The notes below the pieces were generated by a model that was given only the letters and a program-made list of their open reading frames with translations, was not told where the DNA came from and made no database searches. Shown here piece after piece: positions 1 through 64,000 of a stretch of 64,000 bases of DNA. Origin of the DNA: Pegea sp. RAD2-039 (lineage: Eukaryota > Chordata > Thaliacea > Salpida > Salpidae); the NCBI GenBank assembly GCA_034620365.1, contig JAQGEQ010000295.1, forward strand, positions 186,001 to 250,000. Direction: 5' to 3'. The position numbers and the translations under genes were made by a program. The first letter of the stretch is position 1. Each line of letters opens with the position of its first letter.

Positions 1-3000
1 GATAAGTTTTGTTGAACTGTTTTTATAAAAGTTTTTTCATTTAAGAAACAATAGTTGTTGAATTGCATCTAAAATTATTTTGGCAACACTAGATCTTCAT
101 CAGCTAATCAATTTCAAATCAATTTATCTTAATTGATGTAGAAGAATGAATCAAAAAAATTTTTGTAGAAAATATAAAAGTAAACGAACTTTATTAAATG
201 AAATTTTTATTAAGCAACAGAAACCAAAAAAATTTTAAAACTTATGTTTTCATGAAGATTTTATTTTAATGTAAGCTAGTTATAATTTCAAAAATATGTA
301 TTTGCTATTTAAGGTATTTTTAATTTAGTTTTCATTTGATGTACAAAAGGGGAAGTATGATCTTCCCTATCAAATTTGTTAGTTGAAAATCGAATCCTCA
401 AAATAGCAGCGCTTATAAATCACCAAGAGAGTAATCTATGACTTCATCTTCAACCTAGTCAAACTAAAACTTCTACTATTCATTTTACTTTCTTTTATTA
501 TTACAATATTGATAATCTATTTTTCATCATACTGTTTAGGTGATAAAAACTGAATAATCAAATAGTCAGCAAAAACAGTCTCTTAAGAAAGAGTGTATGA
601 CGTCATCTCTAGCTGCTTCACAAAAGGATTTATAAACATAATAAAATATAATACGATATAATTTATAAACACAAGCATAATTTTTTAGGTATAATATATT
701 GTGATTAAAACGACCAGGAGCATCAAATGTGGTTTCACAAGTTTCCTCAAGCAAAAGTCAACTCCTTTATAAAATAATTAAAAACAGATTTAAGCAGGCT
801 TGGGGTCGAACAGGTTAAATAATAAGTAACTATGATTATTATGATGCTAGCATCACAGAACTGATTGACCAAATATGTTAATTACATAAATCTCATTATA
901 GTTCAATTTGTAGGAATTTAAAAGCCAAAAAATCGAATCTTGCAAAAATAAAGATGAACAAAAAATGATGACCTTTCTACAAACCATTGAAAAAGTGAAA
1001 ATAATTTTTACTATTTAATTTTTAAAAGAAAAAAAGAGTGAAAAAAAAATTTTAAAAAGCTGGGTTACATTCCCATTATTAAATTTATTTTCTTGCTAGT
1101 TTTTTGTAAGGTTAGCAGAAGAAGAAGGATAAATTTCTAAATTCGCTGATCTTTATTGGCTTGGTTGTGCATAAACATATAAAAGAAGAGTCAAAAAATT
1201 TAACTTTAGATTTACTTGAATGTAAAATTCGTTGAATGTTTAAAAAAGTTTTTAAAAAACCGAACCGAAGTGATATGAACAAGTAAACATTATGTTATAA
1301 AAGAAGAAAGCAAAATACAGCAATACTAGATGACACCTTTAAAAAATATTGGTATTGGGCATGTTTTCTCAAAATAAGATACTGCCACTAATCCACAATT
1401 ACAATTCATCATAGAAATTGTCAAAACTCAAGGTATGAACGACGTAACAAATATAAAGATACAAAATAGTACAACAAAACCTTTTATTTAGAATAAACTA
1501 AAATTTTACTCCTAGATTTTCAATCTTTCATTCCCATCAACTAGAATCAGCCTCGTTTTTCATCCATCTGACAAAAGAATATATACTTTCTGAAAAATTA
1601 AAAAATTCTTTATATTCGTTGATTCCAAAAAAATTACACCTTTATCTTTCAAATGAGTTGTAATCTTGTTGAAGACGTCAAACAAGATGCCAATCTCGAT
1701 GCAGCAGCTACTAGCTTGAAGTTGTCAGCTGCTTTAAACGGAATAACACCATCTGTTTAGGTATAATTATGTTAAAATGGTTAAACAGATCACCATATCT
1801 CTCACTAACTCCAGAAAGATCATCTTTGAAGTAAATACTGATTGATGATGGCAACACTCTCTCTTTGAAATCTTGTTTTGATGAAGACTAGCCGAAGAAG
1901 TCAAATTACAAAACATCAGCTGTTAAGTTCAAACAATCTTTAAACTTTTAATGATTGATTTTTTGTTAGCTATGTAACGCTGATCACGTGACTATTTTCA
2001 AACTACTCACCCCTATCTGATGTCATAAGCAACTTTGTTACATGATTACTAAAAACGACGATAGAAGTGCAATGAATTCACAATTTTTCATCTTTATAAT
2101 TTTTTCTTTCAGCAACTTCACAGGAATCCACTTCACTTCATATCGTGTCTGATGACGTCATTGGTTACATTATCACTGTAAAGATTAATTGAAACTCTTG
2201 TTAAACTTAAAAGCCTTACTGATCATCACAGTCCTTGAAGTTAGTCATAGATGTTGAAAGTCATTTGAAAGCCGAATATAGAAGAAAAAGAATTTGTTAA
2301 AAAGAAAACGTGACAAAGTTATTTTTTTGAGTACATACTATTTTATATGAATTATGTTTTTGCAAAATAAAGTTAGTCACATTTTTATTATAATTCTTTA
2401 ATTAAATAGATAAATTAGATATACTTTAGAAATAGCTTTATTTGAAATCTGAAATATTTCATTTACTTTGGTTTTTCTACTTCTTACGACAATAATTTAG
2501 GATACGTTTTTTTTCATCGGTTTTCAAAACTCAATAAACTTTTGTAACTTTAGACTCCAAAGAAGCACTTCGGTTAGAGTTGAAAATTTCAACAGTCTTC
2601 ATCCTGAAGATATCTGTTAAATATACAAATTGAAAAATTTGTTCTCAAGTGCTCCACCTTGCGGATCATTGAAAATTTATATTTTTTAATGATTAAATTA
2701 AGATAATAATTATTTCTTAGTAATTAAGTAAAACATCAAACGTTTGAAGAAACAGGGAGCAACAATTCTTTCTAGACATTATATCAAGATCTTTTTGTTT
2801 TTATGGATTACTTTCAATTAAAAAATAAAAACAGACAATTTAACCAGAAAACTAATAATGTTGGTATTTGACTGATATAATCGTAAGATAGCCTTCAAAA
2901 TAGAAATGTATTTATATTTGTAAGTTAAAAAGTAAGTAGCTTAGAAATTTAAGTAAAGTTAAAAAAATGGAATCTAGAATTTTCCGAAAGAATGATACTT

Positions 3001-6000
3001 TAAAAATGATACCTACGTATCAATAATGCTACTTTAGAAATTCAAAAACGCGATAAAAAATACTTCTAAGTAAAACTTTGACAAACAAATTTGATGGCTA
3101 AACAATAGTCCATGTAAGATAATTGTTGACAAAAAAACATTTTTTCTTTAACTTTGTTAAATTATGTAAAAGTTAATTCATAGTTTGGTAGTCTTCCTAA
3201 AAATAATTTCTATTTAAACTAATTTTATTGAATTCAAAAGAAATTTACCAAAAATTTGTCCTGTAATATCAGATTGGTGAAGGCGACTCCAAGTTGCAAT
3301 CTTTGTACTGACGCTGATCAGCAGATGTAGCATAACAACTTACACAAACAAAATTTAATCCAAACTTCAAAACAAAAAATACAAAGTCAGTATCATCTGA
3401 CTTTGGAAACATAATTGTTTAAGTTCATACTTTATCTGAAAAAAAAAATAATTAGAAGTTTCCAGCAACAATCCATAGAAATTATAAGTAAATTTTTTAG
3501 ATGGATCAAATTAATTTGAATACAAAATTCGTTACCATGAACCATTAGTAATTCATCAGAAATTAAAACATCTGTAATTCCTTAATATCACCTATAAGTA
3601 CCTTAATTAGCCACATTCTGTCTTTTATAAAATCATTTTTAAAACCAAATCTTTCAAGTTAAAGAATGTTATCTCACTTTATTAAATAAAATCATGCTTG
3701 TGTAGAAAAATACATTTTGCTACTATTAGAATACAGTTATTTTACTCAATATAATCATAATTATAATAAATCATCCACAAAAGTTTTAAGTGATTCTTCT
3801 GGATATCACATTTATTTAAATAGTTTTTAAACAAAAGTTGGTATAAAAAATAAATTTCAAAATTATAATTAGGAATTAATTATATAAAATGCCTGCAAAA
3901 TAGTTGGAATTTAAAAGACAATCAAATTAAATAAATTATGTTTAACTAGAGTTACAAGAGTTTTTATTTTTTTTGAAAATTTTAATCATTAAAAAGTCAT
4001 AAAACTATAAATAAAATAATCATACAAACTTTTCAAAATTTTTTTATAAATTACAAATATATATTTTAATTTATTAAAGAAAAAATTTAATACTTTTTTC
4101 TCTTTATTTTGTATAAAAATTTTCATAACATGTAAACACAATGTTAATAAAAAATATAGTAATGAATAATTATTTAAAAACATTTCAAATAAATAATTAG
4201 GATCTCTACTTCTGCTAAGTTACTCTTATTTTTTATAGACTTTTTTAAAAACTCAGAAAATTTTCATAAAAATATAAAAATGCTAATTACATATTTTTAT
4301 AGGCTTATTTCAATGAGTAGAAAAGAAATAAGAAAACAGAAGTTTATTTATAATTAACAATAATTATAACTGACTATTTTCTAAATGAGTTTTAATTGCA
4401 AACAAAATATAGATATATTAAACAAAATATATATTTTGTGTTTATGAATACTATATCTTAATTAATATTATATATTTCTTTGCAGGTGATTGTTATACTT
4501 TAAATAAGATAAGCAATAATATATATGATTATAAGAAAAAAATATTTTAACTCATCACATAAAGAAATAAATAATACTTTTTCATAAAAATAAATTTCAA
4601 CCATACTAGATTATAAACAATAACAAAATAATAAAACTAAAAGTGTTGTTTTAGTTTTGATATTTAATAAGAAATACTATTATAAATAAAGAAAACATAT
4701 CAAAAAGAATAAGTTGTTAGTACTTAGTTAAATTTTATGATTTGTAATTAAAACTTTTTTAATACTTTAAATTTATTATTATTTATTATAATATAAATTT
4801 ATATATACATTATGTATATTCACAAGATGTTATAATATTAGTCAAAGCCTCAATAAAACAAAATTCTTTTTAATTTTTCACATTTAAATATATATAGAAA
4901 ACCAATTTTTTTTTTGTATTTTATTGATAAATTTATTATTTTTAAACCAAAGATTTTTAGTTAAGTCAAAATATCCTGTTAGTAGGTTAGTAAAATGTTA
5001 GTTCCTAGAAACAAAACAATTGAAAAATATAATTTAATCTGGTTTGTGAGAATATTTTAACTTAATGAAACTATTTAAAAAGTAAACAAAACAATGGGTT
5101 GTACGAAAATGGGTTTCTGTTCTTTTGAAGTATAATTTGTTTTAGTTTTTCTTGAATTCTTCAACTATTATTTCTTTGAAGAGAAATCGATAACTACAAA
5201 ATTTTTAATAAATACAACTCAAAAATACAAATAAAAATATTTTAAAAACAAGTTTATTTTTGATGTTAATTTTTGGTAAATTATATTTCATTATTCAATT
5301 GGTTTAAATAACAAATTGTTACTTTTGCAATTATAATAAGACAATTTTTGAGTCGATTATAATCATTTTGCTTTAATTTCGTTAAGTTTAAAGGAAATAC
5401 ACAAAAAGTTTATAGAGAACTGCCATGCTGTTGAGCTCAAAAGATGAAATGAATAATTTCAAAAATTAATGAAGCTTAAAAGCAAAGCAAGACTCAGTGA
5501 AATGCAAAACAAAACATTTAGGGGTTGTTTGTTAAGAGCTATGTCTATCTCTCTCTGCTTCAGTTTTTTTAAGAATACATAGCGCCATTTGGAGGTAGTT
5601 GATGGTATTTATATTTAGCGGATGTATATTGCCCTTGCAGGTATCTTTAAAACAAAGATAGGGGTGGCCAAATATTTCATTTGCCTTGTAACAGCTCTTT
5701 AGAAAACAGATCCTTTAAGATCCACCCGTCATTTATTCGATGAAAATCTCAGAACTTAGGTTGGTTAAATTGTGTTGTAAAACTAGTCGAGTAACTTAAA
5801 TTAACAACAAACGACCACTAAGAAGTCAGGAATTCATGTTTAGAAGGATTCTCATTGATAAAAATATATATTAAAATTCATCTTATAAACTGTTGAATGA
5901 AATGTTCAAACGATAAAAAGATCAACTTTGCTAACAATTAGAAGATGTAACATAGGGAAAATTTTAAATCTGATTTTACTGTGCTGTCATAAAAGATGCC

Positions 6001-6975
6001 GTTTATATAATCCAAAAAGCTACTTTGTAATTATATTAATAAAATCTAGTAAAACATTTCTAGTAAATTTCAACTTCTGGCTTTTATTTTAATCTAATTC
6101 TTCTTTAAAAAAATCCGAAATTTTTAATCCAAACAAAAAAATGTCTTTTTTCAAAATTATTTATGCTGTTACATGCTTGAGTGATTTTAGGTTCTAAGAG
6201 TTTTCCTTAAAAAATCTTTATTCATTTTATACTTCAAATTCATGTTAGAACATTTAGAAATATATTTTAGAAAAATCAAAGTATTTTTTTTTATTTTAGC
6301 CTTTTACTAGTCTCAAAAGTTGATATTAAATTAGTTCAAATAAATTAATTTTCTGGAAACAAATTTTTCTGACTAATTTCCAAACTTTTAAATCCATAAC
6401 TGAAATTTTATAATTTATTTTACTTCACAATTTTTCCTTTAATTTTCTTCATATTTATTTTTAACTGTTTTGTTTTTCTGGATATTAAAATGTCTAAGAA
6501 CATTTTGTTTTTAAAGTTTTCTGACAATAAGAAGTTTCTTAAATCAACATTGATTTTCAATTTTTTGTTATTAAATAAACTAATGGTTTTATAAAATAGT
6601 TAAACAAATTAATCAAGTTATAATTTGCTTTAAAATTTATTATTATTTCAATCAAACTGTTATTTAATGTCAATTTTTGATAATTATACAACTTTAAGAA
6701 TTTGTTTTAAAATAAGTGTTTTATTTATATAAAACTTTTCTTTATCTAAAAGATTTAATTTTTCAAAATGTTTATTTATAGATAAGTGTTTGATTTGTTT
6801 ATAAATAATTGTTTTATAATCAAAAATAAAATTTTAAAAAAGAGCTTTTTACTGTTTAAACTCTTCAAATAATTTTATCATTTTGAGTTAATAAAGATTT
6901 TCACAATTTTAACAGGGTTTATTTAATATTTCACTTTACAAGTTGTGTTAAAGTGTTTTTGACAAAAATTTTATT
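1..6975. other. AT-rich intergenic region, no gene recognised
   Basis: I read both strands and found no stretch whose codons resemble a known protein family and no convincing exon series. The sequence is dominated by A/T runs and short low-complexity tracts. The few short open frames here (for example about 60 codons on the minus strand near 4.0-4.2 kb) are Phe/Lys/Ile/Tyr-rich, as expected of random AT-rich DNA. Isolated ATF/CRE-like TGACGTCA octamers occur at about 599 and 2153. The promoter of the E2F gene must lie at the right edge, but no clear TATA box, CpG-rich stretch or E2F site is visible just upstream of position 6976. Confidence 0.6.
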
Positions 6976-8904
6976 ATGTCTGATGATGAAAAAGGGATTT
7001 TTTCAGCAACTGTAGCTCAGCAAGACTTTGCTCAAAACCTTGAACCTGTTCAATCTGATATGCAGAACAGGTTTTCAATTAATCTTTAAAGATTTAAGTA
7101 TATTTACGACAATTTACTTTTTAGCTCTAATATCCAGAAGCCGGATGTATCTTTAGGATATTCTGCTAATAATCTTCCAGATAGCCCGGAGAACCTCAAC
7201 CCACCTCTGATAAGATCAGTAAATAATATACAAAAATCTTCAAAGACATTTGTGTTGAATATATCTGTTACAGGTGAAACCAACACTAAATTTGGATGAT
7301 GCAAATCTTAGTAGTAACACAAAAGTAATCAAGAAAGCAAATTCTGCTTGTCTACCTTCCAAAGCAAACTTAAAAAAAGTAAGAAACCATTTAATCTTTA
7401 ATATTTTTTTAAAAATTTCTCATCCAGAGAAAGAAAAAACCAACAAAGAAAAAGTCAACATCTGTGAATTCTCCACCAGGGACACCTAGATGTGACAAAT
7501 CATTAAGTCTGCTAACTAGAAGGTCCATATCTTTAAACTAATTCCAAATCTTTTTATGTAATGTGTCCTGTACAGATTTATTGATCTCATGAATAACTCA
7601 CCACAAGGTATAATCGATTTAAACAAAGCTGCTGAGGTTTTATCAGTTCCAAAACGACGGTTATATAACATCACTAATGTCCTCGAAGGGATTAAACTGA
7701 TTGAAAAACAATCCAAGAACCATGTACAGTGGACGTGAGTGGATATTTACACCTCGAATAAATATTAAGAATTTTACAAAAATTTTCCTAAATTATTTTG
7801 TTTTAATGATAAAACCAGCACCTTGACTTGTAAAAACTCCTCGCCCAGCAATAATACCAAGTCTATTTTGGTTAAAGTTGCTAAGGACTAAAGAATTCGT
7901 TTTTATTTAGCACCTTCACTTCCAAAATATTTTATTTTTCGATCTCTCTTCATTTTCGGAGACCTCACAGTCTCAAAGCTTCATCTTTTAGAGCTTCAAG
8001 GACCAGCAGCGATTCGAGCGCTTCTATCTCGAGTCATGTGGAGTTTTTAAAGAAGGAATGTAGTCAGCTCGACGAACAAGAAAATCTTTTGGATAAACTG
8101 ATCCAGCAGAGTCAAATGGATCTGGAAAACTGTTTTGAGAAAGATTCCAAATACTCTTATGTGACGTTCGAAGACCTCCGAAGCATCAGCGCTTTTCAAG
8201 ATCAGCATGTAGCTTGTGTCAAGGCTCCTGATGACACAAAACTGGAGGTTCCTGATCCCGCCCAGAACGGAGGAGTAAGTTAGATTTATCGCCCTCTAGT
8301 GGCCGCAATCAACAAAATCTTCATCTTACAGCAAATTCAAATGAAGCTGAAGAGCACTAAAGGGGCGATAGAAGTCGCATTTTGTCCAGATAATCCATCA
8401 AAAGACAATAAAGAGGATGATACGGAAGATTTTGATGTAGATTTCGATTTAGATTCTTTTCTGGAAGACCTCTACACTAACAGTAATTCTCACCAACGCC
8501 AACTAGTGTTTAAACTCACTCTTTGATATATTCCAGGTCCTCCTGCTCCTTCATCACAAGCATCTTCGCCATCACGGTCGTCACAGCAACCTCAAGAATC
8601 CTTAAACAAAGATTTGATGCCTTTGCCGGAGTTTGCTTACTTCTTATATCCTACCTCTTCTTCAAGTCACCTTAAGACGTCATTTCCGCGTGAGCAGCCT
8701 TCGACTGCAGAGTCCTCGTTTCCATTTTCATCGGATGAACAGTTTGGATCATCTCAGGGAGGAGATTCGGTTTTTATCGAGGATGAAAATCAGTCTTTAA
8801 TGAATATATCTGCTTCTGATCTCAACTTTCCGTCGTATTTCTCTAACCTTGAAGACAGTGAAGGTCTCTCGGATTTGTTTGATATTCAATTAAATGATCT
8901 TTGA
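6976..8904 (+). CDS. E2F: E2F1/2/3-like activator E2F transcription factor (8 exons)
   Basis: Joined exons: 6976-7070, 7125-7218, 7274-7378, 7428-7522, 7576-7734, 7971-8274, 8332-8482, 8537-8904. All introns are GT-AG, phases match, and the sum (1371 nt) gives 456 aa plus a stop. Start: first ATG, after an AT-rich leader. Seen in the protein: a basic run at the start of exon 4 (RKKKPTKKK), then the winged-helix DNA-binding domain (about residues 118-183) with [13 protein letters not shown] and KNHVQW; a leucine-zipper-like helix and marked-box region (about 200-300, including [10 protein letters not shown] and STKGAIEV); a Ser/Pro/Gln-rich linker; and an acidic C-terminus with GLSDLFD, the pocket-protein (pRB) binding and activation motif of E2F1-5. 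In the family it binds TTTSSCGC sites with a DP partner in the nucleus to drive S-phase genes. Oddities: Asn replaces the usual Asp in RRxYDITN, and the donors of exons 1 (GTTTTC) and 4 (GTCCAT) are weak. AATAAA signals lie at about 9248 and 9289. Exon joins are inferred; the family call is firm. Confidence 0.93.
8275..8331 (+). other. E2F intron 6 containing a CTCF-like motif
   Basis: This 57-bp intron begins GTAAGT and ends TTACAG. Within it, 8290-8302 reads CGCCCTCTAGTGG; the reverse complement CCACTAGAGGGCG fits the published core CTCF consensus CCASYAGRKGGCR base for base. It stands out as a GC-rich patch in an AT-rich gene. That CTCF binds here is inference: the motif call is by eye, and CTCF is only expected if the host is a bilaterian. 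Confidence 0.35.
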
Positions 8905-10768
8905 TCGAAATGATACCTTCCTCTCTGATTTTTCATTTTCTTTTAAAACAATCGTTCAACACTAATTTGTTGGCATCACTCTAATGTCTTGATTATCTCA
9001 GATATCTACTTCATGCTTGCTTTTGTAACTTCGAGCGTTTTATGAAAAGTTCTTTCGACATTTTTCAGCGAAATTTACATCTTTTTTTATTAATTCAAAT
9101 TTGTTTGATGAAAATTGAAAAAAATGTATTAATTGATTTCGTTTTATAGAATCTAGGTTTGAATGCTTAATGTCATGACACACAACTAAATTAAATATTA
9201 TAAATTTTATCTTGGTTTAGTTATATGATATCTAACGTATATATTTAAATAAAATTACGCTCGTTGAAAGTAAAACAGTTTACCTTTTAATAAAAATATT
9301 GTGTAAAGATTAATCAACTGAATGTTTATGTACAGATGAAATTTAAATCAGTATTTACGGTTAATATATTAGCAGGTATTTAATGTAACTCTTTGGAAGT
9401 TGTACAAACAGAATTAACTAATTATTAAAAAATTAAGTAAACCAATGAAGTACAAAGTAGGTCAGTTTTTCTTCAGCGCTAGTATTGTTAAGATATTCAA
9501 CTCATATGCACGGCTTTTGAGAAATGTATGATGATGTCAATTAACTAGTTCATTTGCAGTAATTTTAAGATTCTAAGAAACAAAGAAACCAACTCTGAAA
9601 AGATTTTCAGAGAAAAAATTTGTTTTGTTATAAAAAATATCTGTTCATAAAGATTGAAAAAAAAAATTACAAACAAATTATTTCATGAATTATTTTTGAT
9701 TAGATTTTTAAAAACTGATACCTATTTTGTTTCAAATTTTAAAACCCTTAATAATCTATTTGTTATAAACTGAAGTCAATTTTGGATGATTGGTTATGAA
9801 TGAAAGCATGAGACAAGTAGTGAGTAATTTTTTATTTTAATAGTTTGGTACTTTTACTAAAAACATTTTTTATGTGGCTATTTATTTAGCTCAATCCAGC
9901 TTTTATGAATAATAATTACTGTAGTAAGTACAATAAAATATCATTTTAATATTTTTAATTCTTTGGCTAATGATACATGTGTCACATGACTTTGGCCAAA
10001 TATACACACGTCATGAAAAGTATCCATAAACCAACTCTTAACCTACATTGCAATTTTCTTCAGATTTCAGAAACATTATGAAATATAAAGTTCAAATCCA
10101 CAATTTAAAATTTTTTTAGATTTTTTCACTGTTAATTCTTTTAATGAGACATTGGTAAATCTAAGGCCAGAATGTCGAAAAAGACGATTTACTTAAATCT
10201 AAATTCAGCTTTATAAAAAATATAAATTCTTAATTGAAAAATATTAATGAACAAGATAAGGGTTGCTTAATGAGCAAAACTTGAAAATAAAATTATGATG
10301 AAGGAAGCAAGGGTAGCTTTAGAAACAAACAAAGTTTGTAATAAAGTTGTTTCTCCTTAACCTTTATAATTTACCAATTGAAGACATACTTACTGCTTTA
10401 ACAGCTAATAAGTTGTATAATCCAAAGTATTAGAATGTAGTTGATGACATCTCAAGATATTTTTCAGTTTTTATCGAAATCATTTTATTCCTAGCTCTTG
10501 TTCAGGTTTCATTCTGCATGATTTGTAATAGACATATAACTCACTAACAACGACTTATTAACAGCTGCTACATTGTTAAGAGGAGTTACTTGTCCAAATG
10601 ATGTTTGCGATAGAAAACAGTTAACCACTATTGCTGTTAAGAAGATACAACAGTATTTGTTTAATAATCATATCTTATTTTTAAAGGAACCACTTTTTAA
10701 AAGTTAAAAATAATAAAACCAAGAGTTTGAAGTTCGTGAAATCTTGATATTAATCTTATTTTGTGTTA
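8905..10768. other. E2F 3' UTR and unrecognised AT-rich spacer
   Basis: The stretch just after the E2F stop probably is its 3' UTR, with AATAAA hexamers at about 9248-9253 and 9289-9294. Beyond about 9.3 kb I see no coding potential or recognisable element up to the left edge of the tandem array. Confidence 0.5.
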
Positions 10769-12290
10769 AATGGAACGTATGTTATATGAAAACTAATTCT
10801 ATAAATGTTTTAGGTCCGTTTGAAGTTTATTGACCGCTTACTGATAACATGGCGCAGCTAGGTTATAAGTAACTAAGGCCACTGAAATGCAATTTAACAT
10901 ACATCATACGACTGCGCTAATTATTGACGAATTTTCTTGCTAAACATAAAATTTTAAACTTCTATATCCATATCACCTGAAATTTACATTTTAATTGAAG
11001 ATAATATCCTAAACTAAAACATACGAGTTGGCCTTAATAAGCAGTTAATTATAACAAAACTGAGTTTTTATATTTTTCTATGGTGATACTCAGTGCTGCA
11101 TACTTACTAAGCAATAGCAAAACAGTTTTATATTGTATCAAGTTAGTTTAGGGAAACGTAGAAATTAGTAGTACAGAGTTGTTGATGTGAGATTTTGATT
11201 ACTTAAAATTTTGAAAATAAAGATCTTTCAACTCTAAAGGTATTTAAAGTAGTCGGCGTAAAACATGTATTATCATATATTACACAATTTCAGCTTCAAT
11301 AAAATCCAAAAAAATAAAATCTTATCATAATTCAGGGTTAATAAGTACAAATAAGTTTTTTCTTTAATTTAGAATGATTTCCTTTTGTATAAAACTTACA
11401 TTTTTTTTAAAACAGCAAGTAAAGACTTCGAAATTTTTAACACTAAAATGGATTTAATGATCAATATTTTTTCTTTGCTTTTTCAAAAGCAGTTCGGCCT
11501 ATCACTAGTTTAAAGTTATGAAATATCTCTGTAATCAAAACATTTTGCAGGTAAAATGTTTTTGAAAACCCGTGATATTGAAGTTTATTCGCAAATGAAC
11601 AAATTGAAACTTGTGAAAATTTTATGCTAAAACTTGAATTTAAAAATTACAACTGATAGAAAAGTTATTCTGAGTCTAAACTTTCTTTTGTTCCAAATGG
11701 TAATTTTAAATTTCTTTTAAAATCGCTTATAGAATACAGTAAACCATGACAAGACATTTCTTCGTTTCTAAGATAATCACTAAAATGAGTCTTGTATACA
11801 GAAATATTGCGCATCGTTTATCATGAGTCAAGTGTAACTAGAAACAGCCTTAAATTTTCAGAAGTCTTTCCAGCATTTGCAAGTTTTTTTAAGAATAAGA
11901 TTTCCTAAGTCGATGGAATCAATGAAACACTTTAAAACAATGATAATTTCTATAAAACTAGGCAACTAATTTAAATATATACATTTGGTTTTATTGTTGA
12001 AAATGAGTTTTGGCGAAAAAATGCAGTATCCATGATGAAAAAATCTTATTGCTCTGTGTGATTGCTTACAAATAAACCTTAGGATGGTAATATTTGACCT
12101 CAAAGTATCTTATCAAGTTTAACTTTGCCATAGTAGATATTAATTGTGATATTTCTTCGTTTTTTGTTGTATTGTTGTTTTACTTTAATTTTGATGTCAT
12201 AAAACAATTAATACTTCTACTAAATTCGTTCATTTAAGAATTTCAGCTATATACTAAACCTTTTGCATTTAATCTTATATATCATACGCA

Positions 12291-13165
12291 GCGGTATTCT
12301 GTTGCAATTAAAATAAAATTCAAATGAAGTTTTTTTGCAATTAAAATAAATTTCTAGATAATCCAATTTCACACATAGCATTTACACAAAGTTGAAAGAA
12401 AATATTTCAAATCAAGTAATATACAAAAAGATAAATTTATGATTTAATTTTATTCCGACTTGTATCTCAATTGAAATTTAATCTTTAGAATGAATTATCT
12501 AGACACTGTAGTAACAGTTTGTATTACCATTGGTACAAATCTACCGAGTTAAATGATTTATTCAAATTCTCTTTATCCTCTTTAAAGGGATTAGATAAAA
12601 CGCTGTTTTTGAGGTTGTTTTCAAATTGTCGTATACCTATATATATAAAATATTTACAAAAATATCACAAATCCAAAAAATAAATTTTGATGAATTATTA
12701 TTTTATAGTTTATTTTCTTACAAAGAAAACTAAATAATTGCTGCAATGTGTATAAATTTAGGCGTCACCACCACATTTTCAGCAGTTTGTTGTAAGAATG
12801 CAGCTTTGATAAGATATCAAAAAATTTCATCTTGTTTGATTATTAATAAATAAATCATCAGGTGGTAAGTGCTGAATAATCATTGGAACAGGAGAATATT
12901 AAGTCATGTTTAACTTTATTATAGTAAGTGCTTTCTTCTTATGTTAGTAATCAGCGGTATTTTGTTGTAATTGAACAATTTTCTAAAAAAATCTGAATTT
13001 AACCATAGTATTTAGACAAAGTTGAAAGAAACTATTTAAAAATTAATAAATTGTTAATTGATAATACTCAAAGAAAACTCTGTGGATTAACTTGTTCCCA
13101 TTTGTATCTAAATTTCTCTTTAATCTTTAAATGAAATTATCTAGACGGCATTCTAAAACATATTC
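12291..13165. repeat. Internal ~200-bp direct duplication within the array unit
   Basis: The segment 12291-12490, starting agcggtattctgttg, is repeated in diverged form at 12951-13155, starting agcggtattttgttg. Both go on through a caaagttgaaagaaa stretch and end in a attatctagac motif. The same pair exists in the other copies (B about 21631 and 22253; C about 32437 and 33059; D about 38645 and 39298), so the duplication predates amplification of the unit. Confidence 0.7.
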
Positions 13166-13839
13166 AAAATGGTCATACTAGTTGATGTGAAATAATCATC
13201 TGAAACATTTTTTATTGAACAAAAAATCAAACCAGCTTTATTTTCAAAGAATGCAAATGTTACACCAAAAAAGATTGACAAAAATCAAAATAACGAATCC
13301 TATAATGAAAAAGACAAAATCAGCAGAAATTTTGACATCTATATAATAAATGGAATTAATTGGTGATTGTGAAACCCTTATAATCTAAGGTCGACTACTA
13401 GATAATAACAAAATTACTTCTCTTAGAAAAGTATGCTATCAGTAATATCATCTCCATCTTCAATTTTTGCTTGAAGATTTGATTGATACTAAACTCTGAC
13501 CTTTTTCAGATTACAGGAAGTCAACTTGAAACTTTTTTCTCCAAATCTTTCTTCAAATTTTAGGTTTGAATCAGAGTTCCAGATTTCAATGATAAACAAG
13601 ACGGCCTGCAATTGGCATCACTTGTGTCTATACATCTTTACTGATGTCAATCAGAAGAAAGCAGATTTGAGCTAAATTGGTATTCTACAAGAACTGTTGC
13701 TTAAGCATTATAGTTGCATTTTGACTATCAATCGTAAATTGTTACCGAGTTATTTTTCTATTCTTTCTGATTTTATAAGAGAGAAACCTTCTGAGAGAAT
13801 CATATATTATGTCTACTTTAGTTTGAATTTAGTTTTGTA

Positions 13840-14760
13840 AACTAACCAATACAACATTTTAATGTTTTATTCATTCAATCTAAAAACTAATTCAATTTAG
13901 ATGAAATAAACTTATTGATAGAAAACATCAATATAAACTTAATCTTGAAGTGTTTTGAAAAGTCAATATTTTCAATCAGCTAATCTAAATCGTTTTATAA
14001 CTATAAAAATTATATATTATTTTAATTGGTAAATATGTAAAAGAAACATAATAATAAAGAAATCTAAGCCATATATATAATCACTTCAAAACTATTCGAA
14101 TTTTATTATTAATGACTAGAACCACAAAACAACTTACTTTAAAATTTTAAACAGTTATTCATTTTATACTTGAAAATGTTCTTTAAGTTAGAAACATTTT
14201 TGTTTAATTCTATTTTTGTATATATTTTGTTTTTGCAGAAAATAAAGAAATTGCTTTCCAAACTTAAACTTATTCTAAAAAACAACAAATACTATATAAC
14301 AATATTGAACATACTAAGGATTTTAAAAAATACTTTTATTACTGGATTAAGACAAAATTGATCTGAAAATATTAACGATTCTTTTGTAATTATTTACTCT
14401 TCTGTTTTTATTTTTAAGTTGTTGAATTATCCATTATCTTCTAAATTTTTTATTATTAAGTTTATATATTGTAGCAACTTAACATTATAATTTAATTTTC
14501 CTGATATTCTCAGAACTTCTCAAAATGTCTTACAAGTAGTTATTTGTTAAAATTGAAAATCAGTCAATAGTATGTGCTTTCAGATTAGAAATACCCAATT
14601 TTAAGAAGACATAAATAGATTTCATCAGAAATCAGTTCTTTTTCAGTTTAGGTCTGAATATAAAATAGTTTTTAAAAAAATTCTTACAACGAACTTACTG
14701 AAAGTGTTGAAATTTTAACACCAAGACATTATTTACTATAAACATTTTTAAACTTGAAAG
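13840..14760. repeat. Diverged extra copy of the unit head embedded in unit A
   Basis: From about 13956 the sequence (gaaaagtcaatattttcaa, then a gaaacataataataaag stretch, then ttcattttatacttg at 14157) follows the same order as the unit head at 17585-17810 in B. Further on, 14620-14760 (atcagttctttttcagttt ... acttgaaag) parallels 18998-19132. A shorter equivalent lies in D at about 40180-40450. So the unit is built from nested smaller duplications. Confidence 0.5.
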
Positions 14761-17514
14761 AGTTAATTTACAAAAGATATAAAAAAATGAAGTATTCTTA
14801 TTATAAACTTTGACTTACTTCTTGTTTAGCTTTAAGTAAATGATCTTTAAACATATTCAAACAAACTTCTTTAAATGATTATAATTAAAACCAAAAAAAT
14901 TACTGAGCAGCGTTCAATATCTGGTAATTGTAGAACAAGAAGTCTTATTTTATTAAAGGTCGAAATTAATCCAACTGAAAATCATTTGGAAATAAATCTT
15001 AAAGTTAAACACTTAACCAAACATAATAATAAGATTGAAGTAAAATTGTTAGATGATTGTACTAAATTGTCTAATTTTCTTGAAGTTTTAATTTTTATAA
15101 ATTTTACTATTTCTAGTCAAAGATATTTAATTTAAATTATAGATCTCAACAAAAAACTGAAAGAATAGAAAAATAATTAGCTTGCTTATGTAGCAATCGA
15201 TTCAAGATATAATTAAAGATCATATACAAACATTAGTTAATGAGATTTTCAAATCACTTTCATTCATATTTTTTTTCGATTTTGAAGTTGAGATTTACTT
15301 TCAATATTCTAAATACAAAAAAAATACTTATATTGTATCTCAACCAAAATATCACACAAGAAATTGTGATTAGCTTAATGATTAACTTGTACTTTTAAAA
15401 TAGATTTAAAATAAATTTATCAATTAATCTTAAACTAAAAGTCTTTAGATATCAGATAAAAAATATTCAATTGAAACCAATAGATCATCCAACTAAACAT
15501 TTAACTATTTAAGAAAAGTAAATTGCAATCAAATGATGAAAAATTATAAAAGATAAACAATTGAATAACATAAGAAAATGATGTATCAATAAAAACATAG
15601 AATAAGTAAGGATAAACTTTTTAAGAAAATACTATTGTTAGTAGTGATATTTTTTTAAAACTATCTGTTATCGTTTGGTGTCTTTTAAAACAGCTATATG
15701 GTTTACTATCTTTAACAAACAATGAACAATTAAAATATTGATAAAATAAAAATAATGATTTTTCTTTGCTGTAAAGCAAAATGCTTATATATTAAAGAAA
15801 TTTTTGTACTTTTATTATATTTATTTTTTATTATTATATGATTCCATTGCAAGATTTTCATTATATATAATTTCATTTTTAGATAACAAGTTTTTCTTAA
15901 GAGAAATATTAAAATTTATTTAACTTAAGCATCATTGACTATTTTTAGAACGAACATATAGTTTTCTAAAACCTTAATGTTTACTTTGTAGTGTTGCATG
16001 TAAAGGTAAGTAATTATTAGAGTATTAATGCATTATACTCATAAATACTTACTTTAATTTTTAACATTATAACCTATATTAGTATTTAAAAAACGAAAAA
16101 ATAATTAATACTTTAAATATGAAAAATTTATTGTAGCTTCAAATAAGTTTTTAAATTAAGTGTCTTTTAAAGACCTAAAATAATCATTTAAAACAGTTGG
16201 TTTTGATAAGCCATGTGTCATTTTAGTGTCACTAACAATTACACTTATTAAAATCAAAAACTTTTATTTTTCACATTTAAAATTTTTAGTAGAACCAGAA
16301 ATAATTGCAGCATCTATTACCACATTTTTATTTAAAATTATCAACAATAATCATTAAAAAAATCATTCGATTTATTTACTCAGTGTAACATTTAGAACTT
16401 AAATGAAATACAAAATTGATAAGCATTTTTGTTGTTGATTGCTATTAAAATCTGTTAAACATTTGTAAAAGTCATTTATACAAATCCGAAAGAATTATAA
16501 ATCGTTATACAAAATTTCAGTCTAACTTTTTTAAGAAAATTTTGCTTTTAACTTTTTATTAAGGGTTTTTGTAAAAATCTTTGACTATTTCTGACAATAA
16601 TTTTTTATTTGATGTAAAAGTTATACAACTGAAAATTTTCTGCCCAACTTATGATACCTATATGATGGTTTTTTTAAAAGTTACTTTAACCTAGAATAAA
16701 CCTAAAGTAAAGTTCGTGGTAATCTTAAACATAACTAGTAATTTCTACAATGGATATTTGTTAAGTTTTTAAAGCTCTGCAGCGCTTAATTCTCTGAGTC
16801 TACCACATTTTCTGAATTATGATGAAACAATCATTAAGTAGATTTTTAATCAAGTTTTAAGCAAGTTAATCAAAGAAAAAGTATTTGAAAACTTTTTCAA
16901 GAACTATTATCTCCTTATTTCCGGTTTTCTATGTTTTATTGAGTAATGAAATTAATAGGAAATAAACTGAAGCCGATCAATTTCATTAATATGCTTTTAT
17001 TTTATACAAGTTAGAAGAATAAAAAAGTTTTCAAGTATAAATATAATAATATAAGTATAAAAATATGAAGAAAAGTTCTTGAAAAGAATAATATTGTTTT
17101 ATGCAGAATAATAAGTTTTAAATATAATGAAGTTACAAATAAAGAATAAAATATTTAATTTATTTTACTTCAATAATCCCCACACAAAATACCAGTGAAT
17201 ACACACAGAAAAATATCTGAAATTCATTGAACATTTTAAGAAAGTAATTTATACTGAACAATCTGCGGACAAATCAAATTCAAACAAATTCTTTATTAGA
17301 AAAGTAAAAAATTGTAAAGATTTTAGTTTTAACAGTAATCTATTGAGCTTTTTATCTAATTGTTACAAAATTCTTCATTAAAACAGATGTTTCTGCTATA
17401 AACTGTCTTTTATTCTTTTTATAAATTTCTAACAGTACACTTTTTTTAAATGCTTGCTTTCTTGTTTACGAAACTTTGTATTATTACATCAAACAACATT
17501 TTACTAAGTGATAA

Positions 17515-20500
17515 AGATGAGTTTGTAAACACCAAATAATGAACTGTTGAAAACATTACATTAATATAAATTTATTTTTTAAGAATTCTGAAAAGTTAAT
17601 ATTTTCAAATTGCTAAACTAAATCTTTTCAAAAGTATATAAAAATTATATACTAGTTTATTTGGTAGAAATGTAACAGAAACATAATAATAAAGGAAATT
17701 TATATCACCTATAGAATCAATTAAATACTAGTTGAATTTCAATATTAATAAATAGAATGATAACAGATTTTTAATGAAAATAATAAACATTGATTCATTT
17801 TATACTTGCAAATGTCCAATATTTTCTGAAATAATATCGTTCTGTATTCGTCTTTTAATACCATAGAATTAGTCATCTGCAGCCATGTATTTTGTAAGCA
17901 GTTAAGACTAAACAAAATTTAGTTATGAGTTTTCTTCTGATGTCTCATTTAAAATCTTGATTATATCTTCTATTTAGTTGATTGTTGTTTCAAAATTGTA
18001 AAGTGTGTTAGGTTTTGAAATCCTATGATCAACAAAAAGGAACATTTTCGATAAATAAATCTGATTTATTTTATCAGAATAAAGTAGATTAGATTTTAAC
18101 AAACCTTCACAAATATTCTCATATATTGATAAAATTGTCTTACGCTGCAAAAGCCACTAAGAATTCGAAAAGCTTCAAAGGTTTCTCACTAACAATTATA
18201 TCAGAAAGAAAAAAATTATAATTAAATTGAAGAAAGTGATTACAGCAGATTTAACCTGTTGTCTTAAAAACATAACTTAACAACAATCAATTGAGGATTT
18301 TAGTGAAAAAAATTGGTAGACATAGATAGTTAAGCTAAATTTGAGATCCTAACTACTTTAAAGCTTTCTCAAAATGTATTTTAAAAGAGTCACAGAAATA
18401 AGTTTATATCAACTTATATTTCCTTTAAAAAAAGGAACAGCCGGAAGAGCGGTATGTTATGTCATCTTATCTCTCGAGTAATATTTTTACAAATGATATT
18501 ACTTCTTTTAAAATAATTTGTTGTTTTTATATAAATTATTTTTTCATTTTAATTTTAGTTCATGTAATCTCTTATCAAAGTAATCAAACTTGAAATGTTA
18601 ATATTTGATGATTGCTTTATTTTATATAAAACAGCGGCATGCTTAGGGAAGTAGTAACAATTTATCATAAATTAGTGGAATCAGCATATATTGAAGATAT
18701 GTTAATTGTTTAATCTAGAGACTTCGTGTCAAGTTTCTTTGAAAATTTGTAATATCTCTAATGATGCATCTACGACGTCATCTTAGGTTTAAATAATCAA
18801 TTTTATTGAAACGTTTTTCTTTGTATTTGGTTTTATGCAAAGAACAAACTATACTTGTGCATGATTTTACATAATTTTCTTTTATTGACCCTTTCAGTAA
18901 TTCTCAAGGAGTGTTAAAAGTAGTCATTTGTGAAGATAAAACAACTCTGTTATGTTAGCAATACAAAATTTTAAAAAGAAATAAAATCCTTAATCACAAA
19001 TCAGTTCCTTTTGAGTTTTGGTCTTAGTAGAAACTAATAGATCAAAAATATTTAGTTAAAAACGAACTTAATAAGAGTGCTGAATTTGCATCTTCAAGTT
19101 TGCATTGACTGTAAATATTTCACAGCTTGAAAGTTTCATTTTACAATAGAAATAAGATTCACCACCTTTTTTGTTGGCTGTGTTTGCTACCCAAAAGATT
19201 GAGCAGTACAATTACATCCGAAAATAAACATTTCTGTTCCAATTTTATTGGTCAATTCTTGTACAACAACTTTAGATCAACTACAAGAAAATAATTTCAT
19301 TGCGTTTAGACAAGCTCAAAGTTCTTTTTGTACCATTAATTAGTTTGACATCGATTACTATCTCTACAATAATATCGAATTCAAGATATAAGTTTGAAAA
19401 ATTCTTTAATAAAAAATATTTCAGAAGATGAGTTTTATCTTTAAAACTTACTCAGCTGTTAAATGAGAATTAAACCAAACTTTAAAGATCGAATGATTAA
19501 TATAAGCAAACCAATGTGTTATGTAAAAGTCATTTTAAACCAAATGGAGCGTATGTTTTATGAGAACTAAAAGTAAAAAACAAATTCTATAAATGTTTTA
19601 GGTCCGTTTGAAGTTTATTGACCGCTTACTGATAACATGGCACAACTAGGTTATAAGTAACTAAGGCCACTGAAATGCAATTTAACATACATCATACAAC
19701 TGCGCTAGTTATTGACGAATTTTCTTGCTACACATAATATTTTAAACTTCTATATTCATTTCACCCGTAATTTACATTTTAATTGAAGATAATATCCTAA
19801 ATTAAAACATACGAGTTGGCCTTAATAAGCAGTTAATTATAACAAAACTGAGTTTTTATATTTTTCTATGGTAATACTCAGCGCTGTATACTTACTAAGC
19901 AATAGCAAAACAGTTTTATATGGTATCAAGTTAGTTTAGGGAAACATAAAATTGCTAGTATAGATTACTAGTCGATGTGAGATTTTTGGAGAATAGATTT
20001 TTCGGTGGTATTTGACAAAATAACTTTTAATCATGAGAGTAAGCAAGTGATGTTGTTGTACAACAAGTAGTTTAGGTGTACGTTACAACAAATATATTGC
20101 ATTTGTTAACTAATTGATGACTTTGTTATTGGCAATTCTTTTTAATATTATAATAGTTTAAGATCGCTAGCCTTCTTGCGACTTTAAACTAAAACCATTA
20201 TTGTATAATATTTATCTGATATTAAAAACCACCCAGTAAAAATAATAGAAAATACAGCTAAAATGATGGTTTATAATATGAAAAGTCACAAAAAATATTC
20301 GAACTTTGCTAAAAAATAACAATGATTTTTTTCAAATACCTAACTAGTAAACGTTTTTCACTTGGGAATAAGATTTTTACAGCTGAATGTTAATCATTGT
20401 AAGTTATATATATGGAGCTTGTGATAAATTTTACGAATTTATAAAAAGATATCAAACTACAAATCTACAACAATTCTGCTATGAAGTTAAATTAATAAAT

Positions 20501-23500
20501 ATTTCCTCTTTTACACTAAAATGATTTTTCCCAAATAAGGTACTTAAGATCTTTCAACTCTGAAGGCATGTTAAGTAATTGGCGTAAAACATGTATTATC
20601 ATATAATATTCAATTTCAGTTTGAATAAGTTCCAAAAAAATAAAATCTTATCATAATTCAGGGTTAATAAGTGAAAATAAGTTCGTTTTCATTAATTTAG
20701 AATAGTTTTATTTTATATAAAAGTTACATTTTTTTTAAAATAGCAAGTAAAGAGTTTGAAATTTTTAACAATAAAATGGATTTAATGATCAACATTTTTT
20801 CTTTGCTTTTTCAAAAGCATTTCGTCCTATCACTAGTTTAAAGTTATGAAATATTTTTGTAATCAAAACAGTTTACCAGTAAAATGTTTTTAAAAACCCG
20901 TGATATTGAAGTTTAAAAATCCTTTATTTGCAAATAAACAAATTTAAACTTGTGAAAATGTTATGCTAAAACTTGAAGTTAAAAATTACAACTAATAGAA
21001 AAGTTATTCTGAGTCTAAACTTTCCTTTGCTCAAAATGGTAATTTTAAATTTCTTTTAAAATCGCTTGTAGAATACAGTAAACCATGACAAGACATTTCT
21101 TCGTTTCTAAGATAATCACTAAGATGAATCTTGTAAACAGAAATATTTCGCATAATTTATCATGAATCAAGTGTAACTAGAAACAGCCTTAAATTTTCAG
21201 AAATCTTTCCAGCATTTGCAAGTTTTTTTAAAGAGTAAGATTTCCCAAGTCGATGGAATCAATGAAACACTTTAAAACAATGACAATTTCTATAAAAGTA
21301 GGCAATTAAATTAAATATACACATTTGATTTTATTGTTGAAAATGAGTTTTGGCGAAAAAATGCAGTATATATGATATAAAACTGTTATTGCTCCGAGTG
21401 ATTGCTTACTAATTAATCCTTAGGATGGTAATATTTGACCTCAAGGTATCTTATCATATTTAACTTTGCCATAGTAGATATTAATTGTGATATTTCTTCG
21501 TATTTTGTTGTATTGTTGTTTTATTTTAACTTTGACGTAATAAAACAATTAATATTTCTACTAAAATTAATCATTAAACAAATTCAGTTATATACTAAAC
21601 CTTTTCCCTTTAATCTTATTAATCATATGCAGCGGTATTCTGTTGCAATTATAATAAATTTCTAGATAATCCAATTTCACCCATTGCATTTACTCAAAGT
21701 TGAAAGAAATTATTTCAAATTAAGTAATATACAAAAAGATAAATTTGTGATTTAATTTTATTCCGATTTGCATCTTAATTGCAATTTAATGTTTAGAATG
21801 AATTATCTAGACATCTTAGTTACAGTTTGTATTACGATTGTCACAAATCTGCCGAGTTAAATGATTTATTCAAATTTTTTTTAAGATCTTTTAAAGGATT
21901 ACATAAGACGCTGTGTTTTGAGGTCGTTTTCAAATTGTCGTAAACTTCAATATTTACAAAAATATCACAAATTTAAGAAATAAATTTTGATGAATTATTA
22001 TTTAATTTTTGATTTTTACAAAAAGAAAACTAAATAATTGCTGCAATCAGTATAAATTAAGGCGTCATCACCACATTTTCAGCAGTTTGTCGTACAAATG
22101 CATTTTTGATAAGATATCAAAAAATTTCATTTTGTTTGATCATTAAAAAATAAATCATCAGGTGGTAAGTGCTGAATAATCACTGGAACAGGAGAATATT
22201 AAGTCATGTTTAACTTTATTATAGTAATCGCTTTCTGTTCATGTTAGTAATCAGCGGTATTTTGTTTTAATTGAAACAGTTTTCTAGAAAATATAAATTT
22301 TACCATAGTATTTAGACAAAGTTGAAAAAAACTGTTTGAAAATTAATAAATAGTTAATGGATAATGCTCAAGGTAAACTCTGAGGTTCAATTTGTTCCTT
22401 TTTGCATCTTTATTTCTTATTAATCTGTAAATGAAATTAGCTAGACTGCATTCTAAGACATATTCAAAGTGGTCATACTAGTTGATGTGGAATAATCATC
22501 TAAAACAATTTTTATTTAACATAAATTCAAAAAAGCTTTATTTTTAAAGAATGCAAATGTTACTTATTTATTTATTTATTACAATAAATGTGAAGGAGGG
22601 TGCCTAAAGAGAGCACCTCTCGCTAACACACATTCTCACAAATTTGTAATTGATCAATTGAAATATAAAAACTTATTTAACTTAAGAATTATTGAGTATT
22701 TTAACATCAAACATATCGTTTTCTAAAACCTTCTTGTTTATTTTGCATTGTTGTATGTAAAGGTAAGTAATTGTTAGGGTATTATTACATTATCCTAATA
22801 AATGCTTACTTCAATTTTTCAACATTATAATCGGTATTAGTATGTAAGAAATGACAAAAAATTAAAATTTTAAATATGAAGTATTTATTGTAGCTTCAAA
22901 ATAAGTTTTTAAATCAAGTGTCTTTTAGAGACCTAAATAATCATTTAAAACAGATGGTTTTGATAAGCCATGTGTCATTTTAGTGTCACTAACAATTATA
23001 CTTTTTAAAATCAAAAACTTTTATTTTTCAGACCTAAAATTTTTAGTTGAACTAGAAATAATTGCAGCATCTACTACTATATTTTCATTTAAAATTATCA
23101 ACAATCTTCATTAAAAAATTAATTTATTAAATCGGTGTAACATTTAGAACTTAAACGAAATAAAAAATTGATAAGTATTTTTTGGTAATTGCTACTAAAA
23201 TATGTTAAAAATTTGTAAAAGTCAGTTATAGAAATCCGAAACAATTATAAAATGCTATACAAAATATCTGACCAAATTTTAAAAAAAATTTTGCTTTTAA
23301 CAATTCATTAAAGCTTTTTGTTTTAATCTTTGACTATTTCTGACACTAATTTTTTATTTGATGTAAAAGTTTTACAGCTGAATATTTTCTGCACAACATA
23401 TGATGCTTATATGATGGTTTTTAAAAGTTACTTTAACCTAGAATAAACCTAAAGTAAAGTTCGTAGTAATCTCAAACAGAAGTAGTAGTTTCTAGAATGG

Positions 23501-24258
23501 ATATTTGTTAAGTTTTTAAACTCTGCTGAGCTTAATTCTCTGAGTCTACCACATTTTCCGAATTATGATGAAACAATCATTAAGTAGATTTTTAATCAAG
23601 TTTTAAGCAAGTTAATCAAAGAAAAAGTATTTGAAAACTTTTTCAAGAACTATTATCTCCTTATTTCCGGTTTCCTATGTTTTAATGAGTAATGAAATTG
23701 ATAGGAAATAAACTGAAGCCGATCAATTTCATTAATATGCCTTTATTTTATAAAAGTTAGAAGAATAAAAAAGTTTTTGAGTATAAATATAATAATATAA
23801 GTATAAAAATATTAAGTAAGGTGCTTGAAAAGAATAATATTGTTTTATGCAGAATAATAAGTTTTATATATAATGAAGATACAAATAAAGAATAAAATAT
23901 TTAATTTATTTCACTTCAGTAATTCCCACACAAAATACCAGTGAAAACACAGAAAAATATCTGAAAATCATTGAACATTTTAAGAAAGTATTTTATACTG
24001 AACAATCTGCGGACAAATCAAGTTCAAACAAGTTCTTTACTAGAAAAGTAAAAAATTGTAAAGATTTTAGTTTTAACAGTAATCTATTGAGTTTTTTATC
24101 TAATTATTACAAAATTCTTCATTAAAACAGTTGTTTCTGCAACAAACTGTCTTTTATTCTTTTTATAAATTTTTAACAGTACATTTTTTCAAATGCTTGC
24201 TTTCTTGTTTACGAAACTTTGTATTATTACATCAAACAACATTTTACTAAGTGATAAA
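17515..24258. repeat. Tandem array unit B
   Basis: Full unit of about 6.7 kb from the junction (gatgagtttgtaaacacc) to the retrotransposon insertion. Anchors: 19596 (ttttaggtccgttt block), 21629, 22062, 22971 and 23655, in the same order as in A, C and D. Unlike A and D, the segment corresponding to A 13264-15905 is absent and is replaced by an antisense retrotransposon tail (22564-22644). From about 20050 to 23230 it is nearly identical to unit C, while its last kilobase resembles A instead. No protein-coding gene recognised. Confidence 0.8.
22564..22644 (-). mobile_element. 3'-end fragment of the non-LTR element, antisense (in unit B)
   Basis: Read on the minus strand, this is the last ~80 bp of the element at 24259-28624: tttgtgagaatgtgtgttag, then the gaggtgctct...aggcaccctcc hairpin, then cacatttattgtaataaa and the TAAA tail. 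It is an extreme 5' truncation. Flanking unit sequence shows it replaces about 2.6 kb present in unit A. The same fragment at the same site occurs in unit C, so it predates the B/C duplication. Confidence 0.85.
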
Positions 24259-24461
24259 TTCTATTTGAATAAGTTTCAGGTTATAGGTTCTATTTGAATA
24301 AGTGCTGATAAGTTGTGATAAAGTTATTTCTAGGAAGTGAATTGTTTATTATATATATATTATATTTTGTGGTTGGTGACAGTAAAAATCTTTTATAAAT
24401 CTTTGGTGGATACACATTTATTAACCTTGTATACTTTGGTGGGAGTTACTAAAAATCTATC
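24259..24461 (+). promoter_or_regulatory. 5' UTR of the retrotransposon with a 16-bp direct repeat
   Basis: The leader carries ttctatttgaataagt twice, at 24259-24274 and 24288-24303, 29 bp apart, right at the element's start. LINEs carry an internal promoter in this region; that these repeats matter for it is inference. Confidence 0.4.
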
Positions 24462-25457
24462 ATGGAAACTATGGTAGATACAAATGACAGGACCTTGCGG
24501 TCAAAAGCTCCAAAAAACCCAAGCAAACCAAGTTCTTCAAAACAAGCTTGCAATGGCAATTGCCAAGCTTGTAACAAAACTTGCTCTGGTAAAGATCTGG
24601 CAATAGATTGCATCAAATGCCTCTCTAGGTTTCACCTCACTTGTAGTGATGTGAATAAAAAATTATATTATATATTTGAAAATAATAAAATGCAGCAAGT
24701 GGGATTTTGTTGGTCCTGCATTAAATGTAGATCTATGGACAAAACAACTACCTCGTCCAACACTAACAAAAGCCTATTGTCTGACATCAGCAACACCATA
24801 TCCACTGAATTGACCAAATTAAAATCTGAAATCGGCAACGATGTTGCCAAAATCAATGAAAAGATTTCTATCTTATCCAAATCTATGGATGAACTGGAAG
24901 CCTCCACAAAGAAGCCTCTCACATGGGCCTCAGTTGTTGGTAATTCTGGATCCGAAAAAAATACTAGCGTGGTGCAACTTCTTGCCAAGAAGGTTACTGA
25001 CACGCACAAGAAACTTACTTTGGACCGGGAGGATAGAGAAAACAATGTCATCATCTTTGGTGTCCCTGAGACTGATAAAGACGATGACATCAAGACTTTT
25101 AATCAAATGTGCACTCAAGGCCTTGGTGCTGTGGACACTCCAAAAGTTTCAATGACCAGACTCGGGGCAAAAAGATCAAATCATAAAAGACCGTTAAAAG
25201 TTTCCTTTCAGGAAAGATGGGACAAACGTAAGTTTCTTGCTAAGCTGTATAAACTTAAGCAGGACGAAAAATTCCAGGGCATCAGAGTAGCACATGATAT
25301 GTGTGAAGATGATCGCGTAGAAAATAAGCGTCTTCTAAAAGAGGCGTACAGCCGAAATCAGAAAGAGCAACCAACTGATTTCAAATACAAAGTTCGAGGT
25401 CCACCATGGGCTTTACAGATTGTGAAGGTCTTTTCAAAAAACGGAAGTGCAAAATAA
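24462..25457 (+). CDS. LINE ORF1 protein (Cys/His finger, coiled coil, nucleic-acid-binding domain)
   Basis: Intact 331-aa frame from an ATG to TAA. In order: a short basic N-terminus; a PHD-like cluster at residues 30-89 with Cys34, Cys37, Cys41, Cys50, Cys53, His58, Cys61, Cys83, Cys86 and Cys89; a heptad-like helical stretch at about 100-145, a likely coiled coil; and a C-terminal region (about 180-310) with NNVIIFGVPE and RPLKVSF, resembling the RRM-like nucleic-acid-binding domain of LINE ORF1 proteins. In this family ORF1p binds the element RNA and forms multimers with it; I infer that from the layout. PHD-type fingers are known in ORF1 of some CR1 elements. It ends shortly before, or overlaps by about 50 nt, the start of ORF2 in another frame. 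Confidence 0.85.
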   Translation: METMVDTNDRTLRSKAPKNPSKPSSSKQACNGNCQACNKTCSGKDLAIDCIKCLSRFHLTCSDVNKKLYYIFENNKMQQVGFCWSCIKCRSMDKTTTSSNTNKSLLSDISNTISTELTKLKSEIGNDVAKINEKISILSKSMDELEASTKKPLTWASVVGNSGSEKNTSVVQLLAKKVTDTHKKLTLDREDRENNVIIFGVPETDKDDDIKTFNQMCTQGLGAVDTPKVSMTRLGAKRSNHKRPLKVSFQERWDKRKFLAKLYKLKQDEKFQGIRVAHDMCEDDRVENKRLLKEAYSRNQKEQPTDFKYKVRGPPWALQIVKVFSKNGSAK

Positions 25458-25513
25458 CCACTGGACCCACATCACCCTTATTCAACCTCTCTTCGCACAA
25501 AATTATTAATACT

Positions 25514-28455
25514 ATGCTTCCAGCCCAAGATAACAGTACACAGAAGACTACCACCAAATCTTACAAGTGTCAAAAAGACAATTTTTCTTTTATATTAGGT
25601 ATGTTTTTCAACGCACGGTCAATTGTCAACAAAATTTTCGAATTGAAAGCTCTTTTGCTTTCTCAAGATTTTACATTTGTTTTCATTACCGAAACTTGGT
25701 TGAAACCCTTTTATCCTGACTCCTTTCTGGATGACAGTGATCTTTTTCGTGCTTTGCGCTGTGATAGACTGTCTGATAGAGGCGCGGCGGTGTTTGTGTA
25801 ATCTATAAAACATCACTGGCACCCATGATTTCAAGAATTAAGATAAATACCATTGATTGCCCAGGATTTGAGATTATTGCTTTCAATTTTCATTACTCAA
25901 AGTCTAAGTTTTCCCGCTTTATATGTACCTACCTACCACCGTCTAAAGTTAACGATGAGGTTACTATTAAGGCCTTATTGAAGGTTCTGAAAAGCCTTGT
26001 TTGTCCTGAGATGTATATTCTCGGGGATTTTAATTTTAGTAGAATTGATTGGAATAACCCAAATTTAGCATTCAATGGAAAAATGTTTAATTTGAATGGA
26101 GACAAAACTAATTTAGCCAATCTGAGTCATGTCTTTGTAAACTTCCTTGATGCCAATAATCTATCTCAGATGGTTACTTTTCCAACCCAAGTTAGTGGTA
26201 ATACTTTGGATCTTCTCATCACATCAAAACCTGATAACGTTATCTACGTTGATCAAAATGAACCTTTTGCTCTGACATGCGATCACAACATGATTGAATT
26301 CAAGCTCCAACAAACTTTTTCTACGAACGTTAAAACTCCAAGCATACGGAACTTTTATCGTGGAAATTATAACAGTATAAACAAGTTTTTATCAGGTGTT
26401 GACTGGATTTCTGTTTTCAACTCTACCGAAGACATCAATGATATCTACTCGAGGTTTACTAACATTGTTAATGAGTCAATTAAAAAGTTCATACCTTTAT
26501 ATAGAGTCAACAAAAAACCACACTTGCCAAGATATTTAAGGAATTTACAGCATTTGAAAAACCTCTTATACAAACAAACTAAAGCAGATCCTTCCATCAA
26601 ACCTCTATACAAAGATCTTTGTCTAGTCTACAAGAAATCAGTTTATAGCCTCTATTTAGGAAAAGAAAGTGCAATCTTATCTTCACCTAGCAAGAAAACG
26701 TTTTTTGGCTTCATTAATCACAAGCTTAAGGCGAGATCTCATCTACCTCCCTTGCTTGATAACGCCAATCAGCTGGTGATGGAACCAAAGAATAAAGCTG
26801 AATTGCTAAACAAACAATTTGAAAAGGTTTTTATAACTGATGATGGCAATACTCCTACTATTTCCTACTCCAATATCCTTTCAAATATCTCTGAGATGGT
26901 AGATCTAGACATAACAGTTGATATAGTATCTAAGGCTATTTCTTCTCTAAAATCAACAGTTTCCAACACCCCAGATCAAATCCCAGCTTTGTTTTTAAGA
27001 AAAAGTACTTCTTCTTTAGCGCTACCCTTATCGCTACTCTTTAACATGACTCTTAAGCGGGGAAGACTTCCACAAATTTGGAAGAATGCTATTATTACTC
27101 CAATTTATAAGAAGGGTCCTAGAAACACTGCACTTAACTACAGACCAGTTTCGCTGACTTCGGTTATCTGCAGAACTCAAGAACACATCATTCACAACCA
27201 TATAACTAGCCATTTGACGGAGCATCATTTAATATCTGATGCCCAGCATGGCTTTGTTAAGCAAAGATCTTCTTTGACTCAACATCTCACTTTTTTCAAT
27301 GAGCTTACAGCTCATTACGAAAGTAATACTCCATGTGACATCATATACCTTGATTTTGCTAAAGCGTTTGATTCTGTTCCACACAACAAGCTCATTACTG
27401 TATTGAAAAACATAAAAATCAGCAACTCTATCTTAAAATGGATTGAAGATTTCTTATCAGGTAGAACCCAACGAACCCGTGTAGAAAGATCTTTATCTAC
27501 TCCTAGTAAAGTCACCAGCGGCGTTCCTCAAGGTTCCGTCCTGGGTCCACTTCTCTTTTTGATTTTCATTGAAGACCTCATCAGAAGACTAATAACAGTA
27601 GACAATGTCAGTGTGTTTGTGTATGCAGACGACATCAAGCTATTATCTGGTTCTCACTCAAAACTCCAAACTGCACTAAATATTGTAGAAAACTGGTCTG
27701 CGAATTGGCAACTTAAAATCCAGCCAACAAAGTCTGAAGTTATAACATTCTCCCGTAAGCCAGCTGCCAACTTCAGCAACCAATACTACATCAATGGATA
27801 TATTCTTGAACGAGTATCCTCAGTCATAGACCTCGGCATTACTCTGACATCTGACTTCAAATGGCACAGTTATGTTTCCAGAATCTTTGGAAAATCTATC
27901 AAGCTTGTCCACCTCATCATAAAGACTTTTAATTCTAAAAATCCATGGTTTTACGTGAACCTTTTCAAACTGTACATACGCCCTATTCTTGAATACAATG
28001 TCAGTGCATGGATGCCATATCAAGTTGGTGATGTCAGAAAAATCGAATCTGTTCAGGCAAAATTTACGAGATTGGTTTGCAGGAAACTTAATATCAAATA
28101 CGAGAGTTATAAGCATCGTCTCAGCTTCTTCAATCTAGATACTTTGGAAATCCGAAGAATCAAATACGACCTTATTCTGATTTTTAAAATTATTCACAAC
28201 CTAATTGATCTTCAGTTTGATGACTTTTTCTCCATTAGTCCCTCCCTCAAGTTATATCAACTTAGAAGACATAAATGACATCTTAATAAGCCCACTCCAC
28301 CAGCTACGTTAACCAGATTAAGTTTTTTCTCATACCGCACAATCAGTACATGGAACAATCTGCCATCAGAGATTGTCATGTCAAAATCACTTGTGTTGTT
28401 CAAGAAAAAGCTGAATTGTTATAATATCGCCAACATTGCCATTTCTAAACTGTGA
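25514..28455 (+). pseudogene. LINE ORF2: endonuclease-reverse transcriptase, broken
   Basis: ORF2 can start at ATG 25514 (or 25406, overlapping ORF1). The endonuclease begins with NARSIVNK (about 25612) and TETWL (about 25690), then the frame hits TAA at 25799-25801. The continuation lies in the next frame and stays open from there, with GDFN (about 26020) and DHNMIEF (about 26282) of the endonuclease, then the reverse transcriptase: NYRPVSLTSV, DFAKAFDSVPH, SGVPQGSVLGP and the catalytic YADD at 27622-27633. A second lesion is an in-frame TGA at 28276-28278; downstream codons remain open for another 58 codons to TGA 28453-28455 and match the end of the 62-kb copy (SYRTI, TWN, LPS). So one indel near 25795 plus one nonsense change separate this copy from a full frame; function is probably lost. 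Confidence 0.85.
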
Positions 28456-28559
28456 ATTTTCTCTTTTACAATACTATGATTCTGTGCAGTTCTTCATTGT
28501 CATATGCTTTTTCGTTTACACGTCAAATAGATCTAATTTGTGAGAATGTGTGTTAGCGA

Positions 28560-28624
28560 GAGGTGCTCTTTTTAGGCACCCTCCTTCACATTTATTGTAA
28601 TAAATAAATAAATAAATAAATAAA
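28560..28624 (+). other. 3' hairpin and (TAAA)n tail of the LINE
   Basis: GGTGC at 28562-28566 can pair with GCACC at 28576-28580, extended by two more pairs past a one-base bulge, with a 9-nt loop. The TAAA microsatellite follows at about 28598-28624. The hairpin is kept in all four copies in the window; the copy at 62.4 kb changes GCACC to GCGCC, leaving a G-U pair. In LINEs the 3' end is often recognised by the reverse transcriptase; that role here is inference. Confidence 0.55.
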
Positions 28625-31600
28625 GATGGATTCGTAAACACCAAATAAGGAACTATATAAAACGTTACATTTATATAAATTTATTTTTGAAGAGTTTTGG
28701 AAAGTTAATACTTTCCTCTAACTATACTAAATATTTTCAAAAGAATATAAAAATGATGTAGTAGTTTATTTGGTAAAAATGTAACAGAAACATAATAACA
28801 AAGGAAACTTATATCATATATAGAATCAATTAAAAACTAATTGAATTTTAATATTAATAAATAGAACCATAAAAGATTTTCTTTGAAAATTTTAAACATT
28901 TATTCATTTTATACTTGAATATGTCCATTATTTTTTCAGAGAATATTGTTCGGTATTCACCGTTTATTACCATAAAGTTGGTCATCTGCAGCCATGTGTC
29001 TTGTGAGCTGTTATGACTCAACAAAATTTAGTTATGTGTCTTCTTCTGATGTCTCATTTAAAATCTTGATTAGATCTTCTATTTACTGGATTGTTGTTTC
29101 TTAACTGTAAAAGAAAAAAATTGGTAGACATAGATATTTAAACTAAATTTGAGATCCTAACTACTTAAAAGCTTGTTCAACATGTATTTTAAAAGAGTCA
29201 CAGAAATAAGTTTATATCAACTTATATTTCCTTTAAACAAAAGAACAGCGAAAGTATGTTATGTCATCTTATATCTCGAGTAATATTTTTACAAATGATA
29301 TTACTTCTTTTAGTTTATTTTGTTGTTTCTTTATAATTTATTTTTTTTTCATTTTAATTTTATTTCTTGTAATCTCTTATCAAAGTAATAAAACTTGAAA
29401 TGTTAATATTTGATGACTGCTTTAATTTATATAAAACAGCGGTATGCTTGGGGAAGTAGTAACAATTTATCTTAAATAAGTGGAGTAAGCATATATTGAA
29501 GATCTGTTAATAGTTTATTTTAGAGACTTCGCGTCAAGTTTCTTTGAAAATTTGTAATATCTCTAATGATGCATTTACGATGTCATCTTAGATTTAAATA
29601 ATCAAATTTATTGAACCGTATTTTTTTTTTGTATTTGGTTTTATGCAAAGAACAAACTATACCTGTGCATGATTTAACATAATTTTCTTTTATTGACCCT
29701 TTCAGAAATTCTCAAGAAGTGTTAAAAGTAGTCATTTGTGAAAATAAAACAACTGTGTTATGTTAGCAATACAAAATTTTAGGAAAAAACAAAGGCCTTC
29801 ATCACAAATCAGTTCCTTTTGAGTTTTGGTCTTAGTAGAAACTAATAGATCAAAAATATTTAGCTGAAAAGGATCTTAATAAAAGTGCTTAATTTGTATC
29901 TTCAAGTTTGCATTGACTGTAAATATTTCACAGCTTGAAAGTTTCATTTTACAATAGAAATAAGATTCACCACCTTTTTTGTTGGCTATGTATGTACCAA
30001 AAGATTGAGCAGTACAATTACATCCAAAAATAAATATTTCTGTTCCAATTTTATTGGTCAAATCTTGTACAACAACTTCAAATCAACTACAAGAAAATAA
30101 TTTCATTATGTTTAGACAAGCTCAAAGTTCTGTTTGTAACATCAATTGGTTTGACATCGATTACTATGTCTACAATAATATCGAATTCAAGATATAAGTT
30201 TGAAAAATTCTTTAATAAAAAATATTTCATAAGATGGGTTTTATCTTTAAAACTTACTCAGCTGTTAAATGAGAATTAAACCAAACTTTAAAGATCGAAT
30301 GATTAATGTAAGCAAACCAATGTGTTATGTAAAAGCCATTTTAAACCAAATGGAACGTATGTTATATGAAAACTAAAAGTAAAAACAAATTCTATAAATG
30401 TTTTAGGTCCGTTTTATGTTTATTGACCGCTTACTGATAACATGGCGCAGCTAGGTTATAAGTAACTAAGGCCACTGAAATGCAATATAACATACATCAT
30501 ACAACTGCGCTAATTATTGACGAATTTTCTTGCTAAACATAAAATTTTAAACTTCTATATCCATATCACCTGTAATTTACATTTTAATTGAAGATAATAT
30601 CCTAAATTAAAACATACGAGTTGGCCTTAATAAGCAGTTAATTATAACAAAGCTGAGTTTTTATATTTTTCTATGGTGATACTCAGTGCTGCATACTTAC
30701 TAAGCAATAGCAAAACAATTTTATATTGTATTAAATTAGTTTAGGGAAACATAAAAATTGCTAGTATAGGGTACTAGTCGATGATAGATTTTTGGAGAAT
30801 AGATTCTTCGGTGGTATTTGACAATATAACTTTTAATCATGAGAGTAAGTAAGTGATGTTGTTGTACAATTAGTAGTTTAGGTGTACGTTACAACAAATA
30901 TATTGCATTTGTTAACTAATTGATGACTTTGTTATTGGCAATTCTTTTTAATATTATAATAGTTTAAGATCGCTAGCCTTCTTGCGACTTTAAACTAAAA
31001 CCATTATTGTATAATATTTATCTGATATTAAAAATCACCCAGTAAAAATAATAGAAAATACAGCTAAAATGATGGTTTATAATATGAAAAGTCACAAAAA
31101 ATATTCGAACTTTGCTAAAAAATAACAATGATTTTTTTTAAATACCTAACTAGTAAACGTTTTTCACTTGGGAATAAGATTTTTACAGCTGAATGTTAAT
31201 CATTGTAAGTTAAGTATATGGAGCTTGTGATAAATTTTACGAATTTATAAAAAGATATCAAACTACAAATTTACAACAATTCTGCTATGAAGTTAAATTA
31301 ATAAATATTTCCTCTTTTACACTAAAATGATTTTTCCCAAATAAGGTACTTAAGATCTTTCAACTCTGAAGGCATGTTAAGTAATTGGCGTAAAACATGT
31401 ATTATCATATAATATTCAATTTCAGTTTGAATAAGTTCCAAAAAAATAAAATCTTATCATAATTCAGGGTTAATAAGTGAAAATAAGTTCGTTTTCATTA
31501 ATTTAGAATAGTTTTATTTTATATAAAAGTTACATTTTTTTTAAAATAGCAAGTAAAGAGTTTGAAATTTTTAACAATAAAATGGATTTAATGATCAACA

Positions 31601-34600
31601 TTTTTTCTTTGCTTTTTCAAAAGCATTTCGGCCTATCACTAGTTTAAAGTTATGAAATATTTTTGTAATCAAAACAGTTTACCAGTAAAATGTTTTTAAA
31701 AACCCGTGATATTGAAGTTTAAAAATCCTTTATTTGCAAATAAACAAATTTAAACTTGTGAAAATGTTATGCTAAAACTTGAAGTTAAAAATTACAACTA
31801 ATAGAAAAGTTATTCTGAGTCTAAACTTTCCTTTGCTCAAAATGGTAATTTTAAATTTCTTTTAAAATCGCTTGTAGAATACAGTAAACCATGACAAGAC
31901 ATTTCTTCGTTTCTAAGATAATCACTAAGATGAATCTTGTAAACAGAAATATTTCGCATAATTTATCATGAATCAAGTGTAACTAGAAACAGCCTTAAAT
32001 TTTCAGAAATCTTTCCAGCATTTGCAAGTTTTTTTAAAGAGTAAGATTTCCCAAGTCGATGGAATCAATGAAACACTTTAAAACAATGACAATTTCTATA
32101 AAAGTAGGCAATTAAATTAAATATACACATTTGATTTTATTGTTGAAAATGAGTTTTGGCGAAAAAATGCAGTATATATGATATAAAACTGTTATTGCTC
32201 CGAGTGATTGCTTACTAATTAATCCTTAGGATGGTAATATTTGACCTCAAGGTATCTTATCATATTTAACTTTGCCATAGTAGATATTAATTGTGATATT
32301 TCTTCGTATTTTGTTGTATTGTTGTTTTATTTTAACTTTGACGTAATAAAACAATTAATATTTCTACTAAAATTAATCATTTAACAAATTCAGTTATATA
32401 CTAAACCTTTTCCCTTTAATCTTATTAATCATATGCAGTGGTATTCTGTTGCAATTATAATAAATTTCTAGATAATCCAATTTCACCCATTGCATTTACT
32501 CAAAGTTGAAAGAAATTATTTCAAATTAAGTAATATACAAAAAGATAAATTTATGATTTAATTTTATTCCGATTTGCATCTTAATTGCAATTTAATGTTT
32601 AGAATGAATTATCTAGACATCTTAGTTACAGTTTGTATTACGATTGTCACAAATCTGCCGAGTTAAATGATTTATTCAAATGTTTTTTAAGATCTTTTAA
32701 AGGATTACATAAGACGCTGTGTTTTGAGGTCGTTTTCAAATTGTCGTAAACTTCAATATTTACAAAAATATCACAAGTTTAAGAAATAAATTTTGATGAA
32801 TTATTATTTAATTTTTGATTTTTACAAAAAGAAAACTAAATAATTGCTGCAATCAGTATAAATTAAGGCGTCATCACCACAATTTCAGCAGTTTGTCGTA
32901 CAAATGCATTTTTGATAAGATATCAAAAAATTTCATTTTGTTTGATAAATAAAAAATAAATCATCAGGTGGTAAGTGCTGAATAATCACTGGAACAGGAG
33001 AATATTAAGTCATGTTTAACTTTATTATAGTAAGCGCTTTCTGTTCATGTTAGTAATCAGCGGTATTTTGTTTTAATTGAAACAGTTTTCTAGAAAATAT
33101 AAATTTTACCATAGTATTTAGACAAAGTTGAAAAAAACTGTTTGAAAATTAATAAATAGTTAATGGATAATGCTCAAGGTAAACTCTGAGGTTCAATTTG
33201 TTCCTTTTTGCATCTTTATTTCTTATTAATCTGTAAATGAAATTAGCTAGACTGCATTCTAAGACATATTCAAAGTGGTCATACTAGTTGATGTGGAATA
33301 ATCATCTAAAACAATTTTTATTTAACATAAAATCAAAAAAGCTTTATTTTTAAAGAATGCAAATGTTACTTATTTATTTATTTATTACAATAAATGTGAA
33401 GGAGGGTGCCTAAAGAGAGCACCTCTCGCTAACACACATTCTCACAAATTTGTAATTGATCAATTGAAATATAAAAACTTATTTAACTTAAGAATTATTG
33501 AGTATTTTAACATCAAACATATCGTTTTCTAAAACCTTATTGTTTATTTTGCATTGTTGTATATAAAGGTAAGTAATTGTTAGGGTATTATTACATTATC
33601 CTAATAAATGCTTACTTCAATTTTTCAACATTATAATCGGTATTAGTATGTAAGAAACGACAAAAAATTAAAATTTTAAATATGAAGTATTTATTGTAGC
33701 TTCAAAATAAGTTTTTAAATCAAGTGTCTTTTAGAGACCTAAATAATCATTTAAAACAGATGGTTTTGATAAGCCATGTGTCATTTTAGTGTCACTATCA
33801 ATTATACTTTTTAAAATCAAAAACTTTTATTTTTCAGACTTAAAATTTTTAGTTGAACTAGAAATAATTGCAGCATCTACTACTATATTTTCATTTAAAA
33901 TTATCAACAATCTTCATTAAAAAATTAATTTATTAAATCGGTGTAACATTTAGAACTTAAACGAAATAAAAAATTGATAAGTATTTTTTGGTGATTGCTA
34001 CTAAAATATGTTAAACATTTGTAAAAGTCAGTTATAGAAATCCGAAACAATTAAAAAATTTTATACAAAATATCTGTCCAAATTTTAAAAAAAATTTTGC
34101 TTTTAACAATTCATTAAAGGTTTTAGTTTTAATCTTTGACTATTTCTGACACTAATTTTTTATTTGATGTAAAAGTTATACAACTGAAAATTTTCTGCAC
34201 AACTTATGATACTTATATGATACTTTTTTTTAAGTTACTTTAACCTAGAATAAACCTAAAGTAAAGTTCGTGGTAGTCTCAAACAGAAGTAGTAATTTCT
34301 ACAATGGATATTAGTTAAGTTTTTAAAGCTCTGCTGCACCTAATTCTCGGAGTCTACCACATTTTCCGAATTATGATGAAACAATCATTAAGTAGATTTT
34401 TATTTCTACCTAATTACAACAAATTAGATAAAGCAAGTTAATCAAAGAAAAAATATATGAAAACTTTTTCAAGAACTATTATCTCCTTATTTCCGGTTTC
34501 CTATTTTGTACTCAGTATTGAACATTATAGTAAATAAACTGAAGCTGATTATTTTCATTAATATGCTTTTAATTTATAAAAGTTAGAAGAATAAAAAAGT

Positions 34601-35114
34601 TTTTAACAATAAATATAATAATATAAGTATAAAAATGTGAGGAAAGATGCTTGAAAAGATCACCTTTTGCTAATATCGAATCTCCCAAATAATATTATGT
34701 AGACTAATAAGTTTTGTATATAATGAAGATACGAATAAAGAAAAAAATATGCAACTTATTTCACTTCAGTAATCCCCACACGAGATACCAGTGAATACAC
34801 ACAGAAAAATCTATGAAATTCATTGAACATTCCTCAGAAAGTAATTTAAACTGAACAATCTTTCGAAAAATCAAATTCAAACAAGTTTTTTTTTTGAAAA
34901 AGTAAAAAATTGTAAGGATTTCAGTTTTAACTCTATTGCAACGAGCTTTTTATTTAATTATTACAAAATACTTTATTAACATAGATGTATCTGCTACAAA
35001 ATGTTTTTGATTCTTTTTCTAAATTTATAACAGTAAATCTGATTTAAATGCTTGCATTCTTATTTACAAACCTAGTATTATTACATCAAATAACATTTTA
35101 CTAAGTGATATATA
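28625..35114. repeat. Tandem array unit C
   Basis: Full unit of about 6.5 kb. Head at 28625 (gatggattcgtaaacacc) parallels 17515 in B. Anchors at 30402, 32434, 32867, 33774 and 34488. About 30850-34040 is almost identical to B 20050-23230. After that it shares features with D instead, for example acaacaaattagataaagc near 34422, present in D near 42001 and absent in A and B. A 600-bp piece of B's head (about 18010-18310) is missing here. No coding gene recognised. Confidence 0.8.
33370..33450 (-). mobile_element. 3'-end fragment of the non-LTR element, antisense (in unit C)
   Basis: Base-for-base counterpart of the fragment at 22564-22644 in unit B, at the same place in the unit. It holds the element hairpin and TAAA tail in reverse orientation. 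Shared by B and C and absent from A and D, so it dates the B/C pair as the most recent duplication. Confidence 0.85.
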
Positions 35115-38100
35115 TGAATTTGTAAACACCAAATAATGAACTATTTAAAACATTACATTAATATAAATTTATTTTTGAAGAGTTTTGAAAAGTTAATATT
35201 TTCATTTAGCTATACTAAATATTTTCAAAATAATATAAAAATGATGTAGTAGTTTATTTGGTAAAAAGGTAATAGAAACATAATAATAATAGAAATTTAG
35301 ATCATATATAAAATCAACTCAAAGTTAGTTGAATTTTAATATTAATAAATCGAACGATAAAAAATTTTCATTGAAAATATTAAACATTGATTCATTTTAT
35401 ACTTGAAATTGTCCATTATTTTTTGAGAGATTATTATTCTGTATTCACCTTTTAATACCATAAAGTTGGACTGCAGCCATGTGTTTTGTAAGCTGTTATG
35501 ACTCAATAAAATTTAGTTATGAGTCTTTTCTGATGTCTCATTTAAAATCTTGATTAGATCTTCTATTTACTTGATTGTTGCTTAACAACTGTGAAGGGTG
35601 TTAGGTTTTAAAATCTTATGATCAACAAAAAGGAACATTAAAGATAGTTTTATCAGCAGATAATAGACTAGATTCTAATTAGCCTTCAAAAATATTCTTA
35701 GATATTGATGAATTTGTCTTCAGCTGCAAAAGCAAATTAAATTTCAAAAAACTTCAAAGTTTTTTCACTAACAACTATATCAGAAAGCAAAATATTACAA
35801 GTAAACTGAAAAAAGAGATTATAGTAGATTTAACTTGTACTTTTAAAAACATAACTTAACAACAATAATTTTCGAGTTTTAGAGAAAATAATTTGGTAGA
35901 CAGAGATATTTAAACTAAATTTTAGATCCTAACTACCTAAAATTTTTCTCAAAATGTATTTTAAATATATAGCAATATCTTTATATAGCAATAGCAATTT
36001 ATATTTTCTAAAATCAAAAGAACAGCTGGAAGAGCGGTTTTTTATGTCATCTTATCTATCAGAGTAAGATTTTTACCTGTAATTTTACTTTTTTTAATTT
36101 AATTTGTTGTTTTTATATAAATTATTCTTCCATATTCATTTTAGTTTTTGTAATCTTTTACCAAAGTAATCAAAAATCAAATATTAATATTTGATGATTG
36201 CTTTAAATTATGAAACACAGCCGTATGGTTGTGGAAGTACTAACGATTTATCTTAAATTAGTGCATTCAGCATAGATAAAACTAAATAATCTTTAAAATA
36301 ATTACAGAGTGGATCAAAGTCAACTTTTGTTTTTAATTTCTTTCAAGATTTGTCACTAAACTAATGTTAAGATCTTTCAATAGTTACTTTTAGAAACTTT
36401 GAGTCAAGTTTCTTTGAAAATTGTAATAAATCTAATGATGCATTTACAACGTCATCTTAAATTCAAATAATCAATTTCATGAAACGTTTTTTTTTGTATT
36501 TGGTTTCATGTAAAGAACAAACTATACTTATGCATGATTTTACAAAATTTTCTTTTATTGACCCTTTCAGAAATTCTCATAGAGTGTTAAACGTAGTCAT
36601 TTGTGAAGATAAAACAACTCTGTTATGTTAGCAATACAAAATTTTAAGAAGAAACAAAAGCCTTCATCACAAATCGGTTCCTTTTGAGTTTTGGTCTTAG
36701 TAGAAACTAATAGATCAAAAAAGATTAGTTAAGAAGGACCTTAATAAAATTGTTGAATTTGTAGCTTCAAGTTTGCATTGACTGTAAATATTTCAAACCT
36801 TGAAAGTGTCATTTTATAATAAAAATTAGATTCACTACTTTTTTGTTGGCTGTGTTTGCTACCAAAAGATTGAGCAGTAGATTTACACCCAAAAATAAAT
36901 ATTTCTGTTCCAATTTAATTGGTCAAATCTTGTACAACAAATTCAAATCAATTACAATTAAATACTTTCATTATGTTTAGACAAGTTCAAAGTTCTGTTT
37001 GTTACATAAATCAGTTTGACATCGATTACTATTTCTACATTAATAATAAATCCAAAAAAGAAAGAAAGAAGTTTGTAATAATCTATTTATAATATAAAGT
37101 TCAGAAGATGGGTTTTATCTTCAAAACTTACTCAGCTGTTAAAAGAGCATTAAACCAAACTTTAAAGATCGAATGATTAATATAAGCAAACCAATGTGTT
37201 ATGTAAAAGTCATTTTAAATCAAATGAAATATATGTTATATGAAAACTAAAAGTAAAAAATAAATTCTATAAATGTTTTAGGTCAGTTTTAATTTTATTG
37301 ACCGCTTACTGATAACATGGTGCAGCTAGATTATAAGTAGCTAAGGCCACTGAAATATAATATAACATTCAAAATACAACTGCGCTAATTATTAACGACT
37401 TTGCTTGCTTACCATAAAGTTTTTAAACTATATATCCATATCACCTGAACGATCACCTAGAGATAAAATTTCAAACTAAGACATACGAGTTGGCCTTAAT
37501 AAGCAGTTAATTATACGAAAACTGATTTTTTATATTTTTCTATTGTGATACTAAGCGCTGCATATTTACTAAGCAATAGCAAAACAGTTTTATATAGTAT
37601 CGAGTTAGTTTAGGGAAACGTAAAAATTATTACAGATTACTAGTCGATGTTACATTTTTAGAGAATATATTATTCGATGGTATTCGACAAAATAACTTCT
37701 AATCATGAGAGTAAGCAAGTGATGTTGTTGTACAACAAGTAGTTTAGGTTTACGTTACAACAAAATTATTGCAGTTGTTGACTAATTGATGACTTTTTTA
37801 TTGGCAATTCTTATTAATACTAATATAGTTTAAGATTGCTAGCCTTCTTGCGACTTTAAACTAAAATCATTATTTATCTATATTTATATATCTATATTTA
37901 TAATATTTATCTGATATTAAATATCACCCAGTAAAAAATAATAGAAAATACAGTTAATATGAAGATTTATAATATGAGAAGTCACAAAATGTTTTTGAAC
38001 TTTGCCAAAAAATAACAATGATTTAGTTCAAATAGGTAAATATTAAAATTGTTTCACTTGGGAAAAAGATTTTTACCACTAAATGTTAATGATTGTAAAT

Positions 38101-41100
38101 TACATATAAGTAGCTTGCGATGGATTTTAAGAATTTATAGATAGAAAACAAATTACAAATCTACAATAATTCTGATATGAAGTTAAAGTTGAAAATATTT
38201 CCTGTTTTACACTAAAATGATTTTTCCCAAAAAAGGTACTTAAGATTTTGAAAATTAAGATCTTTCAACTCTGAAGGCATGTTAAGTAATCGACGTACAA
38301 CATGTATTATAATATAGGCATTTGAATTAAATTATACATTTGACTTTAATGTTGAAAATGAGTTTTGTCGAAAAAATGCAGTATCTATGATATAAAAATA
38401 TTATTGCTCTGTGTGATTACTAATAACTTAATCTTTAGAATGCTAATATTTGACCTCAAAGTATCTTATCAAGTTTATCTTTGCCATAGTAGATATTAAT
38501 TGTGATATTTCTTCGTTTTTTGTTGTATTGTTGTTTTGTTTTAACTTTGATGTAATAAAACATTAATATTTCTACTAAAATCCTTCATTCAACAAATTGA
38601 GCTATATATTAAACATTTTCCATTTGATCTTAAATATCATATGCAGCGGTATTCTGTTGCAAATATAATAAAATTCATATGAAGTTTTGTTGCAATTATA
38701 ATAAATTTCTAGATAATCCAATTTCACCCATTGCATTTACTCAAAGTTGAAAGAAAATATTTCAAAATAATTAATATACAAAAAGATAAATTTATGATTT
38801 AATTTTGTTCCGATTTGTATCTAAAATGCATTTTAATCTTTAGAATGAATTATCTAGACACTGTAGTAACAGTTTGTATTACCATTGGTACAAATCTGCA
38901 GAGTTAAATGATTTATTCAAATTCTCTTTCTCTTCTTTAAAGGGATTAGATAAGACGCTGTTATTTGAGGTTGTTTTCAAATTGTCGTAAACTCCAATAT
39001 TTACAAAAATATCACAAATTAAAAAATAAATTTTGATGAATTGTTATTTTATATTTTAATTTCTTACGAAGAAAACTAAATAATTGCTGCAATGTAAATA
39101 AACTAAGGCGTCACCACCACATTTTCAGCAGTTTGTTGTAAAAATGCTGCTTTGATGAGATATAAAAAATTTCATCTTGTTTGATTATTAATAAATAAAT
39201 CATCAGGTGGTAATTGCTGAATAATCACTGGTACAGGAGAGTATTGCGTCATGTTTAACTTTATTATAGTAAGTGCTTTCTGTTCATGTTAGTAATCAGC
39301 GGTATTTTGTTTTAATTGAAATAGTTTTCTAGAAAATATAAATTTCAGCATAGTATTTAGACAAAGTTGAAAGAAACTGTTTAAAAATTAACAAATAGTT
39401 AATTGATAATACTGAAAGTAAACTCTATGGTTCAATTTGTTCCTTTTTGTATCTTAATTTCTCATTAATTTTTAAATGAAGTTATTTAGACGGCATTCTA
39501 AGACATATTCAAAGTGGTCATATTAGTTGATGTGGAATAATCATCTAAAACATTTTTTATTGAACATAAAATCAAACAAGCTTTAATTTCAGAGAATGAA
39601 AAATTACACCAAAAAAGCTTGACAAAAAATCAAAAGAATCCCATGATGAAAAAGATAAAATCAGTAGAAATTTTGACATATGTATGATAAATGGAATTAA
39701 TTGGTGATTGTGAAACCCTTATAATCTAAGGTCGACTACTACATAATAACAAAATTATATCTTTAAAAAAGTATGATATCAGTATTGTCATCTCCATCTT
39801 CAATTTTTGCTTGAATATTTGATTGATACTTGAATCAGATTACAAGAAGTCAACTTGAAATTTTTTCTCCTAATCTTTCTTCAAATTTTAGGTTTGAATC
39901 AAAGTTCCAGATTTCAATCATCGGCAGGACGGCCTGCAGTTGGCATCACTTGTGTCTGTACATCTTTACTGATGTCAATCAGAGGAAAGCAGATTTGAGC
40001 TAAATTGGTTTCTATAAGACCTGTTAATTAAGCATTATAGTTGCATTCTGACTATCAATCGTGAATTGTTAGAGTTATTCTTCTATTCTTTCTGATTTTA
40101 TAAGAGAGAAACCTTCTGAGAGCATCATATATTATGTCTACTTTAGTTTGAGTTTAGTTTTGTAGACTAACCAATACAAATTTTTGATGTTTAATTCACT
40201 CAATCTAAAAACTAGTTCAATTTAGATGAAATAAACTTATTAAAACAAAACATCAATATAAATTTAACTTTGAAGTGTTTTGAAAAGTCAATATTTTCGA
40301 TCAGCTAATCTTAATCTTCTTATAACTATAAAAAGATAGATTACTTTAGTTGGTAAATATGTAACATAAACATAATAATACGAAAACTAGGCCATATATA
40401 AAATCACTTCAACACTTTTTGAATTTTATTATTAATGACTAGAACCCCAAAAAAAAATTCTATTGTTTCTATTAGTAGTGATATTTAAATTAAAACTATT
40501 TGTTTTTCTGCAGCGTTATCGTTTGGTGTATTTTCAAGCAGCTACTACTCGTTTACTATGTTTAACAAACAATGAATAATTAAAATACTGATAAAATAAA
40601 AATAATGATTTTTTTTTGCTGAACAGCAAAATGTTTGCATACTAAAGATATTTTTGTCCTTTAGAAACCAAAATGTTTTTCAATAGTATATTTAAACCAT
40701 TTATGTAAAAGTACTATCTTCAGTATGTAAACTCCTTTAATTTAGATACTTTGCTTTAAACTTTTAGCTTTCAAGTGGTTAAGTTATCATTTATATTTCC
40801 TTATTTCTACTTTATAGAAAAATAAATTTAGTGTTTATTTTTTTAATATTTCTCACCATTGTTAATATAGTATAATTACTTAGTTATCTGGAATAAGTAG
40901 TTTACCTTAAAAACTGTTATTTAATATTGGGGTAAAAGTCGTAATACATGTTTAAATATTGTTTGTTTATTATATGATTTCAATGATTTAAATGCAGGAT
41001 TTTTATTATATATAATTTCATTTTTAGATAACGTAGTTTTTCTTAAGAGAAATATTTAAATTTATTTAACTTAAGCATCATTGACTATTTTTACATTAAA

Positions 41101-42579
41101 CATATCGTTTTTTAAAACCTTATTGTTTATTTTGCTGTGTTGTTTGTAAGGGTAAGTAATTATTAGGGTATTATTACATTATCCTAATAAACACTTACTT
41201 TGATTTTTCAACATTATAACCTCTACTAGTAGTTAAAAAACCTCAAAAAAATTTATATATCTAATATTTATTGTAGTTTCAAAATATGTTTTTAAATTAA
41301 GTGTGTTCAAATGACTTCAATAATCATTTTAAACAGTTGGTTTTGATAAGCCATGTGTCATTTTATTGTCACTATCAATTATACTTTTTAAAATCAAAAA
41401 CTTTTATTTTTCAGACTTAAAATTTATAGTAGAACCAGAAATAATTGCAGCATCTAGTACCATATTTTAATTTAAAATTATCAACAATTTTTATTAAAAA
41501 AATCATTTGATTTATTTACTCAGTGTAACATTTAGAAGTTAAATCAAATAAAAAATTTATAAGCATTTTTTTTTGTTGATTGCCACTAATATATTTTAAA
41601 CATTTGTATAAGTCATTTATAGAAATCAGAAACAATTATAAAATGATATACAAAATATATGTCTAACTTTTTTAAGAAAATTTTGCTTTTAACATTTCAT
41701 TAAAGCTTTTTGTTTTAATCTTTGACTATTTCTGACACTAATTTTTTATTTGATGTAAAAGTTAAACAATTGAAAATTTGCTGCACAACTTATGATTCCT
41801 ATATAATGCTTTTTTGAAAGTTATTTTAACATAGAATAAACCTAAAGTATAGTTCGTGGTAATCTCAAACAAAAGTAGTAGTTTCTAGAATGGATATTTG
41901 TTAAGTTTTTAAACTCTGTTGAGCTTAATTCTCTGAATCTATCACATTTTCCGAATTATGATGAAACAATCATTAAGTAGATTTTTATTTCTACTATAAT
42001 ACAACAAATTAGATAAAGCAAGTTAATCAAAGAAAAAGTATATGAAAACTTTTTCAAGAACTATTATCTCCTTTTTTCCGGTTTTCTATGTTTTACTCAG
42101 TAATGAAATTGATAGGAAATAAACTGAAGCCGATTAATTTCATTAATTTGCTTTTATCTTATAAAAGTTAGAAGAATAAAAAAGTTTTTAAGTATAAATA
42201 TAATAATATAAGTATAAAAATATGAAGAAAGATGCTTGAAAAGCATAATTTTTCATTACGTAGAATAATAAGTTTTATATATAATGAAGATACAAATAAA
42301 GGAAAAAATATATAACTTATTTCACTTCAGTAATCCCCACACAATATACCAGTGAATACACACAGAAAAATATATGAAAATCATTGAACATTCCTCAGAA
42401 AGTAATTTGAACTGAAAAATCTACGGACAAATCCAATTCAAACAAGTTTTTTTTGGAAAAGTAAAAAATTTTAAAGATTTTTTTTTTAAACGTAATCTAA
42501 AGAGCTTTTTATATAATTATTACAAAATGCTTCATTAAACAGTTGTTTCTGCTACAAAATGTTTTTTATTCTTTTTATT
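35115..42579. repeat. Tandem array unit D (right-most)
   Basis: Starts at the junction (atgaatttgtaaacacc) and loses homology at about 42579 (ttctttttatta), just short of the unit's end. Anchors at 37276, 38641, 39107, 41351 and 42068. It is more diverged than the B/C pair. It lacks about 700 bp that B and C have between the gcgtaaaacatgtatt and aattaaatatacaca motifs, and like A retains the segment after tgttaca (39600-41050), though with its own insertion at about 40670-40960. No coding gene recognised. Confidence 0.78.
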
Positions 42580-43790
42580 ATTTATGCTTCTTTTATTTGT
42601 AAATAACTTAACACGAGGAAATCTTAAACTTGGAAATTACTGCCTGGAAATTAAGTTCAGTATTCAAGTTTTAATCATTTTTAAGTAATAAATAAAGAAA
42701 AAAATGATATTAAAGCAGTAGAACTTGGAAACATCTTGAACATTTTTTGCGAACTGCATACAAAAAAAAAAGTTTGCAAAATAGAAATATGTTTACCAGG
42801 TTGTTTAGGTTCATATTGAGTTCTTTTGACTGTAAAAAGTCCGTGATCATCGACTACTATCGAATTTAAAAATTAACTTTTGATATTCAAAAGTTTGAAT
42901 GTTTTTGGTCTATAGCATATAAGTTTGAATCTATTTAGTTGGTTTCTTGTAATTTTAATCATCTGATGCTGTTCTATTACACTCTATCAATTTGTTGAGG
43001 AAATGAGACTGTTGTGTGCTTAAACAGTTTAATATGAATTTGCTTTACAGCACAAGTAAATTTAAAATGATGATTTTTATAGCGTCACCTTTTTATCTTT
43101 CGTAGCTTTAAAAAGCTATTGCTAGTGAATCCTTGTTGATAGTCCTTGTCGGTTTAATTTAATTGAAAATGAGTCGAAGCCTACCTAAAAACGTTTTTAT
43201 TATTCTAAAATTGGTTTTGAGTGGAAGCTTTTGGAAAACTAACTGGTTATTTTCCTTGTTGCATAGGACCATTTAAGCAACATAAAATTTCAAAATGTTT
43301 CTTAGTCTAGACTTTTAGATACACTAGCACTTCAAGTTTTGAAATAGTTACATGGGTTGTGCTACTTGTTGAAGCCTTTTTTTAATATTTTAAAAATACA
43401 TTGTAAGGTCACAAGACAAATTTTAATTTTTGAAAAAAGTTGCACTGGCAGGATTTGAACCTAGGTTGGTAGAAACATAGTAATTTCCTTAAAACATAAA
43501 GTTTATACCAATTGATTTAAAAATCAAGTTCAGCAAAAAATCAAACAATAAACTGCATTGAAATTTTATTAAACCTTGTAACAGCTAAAGTTATCAACTG
43601 ACCAGCTATTCATATTTTAACTTTCTATACTAACCAATTCTTAATGGTTTCATTAAAATCTTAAACATAGCAAATAATTTTCTTATAGCTGTGAAAATTA
43701 CTAAAAAGCTTAAGAAAACACTCATTTTTACCAGGAAGGTTTTATTTTCACAACTTAAACATTGATAAGAGTTGTTATCCTAGTAAATAC
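42580..43790. other. Unique spacer between array and E2F-like gene
   Basis: AT-rich sequence with no gene. It holds a tRNA-like segment near 43442-43518. An AATAAA for the minus-strand E2F-like gene lies at 43741-43746. Confidence 0.5.
43442..43518 (-). repeat. tRNA-like (possible SINE head) segment
   Basis: On the minus strand it reads TCAATTGGTATAAAC (like a tRNA D-arm/A box) and, about 50 nt on, GGTTCAAATCC at 43451-43461, which fits the Pol III B box GGTTCRANYCC. Stems are poor (the acceptor and part of the T-stem do not pair), so a working tRNA is unlikely; a decayed tRNA or tRNA-derived SINE is more plausible. Confidence 0.35.
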
Positions 43791-44618
43791 TTAAATGTTT
43801 GAAGGTTCACTTGAAGTCATAACATAAATGTCATCACCCTCATATGTAAGCTCGTAGTTGACGAATTTTAAACCATTTTCTAAACAGCTTAAAGAGGAAG
43901 AATCATTTAATTGAGTTTCATCTACAGGCAGGTCAGATTTATCTACTGAATTAGTTTTATCTTTATCAAGGTTGACTTTACAATCTTTAACTAATTCATC
44001 ATTTGCTGACAACATCGTATCTTTTTGATTCTCCGAATTTTGAATATTAGCACCATTTTCTCTGAAAATAAGGTTTTCAGCGGGCCCTTCTTCTAACTTC
44101 AAATCATCATTGTGAGATGCTTCTTCAGAAGAACCTTGCTCAAATCTTACTTTTGTTCCATTTGGAACCTCGATTGCAATCAAGGCCTCACAATCGTTGA
44201 AACATTTAGAGACATCGTCAAATTCAACAAATGCAAGCTTATTTTCATTAGCTTCCTTGATATCCTCATTAAAACGATTTTGCACAACTTTTAACAACTC
44301 ATCAAGGTGTGACTCTTCTTGGTCAAGCAACAGGTTATCAAATTTTAGTGATGCTATCTTAGAAATAAGGTCATCACCTTCAAGTTCACAACCAACCCAT
44401 TTTATACAACTAGAGCCTATTTTTTCAATCAGTCCAACTGCTTCAAGAACACAGGTTACATCATACAAGCGTCTTGGTCTTGGTAATTTCAATTTTTCAG
44501 TAGCTGTTTGAATGTCTAAAATACCACCTCTAGAACTTCTAAGCAAACTTACAAATTTTATTGCTAGTAGCCTCAATGATTTTTCAGACCTAGCCTTTGA
44601 TTCTACTGAATCTGCCAT
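43791..44618 (-). CDS. E2F4/5/6-like transcription factor, single coding exon
   Basis: 275 aa from ATG 44618 to TAA 43791. Residues 10-76 form an E2F winged-helix domain (EKSLRLLAIKFVSLL, RRLYDVTCVLEAVGLIEK, CIKWVG); the EKSL...L.KFVSLL and VGLIEK forms are closest to E2F4/5/6. Residues 80-160 match the E2F dimerisation/marked-box part (ESHLDELL, LAFVEFDDVSKCF, ALIAIEVPNGT). The tail is acidic/Ser/Asn-rich and lacks the LFD pocket-binding motif of E2F4/5, so an E2F6-like repressor is possible. Oddities: no introns, although the neighbouring E2F has one inside this domain, and the usually invariant Asn-Val-Leu-Glu-Gly reads Cys-Val-Leu-Glu-Ala. A possible 5' UTR acceptor (TTTTAG, ending at 44648) leaves room for a leader exon. 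AATAAA follows the stop by about 45 nt. It would bind E2F sites with a DP partner; family certain, subtype inferred. Confidence 0.85.
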   Translation of the reverse strand: MADSVESKARSEKSLRLLAIKFVSLLRSSRGGILDIQTATEKLKLPRPRRLYDVTCVLEAVGLIEKIGSSCIKWVGCELEGDDLISKIASLKFDNLLLDQEESHLDELLKVVQNRFNEDIKEANENKLAFVEFDDVSKCFNDCEALIAIEVPNGTKVRFEQGSSEEASHNDDLKLEEGPAENLIFRENGANIQNSENQKDTMLSANDELVKDCKVNLDKDKTNSVDKSDLPVDETQLNDSSSLSCLENGLKFVNYELTYEGDDIYVMTSSEPSNI

Positions 44619-47600
44619 TTTTGTTTGTTTAAGTCAAAACTTAATACCTAAAATTTAAGAAGATATTAATTGTATCCAAATAAGTATAATGTATAGATAA
44701 GAAAAACAATACATAAAATAAGATAAATATAATCTATACTTTAAAAATATTTTTAAACTTGATTATTATTTATAACATTAAGAAAAGTTTTTCTTTAAAA
44801 ACAAAAAATATTTAACACAAACTGTTTATTTTGAGAAATACTCGACTAACATAAATATTCTAAATCTCAGTTGAAAAAAAAAACAAAATAAAGCTTTTTT
44901 AAGAACCATACAGTTTCAGTTTAAGCAACTTCTGGTCTAACAACAAGTTTAAAAGTAAAGGTCTACAATTTGTTGTAACTTTAACTTTTTTTTGCTTTGT
45001 AACCGTTTTTACATTATATTAAGTAAAACCATTGTTATTTCTCAAAGTACTTGCACAAAAGATGTTATTGTAATAAAGAGAATAATTCTAGCTAATAATT
45101 AAAATAATTACTTTTTCTGAAATATGTTATATTTTGAGTTAAAGTACATTGAAGCATTGATTTGTTGTTATTAGCTGAAACAAAACATCAAATAACAAAA
45201 TATTCTTTAAATTGCCCATAAAAATACAAAAATGTTAGTTTAAACTTTTTTTAATCTTTAAAATTTTATCACTAAATTTTTTTATTTTAACTTTGTGAAA
45301 TAGAAACTGCTAAATGTTTAAAATATAATATATATTTTAGTTTTTGACAATTTAAATTTTGTATAAGTATACTTGGATTATGCAGATTTAAAGTAGATTT
45401 TCTTAATAAAGAAAAACTTCATTATATCACATTAGTTGATTTGCAGATTAAATTTAGTAATTAAAACTGCTTTATGACTTTATTGTTCATAGAAAGTAAT
45501 ATCATGATTAGAATAAGTTTCATTTTGATAAATAGAGCTTCTTAACAAATAGCATTAAACAAATCTCTAAATCAAAGAACTGAAAAAATAAAGTGAAACC
45601 GAGTAAACTAAAATACGAAGCTTTGCTTGATTTGTGAACAGGTAAAAGCCATAATTTAAAAGTTATGACTGCTTTAGCTCTGTAAACTCTACTTAATTAG
45701 CTTTTATAAACATTAGTAGTTTATTGACAATGGTTGTAGTAACTAATCTTTTGTATTAGACTACAATAGAGCAAAACTACCTTTCTAAAGTTATACTTGA
45801 AAATAATAAAAAGTAAACAAAATTAAAGAAAAATGCTAGTCTTTGAAAAACTGCATTAATTGTCAGCATTATCAAATAAAAAAAATTGTTGCCTCCAAAA
45901 ATTATATTCTAAAAATTATATATTAAAAATTATATATTATTACTTCAAAAGGTAATAAATTGGCGACAGTTAAAGTTAGATTAAACTAGAAAAGTTAAAT
46001 AAATTCTATAAATATTCTTGTTAAGCCAAGAAATTCATTAAATGCCATTATTTCAAGATTACTTTTTTGAATAAGAGAAATAAAATTAATTGTTTATAAA
46101 TTTTGCTAGATTAGTGATGAGAATCAATATTTTCTTTATGAGGTACACAATGCCATGCAAAATTGATTTTATTTTTTTAAATCATATAGTGTGAAAAACC
46201 ACAGGGTTTTGTTGGTAAATGTTTATAATTTTGCAAAACTAACGTGTTAAAAGTAAGTCAAAAATAATCCTCATAACACATAGCATAACAACTTTGTTTT
46301 ATATTTTTGAAAAACCTCCGAGTCAAAAATGACATCTGATAACATCTTGACAGGTACTGAAGAAATTTAACTTGTAAGGGATAATTTCGTGTGAAAAAAT
46401 AAAATTCATTCTTGCAGAATACCGACTTTCTACCACTTACAAACAAATTTATCACTATCCTAGTTCATAATAAAACTAGTTAAAAAGTTTGACCCGTTCA
46501 AAAAAATTATTTTTGTTTTGAGTTTATAATTGCAAATTTTTGTCTTGAGTTTATAATTGCAAATTTGTGTACATATGCTAAATTACCATGCGTTAAACGT
46601 GAGAAAGAATAAGTTGTTAAGATAAAAGATTAAACGAAAACTTCAACGAATCTTGATTCTTAAAAGGTCGTAATTTCATAAGTAGAGTTTTGAACTTTTT
46701 ACTAAAAAATTACACTACGGCTTATAATAAGCTGAATGCCACCTCACGAAATAATAATATTAAAATCAAGATTATCCTTCAGTAGGAATTTTGGAAACCA
46801 AAATAATCTTTCTAAAAATCAAAATATAGCGAGACTAAAGTACAGTGTCGAAAACAATAAAAGGATTGAAATCAATTGAATGGTTTATCTCCTAAATATT
46901 TCAATTTTTAGTTTTAAACTCTTGAATAACTTTAAGTCCTTCCATTTATCTTTGTGATCTTTTTACAAATAGGTTTGCCTAGATATTTAACATTGCTTTA
47001 TTACAAACCGTAAAAATTGAATAAAAATTATTATCATACTCCAGTAAGTTTTTAGTAGGTGATAAACTGTTTTTTATAACAGAAATACATCATGAAGATA
47101 AATGCTGAAAACTTACGATTGAAATTTAATATCTTTGAAATCTTAAACTCATAAAAACTAATATATAATTTCAAATTCAGTCTTCTGAATTAAGTCAGAC
47201 TACTATTGTAGTTTTATGACAAATCTGATTGTAGTAAGTTGGATAAAAATAGGTTAAAAACTAAGAGTAGTTAAAAATTGATTGCAATAAAGAATAAAAC
47301 TATAATTTTATGCAAATTCTGATTCAACTCATTTTTCACCCATGATTGTATTTATAAATTTATACTAACAGTCTATACTAACACCAGTAACACTTTTTTC
47401 TCTAATTATTAAGGAAATAGATTAAATTAAAGCTGTTGGACCTACCTTATAGACGTACGATATTTAGATAATTTTCGATTTTGCAGATTAACGTTTAATA
47501 CGCACGATTGTTATGATTACTTATTGATATTAATATATTAATAAATGTCATTAGTTTCGTTTAATGAATTTGTATAACAAACATTTTAATCTACAATCTT

Positions 47601-48291
47601 ATGATAGTTTTAAATTCCAAATTGTAATGAAAATTCTAAGTTATTTTATTTTTATCCTTATAATAAAAGTTATAAAAGCTTATAAAATCAGTGTATAGGT
47701 TTATGAATAAGAAAAACTACATTCCCAACTAAGAAAGACCTTATTGTAGAGAACGTTTTTTTGAAAAATCCTACTAATGTAAAATGCTTAACATTATGTT
47801 TAATTCTAGGAAGGTCATTTATATTTGCACTTTGTTGAATTCGTACAACTTGAACTTGATAGATCACTTTTTGATAAATTTTCATTAAAGACTTTAGTTA
47901 TAATTTAGCTATATCTAATTGCCCAGACTATGCTCTATCTTTAATTTCTTTCTTATTGAGCATTTTGTAGTAGTATGTGATTTCAAATCACTGCTTGCTT
48001 AGATATGAGATTGATTTTTAAGTAAAATTTATTAAATAAAAAATTAAACTGTTAAAGTTAGCTCTAGTATCAAAACTAAATATGCAACAAAACTGGTTGT
48101 ATATTAGATATCAAAGCCACAGATAATCAATTTAACCAGCATTTTATTTACAAAGTATTCCTACAACACAACAAATAAGTTTATTTAGGAAAAACGGAAA
48201 CTTTAAAACTAGATAAGCTTAGATATGTTTACGTTCGAAAAGATGTCTATATGTTCTGCGCATGGCGTTTCTTGCGATATTTTAAACGGCA
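44619..48291. other. AT-rich intergenic region, nothing recognised
   Basis: No exon series or family resemblance. Contains the 5' flank of the E2F-like gene and, at its right end, the probable 3' UTR of the homeodomain/zinc-finger gene (AATAAA on the minus strand at 48180-48185). Short repeats: a 23-bp direct repeat at 46518 and 46545, and a ttaaaaattatata-type repeat at about 45900-45935. Confidence 0.5.
46518..46567. repeat. 23-bp direct repeat, 27-bp period, two copies
   Basis: ttgagtttataattgcaaat plus three bases occurs at 46518-46540 and again at 46545-46567. Probably a simple local duplication. Confidence 0.7.
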
Positions 48292-51200
48292 CTACCACAA
48301 GAAAGCCTTGCCGCTTAAATTACAGACGAAATTTAAATCTTTGGTATGTTCACGTTTGACATGTTGCTGTAATGCATAATCGAATTGAAAGACTTTTGAA
48401 CATAACTTACACTCAAAACGCTTATCATTCTGGTGACTTTTAGCATGTAATTGAAGCTTACACTTCTTATCAGTTGTATCACGATTTTCACAGCCTATTA
48501 TACTTGCATAGGACTTTTCACATTTAGTATATTCATAAGAGTTGTTTTTATTCTCATCATGTTCCTTGTTGAGGTCTTTTAAGGTGTCACTTGAATCATC
48601 ATCTTGTTTGAAGCAATGCCTCTTACATTCACCGTTTGAATGCTTATTCTTGATATGTTCATCAAGAAACTTTTTCAGCTCAAAATGTTGATTGCAGTAT
48701 TTGCATGCAAACGCAGCTCCTACAAATAAACATTTAGTAAAAATTAATCAGTTAATAAAAAAAAACTTACTTTTCAGCTGTGGGTAAATAAACTTATTAG
48801 TATTTAGAATCAATTTTCTTTTTCTAGAACTTGTTGGTATTTCATTTATTGTTGATACCTAAGGAATAAAAATGCATAATACACTTTCAGGAAAATAAAT
48901 CTAGGAAATGTTTGTTACTTAATGGCCCTTTACTTACATAATTAGATGATGATGGACTAGAACCTTGTAAATAATGCTCTTGAGAACTTGAAGAAGCTCC
49001 TATATACAACAGAATAGTTAAATGGTATCAATTATCTGATTTTAAGTTAATAGGATTTTGTAAACTGAACATTAATGTACCAAACTGACATAATTATTTG
49101 TAGTCCAATTCATGATGATAAGTTTAATATTCAGTTCTAATTTTTAGGATAGTACAAGATTTTTACACTAATAATTTAATATTTCTAATAACTCCTGACT
49201 TGCATAAAGAATATAGTGAACAAAATATTATCACCTTCATCAGTACCAGTTTTCACCTTATTTCTTAATCTATATCGATGTTTATTAGGAGCTGAATCGT
49301 CGATGTCAATTGAATCATTTTCATCTTCAGCAACATTAGTTTCAAATTCAGGATTTGAAAAAAAATCAATTTTGTTTTCTGGCAGAAAATAATTTAGATT
49401 AATTTTAACTTGAGTTGCACAAGAGTTTTTACAGTTGATTAAGATTAAATATATACATTATTTATTAATATATTATCATGCGTTGTTTAAGTACCATTTC
49501 GTTTTTTACCTTCTGAAAATACTGCAGATTCTTCTGTGTTGTTGCTATGTAACAGTTTCGATTTATATAATTTCTCGAAAGCTGTCAGCTTCGACTATAA
49601 AGTAAACATAAAAGTAATTTAAACTCAAAATTTAAAAATACTATCTGGGATAATATTAATCAAAATGTCTACAAGACATCAGTACTTAAGCTATATTTGA
49701 TTACGTAAAGTTAACAAAATAAAAAAATATTCTAACTGTGATAAAAATAAAAAGTGTAATATTTAATACATGCAAAAAATATAAACAAAGTTGAACTTAT
49801 CTGAACTTACATCAGTGGCTGTAGACAATGATGCTACAACAAGTTCTTGAGAACTTAAAGAAGCACCTGTACACAATAAATTCAATTTTTTAAACCAGCT
49901 GTACAAAATATGTAATTCTAATCATAAGACCAAAAGTTCTAAGAGTGATCCTCTCTTACAATTTAGGTGATAATTAATTTTTCCATCGAAAAACTTATTC
50001 TTTCAACAAAAAATAGAATGACAAACTACAGCAATTAAAAACTGGTGATTAACCTGTGGTAACACCAGTTATAAATTCTTTTTTATCAAAAAAACTTTTT
50101 TTAATAAGTTATCTAATTAAGAAAAAATAAAAAATTAATCAGTTTCAAGAATTTCAAAACCTTTAATAGCTTCTCTTAATGGTTCGTAAACTTGCTCTTT
50201 CAGTATATGTGGTATATCTGATAGCAGCAAATTAAATGTACTATATTTTTGATGAACTAATTTTAATTAGATTAATTAATTAAAGCTAGAAATTGAATAA
50301 ATATATAGTTAAGCTACATCGTCAATAAAGATTAAATTTCAAAATTGAGGCATGTTCATAAGACTACAATATTTTAATTTTGATATATTATCCAACCAAT
50401 TTCAAAGTACCTTCTTCAGCAACTCGGTCCAATAAATATGTTGTCTGAGATTTTACAGTATTTGTTTGAGACATCATATCATCTGTGCCATTTTTTGTTG
50501 GACGCCGACCACGTTGTTTATTTAGTATGAGAGGAATATCTGTAAGCAGCAAATTGAATAAATTGTATTCTCCAAATGTTTCATAATTAATGAAGAAATA
50601 AAATAAGAAGACTTAAAATATGTTTTGATTATAATATTTGCATCTATCTTTCATTTAAATTCAAAACAAGTATTAATATAAAACAAAGTTCAAGTTATTA
50701 TTATATTGAGATTTCTGAATTCAATTGCTTATATTACTTTCAGGAAATGGTATAAAAACAAGTGAGCTGTTGGCATTCGTTTCCTCAGTCTTGATGTGTC
50801 GCCTGATTTTCCTCATCGTTGGCTATTTAACAAATTAAAAAGTTAAAATATTACGAACCAAACTGTCAAGGGAATTGATTAACTACAAAATATCCAGCCT
50901 CTGGTTAGAAACAAATAACTAGAAGGTAATAAGTATAAATAAACAAACTAAAGATAATTTTTCAATATTTTTTAGAAACTAGTATTTATAAAACCAATGA
51001 TAGTCAATAATAAATAAACACTTAAAAACAGAACATAAATGACAGCTTTAAACTTACATCATCATCTTGGGAAGATAACTCTGAAGAGATTAAATTTGAA
51101 GATGATGGATAGCTCTTGGGAAAACTTTCTGCTACATACAACAAATTTAACTAATTAATGAATTGATATTTAAAACGAACATATTAACAAAAACTACATT

Positions 51201-54200
51201 GAAATTTAGCTATGTCTGCTAAAAACGTTTTATATAGTTTATATAAGCATTGCTATTTCTAAATAGATCAGTTTAAAACATTTTCCAAACGTTTTTGAAT
51301 AATTAACTGAACAACATATTAAGTTAGTTGGCAGGAGTTGTATAATTAAGAGATATCTTCATTAAAAAATTTACTTTGAAAATCTGGCTTACTAATAAAA
51401 CTACAAAATTTATTTCAACAGTTTGTAAAACTATTTTTCAATTACCTTCTTCGATAACGTGGTCAGATAAATTTTCTAACTCGTTTTTAACAGTATCATT
51501 TTTAAGACGTTTATTTGTACTGTTTTTTTCTGGTGGCTGATCAAATTGTTTATTCTGTAATGCGGGAACATCTGTCAACAATAATTTGAATTAATTATAA
51601 ATCGAAAAGATACATTAAATGTCGTAGAGTTGAAATGATTACAATAAAGGTTATTTCTGACTATGAAATACTAATTATTTATGTCTATCATTTAAATTTG
51701 ATCCAATCATAAGTTTGAGATAAAGATCTTGTAATTATTGTCAAAGTAATAAGTCTTGATTTAAAGGTTCAAAAGTTTATATTACTTTCAACAGATAGTG
51801 AAGAAACTTCAAAATTAATAGCATTCCTTGGATGAGTTTCGGCGTCTTGTTTAATTTTCATCATGTCTGCCTATTTAAGAAAAATATTTAAATATTTAAA
51901 ACGAAACTGCCAATAAAAATAGCTAACTTCAAAACAACCAGCTTTCAGTTAAAAAGAGTAATCTAAGAAATAATTATTTAAATAAACAAAAGAAAGAAAA
52001 CATTTATAGAATCAAACACAATCAGTCATCTCAATACTAATCAGTTAATTCCTCTAATTATCATTTACCGTAGATTTATCTTTGTCCTCATCAAGAGTAG
52101 AGGTAAATTCTAAGTCTTCGTTTTCAACTTCACGTTTAGGGATTAGAAGACATCTAACATCTGATTCTGATAGTGAATTATAATGCTTGTTAAATAATTA
52201 GTAAATACTTGCCAGCATATAATTGAATGGAAACTAATTTTAATACTTGATGACTTTATTATAATGTTAATGTTTATCACAACTAAAGCTTTGAAAATCA
52301 GTCCTTATTTTGCTGTATTCAAGATCACATCATAACCAATTGCTAAGTTGTTATTCATAAAACATCACTTAGAAGTGTTTCTTATATATTATATGTGTCG
52401 ACGATTTATAATTTAAATAAATATGATTTTTAAATTAAGATCCAATAATTACACAAATTGTGTTATTTCTAAACTGAATTTACCTTTCTCGAATGGTGAA
52501 AACGTTTCAATTTTATCCAATTGTATCTGATCAGATTTTAGACAGTTTTTGGTAATCATCGGGTCTGGCTATCGATAAAAAAAAACAAAAAAGAATATTA
52601 TAGATAAAATTGTGAATGGCAAATATGATTTTCAAACTATCATCCAAGGTACAAAAACTAGAAATATGATAACTAAAATTTTTTTCCTTAAAAAATGCAT
52701 TAAAATAAAGTTTAAAAAGCATTAAATATTAATTTTATAAAGTAACTTCTCCAAACTTACGTCAACAGTTGTTGGTAATGGAGTAGCAGAAGTTGAGAAA
52801 CTATGCTTTTGAAAAGCAGAAAAAGCACCTGAATATAAAAATATTACAATATTACATTGATATATATTAGATATTACTAGAGCTCAGATAGTAGATAAAA
52901 GTATAGTTTTTTATCAAAAGCTAAATTGAAAAAAAAATTTCATAACATTTTTAAACTTATTAGTCAATTTTGTAGAATAACGTTATAATCACCTGGATAA
53001 CTATCAGAAAATGAATATATGGGGCTAGGTAAATCATAATGATCTTCATCAAAAGCTTCAGGAATATAAAAGTTATTTTTTCTAGCTGATTAAATCTAAG
53101 AAAATAAATACCTGCAAAGTGTTCTCTAATTATCTTGGGGAAATCTGTCAACAACAAATTAAATCACTTTGAAATTTGTTTCTAAAAATCTGCTATTTTT
53201 ACTGAAGATGATAAGGCAAAGAGCTGGCAAAGCTGCCTAAGTGTGATATAGAACTAGTCATCACCATCGGCTTGCTTGTTTTTTTATATAAGTAAATAAT
53301 TTTTGCTCATATACTAAGAATATTTAAGCAACAAGATTTTTACAAATAATAATAAAAAACGACTTTACTTTTATAAGGAGGTAATTCATTTTCATCATTA
53401 TCATCATCATCCTTCAATTCATCTTGATTCTTATTTTTATTAGGCAAATCAATTTGAAGAATCAAATCTGTTTGAAGAAATTTAGTTGACAATAAGAAAT
53501 TTCAGTAATTACATCAAAAATTCTAAAACATCAAAGTGCATATGCAACTATCAATTATGAATTTTAAATAAACATTTACTAATTGACATGTGTTTATTAC
53601 TAATCAGAGCTTTTAATTCCTTATAACAAAATCATTAAATTATTACTTTCTTGAAATGGTTTTAAGCCATCTATTTTTTGTTGTTGATAAGACTCTGAAT
53701 TTATACCGGTTAAACACTGTTTTTTCGAGTTTTGCTATAAAGAAAAACAAAAAGTGAAGATTAATATAAAATAAATCTATTTAGAAACACAACAATCTAT
53801 TAGTCTTATAAAAGAAATTTAATACATACAATAGTTCATGCCTAACGGCTAAACACAAATATATCTTTAATTTTTAAAATAAAAGTATTTATAATTTCTT
53901 CACTTACATCTTCTTTATAAAAAGTAAGAGACTCCTTAGGAGAAATATGTAGAGTCATGACATCACCATCGTTCTTCTTTATTTGCTCATCTCCTCTTAT
54001 ACTCTGTAGGATTACAGATTGACCATACAGAATATCTTGTAGGCTCCAACTGATATTTCTGCTTAATCTTTTTTTTTCAAACCATATTGCAACCTCTTCC
54101 GTCGTCATGTTAAATTTTACTGATAATGTTGATAATCTAGTATCCGAGGGGTATGGATATTGTTTGAAGGCTTCTTCAAGCTTCTTTTGGGTAGATGAAG

Positions 54201-54288
54201 GGATTAAAGATGTTGATGAAGTTTCATTAGTTACAATGTAATCATTATCTTCTAACCAATTACCTACACTAAAATTAGTCTTACTCAT
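48292..54288 (-). CDS. Homeodomain plus C2H2 zinc-finger protein with repeated exons (20 exons)
   Basis: Exons on the minus strand: 54288-53908, 53734-53647, 53467-53369, 53144-53112, 53085-52993, 52828-52761, 52568-52484, 52166-52069, 51870-51786, 51571-51446, 51131-51058, 50822-50738, 50539-50411, 50217-50161, 49866-49811, 49594-49510, 49378-49235, 48999-48938, 48858-48771, 48719-48292. All are GT-AG, phases agree, total 2364 nt = 787 aa plus stop. Residues about 26-83 form a divergent homeodomain (LEEAFKQYPYPS, VAIWFEKKRL); the normally invariant Asn51 of helix 3 is Lys. The middle (128-620) is acidic, Ser/Asn/Lys-rich and probably disordered, built from repeated exon types. The last exon has C2H2 fingers at Cys651-His672 and Cys749-His770, a degenerate stretch between them, and a broken finger cut by the stop. 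One exon has an AT-hook-like RGRRP (50411-50539). Role unknown; a nuclear DNA-binding regulator is likely. The 54288 start, homeodomain and fingers are firm; exon 50217-50161 (donor GTTTTG) is the weakest. Confidence 0.72.
49235..53144 (-). repeat. Repeated small-exon cassette inside the homeodomain/zinc-finger gene
   Basis: Three exon types recur. Type A (phase 1 to 0): 52828-52761, 51131-51058, 49866-49811, 48999-48938; three of them start GA(F/S), for example GASLSSQEL and GASSSSQEH. Type B (phase 0 to 1): 52568-52484, 51870-51786, 50822-50738, 49594-49510, all exactly 85 nt, with 53734-53647 at 88 nt. Type C (starts after a ttgctgct/ttgttgacag intron end): DFPKII, DVPALQNKQ, DIPLILNKQ, DIPHILKEQ at 53144, 51571, 50539 and 50217. 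Neighbouring copies are about 1.03-1.05 kb apart (B at 51870 and 50822; C at 51571 and 50539), and intron edges are similar too (ttaaatag acceptors, gtaatata donors). Confidence 0.7.
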
Positions 54289-55300
54289 ACTGTTTTCTTG
54301 ACTAGTTTTTATTTATATTTCTGAAAAGCTAAAATTATTAATTTTTTTGAACAATCCGAGATAATTTTTATAAAATTTTAGTATATAAATATGATTTTTT
54401 TCTACAATAGTAAAATTTATAAAAATTCTTTTATGTAATAAAATCTTATTTGAAAAAAATTATATAGATGTATAAAATTATACAAAATAATATTGAATTT
54501 AACTATCAAAGCTATTTTTTTAAATGATAAATTACTGAATAAAAAATTTTAACCAATTTTCTGAAAAAAGTAAATGTAAAAAGTATGAAAAAATTGTAGC
54601 ACAATTAAAAATTGAAAAAAAAAGTTTTAATTAGGAATGAAAATTAATAAATTATCATTAATTTAATTTCTTATGGCTGAAAAAAAATCCTTTCTTATAT
54701 AATAAGTTAATATTAATTTTTTTACTTATTTAATTCAAATCTATACAATTTATTATTTTACTTTATACAAAATATAAATGTACAAAGCATGCAAAATTAA
54801 ATTCTACATAAAATGAGGTCTAAAAACTAAACATGTTAGTTTAAATTTAACAATCTATTTAAATAATATCACAGTAAATAAATGTTTAAGATATATAGTA
54901 GATAAAACCTATCTTATTAATTTTATTTAATTTTAAATATTTAAATTTCACCTGGTTAATTAAAGGTAAAGAAAAGAAATATGAATTTTTGTACAAGTAG
55001 ATTTTTATTTAATAGTCAATTAAAAAAAAACAGTCGTAGAAATAAAATGTAAGGTCAAAAATTATGCAGATCTAATAAAACAAATAATAAATAAACTTGA
55101 AGTTGGCTAGAGTCTGAGAAAAACTAAAATGACCTTTAATTAATTCTAGTTAAAAAGTTCTATTTAACCTTGCAACATAAATTTGGCATCGTTTTATATA
55201 TTAGCATACATCGAAATAATATAATTAGATGGTGCTATTAGTTAAAAGATTGTTTAAGAAACCTTTTTAAAAAAGTTTAGTTTTAAAGTGCAGCGTATAT

Positions 55301-55309
55301 TTTTCCCGC
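55301..55309 (+). promoter_or_regulatory. E2F-consensus site TTTTCCCGC
   Basis: Matches TTTSSCGC in a region almost free of G/C, about 1.0 kb upstream of the homeodomain/zinc-finger start codon. Function not shown by sequence. Confidence 0.3.
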
Positions 55310-56750
55310 TGAAACTATGCTTTCCTTTATTTACATCGCATGTTTCAGTTATTAGTCATCTTTCATTAATGCACTTTGTTACAAAGAATTCTATTATTTT
55401 TCTTCTAGTCTACATAAATTGAGATTAAAATTATATTAAATTAGCGACATATTTAAATAAAATAACTAAAAGTCTTTTGTGCACCTATGTCAAATCTAAA
55501 AGATTTATTGTTAGTCTAAATCTTATTAAAAATTCTACAACCAATAACTGGGTAATTAAGGTTTGTAAGACGGCATTTACAGTTTGAAATTATCATTACG
55601 AATTCTAAATCAAATATTAATGTAGAGCAATTTTATACTGATATAAAAAGCTAATATCTTGTTTACTGTTTTTACTAATTAAGTGTTTGTTTTTTTCTTA
55701 ACAGGGGTGTAAAGATGTGTTTGATGGATCCATTTGACGCATTCATTTGATTTCAATTTCAGTATTTTATCTTATTCTTTTAATATTAAATATCAGTGCC
55801 TTAATGAACTAAATAAATGTTTATAGAAACTTAGAAATTATTAGATTATATTATCATTATTAGCCTGAATCAAAAACATTATTTCTTACGAGTTTTAACT
55901 GCCTTTAATGTCTAAGTCGATTTACGAAATAATTTATAGTTTATTCTTAATTTTTCTTAAAAAAGCAGAACAAATAATCACAATCTAAATGTAGTCAGGC
56001 AATAACTTTTTACCCGATAAAATCTGTAAGCTAAAATGAATTTGTGTTGCTGAAAAGTACTTCTTTAAAATATAGTATTTTACACTTAATAATAATAAGA
56101 ATTATAGATTAGGAGTTAGATTTTAGTTAATTAATAATTTAGTTGGATGTTTTCTTTATGAAAAAACCTTCGACCACCGAACGGAATCTCATTTGTTAAT
56201 TTTAGTTTTACTAGTTTTTGAAAATTTTGGTTTTACTTTTACCTTACCTAAAATCAAAGTCAACTTACTAAATTACCAAAACAAACTAAAGCTTGAAATT
56301 GTTAGTCTTAAACTTAATTACTAATTGTATCAAAAATCATATCAACAAAACAGCAAATTTAGTATCAATTTCATAGCTTAAAGTTTTTTAATTTTATTAT
56401 ATAACAGTTTTCAAAGTGTTTGATTTCATATTAAATCCTTTAAATTTCTGGTAAATTAGTCGTAGGCAAACCTAGAATTTGTGATTAAACACTACATATT
56501 TTGAAATTTATTTTAAATTAGTGGTAAGCAAGCTTAGAACTACTAAACAATATTCATGCTAGTAATAAGCTTCATTAAGTGCTTATTTTGTAATGGCAGT
56601 TTAATTACAAACTTAACTATCATAATAAGTTTTGTTATCGATATCATACTGAAATTTCCTGGCCATTTATCAAAGCAAAATCCATCTATTTTTAAAATTG
56701 TCTCGTCAAAGCTCATAAATTTTATCATCTATCAGCATATTAAAACAATT

Positions 56751-56759
56751 TTTTGGCGC
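56751..56759 (+). promoter_or_regulatory. E2F-consensus site TTTTGGCGC
   Basis: Matches TTTSSCGC about 1.1 kb upstream of the PTBP-like start codon. It may be chance; function not shown by sequence. Confidence 0.28.
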
Positions 56760-57830
56760 ATTTGGTTAACATGCATACTTGAAGCCAATAAAATTACTAA
56801 ATAATCAATATGATAACACAGTTTTACTATAGGAAAGACTTAAAAATCTATTGTAGAAACAATCATTCGGTACAGAACTAGTCATCACTACGTAGTAAGT
56901 TTGACTGAATCTTTTCAACTTGACAAGATTATAGTCAAATATTTCACGTTTGACTCAACAAAAATATAATCAAAACTATAATTTAGATTTAGTTATACTA
57001 CCACTTAAGGTCATTTTTTATTTGAATATAATCTAACAACATTAGTGATAAGAAAAACAAAAACGTTGAAAACAGGGCTAACTATTATTTTGTTTTGCTC
57101 TTTTTTAAACATTAAATATTATAATGTTCTTCTTAGTAAACTAATAACAATATTATAACAAATCCAAAAATGATTTTTCACATGAATGAAAACCCATTTT
57201 AGCACCGATTAAGATCTTGATTAATTTCCAAGTCACTTAAACAAGATTTTATTTAATTAATTAGCTACATTAAATTAAAATTTATTATTAAAGTAGTTTT
57301 ACTTTCAGTAACTAATAATCAAGTAATTTACCAAAAATAAACTAACTTAACTGAAAAATTATATAAAAATAATATATATATTTGTTATATTATATCAATG
57401 TACAGTTGCAGATATATTGAACTATTTAAAAAATATATTTTTATAAAAAATTATTGAAAATAGAATAATTTATCTCATTACTTTTTGTTTATTTTGAAAA
57501 TTTTTTATTTTAAAATAGTTATTTAACTCTTAATTTATTTATATTTGTCTTTAAGGAAATACCAAGTACAATGTATTAACATGCAAATAAATTGCTTCTA
57601 TATTTCATAACTCTAACTGGTATGAATAGATGTATAATTTAAATACTTTTAACCTCATATCTCACTTGAAGTCAACTTTATCTAGACATTAAGTAATCAA
57701 AAGATGTTTTATTGAATATTTAAGCTAAGCATTAGTTAATCTTATTGAAGAAAAAAAACAATTGAAATTTATATTTCAAAAAGAAAATCTTGATTTATAT
57801 TTTTGTCTTCTGAAAGCTAACCAAAAAGTC

Positions 57831-59228
57831 ATGGATGACTGTGAAGATATTTCTCAGCTTGTTGCCAAGTATTGCTTGCCAAATCCAACTGATGGAACAT
57901 TTCAACCAACTGCAACCACAATGAAAGCTACAACAAATATGGTTCTTCCTTATGGTCATATGCAAACATCTGTAAATGAACAGGATAATCTTGGTTACAA
58001 CTACCAGAAGAATTTTGCAAACCATTTAGATCGAAACCTGTTTGCAGTGGAGAGACCTAATACACATGGTCAAGTAATGCATCAGTTACCAATTGTTCAA
58101 AACGAAGGTGGCAGCCAACACGTTTTACGCGTGGTAATAGAAACGTTACATTATCCTATTACACTTGATGTAATTTATAAAATCTTTACTAATTTTGGTA
58201 AGGTTTTAAAGGCTATTATTTTCAACAAGAACAGTCAATTCCAAGCACTTATACAAATGGAGAAACAAACAGATTCACAAGCTGCTAAGCTTTGTTTAGA
58301 TGGTCAGAATATCTACAAGGGATGCTGTACTCTACGTGTAGACTACAGCAGGTTGCAGAACCTTAATGTAAAGTACAACAACGATAAAAGTCGTGATTAC
58401 ACCAGAAATGATTTACCATCTGGTGAAATTAACAACCCAATGGTTCAGCTGAATAATGGAGTGGATCCTTGCTACTTAACTAAACTACAATCAGCTGCTT
58501 TGCAACAGAATCTAAGTTCAATAGCTAACTTTCAGCAATATCAGATTGAATTGATGAAACAAAAAGCTAATGGTCAACTGTCTAACCCCAACGTCACTTT
58601 TCAACTTCCTGCCGTTGTTGAAAACCAACAAAGCAACTTATGCCCTGTTCTTCATGTTTCCAATCTTAATACAGATGATGTCACACCGAAAGTTTTGTTT
58701 ACACTTTTTGGGGTATATGGCGACGTTGTTCGAGTAAAGATTCTTTTTAAAACGAAAAGTAGCGCGCTAGTTCAAATGAACGATGGCACGCAAGCTTGTT
58801 TGGTCAGGAGGTACTTACATGGAGTGAAGTTATTCGGAAAACCAATGCACATTGTAAAATCGAAACACAGTCAAGTGAAAATGCCTCGAGATGGTCAAGA
58901 TGAAGAGAATTTGACGCGAGATTATGCTAACTCATCTTTGCATCGTTTTAAGAAGCCCGGTTCTAAAAATTATTCCAATATCTTTGCTCCTTCTGATGTC
59001 CTTCATCTATCAAACATTCCTCAAGAGATCACTGAAGTCTTCATCAAAAAAGCATTCAGTAAACATGTTGGTGTGAGAGATTTTAAATTTTTCGCTAAAG
59101 ATCGAAAAATGGCCTTAATAAAGTTGAACTCTGTTGAAAATGCTGTCACTGCTCTGGTTAAATTGCATAACTTGAAACTGACCGATACCTATCATTTGAG
59201 AGTGTCTTTTTCGAAAGGTTATCTTTAA
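57831..59228 (+). CDS. PTBP-like RNA-binding protein, intronless, three RRMs
   Basis: 465 aa from ATG 57831 (the frame is open from 57729, but this is the first ATG) to TAA. Seen: RRM2 of the polypyrimidine-tract-binding family at about 97-171 (QFQALIQ, LDGQNIYKGCCTLRVDYS), followed by the family's near-invariant linker NVKYNNDKSRDYTR and DLPSG; a linker rich in Gln/Asn; RRM3 at about 273-344 (VLHVSNLN, LFGVYGDVVRVKIL); RRM4 at about 388-462 (VLHLSNIP, RKMALIKL). Usual PTBP proteins have about 530-560 aa and four RRMs; here RRM1 is absent and a 96-residue unrelated N-terminus replaces it. PTBP genes are normally intron-rich, so the unbroken frame suggests a retrogene; no poly(A) remnant or target-site duplication is obvious. 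It should bind CU-rich RNA in splicing or mRNA control. Upstream exons encoding RRM1 cannot be wholly excluded. AATAAA occurs at about 59718 and 59808. Confidence 0.88.
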   Translation: MDDCEDISQLVAKYCLPNPTDGTFQPTATTMKATTNMVLPYGHMQTSVNEQDNLGYNYQKNFANHLDRNLFAVERPNTHGQVMHQLPIVQNEGGSQHVLRVVIETLHYPITLDVIYKIFTNFGKVLKAIIFNKNSQFQALIQMEKQTDSQAAKLCLDGQNIYKGCCTLRVDYSRLQNLNVKYNNDKSRDYTRNDLPSGEINNPMVQLNNGVDPCYLTKLQSAALQQNLSSIANFQQYQIELMKQKANGQLSNPNVTFQLPAVVENQQSNLCPVLHVSNLNTDDVTPKVLFTLFGVYGDVVRVKILFKTKSSALVQMNDGTQACLVRRYLHGVKLFGKPMHIVKSKHSQVKMPRDGQDEENLTRDYANSSLHRFKKPGSKNYSNIFAPSDVLHLSNIPQEITEVFIKKAFSKHVGVRDFKFFAKDRKMALIKLNSVENAVTALVKLHNLKLTDTYHLRVSFSKGYL

Positions 59229-61415
59229 ATAATCCTTTGTCTTCAAGAAACCGAATGATCTGATTGTTAATGATTTGAAATTTGCCACAACTTTGATGTT
59301 CCTTATTACAGTTTTGTAGAAATTATTAATAGGCATTTCTAATTTCATTTATTTTTTCTATTTCTCAATGTTTTCCATCCAACTTAAATGTATGGCTCTA
59401 AACCTTAAAACTAGTCTTTCTGTCAATTTAATATTTTCTATATTCTGACTTTCTAAATGTTTGTTAGAAGTTGACGTCTCTACCATCGTTGTTTGGTTAA
59501 GAGTATTTTGATTGAATTGTGTATAAAAATAGATTTGTTTATTGATTTTGTCAAGTAAAGAGAAAACGAATCAACTCACATTTTTTTAATTTTGATATCA
59601 CTTTGGGAACTGATCCAATTTATATTATTCAAAGTGTTAGTCTCATTGAATAATTGTTACAGATTTTAACAAGGAAATCATGACTTGTAAATTGGTCTGT
59701 AGTCTTGTATTCAAAATAAAATCCTAGGAATCATGAAAGATTTTTTAAAATTCTATCTAGATTATTCGAACACATTGGTCTACCTAATAGTTAGTACTGT
59801 TATAAACAATAAAACATTTTTCTATCACATCTCTAAATTTATTTTTAACTTAGCATGTCTGAAACTGGAGAATCTGATGTTGGTAATGCTGTGTATAACC
59901 TAGCTCTTAACTGGTTTTTGATACTATGTAAAAGAAAATTTTGAGAAGGTTTATGCTGTTGTTGTGGAAATGTCTTTCTGGCTAGTATTTTCTATGTTGT
60001 AAGTGAATTTGATTTTTGAAGGATAATTTATTGTTTATGTTACTGATTTAATAAAACTTCTCATTAAAAGTCATTACAGGTTTGTTTTTCTTATGAATCT
60101 ATGATTTTGTATATCAGGGTTGCTTATTTTATGAGTTTTAAGATAAGCAGCTTAAGGATTTGTGATTTAAGTCAGATTACTAATAAGATAGGTTGAGACA
60201 GTGCAGCAAGTGCAATGAGTCAAAAGGTAGCCTTTTAAGAATTATATCTCCCTAGTTAGCTGCTATCAATAACATTACTGATATCAATCAACAACAAGAT
60301 GGTAGTTCTACAAAGACATATGCAACCAACAAAAAAAGTTTGATGATCAGTGGTATTTTATAGAATTAATAACTCTATATATTTCGGATGAGGTAGGTAA
60401 ATGATTGAATACTGAAAACTTTTATTTTGTTTTGTATTAATATAAAGTATCAATTTTTCTTTGACTCTTTTGATTATATGAAAGAAGCTCATTAAAAAAT
60501 GGCAAATAAAGAAGCTAAAATATTTTGTAAAAAAAATATAAATCACATCTATACATATCAGACTGGTGCTTTTTCTATTGATCTTTCAATGCTGGTAAAA
60601 GTTTTATGTTCATTATTTAATGTTTTGAGATCCGGAATTTATATTTTGTTTGTTAAATTATTCAGTTTTTAATATTTTATAGTTATTTCAGGTATATTTA
60701 ATAAAAAAAGCAACAAATTTATGATTAGAAAAACAATCACCTTACTAACTTTGTTTGAGAACAAAGTTTATAAATTCTAAAACTCTAAATTTTACAAGTT
60801 TGTTCTTTATTTTAGCTTACAAAATTTGTAAATGTTTTGAAAATGTCAAATATTAAGTTTTCTTGCATTCTTAGTCAATAAAAATAGGGTAAATTCAAAA
60901 CAATATAAAAACTAAAAAAAATACAACAAAAATTTTTAATTATTATATAACTTCTGCGATTTCAAAAGAAACTGTTGATAACTTCAAAACTTTAAAATAT
61001 ATAAACATCATATCTTAGTTATAAGTGATAAATAGATTTCATACTACTTTTCAGTGATCTTATCTACTTGTTACAATGCTGCTTGCATTTTACCATTAAA
61101 TAAACTTGATAATTTTGTATATAATATGTCAGAAAAAACTAAATGATTTCTTTACCAGTTTTACTTAGTATTCTTTTTTATCAAAGTTCTTGGGTATTTA
61201 GTAATAATTCCACTGAATTTTCATCAGTTTTACCACGGCTAAATTAGAAACCAGTACCACTGAAATTATTAGCTTTTACAGAATACTAAGGTATCAGAAA
61301 TTATAACTATTACGGAGTTTTGCCAATAGAAAGTGTGTTTTCAAACACTTTCGGCTGTTAAGCACTAAATTAAAACTTCAAAAGCTTTAAAAATCTTTTT
61401 TTATCATAATGTATA
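59229..61415. other. PTBP-like 3' UTR and AT-rich spacer
   Basis: The first ~600 bp probably is 3' UTR (AATAAA at about 59718 and 59808). Beyond that nothing is recognised. Confidence 0.5.
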
Positions 61416-61565
61416 TGACGTCAACAACCCAAAACCACTATAATATGACGTCATAAACACCACGTCACTTGCACATGAAGTCATCAAAATGATAATAGTA
61501 GCATATGATGTCAAAATAACAACATCATTAAAATATGACGTCATCAACACGATATCCTTAGCATA
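61416..61565. repeat. 30-bp-period minisatellite with CRE/ATF-like octamers
   Basis: TGACGTCA or a one-base variant occurs at exactly 30-bp steps: TGACGTCA 61416, TGACGTCA 61446, TGAAGTCA 61476, TGATGTCA 61506, TGACGTCA 61536. Flanking bases (atatgacgtcatcaaca type) are also related. A sixth unit at 61561 is degenerate and runs into the LINE remnant. TGACGTCA is the palindromic CRE, bound by CREB/ATF factors; any such role is inference. Confidence 0.8.
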
Positions 61566-61570
61566 CGGCA

Positions 61571-62480
61571 TATGGCAGCTCAGAATCCAGCCCACAAAGT
61601 CTGTACTTAGAACTTTTTCTCGTAAACCAGCTGTAAATTGCTTGAACCAATACTCCATCTAAGATTTATTATTCAACGAGTATCTTCGGTCCTAGACCAT
61701 GGCATTACTCTATCATCTGACTTTAAATGGCGCAATTATGTTTCAAAAATCTTTGGAAAATCAATCAACCTTGTCTTCCTTATTATAAAGACCTTTAATT
61801 CTAAGAACCTATGCTTTTTTATCAATCTTTTCAAATTGTACGTACGTCCAATTCTTGAATACAATGTCAGTGCATGGATGTCATATCAAGTTAGTGATAT
61901 CAAAAAAATCAAAAAAAAATAAATATTCAGCCCACATTTACAAGATTAGTATGTAGGAAACTTAATATTAAATATGATAGTTATACACATCGTGTCAGTC
62001 TCGTCAATTTAGACACTTTGGAAATCCGACGGATTAAATACGACTTAATTCTAATTTTTAAAATTATCCACAATTTAATTGACATTCAGTTCGATAATTT
62101 CTTTTCTATTAGTCCTTCCTTCAAGTTATATCAGCTCAGACGACACCCATTACACCTAATAAGCCTATATCACCTAGTACATTGGTCAGAGCAAATTGTT
62201 TCTCATACCGTACAATTAATACATGGAATCAGCTGCCATCAGACATTGCCATGTCGACAGCATTGTCTTTTCTAAACTGTGATTTTTTTCTTTCTTATAT
62301 TATTAACATTCCATGTAATTGTTCACTGTTATATGCTTTGAGTGATATCGAAATACCATGTGTTACATCTTTTACTTTCTATATTTTTGGCTAAATATAT
62401 GTTATTTGTGAGAATGTGCGCTAGCACGAGGTGCTCTCTTTAGGCGCCCTCCTTTACATTTATTGAAATAATTAAATAAA
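61571..62480 (+). mobile_element. 5'-truncated copy of the same non-LTR element
   Basis: Matches the last ~0.9 kb of the 24-28 kb element from within the reverse transcriptase C-terminal region (cagctcagaatccagcc; compare about 27709) to the tail aataattaaataaa. Shared protein segments: DFKWRNYVSKIFGKSI, PILEYNVSAWM, LEIRRIKYDLILIFKIIHN. Frames are broken near 61640 and at 61920, so it is a dead copy. The 3' hairpin and GC-richer end (gaggtgctct...ggcgccctcc) remain. It differs at many sites from the 24-kb copy, so it is older. The 5' end abuts the 30-bp minisatellite. Confidence 0.88.
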
Positions 62481-64000
62481 CGCCAGCAAAATTTAGACTT
62501 TGTGAAAGGCTAACCAAAAAACTCTTTCTTGTCTTCGTGGTACATTACTTTTAACGTGGCCACAAAAGATTTCAAAGGGAAAGTGTTTTACTGCACTAGC
62601 CTATTAACAATGTACAGTAGGCTAACCAAGCAAAAGCTCTGCTAGCTCGGACAAGTTTGTCAAACGAAAGACGGAAGTGCATGATTGACTATCCGTATCT
62701 TTGTTTTAAAGGTACTTACAAGGACGATGTAAATTATAGATAACAGTAATTACCTTCAATAGCGCTCTGTACTCCACAAACAACTGAAGGAAATAATACT
62801 AAATTTTTCTTAACAAACAATACATTGACATGTTTTTTTCTCCTTTATGAGTTTTTTCGTTTGGTATAAAATATTTTCTTAACGTTATTGATCTTTTAAA
62901 AGATCTTACTAAAAAGAATTACAAAGCTTGTTTTTCATCTGATTTTTGTATAGATTTTTTGCATGTTTGATCAGCTTTCAAATAAAGATCATTGAGCAAT
63001 TTTACAAAACAATTTTATTTTAATGGGGTTCCATCATCAGAAGAGCTCAAATGGAAATTTTAACAATAACAAGAAGTCATTTGTTTAAGTTTTTAATATT
63101 GAAACTATTGTTATATTTCAAACCAAAATAACTAAAGCTGTAAAACTTTAATGAAACAAACGATGTATTTTAATAAAGCAGCAGGTGCAATGACTAAGAA
63201 TAAAGTTTTATATAAGTTGATTTCTCTAGACAAATGTTTTATATTACATTACAGATATCAACCAGCAATAGGATTATAGTTATAGATGGAGAAATATTAA
63301 ACCTAAAAGTTACTTATTCAATTTCTTGAGCATTGCTAAAACAACTTTCTATTTTGATTGTTCTATTCATACAGAAGTACTTCATTATAAACAATTTTAA
63401 TGAAACTTGTGTAAAAAGATGTGAAGAGAGTTTAAATAAAATCAGAAACCAATCAAACCGGGATTTTTCTGATTTTGGTTTTTAGGCTGCTGATCGTTTA
63501 TATTTTTATAATTTAATCTTTGAAGAGTAGTTTTTAGTTGTCAAAATATTAAGTATTTGTTTTAAGTTTGTTTAAAATATAGTTGAGAAAAATCTGATTC
63601 AGTTATATACTATTTTTCATTTATATTTTTGAAATTTAAAAAATCTGCTAGATGAGGGATTGGAACCCGAGACGGCTTAACCAATAACATTACGCTCCAC
63701 CGGCTGATCTAGTCGATTGTTGAAGCCAATATAAACAATATTAATATTCTTTTTATATTTTGATTATATATTTGTAAAGTGCAGAAGTTGTTCAACAATT
63801 CTAACCTTGGTTTTAAAGACAACAAACTTCAAGTATGAAAAAGTAGTCGTATTTCTAAAAAGTAAATTTATATATTATAGGTTGATACGATCAGCTTTAG
63901 TTTTTTAGTGATCCTGTGAAAAAAGTCCTTTTAAAAACAAATTTCCATTATCAAGCAGAGATACATTTGTTAATTGGGTTACTTGTTGAATATTTTTCAT
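62481..64000. other. Right-hand flank, no gene recognised
   Basis: Nothing coding seen. 62485-62720 is less AT-rich than its surroundings but has no recognised family. A tRNA-like segment lies at 63648-63712. Confidence 0.45.
63648..63712 (-). repeat. tRNA-like element (decayed tRNA or SINE head)
   Basis: On the minus strand: CTAGAT at the 5' end pairs perfectly with ATCTAG at the 3' end; CAGCCGGTGGAGCG resembles a D-arm with A box; GGGTTCCAATCCC is a T-arm with B box GGTTCCAATCC (consensus GGTTCRANYCC, one mismatch). Length about 65 nt, short for a tRNA, and the anticodon arm does not fold clearly. A tRNA-derived SINE head or pseudo-tRNA is more likely than a working tRNA. Confidence 0.45.

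Follow-up and report, generated by a model that had tools for sequence, protein, structure and literature searches.

A predicted homeodomain–zinc-finger gene of the salp Pegea sp. whose linker has probably grown by tandem duplication of a composite exon cassette

Background

Exon-cassette growth is best known in structural proteins or in the form of single exons that can be swapped. Proteins that combine C2H2 zinc fingers with homeodomains are also known, namely the ZHX proteins, in which fingers come first and are followed by several homeodomains. For the PEVK region of titin, with 113 exons annotated in human and 99 in mouse, exon duplication and loss as well as tandem duplications of longer exon regions are discussed in passages of one study (PMC6469411). 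Here we analysed a window of 64,000 nucleotides from Pegea sp. RAD2-039 (contig JAQGEQ010000295.1, positions 186,001 to 250,000), where a three-part cassette, whose frame is saved only by a phase-adapting exon, recurs in a putative DNA-binding protein. Among the part of the literature matches that our searches returned, we found no report of this gene or of its family.

Results

We identified a predicted 20-exon gene on the minus strand of the window (54288–48292; all exons below lie on this strand), in which one homeodomain exon is followed by 18 middle exons and one zinc-finger exon. The preliminary description had confined the feature to 49235..53734, which is too narrow, and had given a product of 787 residues, which requires a 26-nt intron before a 93-nt version of E5; using the acceptor at 53055 instead leaves a 56-nt intron and a product of about 777 residues. 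Exon ends were chosen by eye with GT/AG borders mandatory, and the frame is open across all 20 chosen exons. A gene finder whose training set excluded the sequence returned, at the mildest intron penalty, 16 of the 20 exons exactly and three partially (E5, E8 and E19), missed E14 and added two tiny exons; the exact matches fell to 15 at penalty -7 and 14 at -9. The model scores 241 at penalty -7, whereas 25 shuffles average 72 and reach 81 at most. According to part of a published account, only about 5% of introns are canonical in Fritillaria borealis (PMC13326754); in contrast, the present gene models well on GT/AG alone. We consider it likely that the locus encodes a protein and belongs to a gene family in which a homeodomain sits at the N-terminus and C2H2 zinc fingers at the C-terminus, and that its linker has grown through copying of a composite cassette in tandem; the exons would be spliced into one mRNA. 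A neighbouring gene encodes a PTB protein, whose best named relatives, among the best 120 of 4021, are from tunicates (55-59% identity); two proteins without a name, from JGI and ENA sources, are closer at 74% and 66%.

The first exon, E1 (53908..54288, 381 nt, phase 0>0), carries the start codon and a homeodomain (core at about 54186-54067) that Pfam detects at E 8.2e-9, with 35.6 bits against a cut-off of 22.9; the same profile matched all nine family members scanned. The Asn at what we take to be homeodomain position 51 is absent, all 21 sequences compared (this gene and 20 loci) having M, K or I there, and the family consensus Met lines up with the engrailed Asn. The last exon, E20 (48292..48719, to the stop codon; open-frame model and gene finder), encodes two intact C2H2 fingers (about 48705-48640 and 48411-48346), with degenerate fingers between them and a cut-off finger at the end. 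The 496-residue middle region has a hydropathy of 0.401, against a disorder boundary that we take to be 0.429, and 67% of its residues are D, E, K, R, S, T, N, Q, P or G. By composition, the linker of about 500 residues between homeodomain and fingers is thus probably disordered. The product is probably a nuclear DNA-binding protein, putatively a transcription factor. A search for its relatives gave one hit at E 0.01 or better, a Dreissena zinc-finger protein.

Judged by exon-pair similarity, the middle exons fall into three recurring types, A, B and C, although E3, E5, E8, E11, E16, E17 and E19 were typed mainly by phase and position. The B exons (0>1) number six: E2 (53647..53734, 88 nt) and E7 (52484..52568; dropped by the gene finder at -9), which pair at z 7.7; E9 (51786..51870) and E12 (50738..50822), which pair at z 17.2, with E7 and E9 linked at z 4.0; E16 (49510..49594), whose similarity is weak (z 2.8 with E7); and, by position, E19 (48771..48858, 88 nt). 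E2, E7, E9, E12 and E16 were found by both the open-frame model and the gene finder, and E19 by the former and in part by the latter. The four copies of 85 nt (E7, E9, E12 and E16) were described correctly before, but there are two 88-nt copies rather than one. C exons (1>1) are E4 (53112..53144, 33 nt; in the gene finder only at the mildest penalty; z 4.3 with E10), E10 (51446..51571, 126 nt) and E13 (50411..50539, 129 nt), which pair at z 29.1, and E14 (50161..50217, 57 nt), the least certain exon, which has a weak donor, was skipped by the gene finder at all three penalties, and resembles E13 at 322 nt (z 7.4). The acidic E3 (53369..53467, 99 nt) and E17 (49235..49378, 144 nt; z 2.2 with E10) occupy C positions, and E5 (52993..53055, 63 nt) is likewise 1>1; E3, E10, E13 and E17 rest on both the frame model and the gene finder. 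A exons (1>0) are E6 (52761..52828, 68 nt), E15 (49811..49866, 56 nt) and E18 (48938..48999, 62 nt), related at z 8.4 (E15/E18), 6.8 (E6/E18) and 4.5 (E6/E15), while E8 (52069..52166, 98 nt; partial in the gene finder) and E11 (51058..51131, 74 nt) hold A positions in register with each other in a duplicated unit; all but E8 were found by both methods.

These exons follow each other in the order B, one or more C (missing from one unit), A. All five B...A units are divisible by three and are in phase 0 at both ends; therefore, the gene can gain whole cassettes and stay in frame. The same arithmetic allows A+B to be omitted in frame, as had been proposed, and also a single C or a whole B...A unit, but not B+C, which had been proposed as well, since 85+126, 85+129 and 85+144 each leave 1 mod 3. 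Omitting a lone B (85 or 88 nt, 1 mod 3) breaks the frame, and swapping neighbouring C exons would keep it. A spacing of 1.03-1.05 kb is found only for E9-E12 (1048), E10-E13 (1032) and E8-E11 (1035), and is not general, as the B starts lie 1166, 698, 1048, 1228 and 736 nt apart.

We compared all exon pairs, and same-type pairs (36) scored higher than other pairs (117; Mann-Whitney p = 6.6e-7), the pairs being non-independent and the latter group including the overlapping pairs E4/E5 and E18/E19 as well as every pair that involves E5 or E8, both of which were left untyped in this comparison. When the two physically overlapping pairs are removed, the top ten pairs are all of the same type, followed by E5/E10 (3.0) and E4/E11 (2.9). 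Among 171 intron pairs with splice signals trimmed, the top three (z 5.9, 4.4 and 4.0) are the three in register at a shift of one unit; the fourth (z 3.7) is out of register. At a larger scale, a unit of about 1.0 kb is duplicated head to tail, introns included: the upstream copy (51341..52361) holds E8-E9-E10 and the downstream copy (50304..51306) holds E11-E12 and most of E13, with the likeness continuing through E13. Aligning 52361–51341 with 51306–50304 gives a score of 360, against 81 +/- 11.6 and a maximum of 119 in 200 shuffles, and 642 of 952 aligned nucleotides are identical. Since same-type exon pairs rank at the top and this unit includes its introns, tandem duplication of exon cassettes is demonstrated. 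Together with the divisibility of the units by three, these results bear out the amplification with preserved frame that had been suspected. Exon comparison also reveals a smaller duplication of a C exon (E13/E14) and kinship of E2/E7 and of E6/E15/E18. All other whole-unit comparisons stay within their own shuffle maxima; under laxer scoring three of them reach z 5.9, 4.3 and 3.0. The clearest copies have a dN/dS of about 0.86 (dN 0.57, dS 0.66, 69 codons), a value compatible with weak constraint or decay as well, and four other copy pairs pooled give about 0.47 (dN 0.55, dS 1.18, 81 codons). The locus had further been pictured as an accordion that shrinks as well as grows, but a search of the introns for decayed exon copies gave a single isolated match in 257 comparisons (z 4.4), with neither splice sites nor an exon start, which we count as chance; the shrinking half is thus unsupported.

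The same genome holds 46 strong homeodomain-exon places, many of them clustered, with three to five on each of seven contigs; no further member is listed on the contig of the present gene. A typical member is built of about six exons, one of them a B exon, and carries at most seven fingers. We fetched 20 paralogue loci, with full exon lists for 16 and the first seven exons for one more, and all 13 loci with a B exon in these lists have exactly one before the finger exon; the amplification is therefore peculiar to the present gene among the paralogues examined. The gene is an outlier of its family: two of its fingers have been kept, while its linker has been amplified. In 11 genes, compared pairwise over six fingers per gene (54 of 55 pairs), the DNA-contact positions -1, 2, 3 and 6 have a pN/pS of 1.27, whereas the remaining positions have 0.28, or 0.40 once the zinc ligands are excluded, and the contact set has the highest pN among 3060 four-position sets; by this comparison, the family's fingers look fast-changing. 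A word-based search of 5.8 billion proteins (230 candidates) found no relative of the first 200 residues of a typical member, and since such a search requires shared short words, distant relatives may have been missed. By DNA, neither profiles nor pairwise alignment matched the paralogue exon types to the present gene, except for E3 with the paralogues' acidic exon (z 7.2), which we set down to GAT repeats. At the protein level, C exons lean towards this acidic exon in E4 (z 3.2), E10 (3.1), E14 (2.2) and E3 (2.0), but not in E13 (0.2) or E17 (0.6), and the B exons do not match those of the paralogues.

Discussion

Could the likeness among exons stem only from splice-site consensus and from coding sequence of low complexity, the genome being AT-rich, rather than from duplication? 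We regard this as extremely improbable: several same-type exons indeed lack detectable similarity, but exons of different types carry the same consensus and do not score, and introns trimmed of their splice signals still pair in register. Exon similarity rules it out for E9/E12, E10/E13, E13/E14, E15/E18, E6/E18 and E2/E7, and the score against shuffles does so for the 1-kb unit. Granting duplication, the cassettes might serve as alternative exons, by which one gene would yield linkers of varied length. The in-frame omission of A+B, single C exons and whole units would permit it, but duplication alone predicts frame compatibility equally, and skipping a lone B would shift the frame, so that we find it very unlikely. 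An unlikely reading, too, is that of a decaying, perhaps non-functional relict of the family, in which constraint is relaxed, fingers are already lost and the linker is free to expand. It would account for the finger count, which is two intact and one cut off at the end here but three to seven in the 15 paralogue loci that have a finger exon, for the longest branch of the homeodomain tree, which is that of this gene, and for the dN/dS near 1 of the clearest copies; against it stand the uninterrupted frame of 20 exons, the model score far above shuffles, a homeodomain kept well above the Pfam cut-off, and the lower ratio of the four pooled pairs.

A further reading would supplement tandem duplication rather than replace it. 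The A exons may be chimeras left by fusion of adjacent homeodomain–zinc-finger gene copies, each joining the acceptor of a zinc-finger exon to the homeodomain-exon donor of the copy that follows; afterwards, ordinary tandem duplication would have multiplied the cassettes as well. We consider both the fusion and this composition of the A exons possible but doubtful. Fusion would explain why A exons are 1>0, why each B follows a phase-0 end, and why six B exons match one homeodomain exon plus five A exons. The family genes are clustered. Of the three types, the A exons have the acceptors most like that of this gene's finger exon: on average 13.2 of 24 positions agree, compared with 9.5 for B and 7.9 for C (p 0.0003 by permutation). 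Their donors likewise come closest to the homeodomain-exon donor (13.0, against 10.8 and 7.7; p 0.0025). The test is post hoc, however, donor phase is confounded, and the p values are overstated since the A exons are related to each other. Moreover, a wider acceptor alignment (-70 to +40) marks E11 alone (z 2.8), the E1 donor region compared with A exons over 100 nt gives nothing above z 1.4, and A peptides do not match the exon-1 tails of paralogues, where DNA comparison gives z 2.3 for E18, 1.4 for E15 and negative values for E6, E8 and E11; the contig also lists no other family member. Still more speculative, and in our view unlikely, is the scenario that a tunicate lineage evolved a KRAB-ZFP-like arms-race family of its own, in which a degenerate homeodomain serves as the fixed N-terminal module, and that the present gene is a tandem array of such genes collapsed by deletion of internal homeodomains and finger arrays, each fusion leaving a chimeric A exon as phase adaptor, so that what was a cluster is now a single gene whose linker is repeated.

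With growth by tandem cassette duplication as the preferred reading, the divergent homeodomain and the two zinc fingers that remain would be joined by a flexible tether whose length and count of charged segments depend on cassette number, and the exact sequence would be little constrained. The gene offers a clean case in which to ask how linkers between DNA-binding modules evolve. Of wider interest is the clustered chordate homeodomain–zinc-finger family with its fast-changing contact residues, which would allow one to ask whether unrelated N-terminal modules can take the genome-defence-like role of KRAB.

Compared with described systems, the gene resembles titin PEVK in that many short exons encode a flexible region, as far as passages of PMC6469411 describe it, but titin, a muscle spring, has about 100 PEVK exons, whereas this is a putative transcription factor with a unit built of three exon types of unequal phase. 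With tandemly duplicated exons under mutually exclusive splicing it shares adjacent homologous exons; there, in the portion of PMC9013439 concerned, one exon per group enters each transcript, while here several exons make up the unit, and an A exon is needed between C and B to keep the frame. ZHX proteins also combine C2H2 fingers with homeodomains, and those of ZHX2 and ZHX3 give weak profile matches, but the order and number of domains differ and many other homeodomains match better. The paralogue family, rather than this gene, recalls the KRAB zinc-finger families as part of one paper (PMC4592553) portrays them, both showing clustered copies, arrays of C2H2 fingers and an excess of change at the positions that contact DNA; no KRAB domain was matched by Pfam in the N-terminal pieces scanned, and the N-terminus of the family is instead a divergent homeodomain.

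Prediction of the focal gene

The predicted homeodomain/zinc-finger gene lies on the minus strand (54288 to 48292), comprising 20 exons (E1 to E20) whose ends were chosen by eye with GT/AG required, and its frame is open throughout. E1 is the homeodomain exon (Pfam, 8.2e-9), E20 carries C2H2 fingers, two intact together with degenerate ones, and the linker exons E2 to E19 encode some 500 residues whose hydropathy is low, 0.401 versus a disorder boundary of 0.429. Trained on paralogues and the two neighbouring genes, with the focal sequence excluded, a gene finder recovered 16 of the 20 exons exactly and three partially under its mildest penalty, missing E14 and adding two tiny exons; stricter penalties left 15 and 14 exact. 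Its score of 241 fell to a maximum of 81 once the sequence lying between E1 and E20 was shuffled (25 shuffles). The 787-aa protein of the preliminary description would require a 26-nt intron before E5; a better acceptor at 53055 yields 777 aa instead.

The focal gene stands in striking contrast in intron number to the adjoining PTB-like (window 57831-59228, plus strand) and E2F-like (43791-44618, minus strand) genes, each a single open frame. Among the best 120 of 4021 listed matches, the closest named relatives of the PTB gene are tunicates. Nested segmental duplications occupy window 10789-42585, the largest pair (18305-24256 and 29113-35110) being 95% identical across 6 kb, and two adjoining ORFs at 24462-28278 resemble, by eye, a non-LTR retrotransposon; similar sequence also adjoins the paralogue L037.

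Cassette structure of the linker

The linker exons are of three types, A (phase 1 to 0), B (0 to 1) and C (1 to 1), although E3, E5, E8, E11, E16, E17 and E19 are typed mainly by phase and position. They form five cassette units, E2-E6 (351 nt), E7-E8 (183 nt), E9-E11 (285 nt), E12-E15 (327 nt) and E16-E18 (291 nt), all five a multiple of three in length, followed by E19, which leads into the finger exon. The skipping rule proposed earlier, that A+B or B+C can be left out in frame, survives in its first half: omission of A+B keeps the frame (5/5) and that of B+C breaks it (3/3 tried). Omission of a single C also keeps it.

The within-gene similarity on which the cassette proposal depends was borne out by exon pairs, trimmed introns and an alignment of ~1-kb units. 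We compared E2 to E19 with 60-nt flanks in all 153 pairs (60 shuffles each; E5 in its longer form), setting aside E4/E5 and E18/E19, which physically overlap. The top ten remaining pairs were all same-type, namely, E10/E13 (z 29), E9/E12 (17), E15/E18 (8.4), E2/E7 (7.7), E13/E14 (7.4), E6/E18 (6.8), E6/E15 (4.5), E4/E10 (4.3), E7/E9 (4.0) and E7/E12 (3.1); E5/E10 (3.0) came next, then E4/E11 (2.9), in which two clearly different types meet for the first time. Among 171 pairs of introns stripped of their splice signals, the best three, E8-E9/E11-E12 (5.9), E9-E10/E12-E13 (4.4) and E10-E11/E13-E14 (4.0), were offset by exactly one unit; the fourth, E2-E3/E19-E20 (3.7), was not in register. Units 52361-51341 and 51306-50304, head to tail with 34 bases between them, are identical at 642 of 952 aligned positions; their alignment scores 360, and none of 200 shuffles scored above 119. 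The remaining unit pairs tried scored inside their shuffle maxima, though three reached z 5.9, 4.3 and 3.0 under laxer scoring, so that older copies are recognisable mainly exon by exon. Judged from the DNA, the predicted middle exons are copies of one another.

The idea that the A exons are fusion scars appeals structurally, and the splice sites lend it limited support, obtained post hoc; however, several tests were negative, the wider splice-site alignment among them, and we regard this origin as rather unlikely. As for the cassette copies themselves, the clearest show dN 0.57 and dS 0.66 (69 codons), and four further exon pairs pooled show dN 0.55 and dS 1.18 (81 codons). The predicted linker cassettes are preserved in frame, with little to moderate sequence constraint. 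The product is most likely a nuclear DNA-binding protein in which a long flexible tether joins a divergent homeodomain and two fingers, and the number of cassettes would set the tether length.

A family of paralogues

Searched with the E1 protein, the 105.7-Mb genome gave 77 matching places. Of these, 46 (E1 included) reached E <= 7e-10, and 44 of the 46 lack an internal stop. Many of these strong places lie in clusters, and some may be haplotypic copies; L036 and L037, for instance, are identical in the segment used for the homeodomain tree. In the 20 stretches fetched (L023 to L042), the usual gene begins with a homeodomain exon of 441 nt (0 to 0), followed in order by one B, a C, an acidic, a basic (60 nt) and a finger exon, the last entered in phase 1. 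The B exon is predicted at 91 nt in 12 loci and is 85 nt in L024; that of L023 contains a stop. Finger exons encode at least three fingers in 15 of the 20 loci and at least six in 11. The short homeodomain exons of L026, L030 and L032 have near-identical sequence directly downstream and look as if they were repeat-borne. An identical 33-nt 'exon' chosen 12 times by the gene finder in L042:5447-7831, at a spacing of mostly ~196 bp, suggests a tandem repeat.

The focal gene has the longest branch of the homeodomain tree and groups there with L023 at a support of 0.914. Asn51, in homeodomain numbering, is absent from all 21 homeodomains (E1 and the 20 loci). All nine members that were aligned retain W-L close to the N-terminus, in most cases as WLEEN, perhaps an effector motif. 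A word-based search of 5.8 billion proteins with the first 200 residues of a typical member yielded, among 230 candidates, no relative of the homeodomain part outside this genome; the focal protein as query gave one match at E 0.01 or better, to a zinc-finger protein.

Six fingers were compared in 11 members, over 54 of the 55 possible gene pairs after removal of one whose members are near-identical. At the DNA-contact positions -1, 2, 3 and 6, pN/pS was 1.27, versus 0.28 at the other positions, or 0.40 if zinc ligands are left out of these; the gene pairs are non-independent. The contact set had the top pN among 3060 four-position sets. The clustered family with this contact-position excess is possibly of greater interest than the cassette gene.

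Comparison with known systems

Duplication of exons in tandem is a familiar phenomenon, and titin PEVK is the nearest case in kind that we found; unlike it, the focal gene has a cassette that is composite and phase-adapting, inside a putative transcription factor. The paralogue family, for its part, behaves similarly to the KRAB zinc-finger genes, whose specificity residues are described as being under positive selection (PMC4592553).
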